Positions 1 through 64,000 of a DNA stretch of 64,000 nucleotides are shown piece after piece. The translations under genes were made by a program, and so were the position numbers. The notes under the pieces are model-generated. The model saw nothing but the letters and a program-made list of their open reading frames with translations, ran no database searches and was not told the DNA's origin. Source of the stretch: Clavelina lepadiformis (taxonomy: Eukaryota > Chordata > Ascidiacea > Aplousobranchia > Clavelinidae); contig NC_135241.1 in NCBI RefSeq assembly GCF_947623445.1, forward strand, positions 22,260,501 to 22,324,500, in the 5' to 3' direction. Numbering within the stretch: the stretch's first letter is position 1; each line of letters starts with the position of its first letter.

Positions 1-1956
1 TTTAAACAGCAAACAATCAATCACAAACGACCAAGACGCCAGTGGCAAAATCATAAACGGTAAACATGCCGTAGATGTCCGTGATTTCCAGTAAATAACA
101 AAGGTGTCAACATACAGCATTTGGCGAACGCAACGAGTGTACTTATCTGTTTGTCGCATAAACCCGACCATACCATGTAACACAGTTCGGAAAAATAAAA
201 GGAACAACAGTTAGGGTAAATTGCTGGTAAATTCTAAAATCTGAATAAATCTCAAAGGGCGAATTTTTTTGCTTATACCAATTAAACAATTAAATTGTGT
301 CGGCTGTTTCTGAAGTGTCTGCTTATTCTAAGATCAATTAGCGGCGTAATTAATTGGCGACAGCCTTAGACCTGTGGCTGTTGGTGCGATATTTACACTT
401 GCGATTTGCCCAGTTAATTGTCGTCGTTACAAGGACCAGATTAGTCAGAAAAGGTGAAAATTATTCTGTTGTAGCAAATAAATTGACATCGAAACGTTTG
501 TTTGCTGCCTCTGTGTTTGACAAACGCTTCCAATCCCCACGCGGAGCGGAGAGAACTTTTGTTTTCAAGTCTACGTGACTGCGGTCACGTGACGTTAATC
601 GCGCGCGCGAAGCCTTTTCAAGCGGGTCATGGACGACAACGAAGAAAACGAGAAAGCAAAAAAGGTTTTTTAAAGGAATGGGAAATGCAAAACGATGTCC
701 TGTGCAGTAGATTGATTTTAAATAATGTATTACACAAAGGTTTCTGAAAGATTGTTGCAGCTGTTGAGGTGGTTTCGATGGGAAAGTTTTTCTGCACAAT
801 AGGATTTTGGCAACTTAGTGGAAAGAGATTGCTCTGGCTCAGATGGTTGTAAAAAAAGCAAATATATATCAAATAATAAAAATTTAAAGAGAAAATATTA
901 CAAAAATAAATTTGTAAAAGCGACAAAAATTAATCTCGTTTTCCAGTCAAAGCGGTAAAACTTTTAAAATCTAAATAAATGATTTTCGAGGTCATACAAG
1001 TTCTTCAGCGTTTTGTTAAATATTTTGAGTGCACACATTTAATGTTCACAACATCCTGACATGGCAGTATTGAGAGCTTTCCAGCCTTTATTTGCTAGCC
1101 GAGCGCTAAAAGATGACGTAATGGCAAATAATAACGGGGCGAAAATTACGAAAAGAAAATATTATGCTGGGTCTCGGCAGTCGGGACACTTGAAAATAGA
1201 GTGAAAAAAGAAAGCAACTCTACGACGATTCAAAGTGCTCAGGATTGGAAAAACAATTTCAAATATAGACCATTGTTATAGTGATGAGATTTATCCAGCC
1301 AGGAAGTTATATGAGTGTTATTTCGAGATTTTTAGAAAACAAGATTTGTCTGGGCCATGCGTGTTCTGCGAATATCATGATTTAAGAGCGGTCATTTAAA
1401 ATTAACGAAGCGAGGCGCCACGTTTGCTCATTGGTCGTTTTTCCTGACAACATGTTTGCTGAAAATTACGTAATTTTCCGCACCAGATAAGATCATGGAA
1501 GGATAAATATGGTCAAGTGTATTGGTACAATTTTTTGGCGACGTAAAATACACACTCCGCTGTATGGCCTTCGAAAAGCGTGTTTCGAATTGTAGCGAAA
1601 GGCCTTTCTGTCATAGTTTTCAAACGTTCAGTTGGGCGGAGTCCTCTTGTTTTACATGGGCTCTTTTCTTTTTCCCTGTAAATTACATTCGTCAGATTCA
1701 GACAGCATGTTGTACGGTTGCAAGGGTTTGCTGCTAAGTTATTTGTGAGCTTGATGAAAAACTAATTGCAAATGTATAGAAAAGAGAATAATATTCTGAT
1801 AATTAAGATACTTAGTTAATTACAAAGTACTTAACATGCTAATTGCAGGAATATCTTATATACTGTGTATAACACAACCTCTTGAGATACTGTTACTTAG
1901 TTCTCTAAAATATAGACGGAGGACATTTTAGAAGTTCAGTCTTGGAAACAAGTGAA
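1..1956. other. Intergenic, no supported gene
   Basis: I see no coding region that I can support. A locally CpG-rich patch near 540-640 holds a CACGTG box and an alternating GCGCGCGCG run, and looks promoter-like. A short Met-initiated acidic peptide beginning MDDNEENEKAKK could start at 629, but I found no continuation. The last 100 bases are the likely 5' flank of the immunoglobulin-superfamily gene. Confidence 0.4.
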
Positions 1957-4900
1957 ATGAAGATTGTTTTAGTTTTCGGTCTTCTCTTCGCCGCAGGTAA
2001 AGGTTTTAAAATTCTTCATTAAAACAAAACGAGAACATTAATTTAAATTATTGAAGTGAAGGAAAATCATAAATAGTTTATGCTTTCCGTAAGTTCCGAA
2101 ATGCTTAGTAGTTTTTGCACTGTTTATTTGGGATGTTTCTTATTTTTAACTTTTTATTAGAATTATGTTCTTAATGAAACCGTACAGTTATACCAATACA
2201 CAAACATCAATATCAAACTATCATTTATCAGTTGATTTGTTAATCAAGATTACTGGTATAGTATTGACGGCGCTTAAACTCCTTTTGCAAATTGTCCAGA
2301 GATACTTGAAAGTATGAAATAAGTTTAAAGAGTTATCATAAAAGAACTAAAACCCGTGAATAACAAGTTAAGCTTCTTTTGATGGCTTTTGAAGTTAAAA
2401 GGTTTTAATATCGGCGCTTATAACTCCCACTCGCCGGGATTAGACGGCATAAATCTCGGCCGAGAAACAAGAAAATTTCATTAACTTTTTACGGCTTTGT
2501 CATTTGCGTTCGCTTTTGTTGTTGCTCCACTCCAAAATGACCTCATTTCAATTCTTCCCGCCTCCAATTTCTTTTGTTGTTTGAGTAATTTGTCATGAGT
2601 GGATTGAACAGTTATCGTCGATAACGAAATAGGTCGATTAGACCTGGTTATTCGTTGTTTACAAAAAGCTAAAGTGTAGGTTACTTAGATTGTTGACATT
2701 GCTGAAATAGAATGCACATTTTTGCGGCTATAAGTTGAAGTCGTAACATTAATTGAAGATCAAAACAAATTTGATTAACGTAGTTAATTTTACCACGTTG
2801 GTAATCATCGGATGCCAGACTAAGACAAACCTCTCGTAAATGAAGATTTGGGAAATTTTTAATACATTCAAAAATATTTGATTACTTTGCTTGAAAAAAA
2901 AAACTCGCACTTGCATTGGCTCCGTATCGGACGTCATTTAAAAAATAAACACTGGTGGAACAAACAATCAGTTCGCGTTCGTGCTTTGGCAAGACGCGTT
3001 TTTGTTTTTCTGACCTCTTCTCAGGATGGGGCAGTCAGAGAAAGGACGATTTTAGTAGGCAGCCCGTTGTTTCTCAGCAGGGTGTCACTCTTTTGCAAGC
3101 CATGTGGGAATAAAATTTTCCTACTAATCGATTACAGCTACGTATTTACGATCTTTTTCGGCCGCCCAGTGAAAGATATTACGTCGGAGTAAACAGAAGA
3201 GCCAAATTGAGGTATTGTTTAATGGCCTTGCTCCCATTTTTTGCAGCTGTCGACGGCCAGGATGTGGAGAGTTCAGCAATTCGGGCAGCACTGGGTAAAA
3301 ATGTTGTCATACCTTGCAACTACAACTTGTCAGAGGTAACTTGGGTTCACTCTTTTTATAACGTTTGTAAACAAGCAATTATACTTATACGATTTACTTT
3401 ATGTATGTGTGATAAGTGTAAACAGACAAATATGTAAATCGACATGGTTCAACACCGATTCACAAATATTAATTTGTTGTCAACTTCTTTAAACAAAAAC
3501 CTTATCTCGACATGTAAATACTTTCTGTAGAAAAAAGTTTGTTCAGTTTCTTCCACCCACAAACTAGTATATATTACTGTACAGTGTTCATGGTAAAAGT
3601 GTTACATAGACATGAAGTAACTTATACGTGCTTTTGGCGCTGAGACTTTTTAAAAATATAGATAATAACTTAGCCCACTATGGTAAATCTTCAGCCGTGA
3701 TTCACTGGAACCGGACAGAAACATTTGTAGGCTATAACGTCAGTTATTGTCTTACTTAGAAGTTAGTGATGACCACCGTTGGACTTTTTATGCCTTAATT
3801 TAATCGTGATAATGCCAATAACATTGCATTGAATTACTTTCTTTGTATTAGGACGAAACATTTGTAGCGTTGTCATGGAAACGAGGTGATGGAGACATCG
3901 TCATTATGGGAGCTACAAAGGAGGCAAATTTTCAAGACGCGTTCAAGGGTCGCGCCACTATGTCTGGATACGACCTCTATCTTTACAACCTGACGCTGGA
4001 TGACACCAACACATATACTTGTACTCTTTTTACCAGTCGGGGATCAAGTGATATTACACATAACATCGAAGTTCTTGGTAAATTAAAAATTTTGTTTGTT
4101 GGGTTGTTTAAAAATTATTCGCGCGCGAGGTCCTGTCAAAGTTCATCAATTTTATGGCTCTTAAAAATCAGTTATTCGACTTATATTTCAAAACATGAGG
4201 TTTAGTGAGATAAAAATCAATGTCGGTCTTTAACACTTATGATGACGTCATTTTTGAAGGACCGTACAAAAGTGTTTGTCACAGGATAAGAGTGCTTTGT
4301 TCGTATTTCGAATGTGAAGTGATGTGTAGATGTTAGTTAGGCGTCGGTTATTTTTACCAATCTTGTATATTTTCACTCACAATATTAACCAGTTGTGTAA
4401 CATGTATGTTGAATAGTTTCAAACCTATGACAAGTCCAACTGCATGCCATGTTGTGGTTGACTAGTCACATTGATCGAATAATGCACAAATGCAATTATG
4501 TCACAACAGAGGCTTTCATGTTTCATCTTCACCATCGATGCGCAACATTAGACCTCTAACTTATAGTCTGAAAAAAGTTAAAGCTAATTTTTGACTTTCA
4601 TAATTTCTTCCAGCATCGCCATCAGTCAGCACTAAAATATTCCCACTCGAGATGTCTCCATCTGCCGATGATTGGTCAGAATCAGAAGCAAATCTTGCCC
4701 AGTGCACGGCTACAGGAGGAAGCCAACCATTCACGATTAAATGGTGCCAACCATTCACGATTATGTTGCTGCCAAATCTTACATAAAACAGACATAGTGT
4801 ACATAATTTTTGCGTGCTTGTAATCCATGTAAGCTATTGGGCCAGCGATTAGGCTTAAAACTGCTGTTTAATTGCTGTACAGGGTGACCGCTTCCGAGAA

Positions 4901-7900
4901 TGAGGTGATCGTCGACGAAAATTCGAGAAATAACAGCGAGAACCCCGACAACAATAAACTGGTTGATTCGATTTTAAATCTCACCATATTTCCGGACCCT
5001 GAGCTTAACAATCGTCGTCAAGTCACGTGTTTGGTTGAAGATGCTCTTGGGCAGGTTGCAGAGTCGACGGTGACTTTGGAGGTTACTGGTGAGTTGCTTG
5101 TAGCTTGTGGCACGATTTTTCGGTGGATTGCTGTAGCTGATCCGGTGGTACATGCTGTAGCTTGCTCGATTAAACGCATAGCAATCAGCTTAGACTAATA
5201 GCAGTCTTTTTATGACTTAAACTAACACACGGTTCAATTGCATATCTGGATGTAATGAAAGTGGCATTGTAACTTCACTTGCATTTGATGTTCAATTTGC
5301 ATAATAACTTAAATGAATGGAAAATTTCTGGCGTAAGTTCTCCTTTGCTAGCAAAGCTTGCTGGTAGTTGCTTGCGGTGGCATAAAAGAACTTACTTCTT
5401 ACTCTGTTGTCTGCAGTGCAAACCACCACACCTGCCACTACAACTATGCAGGGTAAGAGGCTGCTTTTTATTTTTCAAATTGCTTTGTATACTTATTCAA
5501 GGTCCTTTTTACAATTTACGAGAGTTTTGACAGAACAATGTGCATAGTTAGAAAATAAACAAACAGAATAATAAAGAACATTATTTTGGAAATGATACAA
5601 ACGCTTGGTCTTGGGCGCTTCGCCAATTTTTGCGTTTGTTTACTCTGTTAATGGAAACTGGCTTTGGTTATGTTTGTCACGCATGGCTGCATTTACATGA
5701 CGTATATGCACGTCTTTTCGTTTCGACTGTTTGCGGTGTTGCTTGCAAATGCCAGTGGGAAAACATCTGACATATTAAGCAAAATTAAAAACTCCTTCAT
5801 TCTTTTTCTCGCCAAGCCGCAGGTGCGAGCTTGTCATAATCAGGTCGCTAAGACCGCATTGACCTGCTTAGCTCCACTTTATCTCTTTCAGCGTCAGATG
5901 TACTTACAGTTTAAACGAAAAGAATTAGGTCAGATCTGCCGTCTCGTTCGATTTTACGTCAGTCGCCGTGATCTAGCAATGAATCGAATCGATAACGAAG
6001 GGATTGACCAAGTTTCTTTGCATGAAACAGTATAGAATTGGAATTCTATAAAACTCCTGTCATCTATAACCAATAGTCCGATATAGTTTTGTAGATTATA
6101 TCACTAGCGTAGCCCAAGTAGTGAAAAAAAGTAGACCGTTGTACCGAACTAACTTGCACATAAGAATTCAAAGCAAAAACAAACTGTGTGCAAACTTCGT
6201 AATTGCTCTTTCAACTTGACATTTTTCGTCTTCTTTCCTTCAGCTTCTCCGAGAATTATCGATTTTCCGCCGAATAAGGTGACCGCCGTCGCACAAAGTG
6301 TCTTCGAGTGCAGAGCTACTGGAGTTCCGGCGCCAACCGTGACGTGGTACAGAGGAGAGGAAAAGGTAAGTGCAATGAGTTTGAACGCAGTCTCAGTGAC
6401 GTCAAAAGCCTGTAATGGACACAAGACGTCACGTAAGATGACCAGCATGCTGTGAAAGAAAAACTGAAAAATCAACCGGCTCGTTTTCTTTTGTAGCTTG
6501 CTGAAGGCATCGGTTCCGCAGAGGTTGTGTTGATACCAGCACAGTACAAAGATTCAGGCGATTATACTTGCTTTGCTGAGAACGATAAGGGAAAGGAAAG
6601 TAAAACCCTGCAGTTCACAGTTGAAGGTTTGCTAGTTCATGTTTCATGAATGTTTTCGTTAACCACGTTTGATGTATTTAGTAAACAACATTGGCTACCA
6701 TGACATTCTCTTGTCGAAATATAATAGTTTGCTTGCTTTTAAACGTACAGGCCAACCGACCATTTAAACTACATAGACAAATTGGGCTATTTGTATCCGC
6801 TATCGTTCGATGTATGCTCATCTTCTATTTAAAAACATCCAACATAAATGCCCCTCATAAATTTCCATTCTCTTTATTTGAGAGAGCACGTTACATTGAC
6901 AATGACATTTACAGAATAACTTTAAAGCACTCGGCATCGCATGATTGAGCTTATACAATGACACAACCCTAGTTGGAGCACCCTTTTGAAATAAGACCCT
7001 CATTAACCGAAGTTGCTTTTCTGACGGTCTTTAGCTATAGCAAAATAAATTGCCAACGAAACGACAAAAATCTATGAGTTTCTCTACGGGTTGAAAACTG
7101 TAATTTATTTTACAAAACTTAGGCGCACCGAAGTACTTGGAAAATGCTGGAGAGCTGAACGAGACTGAGAGCATCCATATCTCTGCCCAGACTGAAGTGG
7201 TGCAGTTGACTTGCCAGGCTAAAGCAGTCCCGAAAGCTTGTGAGTATTTTTGGCAATTACGCACAGAGCTGACGTAAGTTGTCAAATTTTTATCGTAGCT
7301 TCTGACGTATTTTGTGCCGTTGGGTCACAGCATTCGAATGGATAGTGGAGGGGACAAACACTACTAATATCGTGCTTGAAGAAGTCGCGTTGACCGAGGA
7401 TACGGTCACCAAGTCAACTGTGAATCTAAGTGCATCATTCTTCAACGCTGAGCCGGTCGACGTGAAATGTGTTGCCACGAATATACACGGCGAGATAACA
7501 AGGAAGTTCACTGTGCTTTCACTGGAGCGTGAGTAACCGCTTGGAGGTGGCTTGCTAAACATTATAAAAATTTATTTCTTATAAGAAAAAGTTCTTAATT
7601 GACTTCATTTTTCACAGCTGTTCCCCAAGAAGGGAACGTCGGCCTTATCGTGGGACTGGTCGTTGCAGCCCTAATCATCCTTTCCTTCGTCTTTTTCATC
7701 TCCTTTTATTTGTTTACCTCCCGTCGCACTCAAAAAGCGGAAGTGACGTCAGAGTCGACAACGGAGAGTGGATGCGGCACGGTTTGCTCACCGGTGTGCT
7801 TCACCTCAAGTCCATGCACCAAACAAGAGAATACTAATGAAGAGTAAGCCGTTGTTTTAGTAGGTTTGCTGAAGTAAACGCACTGGTTATTTTAGGCAAA

Positions 7901-8724
7901 TTTTTCTTTGGTGGTGTGGTTAAAATCGCTTCTAGATGACTGCAACTGTTATTTCTTGTCTTCTGTAGTGTATCAGGTGAAGTGAACGACCAAGTTAAAG
8001 AGGTGGATGAAGAAGGAACGTCTGAGGAAAAACAAAAACTCACCAAAGCCGAGGAGCAACCGGCAGAAAAGGACAAAGAAGGCGAGTAACATTTCTATTA
8101 AAAGTATCACGACAAGCAATACTAAGCTAAAACCTTCTACACCAAATCGCAATTGGTGTCAAAGTGACAATAGGTGTTTAAAATTATTTAGAACACAAAG
8201 TGGAAGAGGCAACACCCGAGGCGGACGGAGTTGAAACGGAGGAAAATGAAGACGAAAAAGAGACTGAAAAGGCCAAGGGAAAAAAGAAGCTTCGAATCTC
8301 GATGCCAACTCAATGCTGCCGCGGCAACAGGGAAGAACTTAAAGATGAAGAGTAAGTGTTCGCCCATAAATTTATGTAGAACGTTTTTTGTCGCCAGCAT
8401 CACATTTGCCTGGCTATAGAAACCGGGTGGTCATATTTTGCCAAAAACACTTTGCATTGTAAGCATGTTTTTACTTAACTTCTTCTTTCTACTTCTACTT
8501 ATTATCAATATAAAAATTTGTAATTTAAATTGTGTTATACGTTGACACTAATCTAATAAAAAAATTCGCTTTCTCATTTTTTTTTCAGTAGTGTAAGTGA
8601 GGAGGAAACAAAAGAGAAAGGAGAAGAAGAACCACCTAAAGACGGAAACAAGGATAATGAAACGGATGCGGATTCTGGAAAAGGCGATACCTTGGAAAAG
8701 AATATTGACGAGAAAGCAAAGTGA
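1957..8724 (+). CDS. Immunoglobulin-superfamily single-pass adhesion/receptor protein
   Basis: A 14-exon model of 642 aa that keeps phase throughout: 1957-1996, 3247-3335, 3852-4077, 4614-4743, 4883-5088, 5417-5452, 6244-6365, 6497-6626, 7123-7239, 7331-7528, 7618-7843, 7969-8081, 8192-8351, 8589-8724. Exon 1 encodes a signal peptide (MKIVLVFGLLFAA). Exons 2-3 form a V-type Ig domain (Cys37 in VVIPC, ALSWKR tryptophan, NTYTC). Exons 4-5, 7-8 and 9-10 each encode a further Ig domain, with ECRATG, VTWYRG and DSGDYTC visible in the third. The 36-bp exon 6 is a Thr-rich hinge. One membrane span lies near residues 441-464, followed by about 178 cytoplasmic residues rich in Glu and Lys. The layout resembles MCAM/ALCAM-like adhesion molecules, but I cannot assign orthology. 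The exon 12 donor is GC rather than GT. A polyadenylation signal AATAAA lies at 9108. Confidence 0.85.
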
Positions 8725-11700
8725 AAAAGGTTGAACAAAGAACAATGGAAAGGCAGAAACTTTGAACACAAAGTCTTTTTAACCGCAAAAACTTGGTATA
8801 TTTTCCGCCTGGAATCATATTTTTCACACAGTTTTTGTAATTTGTGTGGTGATTATTCTTTCAGGTTGGCCTTAGGCCTATTTATAAAAAAACGTTGCAC
8901 CGTAAAGACACAGCTTTGCAAATTGTGATACTACGTATTTACATTTTGATCTTGTTTCATGTAAAACTTGTTGTTGGCTAAATGTCTTGTGAGCTTGTCT
9001 TCATTTCAGTGTTTTTATAAAAAATTCGCCCGGCTTGCTTACATGCTGCCAAAAAATAATGTAGAAACGACGTGTAAATAAGCTTCTAATTATTTGCTTC
9101 TCGTTTAAATAAAAGTTACTTCTGTACAATTTTTTTGCAGTGTGTCGAATAGGCCTACTTGTGGTTGTGTATCAATATTAGTAAGGCCTATAACCTAACA
9201 GTCCTACAAACTACACAGTCAATATCAGTTAATCAGTCCACATGATGATCAGGTCGATCGAAAGAATTTTTGGGTTTTAGAGCGAAAAGGCATTTCATTA
9301 TTGTATTATACATATCACTATGTGATAATGCATACTATATATATATAGTGTATCGCATATAACCTAGCATATGATATATGATTACCGTTAACGGGTCTTT
9401 TCCTGAATTTAAGGGGCAAGGAAATATAGGCCTACAAAATGTTTGTTTACAATTATTTTCGAAAGTTAAAATTGTGGTTTGTTTGCCCTCCTCAGGACAT
9501 CCTCTGTCACTGTCAGGCTTGTCATTGTCATCGTGCGTTAACAATGTTTGTGAGCTCTTAGATATTTTTAAGCACTGAATTGCCACCCCAGGTGTCTCTC
9601 TCTAGTGGGCCTGAAAATATTTTACGGAGACATTTGGAGACACGTTCAAGTAAGAATCTTTTTGATTGGGGAAAAGCTGTATCGCAGCTTTAGCTGTATT
9701 TCGCTGAAATCTCTTAGAAGAAAAATGAGTAAGATGAAGTAGATTTAAGTTATTTACCTAATATATTCAAAATGAAACATTTTAAGTCGTTATAAACACA
9801 TAAACGTGTTTTTAAAATTTTTGCAAAAAATCTAACCATATATAAATAAACAATGCTATCTGTAAAATGTTACAAAAATATTGTCAAAGTTATTTAGTTG
9901 TGTGTTTCTCCTTGGGCGGCCGTTCGTATTTCACGGACAGGGGTCTGTATAAATTTACAAATAAGTTTCTCGACATATCTTGGTTATAGTCTTGTAATGA
10001 AATGATTGTTTATCGTTCCTTAGCCTGTAAGGACGACCACTTCAATTACAATGTTTGTCTGTTGAATTGTAGTCCTCGATAATAAATGAGTCTCAGGTCG
10101 TTGTTTCACTTTTCTTAATCTTAGAATTAATTGTACACCTCGACAACTGTATAATCTGATTATATTGAAGTTTCATTGAACGAATAAATCAAGATAGAAC
10201 ATTGTGACAGCAACAGCACAAAGACATGTTGCGGCGTTGAACGTAAAAGCCAAAAAGGACTGAATGAATCAAAATGCACGCACAGGGGAAGCAATTGATT
10301 ACGTCACGCAGTGTTATGCTTCACTGATTCGATAGCTGAGAGTTCTATGTCGTACACAATTTTATATTACATTAATTGATATATTTATCACAGTCTCATT
10401 TTCATCACCTAAGAGTAAACGTAAATAGCAATTGCCTTTAGTTTTGTTGGAGTACAATTGACACAATAAACAATATTTTTATGTATGGCTTATGATCAAG
10501 GTGTTCACAAAGTTTTGTAAACTTAATTTTTTTAAAGACCTGTAATGGAAAGTGGGTATATGGCACCTGAACTTGAGAGGTTGACCCACTTCACTACAAT
10601 AAGTACTTGTTGAAATGTTTATTGCGGCTGATGATATATGAGTCTCATGAGGTCGTTGTCTGCTTTTCTCACCCACAGATTTAATTGTTCACCTTGACGG
10701 CTTATTGTCTGGTGACTAGCTTCAATTAGCAGTGATCAATATTATAATGACTTGTTTTTCACTGCTATATTATAGGACCAAAGTCCTTGTCACCTTGTGA
10801 AGATGACAATGAAGTTGTCTATCTTGACACTGAACTTATTCAAATACAATTGAACAATGGTTCAATAGGAATGGCAACTGTATATACTGATTATATTGAA
10901 ATTTCTTTGAACATTTATATTTAGACAAAACATTGGCACAGCAACAGCATAAAGACGTCCATGTTGTAGGGTTGATCTTAGTAAAATGAATGCATTGAAC
11001 AGCTGTGCATAAGTCACGCAAGATAGGCAGGCGCGATATTTATGTCACGACTTAAAACGGAAAACAAAAAGTGATCGGTACTCAATGTTATCTATCATTG
11101 ACGTCATTTTTCGTAAAGTAGATATCTCAGAATAAGAATTCTATATTCCATTCGATCTGCATACTATAATATCCCCTTATTATCACAGACCCTTAATGCA
11201 CAACCTGTATAAATGTGCAACATATTTTAAAAACGGTAAAATCACTTGTCTTCGCTTCGAATGTTTCCTGCAGATAATTGTCAACTACCAACTATGCATT
11301 GGCATTTAATGTTTTATTTGTTAGGGGCAACCACTTAATAAAATAAAATAAATTTTTAGGTTGTGCGTTATGAATAGGACATCTTTTAATGAAATTTATA
11401 AGATTTAGATTAAAATGCTTACGTAAGATGTCTATGATGAAAATGCATCGTACCGTACGTTTATATGATTTATACGCAACTCGTAGCGAACATCCACGAG
11501 CAGTTCTTTTTTTGCTGAGCGACAAGAGGCGCAGGTATGGTTAATGTTAAGATTTTTTAATATTTACGCCCACAACAGATTTGTAAAACAAATTATATTG
11601 TTACAAATTTGTTAATATCTACCTTTTTAAACAAAAACATTGTAGTTTTTGTATAAATAGCAAACACTGTCCACCAAGTTACCTGGTTTGGGACGGGGTA

Positions 11701-12426
11701 AAAGCCTGGCCAAGTACAGATGTATGACAGTACGCCAAAAACGTGCAAGCAAAGACACACATTTTGACTTGACAGCGTACCACGATCCTGCAATTGCTTT
11801 ATTTATAATTTGGCCTGCATATGCACTAATTTGCCTTGTTCATTGGTTTGGAAGATAAAGATGTCTGGCACATATGTTTATGAGTTTCTTTTGTGCAAGT
11901 GCAGCGTTATCCACTATCACCTATGGGCGTAAAAGATGGAATTTGAAAAATGGTTTAAAAGCGGACAGTTATGGCTATGGTGTTGCTCCAGATTAGAAAA
12001 TTTGCTAAGTGCGTTGTGGTTGACAAATCCACCGAATGCTTTGTATAAATTTGAGCAAATCGTTACGTGTTGTTTCCAAACATTTACATATCATATACAC
12101 TATAGCTTCAAGATATATTTGGCGATGCTTCTAATGCAGTTGACTTGAAAAAAAAATCCTACTTACACAATTATTTTGCGAAATAATGTTGTTCTGATGA
12201 ACTTTTGTTCTAAACGCATATGATTGAGTTCTTTTGAGCTTGTTGTGCAAGGTATTTCCCCAATATTGTATTTCTTTAATTTGGGTTTTACAGACTATTT
12301 CATTGCTTGCATATTTTTGTATTGTTGCAAGTAAATCTAAGCAGTTGTCCCTAGAAATGTTTAAGCCAGGTTTTTTCAATTTTGAGCTGTTTCAGTTAAA
12401 CAGTATTTAAGTTTAGAGGTATAAAG
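8725..12426. other. Intergenic with 3' UTR and a diverged duplication
   Basis: The 3' UTR of the immunoglobulin-superfamily gene runs to a polyadenylation signal at 9108-9113. The rest shows no ORF with recognisable protein features. A short TA-repeat palindrome is present near 9335-9352. Two diverged direct copies of one sequence occupy about 10029-10315 and 10570-11025 and are listed separately. Confidence 0.5.
10029..11025 (+). repeat. Diverged direct duplication, two copies
   Basis: Copy A (about 10029-10315) and copy B (about 10570-11025) share, in the same order, a TGAGTCTCA..GGTCGTTGT block, a CTGATTATATTGAA block, a CAGCAACAGCA(C/T)AAAGAC block and a final GTCACGCA(A/G) block. Spacing between blocks differs, so there have been insertions or deletions since duplication. 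Neither copy has a coding frame. I do not recognise the unit. It could be an old segmental duplication or two copies of a transposable element. Confidence 0.6.
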
Positions 12427-12669
12427 CCAGGGTGCATTCTGTGTGACACATATGCGGAATGTTAACATGGATGTCGAGTGCACCAAAAACCTGCTATACC
12501 AACTGCAGTCTATAAAAAAAAGGATACGCTGTGCCAAAAAAATGAAGGAGAAAAGTGACTTTATAATTTCGCTAAAGTGTGTGATGCTCTGTGTCACGTT
12601 GAGGTCAAACCTAATGAACACCACTTAATTGTAGGTTTAGAAGAGTATCTGTTATAAAATGCACCCTGG
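12427..12669. mobile_element. hAT-type miniature element (MITE)
   Basis: A 243-bp element with perfect 12-bp terminal inverted repeats, CCAGGGTGCATT at 12427-12438 and its complement at 12658-12669. It is flanked by an 8-bp target duplication, GTATAAAG at 12419-12426 and GTATAACG at 12670-12677 (7 of 8 match). The CAGGG start and the 8-bp duplication are the hAT signature. The interior has no credible transposase, so it is non-autonomous. Confidence 0.8.
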
Positions 12670-12993
12670 GTATAACGTTTGAAGCTGCCACATTTTATAA
12701 TGAAACATATTATCTTTCATTTTAAGTTTTCCCTGGCAGCCAAATTTGATATATATGTAAAATTATTTTCACTTCTTGTCACCTTTTTTTTAATTTGAAC
12801 GTAATCAGCTTTATTTGTACTTTTCTGATAGGTATTTAGACGTATCGGTGCGTCCCATTTTTACCATTGTTTGTTAATTATCTCTATGATTGTGTTTGAT
12901 AACATATGGGTATTTTATAGAATAAGTTGATAGTCTTTTTTACCGCTTCCTTTGGTTTTAAGTGACTGAGTTTTATCACATTTGTAGGACAAG

Positions 12994-14029
<1,036 letters not shown>

Positions 14030-16579
14030 ATGGTGGCGGTGTTGTAATGCGAATAAAATCACATCTATAAAGCGTCGTTCTTCTATATTTTCACAAGCTA
14101 ATTTCTGACAAGTCAGAACACATCAAACTCAGCTGCTTAAGATTCACCATAGCTTGATGCAATAGCTGGGGCGGTGCATATTCATTTGCAAACCTTACGA
14201 TTCATGAAATACTACAGCATTGAAACAGATCAATAGGATAAGTATAGGCCTAACCTCCAGAACACAAGATGGACAATCAACTTGACCAAGTCGGTTGGCC
14301 TGATCAGACAATTAGCTTCCTTTTTAGCCAAGTTCAGTCCTGTTGCCAAATTTGTTTATTCCCGCATTGTGACGGTTTGGCATGACTTAGCAAAATTTTT
14401 TCCCTGGAAGATTGCTATCGACTTCAGGGAAAACTACCAAGGTTACCAACTTCACCTACAAACAAGAAAAGAATACACATAAATTCACAGGAAATACAAG
14501 GTTTCTGATCGACAAACTTGCGCTGAGTCATGCCACATTTTAAAATCACAATGCCCAGAACAAATTTGGCACGACACCGGAACGGATTGCATGCATTTCG
14601 TCGTTTTGCTTGCATGTTACCGAATCTTTATTACGGTGCCACCAGTAGTGGCTTTTGGGTGAAGCGAGCGAGGCGGTCGCTTTAGGGGCCCTTCTGTTTG
14701 TGTAGCGAAGCGAATACGAAGCTTCTATTCTAAAAGAACAAACATTGAATGCGAGTAGTGTTGTTAAGTATTTACGGTTTTTACGCACGGGCCGAGTAAT
14801 TCATTGGTTAATGTTGATTAGCTGTATGAACTGAATTTAGAATAGGGGAAGTTGTGCATAATTCAAACCTCCGTTTTAATTGATCACTTCATGCTTTGAA
14901 ATTACTTTCACATAACTTGATGCTTAAACGGTCACTTGATTTAAAACATCATGCCAAGACGAAGAAAGTTGTGTCCTATCCTCGGAAACCAAAGGTAATA
15001 GACGTTCAATAGCAACAAAAAATGAAAGGTTTCAGAAAACTGAGAAGAAATGCACAAAAATTTTTATGCATTTTGGACCATGTAGGAGCATGCCCTCGGA
15101 TAGATTGCTACGTCTCTGGTAATTTTGGTGCTCACAAACTTAAATTGCGCCATGCCTCGTCTCGGTAACCCCCAGACCAAAATCGACCACTACCAAACTA
15201 TACGTATTTGTAGTAAAACTGCGACAAATCACCTTGTTCACAGAAAGGAAATGAATTGGTCCAAAACGGAACAAAAAATAATTGCCCTAGTGATGACACT
15301 TATAAAATTTACCATTTGTTGCACAAAACTGAAAATACAGATGACTTATATTGAGTATAATACAAGGGGTAAGACGCTTGAAATGTGAAGGAACCAGTTA
15401 ATCAAAGACAATAGACATCATATCTACCAAGGTTGTGACAACGAAGCTCTTTAATATGGTTGTCTGCTTCACGCATCGTTGTCATGACGCACTCCTCCAA
15501 CATCGATGTGGCGAGATCTGATTCATCCAGTGTAGAATACTATTTCAGTTGTGCTCTATCAACACCGAGTGGTCAACTGGTTTATGTTGTGCGGTGGGAC
15601 TTTCATTGCCAGATTTCTCGATTTTTCATATCTCGTTTATTCGATCAACCTGTCAACGGATGAAGCCACTATGACGTAACAATGCTGTTACAACAAACGA
15701 GCTATGAAATTTCCAGTAACTGTAGCGAAGCAGTGTGGTTGATATATATAGCCTACTCCTATTAATGTTATTTTAGTAGTAGGTCATTGATAAATACATA
15801 ATCTTATATTGCGTGTTAAAATTTTGAGATGAGTTCATATTCGAATGGCAACTTGATACTTAAAAGAACTATTCAATGTATTACGTACTATGGTACAGGG
15901 TTTACAAGGGCAAGGCATGAACAACACTTGCTTATGTTCAGTGGACATAGCGGATAGTTTTAAATTCGTGCAATGCTATGAAAATAGCATTTAAACCACA
16001 CTAACCACAGGAACTGAGTTTATCGGTGCAACTATGTGCAACAGAAGTACCATTAACCCATTCATTTTGAAAGAAATTAGATAACTGATGAGTGATGAAC
16101 AAAAATCAAAAATTTGAGACAAGCCAAGAAAATGACATAAATCTTTGTAACCTACCGGACTGGTGTGATGAAATAACTTGAGTTATTAAACAATCAATGA
16201 CTATAGCCTTGTCCCTACAGGCCCACACAAGTATCTTCGGTAATAATCTCTTTGTTGCATAATTATGTTGTAATAAAAGTACTATTTTGACGTCACCACC
16301 GATTATACAATTCTTTTGTCAAACCCTAAATATGGCCTTAATGTCTCTGAGGTAAACCATTTTGCAGATTCAATTTACAGCTGTATTGAAAATTTAGCGG
16401 TAACTTTTCTGAAGAAGTATTTGGTTACTCTAACGTGACATCATACAACCACCAGGTAATAGTATATTGTCAGTATATTGCTAATATGCTGTATACGTCA
16501 CTTAACTCGAGATTAGAGTTAAATTGTTATATTTAATTACCGGTAGGCTCAACCAGAAACGAAATATCAGGAATTGAAA
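14030..16579. other. Intergenic, no supported gene
   Basis: After the UBA52 polyadenylation signal there is no reading frame with protein-like features. The stretch at about 14640-14730 is GC-richer than its surroundings and may be an old repeat. The last few hundred bases are the candidate promoter of the s-Themis-type gene. They contain TGACGTCA at 16288-16295 and TACGTCA at 16495-16501. Confidence 0.4.
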
Positions 16580-19500
16580 ATGTGGTTCATGAAGTTTGTA
16601 CAAGTTGGCTTGGCTGTTACATTTATGGCTGGATGCGCAGGTATGCTTTGTAGATATCAGCTTGTGTTATGAAATAAGAAAATGCGACTTGGTTAACCAT
16701 AGTAGTGTCGTCAAGCTGCTGGCTCGCTGGACACTTATCGCCTGCCAAGTCATTTTCTTTGGGCCACAAATATTTGCATGATTCGCTGCAAAACTTGACG
16801 TTACAATATATACGCGTTCATAACAATAAAGTGCAAAAGATAACTGATTTTAAGATGTTCGTTGACATATTGATACGGTACCGCTTGCAAGGTATATGAA
16901 ATAATTATCTCCAACACACAGATAAAGCCGGAAATTGACACCATACATCAGCAATTGTTAGCTCAGACAAAGACATGGTTTACTAACAATTAAGGAATTA
17001 TGACATTAATATCAGTTTTGAATCAGGTTTATCACGAGTCACAATAGACAATTATTGCTTCATATTGGCAGAGCATTTGCAAGTATTTACCAAACCAACC
17101 TTTCACAAAAAAGCATTAGAAGTTAAAATAGTTTTTAATAGCTAGCTAGATATATTACCGTAGACATCCTATGCTACGTACCTTACTTAATATGCCTCAT
17201 TAGTAATGGTTCTGCAGTTGTTCGCTGTGGTCGCAGCAAGTAAAATCGCGGCATAAAGTTGGCTTCCTGGAGCAGTTTAAAATTACAGGTGCAGGTTTCA
17301 CAAGCCACAATGATGGTCGGCAGTTGCAGTTGTCAACGCCTTGCAAAGCCCCATTATATTGCTTGCAATCGTAGTGATAAAAATAGACAATTATAGACAA
17401 TACACACGTAAGCTGCTGACGGTGGGTCATGTTTGGGTAGTTGCTGCCTCCTCCCCCTTCCCAAAGAGTCCCAACCCTGATGTCTTTATACCAAGAACAG
17501 CCAGATACCCAGGACGTTCAGCAGCAAAGTGAAAGAGAATCGAATCTGCAATCGTAGCGATAAGAATAGACACAAAATATCAACGACATAATTGGAGTTG
17601 ATTTCTTTTACCTAGTCGACAACGTTATAGCTACTGTCATACTTCTAGGTCAGGCGGCCATGGAAAGTTCACTGACAACTTAGGCTAGTCTTTGCCGTCA
17701 AAACACAATCACAAAGTATCCAGACTACGTCAAGGGTGCTCAAACATTTACACTTGCGCACCAGGTTCTATCGATTGTTTGCTTTCAGCTGGAGTAGGGA
17801 TTCTGCCCAGGTTCGGTCCAACTTTTTCAAAAGCAAAGAGGTTATAAATAAAACCAAACAGGCCGACTTACAACTTGAGAAGGCTTAGCTTGCTTTGCTA
17901 TATAATGGTCGATATCGAACTGATGTGGATTGACTGTTTGTAGCGACAAGCGAATCACTTCACTGTTACATTTTTTGTGCAAATGATACACAATTTCAGT
18001 TGGTCTATGTCAAGTATAGTTAGTACAGTAGATTTCCCCGATATCGACACTTAAAGGGGATGAACAAAAAGTGTCAATATAAAAGAAACAATAAAAATTG
18101 TTCCTTACTTCCAGTTTTAGTTCAATGTAAGGGTTAACTGTGTACTCTAATCAGCACTGACGTTTAATCTAAGGTTTTCGTGTGCGCTACGGCAAAGAAC
18201 AACACAAACAAGATCGTGAAAAATAATGGTAGTTGTATTTACACGTAATACGCACGCAGACGGTATACTGATGCGGAGCAATATGGCGTTAATACAGTAA
18301 CGTACAGTGCAGTATTTATTTCCTTTCAAAAAAGTGCAAGTATTTCACTTCCTTCCTACTTACCGGGATTACGTCCCGGAGTAAAAAGAAGTGCTAGAAC
18401 TGTCACTATAAATGGACAAAATGGTCTGGGGGATCCAAAAATGTGTCGATATCGGCGAACTGTCGATAAAACCGAAGTCGATATAAACGAATACAGTAAC
18501 GGTATATTAAGCTATAATTACAGTATGTAATTATAGCAAAGGAGCATCAGGGATGGCTTGAAACAAGTTATTTATTGTATTCTTTCGTCATCGATGTCAT
18601 TACTTTATTTATTCTCTTCAAACTTACTGTCCGGAACAGACTGCCCCTTTTAACCCACCCTTGCTACGTCACAGGGTCGTGACATATAAGTATAAGATAT
18701 AACTTTCTCTCTCTCGATCTCTCTTTCTCCAAAACCCACTTCATACCCACTTGTGGATGCAACAGCTCTAGAAAGATTGGATCTCACTAAACTGTTCGCG
18801 AGCTTTTACCACTTCTGCCTCTTTTTAACTTAAGATGAAGTTACGGCTTCTGCTGAGTGTGAGTTGTATTTGCCGAGCTGAACACGATTCAAAATGTCAG
18901 ACAGGTTTGGTGACAGTCTTTATTATTTTCATGAAACTGAGTTTTTGCAAAGCTTTTACACAATGTAAAACGTCAACGAAAAACGCTGATAATTTCAGTT
19001 GTTGTTGTACAAGTTGTACAATTTATGACCGACGGTGAAAAAGAATGTATTGCTGCAAAAATATTTTAGTAATTTAAATGAGCGAAAGTCCTGTTAATTT
19101 CTTTCGTTGTGGTAATGATAAAAATGCATAGACACAAAACGCAAAGCGGTATCTGTCCCACTAAAACAAGGCCAGCCTTCCCAGAACATGTTGTAATAGG
19201 TCATATCTTGCTTGTACTTTGGATATGGTTGATTTAGGTTTGTATTTTCGCATCGTCTACGGTAATACCACCAACCTGACTTGAATTCTTGGGCACAATG
19301 GCGGTTGTCGTCTTTATTGTTGTCAACGTCTGGAGTGCTGAAATCGCCGAAAAAAATTGGAGAGCCACGGAAACAAGTGGAAGCATTAGCTCGGCCGGAA
19401 ATAGATAAATGATAATTAAATTTTTTTGGATCGAACGAATTTATTATATATTCAGCAAATGCTTTGACACCGTCCCAGTCTTCAAGATCAAACCCAACTT

Positions 19501-22500
19501 CCGGTGCTTTTGGTGAATGAAAACCTTCCGAATATGTAGTAGTTTGCCTCGACAAACGATAGATATTTTCCAATCCGAGCCAATATTCACCTTGGAGATT
19601 CCCGAATCCTCTGACGTAATCATCCCAACCCCTGTTAAAGTTGACCTCCCCGTTCATTCTTCTTTGTATTGTTGTCCAGCCCTTCTTAGTTGAAACGAGC
19701 TCCATATCACAATAGACGTAGGTGAACTGGAATCGTTCCTTGAGCCATATCGGGTAGATACCACTTGATGTTGAACCACTCGTGTAGATGCTTGTACATT
19801 CTAAAATAAAACAGTAAAAGAAAATTTTAGTAATATTTCCTTATATTTCAAGTAATATAGTTTTATTTCTTTAACACTTTTATCTTTACAACAAAAATGT
19901 GACAAATCTTGAAATTACTATAAAATTGAATAACCTTATGTCAAATTTATATAAATGTCGTTCCAACTCTTCACAACATAATTGAAATCTGCTCTGTTAC
20001 CTTTTAAAACTTTGGCTGATTTTTCAATGTTTTGAGCGGTTTCTGCGCTAGCGATGGAGTTAGCGTACATCTGTTGTTGGTAGTGGCAATTTTGGAGATT
20101 ACGTAACTTCCGTCTTTTTACATTTTCCTGACTTATACTTTCCCTAACTTTGTGAACTCGATGCAACAATCTACCAGGTTGGTCACTGACTGCATCACAA
20201 TGCCAAGAATCAAACGTCAACAATAGCAAAAGCAAATGTAGAAACCATTTTCTGATGAAGTTTTTTTTATTTTCCAACATAGCTTTTTATCTTTTTCTCC
20301 GGAAAACAAACGCTACTAATTGTAACTCTTTTTAGAGTTGATATCTTAATGTTACAGAATGCAGCGTATTGTTAACAAATGCGAGTGGAAAGATTGAGTT
20401 CCCAACCGCAAGGGAGTGTGTAAATGACGTCATGTCGGCGGGTGCCAAGTCGTGGGAAATTCAACTCAAAAAGAGAGAAGTTGCATATTTGCAGATTGAT
20501 GAGGTTTTGTTCAGGTGAGGGCGATTACTCATCTAATAATGACAGATCATTATTTCATTAGTCTTCAGACAAAAAGGTGTCGGTAATGTCATATGAAGTC
20601 TTTTGTAATGTTTGTAGTGTTTCGTTGTAAATGTCATTAATATAAATATGTTTTTAGCCATATTGCTTTGGGAATTGCGCTAAACGTCCATGAAAAGTTA
20701 ATCCATGTATTTTCGTTATATTTTTTTATTCAGTTGTGCAAATGCAAAGTTGAAGCTAATCAAAGCGGATGGAAAAGAGATTCTTCTTTGCAAAGCTAAA
20801 AAACCAATTGATTATCCCAACTTTTACTTTGAAAACAATGTTACAATTTCTTTCAAAAGATTCACAAGGAAATGCAGCGAAGCAACTATTTCTTTTGTCT
20901 ACAACCACATTGGTGAGTAAAATTCTGCAAGCAGTATGAGTAAGGCGCTCATGCGCTTACGTTTACGCAGCAGCGTTCACGCGCTTACGTCACACGTTTA
21001 CGTAGCAATTCTCGAGCACCCACTGCTTTGCGCACCCGATGTACCAATTCACGTTTCGATTCACACAACAAGTTTTACCAACATAGGTAAATCTACGCGC
21101 CATTTGTCAACCAGAGTTTTTGAACACACAGAGTTAAACAAAGACTATATTATATCAGGCATAAAAGACCATATTAACCAATGCAATGGCCGCCAAACCA
21201 GCAACGTGACCATTAACTATTTTCAAATACTTTAAACGTGCAAAAGTGATTATGAGAGTAAAATCAGCGAAATGATATTAATCAAATGGAATAACCAAAT
21301 TAAACATCTCAATAAACAAGAGTTTGAAATAGATACATCGTTTTTACTAAAACATAACCCCTTTAACTTAGTAACTGTTACTTAAATGGTTTAATTCATT
21401 GCATTGTAGCGCTAATACCTCTTGTCTTGTTAACCTAGCCCAGTGGCTCTCAACCTTTTTTGGCTTACGGCACCCTGTAAACAACCAAAATATTTGGCGG
21501 CACCCACAGTGAAACCAAACATTTTCTGCATTAAATAAAAATAATTTTCGCAACCGTTTTCCTGGACTAGTGATTAGTGCGCAATAGCTTGCGTTACCAT
21601 TGCGAAACGTAAATGGCACCCCGGTTGAGAATCAGCCCCTAGAGGCCTAGACCTTACATAGCGAACGAAACTGTTTCTTTGTTTTTTCTGTCAATTATTG
21701 TCGCCCAGTATTCAATCTTGAAGCCCATTGTTGACATTTAAGACTTGGGAGTTTCTTAGATGGGACACTGCCTGCAGAATAAAAGAATGTAACAGCTGTA
21801 CTGATATTGTAGAAAAGTGATTTATATTTTAAGTGTACTTTAAGGTTTCCGATTAATGACCACCAGCACACACGTTCAAACCGGACAGAAAGTGCAGTTC
21901 GTTGCCACACTGACCGGAGCAAGCAATTTAAACCTCAACTGTGAGATTTCGTACAATAATTCCAGAACTGGATTTTCAACTAAAACTCTCACAGCTGAGC
22001 GGTCATTCAAGTATCCGGGAAAATATTTGGTTTTTGCAAAGTGCTTTATCGGTGGAAGTAGCAGTTTACGAACTTTTACAACTCAAAACCTGGTTCTTTA
22101 CGTGGAAGACTTTTTATCGGCATCAAAATTACAAATATCTCTCCAACAAAACGACTTCCAAACATATCCAGCCTCCACTGAACTCATCTTCCACCACAAA
22201 TATTACTTTCCCATCTCCTACGCTCTCATGTTGGATGATGTCATAATAACCGAGCTTCAGACGTCACAAACGTTTGATAATAAGAAAACTTTATCGAACG
22301 AAACGGTCAAGTTCGAACTGAACTCAACCATGCAACAATTGGTTGGACCGGGAGAACATGACGTCATATTATTATTGCAAAACCATATTTCTTCCGTGAC
22401 GTATTCTAAACCAGTCATATTCTACGAAGAGATTAAAAATCTTACAGTTATGACGGAACAATACGTCGGTCTTCGACCCAATGTTTTCGTCATAAACGTG

Positions 22501-25500
22501 ACAGTTAGTTCAGGAGCTCCGGTAAATCTTACAATCGACATCAGATCGAATCGAACCAGGCTGTCGGTCTTCAGAAGCTCTCAATTCTGCCCACGTGATT
22601 GCCACACGATGGCGATAGAGGCAACTTTGTCTCAAGCAGATATTTACGAAGCTGTGGCAACAGCTAGAAATAACATTTCTAAATTTACGTCATCCGCATT
22701 TTTTGAAGCGTTGCCACAGATCCACGACGTATATATTACGTCACGGGGATTTGATTACGAAACCCGTAGAGAGGTTTTTATATTCATCAGAGGTGACGTG
22801 GGAAAGTACGAAATGAATCTAACAATCGACAAAAATGCAGCGAAGAATTTGACTTTGACGATTTCAAAGACGAAATATAAACATGTGGGTTTGCCAAATC
22901 TACCATTCGATGCCGAACCTTACATGTTAATAAAAAATGAAAGTCTTTTCCAAGAAGCTCGGGAGGTCGTCGTGCTTATCAGAAACGAAAAACAATCGTT
23001 TCGTTTCGTTGGATATGTCCCGAAAGCTTTACCGTTGTCATGCTTGGAGAGCGTGAGAATTCGCGACGGGAAAGTTGGCGGTGGACTCGACGAACCTTTG
23101 AAAGTGGTTGAAGAGTTGGTCTTAAGCGTGGACCTTAACTTCAGATGCACTAGAGAGTTATTCTCCGTTGATTACAAATGGCGAGCGTACCGAGTGACGT
23201 CAAAAATAGACATCCCAAAAATAGGCGATGAAGTTCAACTTAACCCGAGCTCAGGTGAACCAGAGCTTGTGATAAAAGCCGATGACACGTTACCTGGGTT
23301 GTACGTCATAAAGGTCAACGTCAACGTCATTTCTGACGAAAGATTAAATGTAATAGCAAATGGCGATGACTACACCTTGGTAGAAATTCCCAAGAGAAAA
23401 TTAAATTTTCTAATCAAGGGAGGAAATGTGCTCGAGGCTGGTGAGTCGATAATATTAGATTTCTATGTTAAAGTTTTGCGGTTTCCCGTTACAAGAAATG
23501 TTATCCCGAAATGCCTAATCTCTATGCACAGGAATGAACACAAATATTTTAAAATTTGAGTCTTCAATTGACTTTAACAAACATGAGGGAAATATCAAAC
23601 GTGACTGGTTTTGTGCCGTCGCACAAGAAGATTTACCAATGACAAAAGAGATTGGAAAAATACAAAGAAAAGGTTTGAAAAGATTTTCTCATTTTAGGTT
23701 TTTTTGATCAAAAATTGAATTTTATTTTTCACTTCCAAGGTTCCTGCTTTGGTTCGCAAACTCTTTATGTTACTGGCGATGACGTCATGGAAATTTCCAT
23801 GGACAAACTGGTGCGAAGCGACCGTTATTACGTCAGGCTAATCGTATCGGGTCCGCATTATGACGCAACGTTTGCCGACCAGACAATTGTTTTGAAATCA
23901 ACCTCAACCCCGAATGTTACTTTAAGGCGAGTTATGCAGAACCTTTTTCTTCCTGCTTCCATGAGCTTAAATTTATATTCGTTAACCTATGAATTCTTTT
24001 TAATCAAGTTCCATTTAAATTTAACGTTCTTCTTTGAACTTCAGGTGCAGGTCAAATTGCGAGAAATTGTTTTTTCCACACAAGCCAATGATCCTTCAAT
24101 TAAAGTGTGACGATTGTACACGTCACACTTGGGTATTGTCACTAAGATCCGGACAACAATTAAGTTTGTGCCAGAACCGACGATTCTGTAAACTTAATAA
24201 TTCACTACTCAACATAATTAGCTCGTCATCAAACGTCACAGGAATAGGTGAATCCCCATTATATGAATTTGATGTCATCAATAAATTAAAAGTAGTCCAT
24301 CATTAAATTAAACTTTGAACTTGACATTAAGGATACAATGTTGACGGTGTCATGGCATCGGCAACCCTAATCCTTAACCCATTGTCCCCACCTAGTGGAG
24401 GTAGTTGCAGGGTTACACCCAAAAGTGGAATCGCTTTTATCACAAAATTTAACGTCACCTGTTCTGGCTACGCACAAGGCCAAGCCTCTTTGAAGTTCAA
24501 GTTCTCTGTCAAGGAAAAAGGTAAAACCTCATTTTGTAGCAAGTACATAAGTGCTAAGATTAAAATTATGTCGTAATTATTAACACAAGGTAGACTAAAC
24601 CTATACTTAATTAATTTAGGATGTGAATATTTTTGTTTATCACTTAACTTTCCACGGGCTCTAAAACCTGGCAATCGACAACAAGAAAGTTTTTGAAGTG
24701 AAAATATTTTTTGAGACATTTTTTGAGACATTTTTGTGCAAGACATATTTTTTAAACCTTTTTCAATATAGTTTATAAATTTAAATACGAAATATCAAAT
24801 GGCTTACAACTTTGATTTTAATAAAAATACGCTAATTTACAATTTAAAATACTTTAAATCAAATAATACACCTGATGTATAAGACTACGATGAGGAAATA
24901 TTTCCCTAGTTTATTAAGTTGCGCTTTTTTTGTGCTGAAGCAAAAATGGCGATTTGTTTTCGCGTTAGTAACTGCAATACTTGCATAATATCATTATTTA
25001 ATAATAATTTTTAATATTTACTCTTAAGAAGACAACTGTCTGTGGCCACATCAGGTTGGCAAAACTTTTAACAAACATGACTCTTGCACTTACAACACGT
25101 CATGCGGTGTTTGTAGATTGGAAGTTATGAATAGATTAAAATGTAATAACGAAACATTTTCAGGCCACGATAATCTTCTGCAAAGTAGTTGCGATCCGAA
25201 CCTCTATGACCTCACACTATCGTCAGAGGACTTCGTTTCTGACGTCACGATTTCGATCGCAATATGCAGCCTTCGTCAGTCGTGCACTGAGAAAAACTTG
25301 ACCGTGACTTTGAGGAAAACTCCCGACGTCAACAAACACCTGACTAGTGACGTATTTTACGCGATTTCGAGCCACAATCTGCAGAAGACGGCGCAGGTTA
25401 TACCGCCATTGTCTTCAGCAAAGATTCTCAAACCGTTTCTGGTAGGTTTATGACGTCATAGTATCTATTTATGGATGGACCACTTCAAGTGCCTTCATTG

Positions 25501-28500
25501 TTCTTTCGTTTAACAGATAACTAAGATATTAGATCGAACCGCGGATTATCCGCTAAATACGCTGACGTCGGCCAAGCAAGTAGCTGATGTACTACGCCAC
25601 CTTACGGAAAGTTTTGGCGTCGCAAATGAGCATCACGTGGTAGGAGCAGAAATATAAAAGTTAATGTGATAGATTTAAAAACTAAACACAGCTAACTTGT
25701 TTGTTTTTTATAATTTCAGTACCAATTGGTGAGGACTTTGAACCGAATAGAGTTCATCGTTCATAAACACTCTAGCGAGGGCGATGATGATGTCATAAGG
25801 TCAATTGCGGCTTCATGCGTTGTCGTTACGTCACATTTGATGGAATTTTCCAACGAAATTCGTTTTAAGGTAACAACTTGTATAATACTACTGACGTCAC
25901 GATTCAATTCTTTAATGACAATTATTGCAAAGATCAAAGAAACTTCGCGAATGACCCGGCTGGGCAAGCTGCTTATGACGTCATTGGTACCAGGAGAGGA
26001 TACCATGACGTTTGAAACAAAATCCGTTCAAGGACGATTCCTCAAGTTAAACAATGACGTCATAAGTAAGTTTTATTGAGCAGGAATGTCGAACTCGCTG
26101 TCCAATTTAAGCTCAAGTGCGACACCCGACGAGTTTTGTTTCATGATCTTTTCTGAAATCGTTGGCTGCGTTTAATTCTATTACTCTACATGCGCTTTAT
26201 GCTTTATGCTTTTGCGTTCAGACGCCGACTCTGCGGCTTAAAAAACGAATTTTAAACGCAGTTGCTAAGACAATTATTGACCAGACTCGTTTGTGACAAG
26301 CGCTAAGCTGTAAGACGATGCCTAGAAAAGTTAATTTTTTAACGAAAATAAATTAAGAAACTAGAAGATTGATTTTTGTCTTTTGTCGTGACGTTGAAAA
26401 CCCAATAAAGATGATTATTATCATTTAATTAATTTTATCGTTTTCATGTTTTGTCTTATTTAATCTTTAAACAATACATAACTAATTATATTGCGAATGT
26501 TTTTGGTGTAGGATAAGTTTTGTGGAATAAGCTTCGCAATATTTGAGCAATTTGGTTTTATTATTTGTCGTTTATTTTCCTCAGTAGGCCGCGCTTTGCA
26601 ACGATTCTAACTCTATGACGTTACTTAGTGGCTTAAATCAACTGAAACGTAGAATAACGAAAAAAAACTTTTTCAGATCCACTCAATGACTCTTCACTTC
26701 GACTTCCAAACATACAGATACTGAGCAATGAAGTCATCAATGTCGAGGCATAATATATTTAATTTGCTTTATTTTGCGCGATTTAACGTGATAATGAGAC
26801 GATTTCATGATTTCTAGGTTTTCACCTACGACTCGTCCATCAACTTTAACACGAGGACCCACAAAGTCGATCAAGTCACGTCCGTCTCCATGACAACGGG
26901 ATGGCGAAACGAGATCCCGATCAGTCGCAACGACGCCAAAAATCAAACAATTGGCTTCCCCTTGCCAGCACAGCCTGGTAAAGGAAACATAACAATGAGG
27001 GTTGAGAGTGAATGCGACGTGGCTGGTTGTCACAGCAAAGCCGCAGGTTGGGCTTTGTTTGATTGGATGCTCTACAAACGAGATGGAAACGACCTCTTTC
27101 TTACAATTCATGTCGAAAACATGGATCAGAAAATCGAAAATTGTACAATGAGCCTGGAAACTACCGACCAAAGCTCTTTCAAAATAAAGAAAGAGTTTCA
27201 CGAAAAGGGTTTGTTTACAGAAAATAAGAGTCACGGTTTTCATGTTTGTAAAGATCAGCACTTTTCTAATTATTTAGCATTTTTTGTCGACTTTTTTCTC
27301 AGAGTCTTTGTACACTTGGTCGATTTCGGAAAATTCGCTTCCGCACAGACAAGTCGAACTGAACGTCACAGTGTATGTTGATATGGGTGCGGGATTTTAC
27401 CGCATTGGAAGTTTGATCAACGTGACATTCACGTCATTCATACTGAATTGCTTGCACTGGGAAGATCGAATGCGCGACTGGAGCGAGGGCTCTTGCAAGG
27501 TCGTATATTTGATGTCGATGTTTGTATCATGAAAGATTTTTGAAGCAGAGTTTAAACCAATTCTTAATCTAACTTTTATTATTTTAATCATTCCAAGCAT
27601 TATGAGCAAAGTGATTTTATTATCATCAGGTCCATCAAAACGATGGGACATTTAATTGTGAATGTGACGTAGACCAGGTCACACCAAACAGGGTTAAGAG
27701 GAGCGGAGAGGAGGAGATTCCTCAGATTATCTACGCTTCCCATCTTCTTGTGTTTCCCAACAAGATCAATTATGACCAAGTAAAAATGTTTATGACATAT
27801 TAGAAGTTTTTAGTTCTAATTGTCAATTATTGAATCGTTTTTAGGTTTCCTGGAATCTTTGGGAGCAATTCCAACAAAACCCAGTGATCATCATCGTTTT
27901 ATCTGCTCTTTACGTCATCTACGCTCTTCTCCTTATATGGGCGAGATGTAAAGATCAAAATGCGGAGAAAAAAGTACAAAGTTATCAAACTATTGTCAAC
28001 TTCATGAAATGATTTATCAAATTTTAATATTAAAATTATGAAAGGGACTCTTCATTGAAGTTGCTGACAACTCGCCAAACGACCAATACCGGTATTACGT
28101 CACAATTTATACCGGTAGTCGTCCAAACGCCGGTACCACCGCGGCAATCAGCATGAGACTGCTGGGCAAAAGACAAAGGAGCAATGCCCACGTCATACAA
28201 GTAAAAAGATGACGTCTGCCATAGTGTATGATAGTTGGTTTCGACGTCATAATGATTGATTGTTTGTTTAGCGAGAAAACGACAACATCTTATCCGTGGA
28301 CAGCGTGCAATCGTTCCTTATTACCACACCACGTAGCTTGGGCGACATCAAAGCAGTCAGGATGTGGCGCAATGACGGAGGGAGCAATCCTGAGTGGTAT
28401 GAATTAGTGACAAGTTAACTGCAGTTGTATGAATTAGAGTTGAAAACGGTCCTTGTATTTTTAACCCGAAAAGTTATATGAATCTCAAACTAGGCCCTAA

Positions 28501-30901
28501 AGTTAAGTTTATTAAATGAACTAAATTCATCTTTTAATGCTAATCTTGGACTGTTCATTTTTAAGTTGTGTGCAAGTGGTGCAGTGTGTAGTGAAAGCTT
28601 AGCCCGACTTAAAACTCTTTGCATGAATTAGTTATTTATTGCAAGTTATACGTCAGGTATCTGGAACGTATGATTGTACGAGATTTGGAAACAAACGAGT
28701 GTTGGTTCTTTCTATGCGGTACCAGGTTCAGCGACGTCCTGGAACATACATTCCGGGCCTCCACGTTAGAGGAACTGCAAATATCTAATAAATTGTTCCT
28801 CTTAAAGTGTGAAAACCACTTTAAAGACAGGTATGTTGCTTATTGATTTCACCACGCTGTGCCATATTATCATCTCGTAATCTTCTCATTTTCAGACACG
28901 TCTGGTATTCCTTATATGGTATGAGGCCTTGGCAGCAGTACGTCATGACGAGGGTGGAAAGAGTGGCAACGTGCTTTCTCTTCATATTCCAGGTAATGTT
29001 AACATCTATGATGTTTCATGGCCACAGTTATGCAGTGGATGGAAATGTGCTGACATTTGGGCGTTACTATTTCAAGTGGTCTCACATTGTCGTCGGTAAG
29101 TCCAGTCAAACGTTACTGAAAGACCAGATGTTTATTTCTTTTAACTAATCAGGTTGTTCAAGTCTTAATAGTTTGTTGTTTTCTGTCATAAAGGTATTGA
29201 GAGCGCTTTGATGTGCTTTCCCGGGCCGTTTCTTATTAGCCTATTGTTTCGTCACGCCCAACGACGAAAAGGAAACGAAAAACCGAACCCTGACAAGAAC
29301 GTACAATCCACAAAACCCACCAGAGGGCAGCATAAAGCAGAAACATCATTTGTGCGTAGTCATGACGTCCAAATTACCGGCACCACGATGAAAGAAAACA
29401 CTAGAAATACGTCACAAGTAAACACTGCGGAAGTTGACCAAGAAAGAAAAAACGCTGGTCAACGTATTCCAGACGACAAAGATCGTCCTTCGACATCAAA
29501 AGAAGTCTCTAACGTCGTCATCAAACAGCCGCCAATTTTCCCGGGAAAATTTGAAATTATAAATGAAAACATAAGACGAGAGAAAAATCCCCGAAAATTA
29601 AGATATTTGTCGATGACTAAAAAACCTACCTCGTCGCGCGTCGAACAAGTTGTGCCCAGTAAGTCATTACCAGCTAAAAGTGTGACGTCATCAAAAAAGA
29701 CAAAGTATATTCCGTCGCGCGTTGAAAGGAATGCGGCTGCTTTGTCACCGCCAATGAAAGGTATGACGTCGACAATAAAGGAAAAGTCAAAACGTTTGCG
29801 CGTTGAAAATAATGTGGCCACTACGTCATCACCGGTAAAAGGTATGAAGACGTCACAAAAGAAAAAGTCGAAGTCTTCGCGCGTTGTAAAAAATGCGACC
29901 ACTACGTCATCGCCGTTGAAAGCTATGACGTCTTCACAAAAGAAAAAGTCGAAGTCTTCGCGCGTTGAAAAAAGGGCGACCATTACGTCATCGCCGGTGA
30001 AAGGTATGACGTCTTCACAGAAGAAAAGATCGAAGACTTCGCGCGTTGAAAAAAATGCGACCATTACGTCATCGCTGGTGAAAGCTATGACGTCTTCACA
30101 AAAGAAAACGTCGAAGTCTTCGCGCGTTGAAAAAAATGCGGCCACAACGTCACCGCCCGCAAAAGCACTGACGTCATCAGTAGTCAAGCCATCGGCAAGG
30201 TATAGTGCTGGTTGTTTTTGTTGAAACCAGTTTGTTCGTGAAATAAAATTGTTTATATCCAGGCCGCCATTGTCTGCTGCTGAAGCGCAGCAAGAATTCA
30301 CAATCCTGGAAATAGATCCAAACACGATAGATCCTCTCGCCATTGTCCACTTTTCCATCTACGTCGCCTGGTTTTATATCATAGCAGTCATGGTCACGTC
30401 GACTGTGATTTGTGTACTGTACGGCATGACGTATGGACTTGAAACCTGCAGAGATTGGTGAGCAATTGTTACCAAATAACGAACCGTTAAGATTACGTCA
30501 CACCTGCTAACACTTGATCAAATTTCAGGTTGGTTTCGTTCGTGAGCGCTTTCATCGAAACAGTCGTAATTCTTGAATCTTTGAAAGTGGTCGGGATCGC
30601 TTACTTCTCAGTGTTAAACAATCCGAGACACGATCTTCGCGATTGGGTTCCTCCTTTGCCACCATCAGGTTCTTATCAAAACTATGATTTAGTGGGCGCT
30701 TTGAACGCGTTTAATGATTTATTTCTTCATGAAGTGAGGCCCCGATCTTACGTTAATCGTGGCGCAATAAGGAGAAAACAGAAGAGAGAAAAACCGACCA
30801 ATCCAATTTATCGTTCTCCAACGCGTGAGAGAACCAATCGCAAGATAAACACGCAGGAGAATATAGAAATGCGACCCATCAAACAACGTGTTTCTCCATG
30901 A
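16580..30901 (+). CDS. s-Themis: s-Themis-type polycystin-1-like sperm receptor
   Basis: A 23-exon model of 2,208 aa in full phase: 16580-16640, 20358-20514, 20734-20912, 21845-23440, 23532-23672, 23740-23926, 24045-24247, 24332-24520, 25164-25441, 25517-25639, 25720-26065, 26677-26747, 26818-27208, 27303-27499, 27630-27779, 27845-27973, 28045-28200, 28272-28396, 28657-28830, 28896-29095, 29194-30199, 30263-30457, 30529-30901. Exon 1 is a signal peptide. Exon 4 carries a PKD-like fold. Exons 4-9 look REJ-like (PSGGSC, CSGY). Exons 14-15 are a GPS-like Cys/Trp region without the usual HL(S/T) cut site. Then come membrane span 1, a PLAT domain (exons 17-18), spans 2 and 3, a loop with seven 27-residue repeats, and spans 4 and 5. 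It stops before a TRP-like channel region. In Ciona, s-Themis is the sperm receptor for the egg ligand v-Themis, encoded antisense in intron 1 as here. Exon 1 could instead be 18835-18904, and subtype A/B is unresolved. Confidence 0.85.
18026..18496. mobile_element. pogo/Tigger-like non-autonomous element
   Basis: The left end at 18026 begins CAGTAGATTTCCCCGATATC and shares the core CGATATCGACAC, inverted, with 18443-18462. A second TACAGTA occurs at 18492-18498. The CAGTA start, the TA flanks and the repeated TATCGAC motif are typical of pogo-like Tc1/mariner elements. The inverted match is imperfect and the right boundary is uncertain. It sits in the 5' half of the s-Themis intron, upstream of the alternative first exon. 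Confidence 0.5.
18835..18904 (+). other. Alternative first coding exon of s-Themis
   Basis: An ATG at 18835 opens a short frame starting MKLRLLLSVSCICRA that reaches a donor after ACAG at 18904 in phase 1. This is the phase needed to join exon 2 at 20358. It would encode a short secretion signal. The exon at 16580 gives a longer hydrophobic core and the same phase, so I prefer that one. Both may be used as alternative starts. Confidence 0.35.
19094..20280 (-). CDS. v-Themis: v-Themis-type fibrinogen-like egg-coat ligand
   Basis: Two exons on the minus strand, 20280-20001 and 19800-19094, join in phase to encode 328 aa. Residues 1-30 are a signal peptide with a Leu-rich core (LHLLLLLLTF). The next 60 or so residues are basic and polar and may be helical. 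From about residue 94 runs a fibrinogen C-terminal domain: ECTSIY, SGIYPIW, VYCDME, GWTTIQRRMNGEVNFNR, YWLGLE, a calcium-loop-like DVDNNKDDNRHCA and GWWYYRRRCENTNLN. In Ciona, v-Themis proteins of this type sit on the egg vitelline coat and are the self/non-self ligands read by s-Themis on sperm. The gene lies in intron 1 of the receptor gene, antisense, with its ATG 77 bp from receptor exon 2. A minus-strand AATAAA lies at 18924-18919. Confidence 0.88.
21074..21340 (+). mobile_element. GIY-YIG-type retroelement tail fragment (Penelope-like)
   Basis: Intron 3 of s-Themis contains a frame reading NIGKSTRHLSTRVFEH, then SGIKDHI, then FQIL. In another frame past a stop it continues SKISEMILIKWNNQI. 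This succession (IGKSTR..L..R..EH, ..I..H, ..E..LI) matches the GIY-YIG endonuclease tail seen in Penelope-like retroelements. Only the 3' end is present and it is disrupted. Confidence 0.5.
21441..21640. mobile_element. hAT-like short element with degraded ends
   Basis: The left end CAGTGGCTCTCAACC and the right end GGTTGAGAATCAGCC are imperfect inverted copies. GGCACC boxes lie just inside both. This is the end signature of a large group of non-autonomous hAT elements. The 8-bp target duplication is not clean. It lies in intron 3 of the s-Themis-type gene, next to the retroelement fragment. Confidence 0.6.
29631..30199 (+). repeat. 81-bp coding tandem repeat, seven units
   Basis: Seven units of 27 codons lie within s-Themis exon 21. 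Each follows SRVEKNA, then a Thr/Ser stretch with SPVK, then a MTSSQKKKSK-like end. The first two units are most diverged and the middle ones most alike, as expected of a minisatellite that still expands. The repeats lie in the loop between membrane spans 3 and 4, which is basic and rich in Ser/Thr. Confidence 0.9.
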
Positions 30902-31044
30902 GGCTGATTTGGAAGTGTTGCCGAGTCACAATGCTTTTTACAGTAGACTGTGTAGTTTACTATTTTAAGCGAAGAAATATTTTATATGATTGGTATAGTA
31001 TGGTATGGTACGGTACGGTATCGTTTCCAATTCTACAACAATAC

Positions 31045-31570
31045 TGAAAAGTAACTTCCTATCTTTAAAATACTTGTAATTTATTTCAAAACTACAATTT
31101 TGATAAAAATAATTTTAAGAAAACGTGTATAACAAGAAATTTCATTTAAAATCTGATATTCTGGCCATCAGCATTTTCCACCAGCTTCCTAAATCGCCTG
31201 GGAATTCCCTCAACCGATATGATGACAAATTCCTGTCGCATGGAAGACGTAACTCGTCAGATACTCGCTTTTCAAATTCAAGTAGACATGGTATAGTATA
31301 ATTACTCCTTTTGCCAACCCCAAAGAATAACATCGCTCTCTGCCACGTCATAACTTCTGGCTTACCACTCATGCGGACAACGACGACTCACCAATCTCTT
31401 AGGGCAGTGGACGTTCCTACTTTGACCAATAGCGCAATGGCGTTTTGAGAAGCGGGTGGCGAATGCTGATTGCTTTATCAAATTTTAACTTAAACTCCAC
31501 CCTGTACACATTTGTATGTTTATTTAATAAATTACAGACCCTGTGTTTAAAGATAGGGAGTTACTTTTCA
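31045..31570 (-). mobile_element. Mariner-like element remnant
   Basis: Inverted arms of 25 bp with one mismatch lie at 31045-31069 (TGAAAAGTAACTTCC...) and 31546-31570. On the minus strand near 31144-31230 a frame ends VEGIPRRFRKLVE, resembling the C-terminal end of a Tc1/mariner transposase (I..IP.RF...VE). At about 530 bp it is internally deleted and non-autonomous. Confidence 0.6.
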
Positions 31571-31907
31571 ATATCTGTGCGCTCTACATAAACATAATTA
31601 GTGAATTCTTTGCACGGCCTTCAATCGATGATTTCTCATTGTTTCCTATTGTCCAACTACTTGAACGGTAGTTCAACAGTTCAACGGTGAATTAAAGCAA
31701 AACTCATTAATGTCTTGCCAAAGTCCATTACAACAACGGCGCCGCCAAGTGTCGCACCATCCCAATTCTGGAGACTTTAGTCTCTCTTTCAATTGATATA
31801 TAAATGCCGATCAAATGTCGTAACTTACTCTTATAATAACTTAATTGCATAGATCAAAGTTAGTTTATTGATTAATCTAATTTGATAGTTACATATTAAC
31901 TATTATT

Positions 31908-32298
31908 TTAGGGGTGTACAGACCAAAATACTCTATTATAGTTCGCTAAATTAATTTATTTCGGATCCAAAGTTTCAAAATTTATTATACAACCGTTCGA
32001 AATTTACAAAATTGAAGCTCATAAAACGCTTTATTATAGCTCTGCATAGTTATTTGTGGTTAGAATTGGGCGACAAATGTCAAAACGCAGTCAAATTCAT
32101 GGCGACACGTGTAGTGCTTGGTATCGCGATGTGAAGTCAAATTGAACAAATATTTCGGCTGCGCGTTGCAATGAATGCGTTTAAGTTTAAAGGAAAACCG
32201 ATTTTATAAATCGGGTAAAGAAAAATTGAACTTGAATGGATTATGATTTGGTTCTAAAATCTAAAGCATTCAAGTTCATTTAAAGTGTACACCCCTAA
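31908..32298. mobile_element. MITE with perfect 13-bp inverted ends
   Basis: TTAGGGGTGTACA at 31908-31920 is matched exactly by its complement at 32286-32298, giving a 391-bp element. A TA pair lies at both ends, but no longer target duplication is clear, so the superfamily is uncertain. No coding frame is visible inside. Confidence 0.7.
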
Positions 32299-32305
32299 TC
32301 TTAAA

Positions 32306-32902
32306 CTATGCATCGACTCCTACTAAATGGTCTTCAGTTGAATTCTCAGAAAAGCTTTCAAACCTTCGCCCAAAAAGTGGACAGCAAGTGAAACAACCAG
32401 TCTGTGCAGACCCGAATTCTATCTTATTGCCTCGAACATGAAGGCAGCAGCAGACCGTGGCTGCAGTGGAATCGGAGACAGTATTCCAATCTTCTGATGT
32501 TGGAACACACTCCGGGATGCAATCCATCTAGTGACAAACGATCAAATATGTACAAGTTAGTAGCAACTAGTTACCACTTAATTTCGCTTCTTGTGTTTGT
32601 ATTGTAGTTGTCGAAGTTTAACCATAAAGCTCTAAGCATCCAGCATGTGCAGGATTACTTTGCCTGACTAGCATTTAGAGACTGATTGCTACGGTCACGT
32701 TTTCTAAAAAGTGAAATTAAAACAGACTCGGAATAAATTTATTGTGGTAATTACTGGTGTTTTTATATATTTTATTAGATCGTGGTCGTTGCACTAATTC
32801 CGGATCCGGTTTCTCTGCTGAAAAATGATCCACCAACATTGTTCCATCCGTCTGCTCTACATAAAGGTTTTCGCTGTCAACAACACCACCTAACGACAAC
32901 AT
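32306..32902 (-). other. Possible minus-strand exons, unrecognised
   Basis: Two minus-strand frames, 32902-32717 (begins MLSLGGVVDSENLYVEQTDG) and 32527-32306 (Cys-rich, contains TVCCCLHV and GCFTCCPLFG), have protein-like composition. A good acceptor (GTCACTAG) precedes the second. I could not find a donor that joins them in phase, and I recognise no family. They could be a degenerate gene or chance frames. Confidence 0.22.
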
Positions 32903-33940
32903 GATGACATGTCTTGCTGGTATGTCATTATCGATGTTTCAACGACAGATGCCAAAGAAAATTCAATCATGCACCAAGCAGCAACGTCATCAGATTTATT
33001 CAGAGATTATCATCGGTGCAATTGTTCTGAACAATCTAGGGCTCGACACCAACGCCCAATATTATTACCATATATGGCCACAAGAAACCAGGCTTCCGCC
33101 TGGGATGGGGTTTCTTTTACGGTGGGTTTTCTTTTCCCGTCCACTGATTTACAGCATTGAAGTTATAAAGAATCAGCAATCGTTTGCTTGAACACAATAC
33201 CTGCTCGTCTGCTATAGTCTGGATAACCTGGCTTTAAATATGGAGCTTTTAGCTTCTTTTTCCTGTGTTATTGAGTTTAGTGGCCGTGCTAGTTGTCATC
33301 AGCACCTTGACGCCACCATTATTTTCTTGCATGTTTTAAGCCATCTAGGCTTTGTCGTTTGTTCACGTGCATTATCGCATGTTACTGTATCAGCAACTAG
33401 CACAGTTTTTTCGTCCCCACCGTGTCAATGACGAAAAATAAAATGATTAATTGAATATGGACGTCTGGTAGCCTACAGTAAAAGTCTGGTTATACGAACG
33501 CAACTTAAACACAAGTGGACTTGTGGCCTGTACATTATGAAAGTTTGCCAGATACGCCAGAGTGGAAAATTACCGATGTGGCGAAGGAGTTGTTTAATTT
33601 TTGCCTCAAGCGTGAATAACAGCTATGGCTGCTATAGGCCTAAGTCTAATGCTTGATGAGGGTATGCCCTAAATCGGGTACCCACTTTTGGCAAGGTTGG
33701 ACCATAGATGTGTTATATATAAAAACAACAGTTGTCATACTTAAGATATCTATGGGTTAAACGATAAACAAGACACGAAAACTTCAGTAAAAACATTATA
33801 TACGTAAGTAGTCTTCAATTGGTTTAGGAAAATCGTTAAAATTTGGTGACTCTAACATTCTACTGTAGCCTGAATCAGAATAACATTTGACCTAAATTGT
33901 CAATTAGAGTTCTAACTGAGCACATGCTAAAATGTCTTTG

Positions 33941-33998
33941 TGACGTCACGAATGGCAGCTTACTGTTTTTCATTAGCACCCTGCTATTGGTGACGTCA
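33941..33998. promoter_or_regulatory. Paired CRE sites with a CCAAT box
   Basis: Two exact TGACGTCA palindromes at 33941-33948 and 33991-33998 flank AGCACCCTGCTATTGG, which holds an inverted CCAAT box. The same 16-mer recurs inverted upstream of RBX1 at 37353-37368. It looks like a promoter or a piece of a dispersed repeat. No confident downstream gene is seen. Confidence 0.4.
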
Positions 33999-35016
33999 GG
34001 AAGTTGGTGGTTAATGATTTAGAAAGGCAGGGGTCGTAATGAAAAGAACAGTTCGTGTTCAAATTATACGGGCTATTGGTTTGTGTTTAGTAGTTGGCAG
34101 GCTGTCGTTTTGTATTGTTTAGTTATTAACTTCACCTCAACGTATGGATAGGTGAACCCGTCTGTTTTTGAAGAGGGCAGTTAGGGTGACTTTAGCCAGT
34201 TAAGGTTTTCTTGGAGTCCGATGTATATCAGAAGGTAGATTTAGGTTAGTGTATAGCTGTATAGTGTGTTATGGGCTTAAATATGAGTTAGGTTGTGACG
34301 GTTACGTCACGAGTAATGAGTTGTTTTGGAAATGCTGAAATTTTATTTTGGGATCTTGCAATTCAGTTGTTGACCGGACTTGAATTCTCCTTAATGACGT
34401 TCCGATAAATTACCTCGCTTGACCTGGTGTGCCATATATATATTGTAGTAATGTTTACAATCTTTCTTTTACGTTATAGATTTCACTGGTTACTACTGCG
34501 TAATGTAACAATTAGTAAGCTTTGCCCGAAGGTGAAAACCTTTGTGTCTGATCATAAATAAAATGGGAACTTTACTATTTAGTAATATGCATAGACAGAA
34601 CTTAAACAATTACCAGCATTGTCAAACCGTTTGAGAAATGACAACCATACTATCGAGTCAGAAGAAAAACAATATATCAATTCAATCATCCTCGCTTTTA
34701 TATGTTATAAGGTTAACAAGAAACAGTGAAAAATAGCTTCTGACGCACGATTTTTTCTGGTGAAAGAGTGCGGTAGCCATTATTTTTTACATTGCTTGTT
34801 TTTCGCCGTTTACTACTGTGGGGAGCGAAAAATATGGTTTCTTATGTAGGCCTAGGCTGAAATGAGGATGCTGTTAATATGATGTTATTCGTTGCAACTT
34901 CCAAATTTTTGGTTGTCTGTGTTATAATTTTATTGCACTATGTGCTGTATACTTATAGAACTCAAGTCAGTTCTTTGTGATACATTTGGGATTAAGACCC
35001 CATAAAATATAGGTGA

Positions 35017-35099
35017 AATGGTTAATCAGCTTGTTGAGCTTGTTGTTTTCAAAGATCTTTTCCCAAAGCACTACAAAAGCATCCAACGTGGTGGTGGTA
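35017..35099 (+). other. Possible first coding exon, unrecognised
   Basis: A splice-acceptor-like AAATATAG precedes an ATG whose frame reads MVNQLVELVVFKDLFPKHYK and ends at a strong GTAAGT donor after a Gly run. It lies about 1 kb after the CRE/CCAAT cluster. I found no later exon to join it, and I recognise no family. Confidence 0.25.
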
Positions 35100-35944
35100 A
35101 GTTAATGAATGTCACCTTTGCTGCAACTTTAACCCATCTCCAAGTACGATAATTAAAACTTTCTGTTATTTCTTGCACAGTCTTTAGCATTTTTTGCAGG
35201 GGTTATAGTCCATATGAGATGTATTCATGGAGTTTGTGTTTATATGTAGGCCTAGTGCTTATTAAGACAGGAAAGCACCCGTGACTATGTTGGTGGGTTG
35301 CAATCATTTTATTAACAACCCAAAGTTATTATGGTCAAACGTCCTAATTAGGCGCACTTTTTTTGGAAACTTTCCAATTACAAGTTTGCTTGTGCATCAA
35401 CTTGCAATAAGTCACACTTGGGTGGAAGATGATACTTACCTATAAACACTTAGTAATAATAAAAGTTTTAAATTACGCAGCAACTACTTTTCGTGTAAAA
35501 AGCAATTTGCACTGCGATTTTATTGCGGACCGAAAACATCAAATTAGCCGCACTGGTCCCCAAAACATACGCGGTGAGTATAGATGCTAAAAAATAAAGA
35601 TTCACTCGATTTGCTTCGCAAGGCACTTGCCAAATAAACAGAACAGACGATGCACAACTTAATACGATAACGTTCAGCTGCACTTTATGATTATTCTCGG
35701 TACCTAACTAGCTCAGGCGTTAATTACTCACTTCGGTAATCTGCAACTTTGTTTGTTGATTACTTCGTAGGCGTAATGCTATTAAGTTGCAATGCCACTT
35801 ACGGTTCGAATTAAGACTCACTTCTTTTTGTTAACATGTATCATGTTTGGTGAATGTAAAATGTAAATATCGCAAATAGTATTGTCTGCCAACCACGGGC
35901 GCCGAACTTGGGCGGACAGGGAGGATTTTTCCGTGGCGTGATTC

Positions 35945-36681
35945 ATGACTGTAGGCCATTTTCGCAGTCTTAGCAAAAATCTGCTTATCTTGTCTGGTTT
36001 TGGCGACGAACAGCGTGCGAAGAAGTTTTTCGAAAAATGTGAATCAGAATCACGAGACTTGGGCCTCGAACTTCCAAGTTTACCTCGCCGATCAGGATCA
36101 AGAAGCGTTGTGCTCCGGCAGACAGGAAATGCTTCTGCGAAATATTACTATGCGTTTCTCTATGTGAAAGTTTTCCAGGAATGCTGCGCTGCACTGAAGA
36201 AGAGGTACCCTCAGGAAGATTTGACGTCAGCTTCAGCGGTTGAAGATGCGTTACTTCAACCAAGCAAACCTATTTCTAGTTGCATTGCAGAGCTGTATGG
36301 CAACGATTTGGACACAAATCGTCTTAATCTTGAAATGCAACGGCTTAGAATAGTTGCTGAGGTAAAGTTGAGTTAGTTTCTGCGAATGACTTTTGTGAGT
36401 TTTTTAAGACCGTTGCTTGCTATAAAAATTTATTTCCAAATGTTCTGACCCTGCTCCGCATTTATTTGTCATTATCATGTACCGCCTGTGACGCAAAACG
36501 ATCTTTCAGTACTTTACGTCATCTGAAAACTTATTTGCGTACGACCATGTCTCAGAAACGGCTTAATCACGGTTGCATTTTAAACATGTTAAACGAAGGA
36601 GCAGACAAACTTGACTTAAATTCTATAATAAATAAATGGATTAATCACAGTTCCTTTCGCCAGAATACTTTTTCCAAATGA
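35945..36681 (+). pseudogene. hAT transposase remnant
   Basis: Two frames, 35945-36376 and about 36466-36681, carry parts of a hAT-superfamily transposase. The second holds the C-terminal dimerisation signature, AKRSFSTLRHLKTYLRTTM followed by RLNHGCILNML. The first holds a helical middle part (SAKYYYAFLYVKVFQECC). They lie in different frames separated by about 90 bp, and the N-terminal catalytic part is missing, so the copy is dead. It is closest to the ZMYM/TTF-type hAT group. Transposon ends were not identified. Confidence 0.7.
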
Positions 36682-37685
36682 GAATATTTTAACTTCCCAG
36701 TGTGTTTTATTATGTACTTTTCATTACCCTTGTTTTGAATGTTATGTCTGCGTGTATGTTTCAAATGAATACAGTTCGAGTCAAAAGGTTATATATGGCA
36801 TATGCTTATATATATGCCAAGAGATTTCACAGATTTAACATTGAGACAATATTTTGCTAAACAGAAAAATGAGTTTGCATAATTGACAATTAGTTGTTTC
36901 ATTGGAAGACCGCAAACAAACTTGGTACATTTCAACTCAACGCAGTGCGACAAAACCAAAAACACTAAACAATCCAGAAGCTGGTGCAGGTTATAATAAA
37001 CAAATAAAGAATTAAGGCTTCAGTGCACGCACAATTTTTTGTCAAAAGCTGTCATAGGCTACTTTCCAGTTGGGCTTATGGTTGGTACCTGCACATCTCC
37101 TACAGTCAAGGGGCAAAAATAAAGATACTATCAGCAAATTAAAGTGTACTGCAATATCCGTAGGCTACTTTGTTAATATAAATTACACTTTGAGTATTTA
37201 AATGAATATAATCAATCCTTTGTGCACTTTTTTTCTAAAAAGAGTAGCAGAGTTTTAGGCCTACTACTTGAACAAAGGAGTCTGCTGTTGGTCACGTCAC
37301 GGTCAGGTGGTGTTACGTCACCAACAGCAGCCTGTTAATCATTAAGCAGCAACCAATAGCAGGGTGCTATCGGAAAACAGCAGGCTGCAGCACGCGCTCT
37401 TTCGGTTAGGACCCCGCCTCATTTATTAGCCATGAAGTCTGGAAGCATTAAGTCCTAATTTGTGTTTAAGAGTGGGAATGTTTTGGTCTGCCAAAGTTTA
37501 GCCGTCCGGGGTATTTACATTTTGTTTTAATTCCGGAAAAATAGGCTAGTGTTTTGGAGGCTCAAAAAACGCCTTTTCTTCTAAAATGATAACTGTAGCT
37601 AAATTAATTTTAGGTATAGGTTATTTATATACTTACTTTCTGGCTGTTGGTGTACTTGAGTATACTTTCACCTTCACAAAGAAAA
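36682..37685. other. RBX1 upstream region
   Basis: No gene. The distal part is AT-rich, with a short ATGGCATATGC hairpin near 36796. The proximal part holds an inverted CRE-like hairpin (37282-37330), a CCAAT box (37353) and a GACCCCGCC box near 37410. A nine-codon upstream ORF (ATG at 37432) precedes the RBX1 start. Confidence 0.5.
37282..37368. promoter_or_regulatory. RBX1 promoter: CRE-like hairpin and CCAAT box
   Basis: Arms at 37282-37299 and 37313-37330 are inverted copies (16 of 18 match) around a 13-base loop, each with an ACGTCA half-site. A CCAAT box follows at 37353. The position, 320-400 bp before the RBX1 ATG, suits a core or proximal promoter. Confidence 0.5.
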
Positions 37686-40103
<2,418 letters not shown>

Positions 40104-41102
40104 ATCATATGCATTGAAAGACAGATATTCATACATTCAGCTAATACAACCAATAAAACTAAGTTAAAGGGCAAATTTACAAAGCAACACTCTCCCCATG
40201 TAAATTGAAAAGGTCCAAGAAAGTTTTTTTTTACTCATTTTCCTGTTTTATATATAATAGCGACTGAAAGCTTTGTAGCAGTGGTATTACAAACCACAAA
40301 TTCAGTGCAAATAGCTTCAAGTCTTCACTTCGATAAAATGTATGTCCGCTGCAGAAGTATGTTTTATTGGCTTCACAAATTTATACGGTAAACGACTAGT
40401 TCCGAGTGTTACCACACAATGAAGTCACAATTGGACAGCAGTGATCTCACTGCTGCATCAGCCTTAATGGGTTCGTCTTTCAAAGACAAAGAAATGTTAA
40501 ATAAATTCCCCTAAAGTTGCTTCATTTTCACTAGATTGTTAGAAATTATCGTTGATATTTGCATCGTTTTACCACACGTACATTAGTTAATGATTCACGC
40601 AAGTGATTTTACTGGCAAATGCTTCGCTACAGTTTTGTGTTTTCATTACCAAACACTTATTTCGCTTATTTTGTTGCGTTTATGGATTAAATTTCGAAAA
40701 GTTTATGTTCTGCTCTGCTATTAGCTTACACACAGTACAAGTCTTTTAAAAAACGCCCATACAGCCTACTATGCGTGATACATAGGGCCAGCCTTAGCAA
40801 GCGTGGGACCCAATGCAAGAACTGGTGACGCGGCCGCTTGTCATTTTCCAATAAATGTAATAACAACGTAAACCAAATATCAACACTTTGCAAATCAACT
40901 CCCGTCAAAACTTTGCTTTGTGATATATTTTCACCAAAATTTCTTCTTTTGAGGACAAATTGAGAAATCACGCTGATTTGCGCAAAATAAAAGCTAATTT
41001 GTTATGTTTTGAAGCTTTAATACGAAACAGGTTGTTACCCAACTCAGTAGCTTTACCTTAATGCGGGCTCTGTGCTATTTCCCTTACACAATTGCATTAG
41101 TA

Positions 41103-41147
41103 GGGAGTAAGGGTAGGGAGGGTAGGGAGGGATGTAAGGGTAGGGAG
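41103..41147 (+). repeat. G-rich run able to form a G-quadruplex
   Basis: Eight GGG tracts occur in 45 bases as GGGTA/GGGAG/GGGATGTAA units. Loops are short (2-6 bases), which satisfies the usual G-quadruplex pattern twice over. It lies in an otherwise AT-rich spacer. Confidence 0.8.
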
Positions 41148-41454
41148 CCATACAGTTATAGTGTACCAGCAGGTTATACTTGAGCTCTTGCATGTAATTC
41201 ATTTTCATAAAATACGGGATTTGCAGTTAGTTTTAGGTTATTGTTTCGACTGTAAATCTGGAATCGATGCACTTTCTTAGTCCTTGCCATTAGAAAGGAT
41301 CTGGTATTGGTTGTTTAGAACTGAGATCTCAAAGTAGAAAAAACAAAGCGTTTGATTTTCCTTTACCCCGAATGATATCGGCCATATTCATAACTGACTA
41401 CATAATGAAAATTTGAATAGACTCGTTTTGTGCGAGGGAAACAAAACAAAAAAC

Positions 41455-41610
41455 AGATATCCCGAGAGGTTAGAGCGTTGGCCTCGCAATAATGCGGCCC
41501 ATGTTCGATCCCCGGTTGCAATGCTATTGGAGAAGGCAGTAACGTTGCTTGCACCAGTTCAGTGATCTTGATGGACAGTTCTAAATTCGGAGAATGCGAT
41601 AAAAGAAAAC
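41455..41610 (+). mobile_element. tRNA-derived SINE-like copy
   Basis: The head resembles a tRNA gene, with an A-box-like GAGAGGTTAGAGCGTTGG and a B box GTTCGATCC at tRNA-like spacing. The T-arm stem does not pair well and an unrelated body and A-rich tail follow. This is the structure of a SINE rather than a functional tRNA. Confidence 0.5.
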
Positions 41611-42254
41611 ACAAAAAATGTATTTGTCTAGTCTATGTAGGAACTTGCACGAAAAGTATCTCGGCAATCGGGGTTTCAGCGAAGAAGAATTATCGTTGAA
41701 TGTAACTCTCGCGAAGGCTTAACTCGGTGCTACCATACCATTTGCTTTAGCTTACCTTCAGCTTATGCATTGGACAGATATCTTTACTTTCTGTTTAAAC
41801 ATAATAAGTTTTGTTTTTCAGTTGCGAGCGCAACTGATTTAATTTACCAGCCCCTTCTTGCTAACTCAATACCAGACTGAAGTTATGTTTCATTTTAACG
41901 CAATGAAATTTGTTTTACTGTAGTCCGAAGGTTTAAAAACATCCAATTCCTATGTGTTAGAAGTTTGAAGTCAATAAAAGATTATAATCTAACCTTTTTC
42001 TCCGTATATAAGGTTAAGAAACTTCGTAATATCGTATCGTCTAACGCCATAATTGGGCTTAATCGATTCTTGCAGTTTTGTTCGATTTGACGTCATTCTT
42101 ATTCCAATGCTTTTCATTTTATTTTCGTTACAAACTTATTCCTTTGATGAAATTAACATGGGCGTCCGATTTGTGCAATGGCGTTATTTGCGGTAGTTTA
42201 GAAAAGAAAATCTGTCCTCAAGAGGGGGCTTCTGAGAAAAATTGCGCAAGAAAA

Positions 42255-42310
42255 AAGGAGTAGTATAAAAACGCGTTGAAGCGTGTGTATGGCCTTCAGT
42301 CTTCAGACTT
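42255..42310 (+). promoter_or_regulatory. TATA-type promoter candidate
   Basis: GTATAAAAACGCG at about 42261 is a strong TATA box, followed about 30 bp later by a CTTCAGTC start-like motif. An AAAATGTAGGT sequence near 42443 could be a donor. The downstream gene is unknown. It might be a distal 5' exon of MTHFR. Confidence 0.35.
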
Positions 42311-43935
42311 CGCCAGCAAGTAGTGGGTTTCTGTATTATTGTTTTCGCTTAAATAGTCAGACAACAGACAGCTGATAAGAATTTTTAGTTTGCAAATATT
42401 AGCCCATTTTAAACCCAAAGAGTTCTTTAAAGTCATAAACCAAAATGTAGGTGGCTTGCAGTTTTTAACACGCGTGTTTGGTGAATTTTTTCGTAATTAT
42501 AAAATCGCTTAAATTGTTTACGACTTGGGCCACATGGACAACAGACTAACGCACATGCTTCGGGAAGCTCGTTGAAAATGTTTTGTGCTTAAAAATGGTT
42601 TTAGTTTTTAATTAAACCACGCGGCAAAAAGCCAGATAATATGTGAGTGTTTGATTTCATAGTTTTTGTTCTGGGGATTTTCGCATGTTTGTCAACCGGC
42701 GTTTATATGTTGTTTATAAAGCAGTCTGTAGTTTAAGAACTAAAACAGAGTTAGTCCAATTTATTATATATCGAAGAGCAACACTCACTGAATAAACTGG
42801 TGAAAGAATTTGGAAAAAAAAAACAAATTTCCAGGTTAGATAATTATTACCGAACACATATCGCAAAGGGGTGATTGTGACACGATTAGCAAAAGTTGTT
42901 ACTTCATAGAGGAAAACTATTTACTTCATAGCAACAAGACGCTTGCTAGAGTAACTGAAAGGAGTTTTGTATGACAGATTCTGCATAGATAACCAGCGGG
43001 TGGCTAGTAAGTGAGTACAAGAATATATTGAGCGATTTTGCATCATCTTAAATGTGATGTATAGACGAAATTCAACAAGTGTATTTATTCAACTGTTCCG
43101 TAGCCTGTAAGCGTTGACATTATTTTATAGGCTGTTTGTGATAATTCATTTTATGGACCGCCTTGTTATAATAGCCCAAGTTATAACCCAGCAATAGAGT
43201 AGCATACAGTATCGGCGATGATACAAAACAAAGTACATATCATTCATTACCAGTACCCGGTTGCTTTACGTTTATTACTTGACGGTATACATTTTTCGAA
43301 ATCTTAAAACATATTCATGTGTTCAAATTAATGGCAACCTCACCAATCTGCTGCTCATACCAGCATGACTTTCGTTTGATGCAAGCCGTGGTGGTGTGTT
43401 TAATTTCATGCTTTTATTGTCACGTTCTGTGCTTTTTCTTCTATGACATCATCAACTTCGCTGAGCGTGTTGCAATGACTGACAGTGACATGCGCGACGA
43501 CGGCGCCACTGGGTAATTTCTTTACCACTAAAAACTCCTTTCACCACTTGATTCAGTTATACAGGCTAGCCGCTAGCGCTCATTGAAAAAGGATAAACCT
43601 GCTTCTGTATTAGCTCCCCTTTTAAATAAAGGAACTTGAATAAAAACTACGCAATAAGCTGACTTCCCTCTTTGACCGTGATCAGCAATTTGCTGGCACT
43701 TTACATGTTCGCAAACATGGAATCGTTGGAAATAGCTTAGGGAAATTACCGACCGCGCAACCACTCAGCAGGTTTCGCTTGGTGTCGATTGTTTCTGGAA
43801 CGATAGGTCGATGTTTGATTGCAACTTAGCGAAAAGTAAACTTACCAAGTACTTGTTTTCTAATATCGCCAGCCTTAGTTTCTTAGTTAGTTCTTTAGAC
43901 TTGTTTCACGGCTTTGCTGCATTGTACTTGTGGTA

Positions 43936-46900
43936 ATGGCGCGTGGGAACAGAGTAAACGAAGTGAAGGGCAAAGAACCTGTTAACTGGGAGAGTTTAGC
44001 CTCGCGTATAAAGAAGAGAATCGCTGATAATGATCCGTTCTTTTCACTTGAGTTTTTTCCACCACGAACTGAACAGGGCGCTGCCAATCTTATTGGAAGG
44101 TAAGTGCCTAAGGATTGTTAGTGGGCAGAAGTTATTTACAAGAAATAACTATTATTATCGTATCATGCATAAATAACAACTTGCTTCAATAACAATAACA
44201 TTGCTTATATTAATAAAAGAAAAAGTAACCAAGAAGAAAATAGATTGAATTAAGTTGAGACTTAGGCCTATGTATATATTTTTTATACTTACATGTATGT
44301 AAAATTTGCTGTTTTGTTACTTTTCAAATTTTTATACAATATGTGTCATGTCATGTTCATAGATTTGATCGCATGAGTCAGGGTGGACCACTGTTCATAG
44401 ACATCACATGGCATCCAGCTGGTGATCCAGGTGGTGACAAAATCACATCGTCAACAAAAATTGCTGGTACTGTTTCAAATTACTGTGGGCTTGAAACAAT
44501 GTTGCACATGACCTGCTGCAAACAAAGCCCAGAGACGGTGAACCGTCATGTCGAAAAGACAAAATCTCTTGGAATTTGCAATATATTAGCTTTAAGAGGA
44601 GGTAAATTGAATGTACTGTTCTGTATCGGCTATAATTACAATGTTTACTGTTAAATACAAACTATTTTTATGGTTAAAATTTAAACTGAGATTGTCTTTC
44701 TTGCTCGCAAGCTAATCTGATATCCTTGTATTTCTTAGATGCTGATGAGGATAACTGGACATTTAATGAAAACGGTTTCAATTATGCAGTTGATCTGGTC
44801 AAGTTTATTCGTAAAGAATACAAGGATTACTTTACTATTTGTGTTGCTGGTAAGTGTTTGCTTTCAGTTGAGCACCACAGATAAAAATTTCAACTTTTCT
44901 ATGAGCAAAAACATCACTGCTTGGAATTGAGATGTTTTTGAAATGCCACACTGTGGACAAATTTATTTTTGTATACTGATACTACATCACAGGTTATCCA
45001 AATGGGCATCCGGACTGTTCATCTTACCAGGAAGATCTTCGACATTTGAAGGAGAAAGTTGATGCTGGAGCTGATTTTATTATCACACAGCTCTTTTTTA
45101 CAGCAGAAGAATTTCTCCACTTTTTATCAGATTGTCGAAAAATTGGAATTACCTGTCCAATAATACCAGGCATTTTTCCTATACAGGTAATGTTGCACAA
45201 ATTGACTATGGTTAGGTATGCAATTACCAAGAGAAGAAATAACTTTGTGAAGTTATTTAATTTATCTAAACAGACTAATCGGTCTTTGGTCCAACTTACC
45301 AAACTTTCAAAACTTACAATACCTGATGAAATACAAAAAGTGATTGAACCAATAAAGGATAATGATGCAGCCATTCGAAAGTATGTACAACTGGATGTAA
45401 CCATCTAATGTACAGTAATTTGCACCAATATTATCATTTTGAAAATTTATTCATATTTCATGCACACCCTGAACCAAGTTGTCTTATTGTGATACGATTT
45501 TTTTTCAGTTTCGGAATCGATCATGCCACGGACTTGTGCCGTAAGTTGCTGGATTCTGGGAAAGTCCACGGCCTGCACATGTATACTCTCAATCTGGAAA
45601 CTGCCACAGTTCAAATTTTGAAAAACTTAGGTAGGAATGGGCATTCTGGACTTATTAAATGAGATGACGAATATTATTCTACAAATACTTTTCAAAGTTT
45701 TTAAACAATGAAACTTTGTTGTAGTTTTTTTGTATTTAAATTGTTTAACGAAAATATGCCGTACTGTTTGAGCAAGTAAAGTACAAATTAATAAGTTGTT
45801 TTTATTTCAATGCAAAATGTTCAATATTTCCATTTTTCCGGCAAACTGTATCGTATACGTTTCCGCACCAACGATAACTTTTTCTTTACGTTCATGCTGA
45901 CCGATTATAATTATTTATCCAATTTTTGAGCTTGCAACAATATTAACTCAAGCCGCAAAGCACGCCTTCATGAGACGATTTTCAAAAACCTCGTAGAAAA
46001 AAAACAACCGGTCATGCCCTAGGCGCGTGATCACTACGTTTGCCGTGAGTGGTGTTTCATGCACGATGCGCATGATCGTTATGCTCGACTGGTTGCAAAG
46101 ATAAAGAAGAGATAAAGGAAGCGCCACGTGCAGCATGCGTGCTTATTGCTCACATGCGGAGAGCGCAAAATGCGTATGGTTCGTTGGTTATTTCCCTAAA
46201 CACGTTTAATGGAGATCATTTCGGTTCCACCTGCAACTACCAATAAACACAGCTTAACAGAGCACCTTCGGGTATAGCAAAACCTGCTCTATAAAGCGGT
46301 TCCTCTATTGCACGATGAGAGCTGTCTTCATTACGAAAGTGGGTGTACAAAAGAAAAATGACATAAATTTCGACATCACGGCATTTTTTCTCATTTGCTG
46401 CGTATTCCTGCCGACCTGCCCTCAATTTAGTGTACAGGAAAAAAGAATTGGTAAATTTTCCAATGTTTAACATTTCCATTTTTTCCGGCAAACTGGATCG
46501 TAAACAAATACAGTACTTAAATTAGAACCAAGAATATAACAATCTTCTATGCTTAACTCATTACATCATCGCCATAAGCATAATGCATTAATGTTTACTT
46601 GAGCCGCAAAGTTAAAGGATACCTATTGCAAAACAATGTGCAGATAATTCATAGAAGGAACTGAAACTAATCATGCGCGTTTACAAAATGGTTTATTCAC
46701 GCCGCGCGTCATCGTTATGCTCGACTGCTCGCAAAGATAAAAAAGGAAAGCGGCGTGGCGTTCTGGTTCCATGTTAAGCGCCACTACTTACGCCCACTTG
46801 CGGAATTAAGTATTAAAATGTGGATTGCTGTCGATTATTTTCTTAGATCTGCAAAATTGGCGATTATTTTTATTCCTATTTGAACGACATCATTCAAACT

Positions 46901-49900
46901 AGATTGACATTTCGGATTCGATTTTTTAGGTATATGTAAACTTGGGTTTAGATCTTCTTTGCCATGTAGTCACGTACAGTTCTAACACTCAAACTATTTC
47001 TCACAAACACCGTATTTGATGATAGTTGTTGTGATTACCGGTAACCAATTTGTGTGTTGTGCTTGCAGGCTTATGGTCTAAGACTGTCCCTCGTCCTTTA
47101 CCATTCCAAACATCTGGTAATGCTGAACGCAGAGCAAACGAGGAAATTCGACCGATATTTTGGACTGACCGCCCCAAAAGCTACATCCACAGGACTATTG
47201 ACTGGGACGAATTTCCAAACGGTCGTTGGTAGGTCTTGTTTTTCCAACTTTGGCTTCATATTTGATAACTTTATTCCCAACCAAGAATGAAATGGCCTCC
47301 TTTACTTTTGCACTCCTTTATCAGGACTGATATTTGTGGAATTATTACATCATAATTTTCTCTATTATCTCATAATTCTTTCATACCCAGCTCTTTATGT
47401 TAGAGTACAAAAACCCAAATGGTAGACTTGTAGCTGTTATAATTTTCTAAATAAATAAGACGCTTGCAGTGAGCAAAATCCAGAGAAGCAAGCAAATCTA
47501 AATTAATTAAATGTTGCTTTTCCTATAGGGGTGATTCTGCTTCCCCAGCGTTTGGTGACCTCAAGGACTATCACTTATTTTATTTACGCTCAAGAACTGT
47601 CAAGTCTAAACTGCGCGACCAGTGGGGGCGTGAGTTGTTTTCTGAGCAGGATGTGTGGAAAGTTTTCCAAAACTTTATCACTGGCCATAGAAACGAGAAT
47701 GGAGTAAAAGTATGTTTTGTTTTCAATTTTGCTTAGTGTAGGTGTTTTGATTTTGTGTTAGGGTTTTAGCTCAGAACTAGTTATGTGGTTTGTTAACTTT
47801 TTGCTGCTAAAACTGAAATAACTTACAACTAAAACAGATTTAGTTTATTATACCTCTGTCGAAGTTGGCTAGCATTCAAATTTTGCCGTCACAGTAACTA
47901 CTGTAGTGAAATGACTAATGATGTTATAACATTTATAAACTTACCACTTGTCTTGTTTGCTGATCAAGTGATTGCGTAAGCAAAAATTGACCACTTATTT
48001 AACTTTTACCATTTTTGAAAAATTTTGTCATAACCATAAATTGTGACCTAACTATAAATTTTGATCAAATTTTGGCTTTTTAATATGTCAAAAAATAATT
48101 GCCTTAATAATAACCACTTTTTTGTGCAATAAAATTAAACCAATGACTAATTTAAGTTTATTTTCCGTTTCAAACTAATTTAGGTTACGGAAACCCCTTG
48201 GTGTGAGGATGGGCTTTCAGCAGAAACAAACGTTTTAAGCGAACCCTTGTCCAAATATAATGCTATTGGTGTGTTGACCATTAATTCACAACCAAATGTC
48301 AACGGAGTGCCCTCGACTCATCCAATATTTGGCTGGGGAGATAAGGGTGGTTACATATTTCAAAAGGTAGACTATTGTTGTATAAGTTGTTTATTACTTT
48401 TTTCTGGTATTTTTTATTCTGTTAGTTTGCTCATACAGTACAGTACTATCTGTGAAAGATTACATCTAGGTGGTCTAATGCATGGGTACCCCTAAATACT
48501 CCGGGTTAACTGGGTTTTCAAGTATTTCGGACATTTTTTCGGGATTCAGGTTTATGGCTCGTTCGACCTTTTTATTCAGCCTAATCATCTTGACTTGCAG
48601 ACTCATAAACACAGCTTTATTGTAATTAGAACTTTGTAGCAATTGGGTTCATTTGCCACTTGATAATATCCAAAGAGATACAGCCAACTCATACCTCAGT
48701 AGTTATTGCCAATTGTCGATTATATACAATAACAGGCTGCATAGACTTTGCAATTGTTGTGTCTTTTTTGAGTGGCACCGGCAAGCGAGACGCTACAGCT
48801 GATTAAACCCAGATGTAAAGCAAGTATTGCCCGATTTTAGTCGCTACTGTACGGCATTTTGCTGCAACATTGCACTACGATAAAGCAATACCATAAGTGA
48901 ACATTTTTGAACATATGGATTTCTTTGGTTAAGCACGTGAATAATTTTTCATCATTAATTACAAAACAAATAGAACCCAAGAAAACCCAGTGAACCCCAA
49001 GTATTTAGAAGAATCGGTCATCTCCAATGTCTAATATAATATGATATCATCTTTTCGACAGGCATATTTAGAATTTTTCATCAACAAGCGATATGCCAGC
49101 GCACTTAAGAAAATCCTACCTAAGTACCACCCCAGGGTGTACTACCACATGATTGACGCGTGTGGTGAAACTGACCACACTAACGCAGATAGAAATTACC
49201 CCAATGCTGTGACCTGGGGTGTATTTGCTGGAAAGGAGGTGCTCCAGCCAACAGTAGTGGACCCCATCAGCTTTATTGTCTGGAAGGTGAGAACATCAAT
49301 CAATTTTTTATTTTCTAGTCACTGGTGCGATGGGGACAAAAAATGACCTCTAGTTGTTAATGGCATACACTAATGCACGGGAAAATTACAAAGGATAAAA
49401 GGCTTAAAACGTTCATGAAAATAATAATGGTGATGGTATTAATTTGCTGATAACACTTGACACGGCCAATAAACCCAGACTGTGTAATCAAAAGAAATAA
49501 TATAGCAAAAATGAGGAATTTTTCAGTTGATTTTCCTCATTCAAGTGTCTCTAATATTCCAATATGATTACCTTGAAATCCTATTTTTCATTTAGGATGA
49601 AGCTTTTGCCTTATGGACTGAGAAGTGGGCAAAGATTTACGAGGAAGGTTCAGCCTCGAAGCAGATTATCCAGGACATTGCTGAAAATTATTTCCTTGTT
49701 AACTTGGTGGACAATGAATTTCCGAATGACAATATCTTATGGACAGTATTGGACGACATGTTAGCCACTGTAGCAGACATAAAATGTAATGGCAGTGTAA
49801 CAAATGGCGTTGCTGCCCAAGTTAATAATTCTAAAGAGCTTGTGCAACTAAATGGTGATTGTAGTGAATTAAATGAAGCAACGACTAAAAATGGGATTTA

Positions 49901-49901
49901 G
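43936..49901 (+). CDS. MTHFR: Methylenetetrahydrofolate reductase
   Basis: Eleven exons, 43936-44099, 44363-44601, 44739-44849, 44993-45186, 45274-45380, 45509-45630, 47069-47228, 47529-47709, 48184-48366, 49062-49286 and 49596-49901, encode 663 aa (human 656). The enzyme reduces 5,10-methylene-THF to 5-methyl-THF with NAD(P)H and FAD. The catalytic barrel shows [45 protein letters not shown] and IPGIFPIQ. The SAM-binding regulatory half follows a linker and shows [26 protein letters not shown]-like, [11 protein letters not shown] and FLVNLVDN. The Ser-rich phosphorylated N-terminus of the human enzyme is missing. The C-terminus has an extra Asn-rich tail. Intron 4 is only 87 bp, a multiple of three without stops. 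Intron 6 carries a duplicated repeat and intron 9 a MITE. Confidence 0.96.
45820..46850 (+). repeat. Two direct repeat copies in MTHFR intron 6
   Basis: Copy 1 (about 45820-46200) and copy 2 (about 46460-46850) share, in order, ATTTCCATTTTT(T)CCGGCAAACTG, AGCCGCAAAG, TCGTTATGCTCGACTG, GCAAAGATAAA and an AAGCGCCAC block. They are separated by about 260 bp of other sequence. The unit has no coding frame that I recognise. Confidence 0.7.
48492..49008. mobile_element. MITE with 28-bp inverted ends in MTHFR intron 9
   Basis: The 28-bp end at 48492-48519 (CTAAATACT...ACTGGGTTTTC) is matched, inverted, at 48981-49008 with three mismatches. The element is 517 bp long and has no transposase. I could not define a target duplication, so the family is open. 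Confidence 0.7.
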
Positions 49902-51155
49902 ACTAAATTTGATATTTTTAAATCAAAATGGAATTTGTGAGAAGTATATTATGGCATTGTATCTCTTATATTGTTTTTGTATTTCTAATTGAAACGCATT
50001 ATGTCGTCATAAACAAATTTTTTAGGAAGGTTTCTTATAACATAACTGTGTGAAATATGTAGTAGTAATATACCTTGAATAGAGTTCTGTGCTAGCTCGT
50101 TCATTATTTCTTAAGCCTGTGTATGTTGTGTGGTAGCTTTTGTAATCCAGTGTATTCATAAAGAGCAAAGCCAACAATATCGTTTTACTTGCCCTGTTTG
50201 CTTACATTGAAATATTGCTTTATCTATATCTGTGCATGATGTTATTTTGATAACTTATTTCTGTTTTGCCATTATTTGCCGGTATGTTTTGAGATATACT
50301 TGAAACACAAAGTTTTGTTAAGGTTTTGGCAAAGCAAAATTCGATTGGCTCGTTTTCTTTGTTAAATCTTCATGTACACAAAGCAAAGTAATCTTAAAAA
50401 GATTTTGTTATGTTTGTGATAGTGTTAATGGATTGGTGGAAAAATACCATTTTGTATACTTAAGACACGAATGAACGTGGTTGTTTAGCTTGTTTTGCAA
50501 TAATAGTTACAAGTTTTCAAGGTTGTTGAAGGTTGATTGCAAGTTGGTTGCCAATAGGGACCAACGAGTATCAATAATCCTGATGCTAGGGTTTGGTTCA
50601 GTATAAATTAAAACAATGAAAATTATTTATTAGAAAAATAATAGAAACTTCAATAATTTTAACTACCTACAAATGCTTCTAGTATGTTTAACTGGAATTG
50701 AAAATACAATGGCAAACAACATAATACAAAAATAGGCAAATTTTAATTTTTTTGTGATGAAAACTTCATTCAAAGTACAAGGGATCATGTCTAGCAGCTA
50801 AATAAGAAAAGCTTCATTGCTATCAACAACTATGATCAAACACAACTCATTGCCAACAATATTGCTGATCAATTTACCCTCTGTGACGTCATAAAGCACA
50901 CTGCAGGACATTGAAATAAATATTTGACTTAAAAAGGGTAAGCAATATATAAAAAGGTGAAATGCCAGTTTATACAGAAATACAATCCTCAGACTTCTGT
51001 TTGAGTAAATATTTTGAGTCAAAACAACTCACTATGCCATGAATGGAAATTAATGTAACTAGATATGTTTCTGCGAGGCCAGACAATACTTTTGTGAACA
51101 ATGCTCACACATGGTGAATAATTACTATGGCCGTTTAGTATCATCTGGAGTTATT
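49902..51155. other. 3' flanks of MTHFR and of the ERICH2-like gene
   Basis: The two genes converge here. The sequence is AT-rich with no supported coding region. It contains one TGACGTCA palindrome at 50884-50891. Confidence 0.5.
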
Positions 51156-52068
51156 TCAAGGTTTCCATATTTGCTTTTGATCACTTGAATGAGAAAAAAT
51201 TAATTTATTGCGCAAGTGTTTCGATCTGTCTTCTTCGTCTGATTCTGAATCATCTTTCCTTGACTCTTCACTCTCCTTTCCAGTTTGCTCCTCGTTTTCC
51301 TCTTCCTGCTCATCTTCTGAGCTCTCCTCCTCTTCGGATGAGGACGTCTCTTCCTCGCTGCTCATTTCAGCGAGCTCCTGTTCCACCTGCATCGACATCA
51401 CAATAATGAAAGGAATGAGTTGGATTTTGTTTTATTCTGGCTCGAAACAAACCTTCATTTTTTCTTCTATGGTATCCTTAAACTGAAGAGCTTCTGGATT
51501 CTTAGGCTCATAAATCAGGATCATTGTGCACAATTTCTTAGCATCTTCCCATTTACCTTGTCTAGTATGTGAGTAGAAATTTTTTAAATGAATTACCACT
51601 GTTTTATAAATAAACCAGTTCAAAATAAAAATTTCATGAATCTACACAAATTTTATTTTCATCAACCTGACATAGAGCAAAAATTCTCCCATAAGCTCAA
51701 GAGGAGCTTTAATTGGTTCTTCATCCTCTGAAGAACTTTCCTCGTCACTGGAATCTTCTCCATCATCATCTACATCACTGAGTTCATCGCCATCCTAAAG
51801 ATGGTTAGACAACGACGTTGAAATAAACAGTATTGTTAACAGTAGTTACCAGCAGTTACAAAAACCAAAGCTACAACGCAGCTACTTTTCATCGAGTTGG
51901 ATTACAGCATTCAGTTACCTCATTTATCCCATTCACGACAGATGTTTCCTCAACTTCTTTTGGACGATTGGAAATCATTTGGTCAGCAACCTCATCTGAA
52001 ACTTGAAGGTCTTTCAGGCCGTTTCTGATGTCAGCCGGACTCTCTTTACCACTGGATTTGGCGGCCAT
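51156..52068 (-). CDS. ERICH2: Glutamate-rich protein 2-like acidic protein
   Basis: Four minus-strand exons, 52068-51919, 51794-51667, 51561-51453 and 51386-51156, encode 205 aa. After an acidic linker the conserved core reads APLELMGEFLLYVR and then WEDAKKLCTMILIYEPKNPE. This helical, TPR-like segment is what suggests ERICH2. The last exon is a dense Glu/Ser run followed by a basic end (RSKHLRNKL). ERICH2 has no firmly established biochemical function. Phase is kept at all three introns. The ATG at 52068 begins MAAKSSGKES. The acidic runs are low-complexity, so the family call rests on the 45-residue core. The end of the last exon is the least certain part. Confidence 0.7.
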
Positions 52069-53086
52069 CTCGGCGTGACATTTGTTATATCAAAGTAAAT
52101 ATCTTTGTTGTAATATTATCCCTAAAAAACATAAATTGTACAATTAATAGCACAATTACGCAAAAAAGCGCACGAAATATACATGTCATTACCATTTACT
52201 TTAATGGTACTACGGTATCATGCTATATACTGCAGAGATTACAACAACAAAAGCAGTACGTATTATAGTTAGTATGTTATTGATTAGTGAAAATTTACGA
52301 TAACTTAAGAAACGTCTTCAAAAGTACAAGCAGGTTTTGCAATTTTGTTTTTATGTTACATATTCTAGTGAAAATACCCAAAGAAAACTTTACAATTAGG
52401 CTGTACATAAATCAATTTAATTATAACTAATCGACATTAATCAACAGTAATTCGTTGATATCACATGAATTTGACTACACCATCTGCTTACAAAGCTAAA
52501 TTGCAACACTATATAAAGTTATTTGTTCCTTTACTCTATCCAGGCTTACAGTGAACACTTAAGCACAGTGATTAACATATGAAGAAAGAAATCAAAGGTA
52601 GTAGGTAAGTTCTGAAAACAGATCATCAAGAAATTGAATGCGCTAATAAGTAATGCACTTAACTAAATTGGAAAATCAGAGCAAAACTTGGCAATTTCAT
52701 AAAATTCCATTTTAATTGTACTCAAGCTTAACATATAATATGTCTTTAGCACCACTTTAATTTATCGCAGCCTAAGAAGATTGGCACAATCATCTACTGG
52801 TTTAAATAAAAAAATAGACTATAAATTATCGTACTTCTACTGTGGACTGAAACAATTTAGAAAAACTGCAACTTAAAGTAATAATAAACATTTGGATACA
52901 ATTACATAGCTGTTTCCATGTGGTTTCATTCACATAAAAATAAACTATTTATTAATTTACTTTGGCACTTAAAAGCGTATTATAACCTACTTTATACATG
53001 GAGGAAAATAAAAGTAGTAATAGGTAGCAACAAGGTTTATAGACCAACAGGAATAAGGTTCATCACATGTTGAAGAGTAACAGCAT
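52069..53086. other. Spacer upstream of the ERICH2-like gene
   Basis: AT-rich sequence without a supported gene. It holds the promoter side of the ERICH2-like gene and the 3' UTR of the F-box/WD40 gene. A minus-strand AATAAA lies at 52953-52948. Confidence 0.5.
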
Positions 53087-55720
53087 TTACGGGGATTTTT
53101 GGAATTGCTCGTGAAAAATCTCTCTTATATCCGGATGTCCCCCATTCAGAGCTGTGTTTAAGTCTTCCTCTTCACTTCTTGTGTTGTGATGGATGCTGCT
53201 GATCTTGAGATGAATACGATCCCTTGAAAGGGAAGTTCGCTCCGCTTTATAGCCAGGACTATGGCGTCCTAAGCTGGATGTTGACCACTTTTGGTGTAGC
53301 CGGCTGCCTTCTTTAAGGTCATCTTTAATGATCATGGACGAGATGCCTGATATGACAGACATAGCTCTTGAATCATGAACATTGATCGTACTTTCACTTG
53401 CTACTCTGCTGATTTTGTTTCTGCTTCTGTTCAAGTGAGAAGAATTTACTCTCTGTCGGTGTAGTGCTGCTACTGACATGGCACTTTGGCTCCTGTAGGA
53501 GTTAAGAGATGAAAAAGAAGATACGAGTCGTGGCTTGTCTGACAGTGGTCGTTGCTTTTTCACTGGGGCACTAAACGGTCTGTTTCGCAAATTAGAACAA
53601 CTTATTGATGAGGCCCTGTTTCGCGCAGCTCTAACGTATGGACGACAGTGACCTATGCCCTTTTCGAGTTTATTGTCGTCATCGTTGATCTCACAACTGG
53701 CACGATCAGCAGCAAGATCATACTTCCACGAAATGGACTCAAACTGAAGGAGAAGAACATTGCTAAGTGTATTGACAATCAGTTTGTCAGAAGTAGCACA
53801 AAAAGAAACAATTGAATCACACTTGCTATTTCCTCTTACGACTCGCAAGCACTCCCCAGTGTGCAAATGAAGGACTCGAATTTTGCCATCCTCACAGCCG
53901 CTTACAATGCGAAGATACCTCAGTTCAACACAAAGGACCTTCTTGGGGTGCCTGTAAGCATTCACATGTTGTCTGATGTTACCATTTCGGAGCCAGGTCA
54001 TGACATACCCATCGTGGGAGCCACTTACAACGTAGTGGTCATCCAGACCAACACTTGACACAGCATCTGAATGACCAACAAGCATCTTGCACAATTTTCG
54101 TGTGGAGATGTCCCAAACCTTTATAAGACCCCTGTCACATGAACTGACAATGGTATCTTGAAGAAACTTGATGCATGTAACTGGTGAACATTTGGAGTGC
54201 TTGAAAGTGCAAGAACACTTTCCGGTTTTGACATTCCACACTTTTATGAGTCCATCGTTGGCAGCTGAAACAAGAACATGATTAGAGTAATCGAGATTAG
54301 TAACTGACTTCCTGTGTCCATGGAAGATCTGCTGACAGCTGCTACTCCCTAGTTTCCATCGTCTGATCGTTGTATCATAACTTCCACTGAAAATGTAACC
54401 GGTTCCATCATCACTTACAAAAAGGGAGGTAATTGAACCAGGGTGGCCTCGTATCGGGGGTAAAATCTCATGACCATCGGTTGAGTTAAACAACCGAATG
54501 ATTCTGTCATTGGAACCAGATGCAATTATATTTCCTCCACTGTAATGAATGACACGATGGGGGTCTGTGTGTTTATCCAGGATGAGTACATTATACGATC
54601 CGCAATATACGTTCCTCTCCTCCATTTCATATTGTGCGATCTCCAGCTCACCAAAGGAATTCCTATGCTGGTAAAACTTCTCTTCTGAGGAAAATGGATC
54701 ATTCAACCTGACATTTTGAGAAAGAGGAACAGAGATAATCTTCTTCTTAGCATAATTTGGATGTGCTCCTTTGGCCGAAACCCCTTGCATCATCACTGCT
54801 TCCTCAAGAATTTCCCGCTTTGTTCTCGATTCCAGTTGCACCTGACGGACAAGTGTATGCCATCTTTGACACACGCAGGCTGCATTTCTCTGTGTGCTCA
54901 GACCCAGCAAACTTATTATTTTCTTTGCTAAATGAATTGGAAGTTTCGAAATGAAATCAGTGTAAGGGCACACTCCACTCAAAGCCTGTTGCGAAGCGCT
55001 GACAACAATTGCTCTTGGATCCATGGAGGACTCAGAAGAAGAATAACTGGATTCTGAAGGTAAATCAGATTCACTTTTGATATCTTCCTGCATCTTGTTC
55101 ATGTCAGGACGTGCAAGTTCATAGCATGAGTTTACTTCAGCCAGCATGTAAATATCAGGATGCTGATCTGTGTGAAAACTGTGAGTGGAATTTGAAAGGG
55201 AATCTGGTTCTGATATCAGACTGTCATCCACAGTGAATATATTTTGCTTTCTCTTCTGTTGAACATACACAGTTTTTGCAAGATTAAGAGCCTGGTGCAA
55301 TATTGTTGAATCGTCAATTACCATTATGATGCAATAGAGGAAATTTGACTTGTTACTAATATTTAATGATGAAAACCATGACCAGGCTTTGGAGATTTCA
55401 ATTTCAATAGCTCTTAGTTTAACAGAAAATTTATTTGAAGAAAATTCTTTCTGATAATGAAGTAAACTGGAATTGCATTGAGATCGAGAATAGGTAAAAT
55501 CTTTTTCTTTCATGGATGACAATATTCTTATGGTTTGCTTTAGTAAAGCTAGATTTTCAATTCTATGAATTATTCCCAGAAAAAACTTTCTTGTTGTGCT
55601 AAAGTTTGCTCTCAGTAACCACTGATAAACATCTGCGACACCTTTTTGAATTTCCTTAGTAATTTGTATTTGCTTCTGCTTTCTGATAGGAAATTGATCA
55701 ACTTTTGCAGGAGTTGCCAT
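53087..55720 (-). CDS. FBXW10: F-box and WD40-repeat protein, FBXW10-like
   Basis: A single uninterrupted frame of 877 aa. Residues 1-150 are helical, with repeated aromatic and Leu positions. Residues 160-240 are acidic and Ser-rich. An F-box lies at about 255-297 (FISKLPIHLAKKIISLLG, CVCQRWHTLV), which would bind SKP1. At least five to six WD40 repeats fill about 385-645 (IASGSNDRIIRLFNS, FSGSYDTTIRRWKL, VSAANDGLIKVWNV, SSCDRGLIKVWDI, VSGSHDGYVMTW, VSGCEDGKIRVL). The tail is basic and Ser/Arg-rich. This order fits FBXW10/CDRT1, a presumed substrate receptor of SCF ligases. RBX1, which would work in the same kind of complex, is also in this window, though 15 kb away. The lack of introns is unusual here. 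Confidence 0.85.
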   Translation of the reverse strand: MATPAKVDQFPIRKQKQIQITKEIQKGVADVYQWLLRANFSTTRKFFLGIIHRIENLALLKQTIRILSSMKEKDFTYSRSQCNSSLLHYQKEFSSNKFSVKLRAIEIEISKAWSWFSSLNISNKSNFLYCIIMVIDDSTILHQALNLAKTVYVQQKRKQNIFTVDDSLISEPDSLSNSTHSFHTDQHPDIYMLAEVNSCYELARPDMNKMQEDIKSESDLPSESSYSSSESSMDPRAIVVSASQQALSGVCPYTDFISKLPIHLAKKIISLLGLSTQRNAACVCQRWHTLVRQVQLESRTKREILEEAVMMQGVSAKGAHPNYAKKKIISVPLSQNVRLNDPFSSEEKFYQHRNSFGELEIAQYEMEERNVYCGSYNVLILDKHTDPHRVIHYSGGNIIASGSNDRIIRLFNSTDGHEILPPIRGHPGSITSLFVSDDGTGYIFSGSYDTTIRRWKLGSSSCQQIFHGHRKSVTNLDYSNHVLVSAANDGLIKVWNVKTGKCSCTFKHSKCSPVTCIKFLQDTIVSSCDRGLIKVWDISTRKLCKMLVGHSDAVSSVGLDDHYVVSGSHDGYVMTWLRNGNIRQHVNAYRHPKKVLCVELRYLRIVSGCEDGKIRVLHLHTGECLRVVRGNSKCDSIVSFCATSDKLIVNTLSNVLLLQFESISWKYDLAADRASCEINDDDNKLEKGIGHCRPYVRAARNRASSISCSNLRNRPFSAPVKKQRPLSDKPRLVSSFSSLNSYRSQSAMSVAALHRQRVNSSHLNRSRNKISRVASESTINVHDSRAMSVISGISSMIIKDDLKEGSRLHQKWSTSSLGRHSPGYKAERTSLSRDRIHLKISSIHHNTRSEEEDLNTALNGGHPDIREIFHEQFQKSP

Positions 55721-57079
55721 TTTTTCTTTTAAGCCAATTGAAAACCTCGGCTTAGTTCAATTCAGCAGATATAGATGCAAAACTGAATCAACATTATTAG
55801 CTTATTGATATGATATTAACATGTTGAAGAAGATTGGATAAATATACTATAATAGCTCAAACAGGAGGCCATTTTTCAACGATTAAGCACAGAAAATCTG
55901 AAATTATAGTTAGTGGATTTTGAAATAAAGTTGTATTAGCAAGTAACCTGCGCCTAAATACTGTATGGGATATACTCACTTTGACTTCAGTATGGCCGAG
56001 TGACAGTGAGTTAGAGGGTAGGTAAAGTTTATAGTGAGTATAGCGACCGTTTTCCAAACATTATGGGACCATAACAGACAATCCTAAGTCAATAACCTTA
56101 ACTGCTAAAGTAATATATATTCATAAAACGTGTTCACACCTACTGTATTAAGGAGACCGAATACCACGCGGATTTTAACCCAAACTGACTGACGTCTTTC
56201 TCAAATTACCTGGATTATGAGGCTGTGTGTGTATTTAGCTGGGGTTTTTGTCTTGGAAACACACACTGAAAATTATCACATCGGTTAATGTAACATTTAA
56301 ACCAATGTACAGGGTTTTTATATGCGACAAGGATCTTCTTTCAAATACTTTTATAGCTTATTAAGTGTAATTAATTTCCATATTTTAAGATTGTTGCTTT
56401 TAGATTTTAATTTTCTCATTTCACGAGAGAATTGATGAAGCTTGCGTTGCTTTCGTGAAAGTATTCTAATTAATTTAAGTTGAATCAGTGTAAGTATCAA
56501 CACTCGCTCGACTTGGTGTTTGTTTGCATGAAAAATATTGATATGGTTCAGTAGCGCTGCCATGTTTCGGTTCGCAGTATGACATGAATTTCCTCTACCT
56601 ATACCTAAACGTAATTACATTTGATGATAGGCATTTCCTTTCGGTAGTTGCAGTAATAGCTTATAATGTTGAGATTATATTTGTTTAAAAAAAAAAATTA
56701 TGTTTTTAATAAACGTTTGGTTGTTTTCCCAGCATTTATTGAACTACAATCGAATTCTTTGGTCAGTTTTACTCAAACGCTTTGAGGCAAATTCTGAAAT
56801 TGTTTTGGGTGACTCATAGTCTAGCCTGATTGACTCAATTGCTTTCACCTGCTGTCAGTTAATCAACGCAAGGAAGATGTTGCAAAGAACAATGCACATA
56901 GCAATTTCATCGTACACTGCCTGACTGCCAATACCAGACTGTTTTTATTTAATTTAAAAGCATTGACCAAGCTATTTATGTGAAATCAGTTTTAACTTTT
57001 ATATCCACCAAATTGCCCTTGTGAAATAAGGTCATGATAATATTGCTTCGATTTTTGGCTTGAACAAGCTGTCTACAGA
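55721..57079. other. Divergent promoter region between FBXW10-like and GCN2
   Basis: The two genes are transcribed away from each other over a 1.36-kb spacer. A minus-strand frame at 56351-56563 is low-complexity and basic, and I do not call it. No other coding signal is seen. Confidence 0.5.

Positions 57080-64000
<6,921 letters not shown>

What the first reader, a model, noticed from the sequence alone, without database searches (positions are those of the whole stretch)
16580..30901. Themis-type self-incompatibility locus: ligand gene nested antisense in the receptor's first intron
A secreted fibrinogen-domain gene (19094-20280, minus) lies wholly inside intron 1 of a polycystin-1-like receptor gene on the plus strand. 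This is the layout described for the Ciona s-Themis/v-Themis pairs that block self-fertilisation. Both genes give full-length, phase-consistent models, so this haplotype looks functional. The family is known, but the haplotype and subtype (A, B or B2) cannot be set from sequence reading alone.
Basis: partly seen in the sequence, partly recalled or inferred. Interest (0 to 1): 0.93.

Follow-up and report, generated by a model that had tools for sequence, protein, structure and literature searches.

The report
Sea squirt self-recognition gene-pair repertoire
The gene nested backwards inside another gene here has the layout of the pairs that let the sea squirt Ciona avoid self-fertilisation, but this is a colonial relative whose genome carries about 28 such pairs on five chromosomes, which would make it an unusually rich animal system for studying how eggs and sperm tell self from non-self.

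Summary
A 24-exon, 2232-aa polycystin-1-like receptor gene (16580-30901, +) holds a two-exon secreted fibrinogen-domain gene (20280-19094, -) inside intron 1. REJ, PLAT/LH2, five membrane passes and no channel are the architecture published for Ciona s-Themis-A, with a fibrinogen-like v-Themis as partner. At least 30 family ligands lie on five chromosomes; all 29 sizeable exon-4 copies of the receptor (28 open, 1 broken) sit 5' of a ligand on the opposite strand. Ciona has three pairs. Between copies, the ligand (its N-terminal exon and two patches of the fibrinogen domain) and receptor exons 2-3 differ most; much of the body differs less. Unlike Ciona, no channel was found in the pairs, and the GPS cleavage triplet is missing in 10 of 10 readable receptors. 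Family membership by architecture is strong; a self-incompatibility role is inferred. Expression, allelic polymorphism, crosses and comparison with Ciona sequence could not be tested. Whether ligand and receptor modules move together is unsettled (mixed results).

The parts
16580..30901 (+). s-Themis-like receptor gene, 24 coding exons, 2232 aa (signal peptide, variable exons 2-3, Ig/PKD-like exon 4, REJ, degenerate GPS, PLAT/LH2, five membrane passes, no channel)
   Evidence: model; Pfam; human polycystin-1 E=2.7e-22 over the first membrane pass and PLAT region; hydropathy
16580..16640 (+). receptor exon 1 (signal peptide), on the far side of the ligand gene
   Evidence: the same 20 residues in C2_21.85, relatives in two C3 loci and candidates in four C5 loci
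16641..20357 (+). receptor intron 1, which contains the ligand gene
19094..20280 (-). v-Themis-like ligand gene, 328 aa: exon 1 20280-20001, exon 2 19800-19094 (fibrinogen domain)
   Evidence: the donor AAG| recurs in most of the 20 models (C2_24.61 uses a site 7 codons further on)
19487..19531 (-). ligand variable patch 1 (fibrinogen-exon residues 91-105)
   Evidence: mean pairwise difference 0.48 in 6 C2 copies and 0.64 in 20, against 0.02-0.10 over residues 1-60
19352..19441 (-). ligand variable patch 2 (residues 121-150)
   Evidence: 0.39-0.41 in 6 C2 copies, 0.58-0.64 in 20
20001..20280 (-). ligand exon 1 (signal and N-terminal stretch), about as variable as the patches
   Evidence: 0.22-0.40 in 6 C2 copies, 0.44-0.73 in 20; mean identity 52-67% within groups
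20358..20514 (+). receptor exon 2 (first half of the N-terminal variable domain), 77 nt from the ligand start codon
20734..20912 (+). receptor exon 3; most variable stretch at 20759-20803
21845..23440 (+). receptor exon 4 (beta-sandwich domains, and start of REJ); its first 105 residues are also variable
   Evidence: AlphaFold model mean pLDDT 59 only
23532..27208 (+). receptor exons 5-14 (REJ continued and the region up to GPS)
27303..27779 (+). exons 15-16, degenerate GPS with a furin-like RVKR|S and no HL[ST]
27845..29095 (+). exons 17-21: first membrane pass, PLAT/LH2, second pass
29194..30199 (+). exon 22: third pass and a Lys/Ser-rich loop with an 81-nt tandem repeat (29683-30179, 6.1 copies)
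30263..30901 (+). exons 23-24: passes four and five, then the end of the protein; no channel domain

Best explanation
This is one member of a large Themis-family repertoire in Clavelina lepadiformis. Proposed working: the fibrinogen-domain protein is secreted onto the egg's vitelline coat; the sperm carries the five-pass polycystin-1-like receptor; variable parts of the ligand meet the receptor's exon 2-3 domain; a matched pair signals self and the sperm is rejected. Nesting keeps key and lock on one piece of DNA. Shown here: the nested gene pair, its open frames, at least 28 related pairs with the same opposite-strand arrangement, and higher variability of the ligand and the receptor N terminus. 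Inferred from Ciona: tissues, binding, self-rejection. Inferred and different from Ciona: as no channel was found in the pairs, any calcium signal must come from a separate polycystin channel or another pathway.
For: Layout and domains as published for s-/v-Themis (PMC7018956, parts read; PMC9265791 and PMC8849226, passages): nested, antisense, intron 1, fibrinogen-like ligand, REJ, LH2, five passes for A-type. Here. Repertoire: 30 family ligands; 28 open exon-4 copies plus 1 broken, all 29 facing a ligand on the opposite strand. Variable ligand and N terminus: C5 set, fibrinogen-exon dS 0.58 [0.46-0.76] against 0.11 [0.07-0.17] in exons 20-21; C2 set, DNA identity 57-92% over 18.6-21.8 kb against 94-96% from 22.1 kb to the end of the comparison just past exon 4. 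Ciona B and B2 are likewise nearly identical except in the hypervariable region. Fibrinogen-exon hot-spot codons chosen in the other groups have dN/dS 1.25 [0.75-2.40] in C2 against 0.33 [0.22-0.49] for the rest.
Against: No expression, polymorphism or cross data. All variation measured is between paralogues in one assembly, not alleles. No dN/dS interval lies above 1, and the hot-spot contrast is weaker in C3+C4 (0.67 against 0.26) and not seen in C5 (0.39 against 0.29). GPS is below the Pfam cut-off and its cleavage triplet is absent. No PKD channel was found in the pairs, whereas in Ciona the channel-bearing B types matter most. Ligand and receptor have partly different histories among copies; in the C2 set ligand distances do not follow exon 3 (r=-0.20 and 0.00), which strict lock-and-key co-inheritance does not predict. 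In C5, exons 14-15 are also divergent (dS 0.47), so the downstream body is not uniformly quiet. The species broods its embryos; the listings on Clavelina with self-fertilisation or gametes (titles and abstract starts, only PMC7344649 opened, in passages) show nothing on its self-fertility.
Confidence: 0.62

Rival explanations
1. Themis-derived gamete recognition with another purpose: the pairs tune sperm choice, species recognition or polyspermy block in a brooder, without self-incompatibility.
For: Fits the same anatomy. About 28 pairs is far more than the three that give strict self-sterility in Ciona, and the channel linked there to the self response was not found in the pairs. dN/dS is mostly under 1.
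Against: Variable parts and nested linkage are what a self-marker needs; nothing here argues specifically for species recognition.
Confidence: 0.2
2. An innate-immune or colony-allorecognition ligand-receptor family: a diversified secreted fibrinogen-domain lectin and its membrane receptor expressed in blood or epithelium.
For: The fibrinogen domain is nearest by sequence to angiopoietins, tenascin-R, FIBCD1 and ficolins among solved structures. The family is large, clustered and variable. The animal is colonial.
Against: The nested linked-pair layout with a REJ and PLAT receptor matches a gamete system; no such immune pair is known to me (recalled).
Confidence: 0.12
3. A decaying or neutral gene expansion with a few active pairs, the rest being passive copies or donors for gene conversion.
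For: One broken exon 4 (C2:24.70) and one receptor in which exons 4-16 were not found (C9:12.99); seven further places hold only fragments of exon 4; decayed exon-2 copies lie beside some ligands; ligand and exon-4 trees disagree.
Against: 28 of 29 sizeable exon-4 copies are open and a stop-free ligand model exists in 20 of 20 loci; group-wise dN/dS is 0.07-0.51 in the receptor regions measured, except exon 3 (0.41-0.90) and exons 2-3 combined (up to 0.72).
Confidence: 0.06

Closest known systems
s-Themis-A / v-Themis-A of Ciona intestinalis type A
   Same: Fibrinogen-like ligand gene in the first intron of a polycystin-1-like receptor, opposite strand; receptor with REJ, LH2 and five passes, no channel (for Ciona; here)
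   Different: Another order of ascidians; about 28 pairs instead of one; GPS degenerate with a basic KR site; sequence identity to Ciona not measured
s-Themis-B and -B2 / v-Themis-B and -B2 of Ciona
   Same: Nested pairs duplicated within a locus, nearly identical except in the hypervariable N terminus; truncated copies occur
   Different: Ciona B types have eleven passes and a PKD channel; no channel was found in the pairs here
s/v-Themis homologues of Halocynthia roretzi and Ciona savignyi
   Same: Themis pairs outside C. intestinalis; at least four 'alleles' of pairs reported in the H. roretzi database (PMC9265791, passage), homologues in C. savignyi (PMC8849226, passage)
   Different: Numbers, layout details and chromosomes are not given in the passages seen; neither is an aplousobranch
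Vertebrate PKDREJ / polycystin-1
   Same: REJ, PLAT and membrane topology; human polycystin-1 is the best solved relative
   Different: No nested ligand gene known to me, and eleven passes (both recalled)

Membership tests
Themis gene pair | Ligand gene inside receptor intron 1, opposite strand | tested here: met
   in the window; exon 1 beyond the ligand in 8 of 20 modelled loci, partly in 1, untestable in 7, not found in 4; all 29 sizeable exon-4 copies face a ligand on the opposite strand
Themis gene pair | Ligand is a secreted fibrinogen-like protein | tested here: met
   Fibrinogen_C E=6.2e-40; hydrophobic N terminus in 20 of 20 models, read by eye; no signal-peptide program was run
Themis gene pair | Receptor with REJ and LH2/PLAT, related to polycystin-1 | tested here: met
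   REJ 6e-35, PLAT 7.4e-15; polycystin-1 2.7e-22
Themis gene pair | Receptor with GPS | tested here: inconclusive
   GPS 12.9 bits against a cut-off of 22.5; HL[ST] absent in 10 of 10 readable receptors
s-Themis-A type | Five membrane passes, no PKD channel | tested here: met
   Hydropathy peaks after the signal peptide group into five passes, grouped by eye (window only); no PKD_channel match on contigs C3, C4, C5, C9, and on C2 only at 7.94 and 21.56 Mb, outside the pairs
s-Themis-B/B2 type | C-terminal PKD channel | tested here: not met
Themis gene pair | Ligand and receptor N terminus hypervariable between alleles | tested here: inconclusive
   Shown between paralogues only; alleles could not be seen
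Themis gene pair | Sequence relationship to Ciona s-/v-Themis in a tree | not testable with these tools
   No Ciona or other tunicate genome in the collections offered
Themis gene pair | Receptor in testis, ligand in ovary and on the vitelline coat | not testable with these tools
   No expression or proteome data
Themis gene pair | Genetically required for self-sterility | not testable with these tools
   Needs crosses
Ficolin/FREP-type immune lectin | Fibrinogen domain gene not tied to a REJ receptor | tested here: not met
   29 of 30 family ligands face a receptor exon 4 on the opposite strand; the 30th (C9:12.99) has other exons of a receptor beside it

The most novel reading that the evidence does not exclude
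This would be an animal counterpart of a many-component recognition code, with exchange between loci supplying new variants.
Probability: 0.3. Interest if true: 0.92.

Novelty: new variant of a known kind. Interest (0 to 1): 0.78.

Why it matters
Themis is an animal self-incompatibility system with both the male and the female determinant known; in the passages I read, function is shown in Ciona only, with three pairs. Finding the same nested pairs in an aplousobranch that buds and broods, and so lives beside its own clone-mates, would place the system deep in ascidians, and about 28 natural lock-and-key variants in one genome would allow residue-level tests of what sets specificity. It also poses a direct question: how does a repertoire with no channel signal, and why would a species need so many pairs?

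Tried and rejected
I first took exons 2-3 for a CUB domain; a profile of 17 copies finds no CUB or other credible match in Pfam or in solved structures, so the claim was dropped.

I tested whether ligand and receptor exons 2-3 move together between loci as one matched module. The ligand tree joins C4_21.86 with C3_23.08 (99/97) and C2_24.57 with C2_21.85 (100/99); exon 4 rejects both (AU p=0.0001 and 0.009). For exons 2-3 the answer is mixed: the best tree puts C4 with C2 (90/84 as protein, 84/81 as DNA), as exon 4 does, but the ligand's grouping of C4 with C3_23.08 is not rejected (p=0.22 and 0.059); the C2 pair is rejected as DNA (p=0.033) but not as protein (p=0.12); and unity of the five C3 copies, which exon 4 shows and the ligand rejects (p=0.006), is rejected by exons 2-3 as DNA (p=0.025) and borderline as protein (p=0.055), here siding with the ligand. 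So exchange between copies is likely, while matched co-movement is neither shown nor excluded. These groupings were named after seeing trees. Distance correlations are high in C3+C4 (ligand against exon 3 r=0.96 and 0.78) and in C5 (against exon 4 r=0.86 and 0.87, but -0.21 to 0.28 with the later exons); in C2 they are 0.54 and 0.79 with exon 2 and about zero or negative with exon 3.

Rows left out: the group comparisons use 18 loci (6 C2, 6 C3+C4, 6 C5; exon 3 of C5 only 4, exons 5-8 of C2 only 3), not the two C9 loci; trees hold 20 ligands, 19 exon-4 and 17 exon-2-3 rows, the rest having no model. In some searches an exon-23 hit in C4_21.86 is spurious (it overlaps exon 2); the C3+C4 exon-23 row is ignored. 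Seven places with only fragments of exon 4 (11 of 42 rows) are not in the count of 29.

No support for dN/dS above 1. A structure model of exon 4, from 18 copies that lie within one fetched piece each, is of low confidence (mean pLDDT 59), and its listed PDB matches (TM-score on the query at most 0.24) show only generic beta-sandwich arrays. The automatic models of other loci, which take exon phases from the window, left receptor exons unmodelled (often 9 and, in C5, 13; in some 22 or 24); of 10 loci fetched over the whole gene only C3_23.14 gave all 24 exons, so integrity of a whole receptor is shown for the window and that locus only. Decayed exon-2 copies beside some C2 ligands looked like alternative exons; of the two read out one is frame-broken, and I saw no good pair of splice sites in either.

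Full report
What is in the window. The receptor gene runs from the ATG at 16580 to the stop at 30899-30901 in 24 exons with consistent phases; 21 introns are GT-AG and two GC-AG. It encodes 2232 aa with REJ (E=6e-35) and PLAT (E=7.4e-15); GPS is only a trace (12.9 bits, cut-off 22.5). Human polycystin-1 is the best solved relative (E=2.7e-22). Hydropathy gives five membrane passes after the signal peptide (peaks grouped by eye), and the protein ends there. On the other strand, wholly inside intron 1 (16641-20357), lies a two-exon gene (20280-20001 and 19800-19094) for a 328-aa protein with a fibrinogen domain (E=6.2e-40).

Where it comes from. The window is C2:22260501-22324500 of a 209,060,895-base genome in 95 contigs. 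Contig lengths 26,529,800 (C2), 25,734,561 (C3), 25,070,715 (C4), 24,617,235 (C5) and 15,725,681 (C9) agree with chromosomes 2, 3, 4, 5 and 9 of Clavelina lepadiformis kaClaLepa1.1 (26.54, 25.74, 25.07, 24.62 and 15.73 Mb; PMC10884593, passages): equal after rounding for three, 0.01 Mb off for two. That assembly has 210.1 Mb in 102 scaffolds, so the copy here is slightly smaller. The species is thus an inference, but a firm one. C. lepadiformis is a colonial aplousobranch that broods its embryos (PMC10884593, Background section read).

How many. Searching the genome with the ligand gives 30 family members (212 bits or more; C2 7, C3 5, C4 1, C5 9, C9 8) and two divergent ones (C5:24.39 and C7:15.10; 84 and 75 bits), well clear of other fibrinogen exons (at most about 45 bits) (the tool calls counts of large families lower bounds). 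Receptor exon 4 is found as 28 open full-length copies, one broken copy (C2:24.70), and fragments of under 180 residues at seven further places that were not counted. The exon-14 region is also found in 28 places. All 29 sizeable exon-4 copies lie 0.9-3.4 kb 5' of a family ligand on the opposite strand. The 30th ligand (C9:12.99) sits beside a receptor in which exons 4-16 were not found. The two divergent ligands have no exon 4 near them. The copies are related by duplication, so the 29 are not independent trials. REJ matches outside this family (such as C1:7.65, C2:7.92, C2:21.55, C7:8.76) have no fibrinogen match close by in the listings, which are not exhaustive.

Relatives modelled. From 20 of the 30 loci (window plus 19 fetched) a stop-free two-exon ligand model was obtained in all 20, the script requiring the window's intron phase. 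Exon 1 lies beyond the ligand in 8 of 20, partly in one, the piece is too short in 7, and it was not found in 4. A complete receptor is shown for the window and one other locus only.

Where they differ. Within the six C2 copies, DNA identity per 250 bases is 57-92% from 18.6 to 21.8 kb (ligand, exons 2-3 and their introns), 87% where exon 4 begins, and 94-96% from 22.1 kb to the end of the comparison at about 23.7 kb. Synonymous divergence of the fibrinogen exon is above that of later exons: C2 0.227 [0.175-0.290] against exon 4 0.112 [0.090-0.139]; C3+C4 0.569 [0.463-0.724] against exons 5-8 0.240 [0.182-0.318]; C5 0.582 [0.459-0.756] against exons 20-21 0.111 [0.065-0.168]. An exception is C5 exons 14-15 (0.469 [0.358-0.632]); exon 2 of C2 (0.175 [0.079-0.322]) cannot be told from exon 4. 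In the fibrinogen exon residues 1-60 hardly vary (0.02-0.10), whereas residues 91-105 and 121-150 vary most (0.39-0.48 in C2, 0.58-0.64 in all 20; in all 20 the last ten residues also reach 0.58); the ligand's N-terminal exon is about as variable (0.22-0.40 and 0.44-0.73); in the receptor N-terminal domain the peak is at its residues 61-75 (0.56 in C2, 0.67 in 17), and the first 105 residues of exon 4 vary more than most of the rest of it. Variable codons of the fibrinogen exon, picked in the other groups, have dN/dS 1.25 [0.75-2.40] in C2 against 0.33 [0.22-0.49] for the rest; the contrast is weaker in C3+C4 (0.67 against 0.26) and not seen in C5 (0.39 against 0.29). No interval lies above one.

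History. Ligands and receptors sort mainly by chromosome: C2 and C5 are each one group in the ligand, exon-4 and exon-2-3 trees, C3 only in the exon-4 tree. Ligand and exon-4 trees disagree in places (five AU tests, p from 1e-7 to 0.019, groups named after seeing the trees), which suggests exchange between copies, also across chromosomes. Exons 2-3 side partly with exon 4 and partly with the ligand, and ligand distances follow exon 3 closely in C3+C4 but not at all in C2. A strictly matched, co-moving module is neither shown nor excluded.

Comparison with the known. For Ciona I read the Introduction, part 1 of 2 of the Results, and the Discussion of PMC7018956, and passages of PMC9265791, PMC8849226, PMC7344649 and PMC12562240. 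The Ciona features are: ligand in intron 1 of the receptor in opposite direction; receptor with HVR, REJ, GPS, LH2; five passes (A) or eleven with a channel (B, B2); B and B2 nearly identical except for the HVR; truncated copies. Here the layout, REJ, LH2 and the five-pass form are met; a variable N terminus is seen between paralogues but not tested between alleles; the GPS is degenerate: in 10 of 10 readable receptors the HL[ST] triplet is missing and a KR basic site stands nearby (RX[KR]R in 4 of 10); and no channel was found in the pairs. No Ciona sequence was available, so descent was not tested. In print, Themis homologues are mentioned for H. roretzi and C. savignyi. My searches for Themis with Clavelina, tunicates or self-sterility and for Clavelina with self-fertilisation or gametes listed no paper whose title or abstract start concerns Themis in an aplousobranch; only the open-licence PMC library was searched, one search listed 25 of 51 papers, and most listed papers were not opened.

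Mechanism. Most likely: a ligand on the egg coat and a receptor on sperm; matched pairs mark self and stop the sperm (62%). The pair anatomy and the focus of variation are shown; binding, tissues and outcome are inferred from Ciona. Without a channel of its own the receptor would have to signal through a partner; polycystin channel matches exist elsewhere in the genome (C8:1.06, C2:21.56, C7:8.77 and others). If cleaved, it is more likely by a furin-type protease than by GPS autoproteolysis (inference). The number of pairs speaks for a requirement that many pairs match, since rejection upon any single match would leave few compatible mates unless each pair has very many alleles (inference).

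Noticed in passing
G000 C2:24.70 and C9:12.99 (L027/L028): Two damaged pairs: a broken exon 4 next to a ligand, and a receptor in which exons 4-16 were not found next to an intact ligand, like the truncated copies reported in Ciona.
   Followed up: partly
L029:2307-2459, L030:1850-2012, also L032 and L033: Decayed extra copies of receptor exon 2 on the 3' side of the ligand in four C2 loci.
   Followed up: partly
G000 C5, roughly 11-14 kb beyond exon 14 of the receptor in 8 of 9 C5 units (for example C5:23559448-23560486): Extra copies of the exon 14-16 (GPS) region in the same orientation; a second receptor-like gene, alternative exons or relics. The DNA could not be fetched.
   Followed up: partly
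G000 C5:24394087-24394770 and C7:15097488-15097910: Two divergent fibrinogen-domain sequences (32-34% identical to the ligand) with no receptor exon 4 near them, possible counterparts of the non-polymorphic v-Themis-like protein of Ciona.
   Followed up: no
G000 C2:21549273-21558798: REJ and PKD channel matches about 8 kb apart, about 0.3 Mb from the nearest pair: perhaps a channel-bearing polycystin gene without nested ligand, a candidate signalling partner.
   Followed up: no
G000 C3:22.50, 23.67, 23.73; C4:22.43; C7:2.42, 2.44; C9:13.46: Fragments of receptor exon 4 without a family ligand beside them, probably relics.
   Followed up: no
G000, contigs C2, C3, C4, C5, C9: All 30 family ligands lie toward the high-numbered end of their contig (0.8 to 4.7 Mb from it; from the coordinates).
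   Followed up: no
G000 C9:12919141-12919830 and C9:12988366-12989055: Two ligands with the same score and identity about 69 kb apart: probably a recent duplication.
   Followed up: no
window 29683-30179: 81-nt tandem repeat, 6.1 copies, in the coding loop between passes three and four; exon 22 is 1006 nt here and 1234 and 1240 nt in two C3 copies.
   Followed up: partly
window 53087-55756 (-): Single open frame of 889 aa with F-box and WD40 matches.
   Followed up: no
window 44259-45408 (+): Two frames matching methylenetetrahydrofolate reductase.
   Followed up: no
window 3852-4205 (+): Weak immunoglobulin-domain match (E=0.0011, below the cut-off).
   Followed up: no
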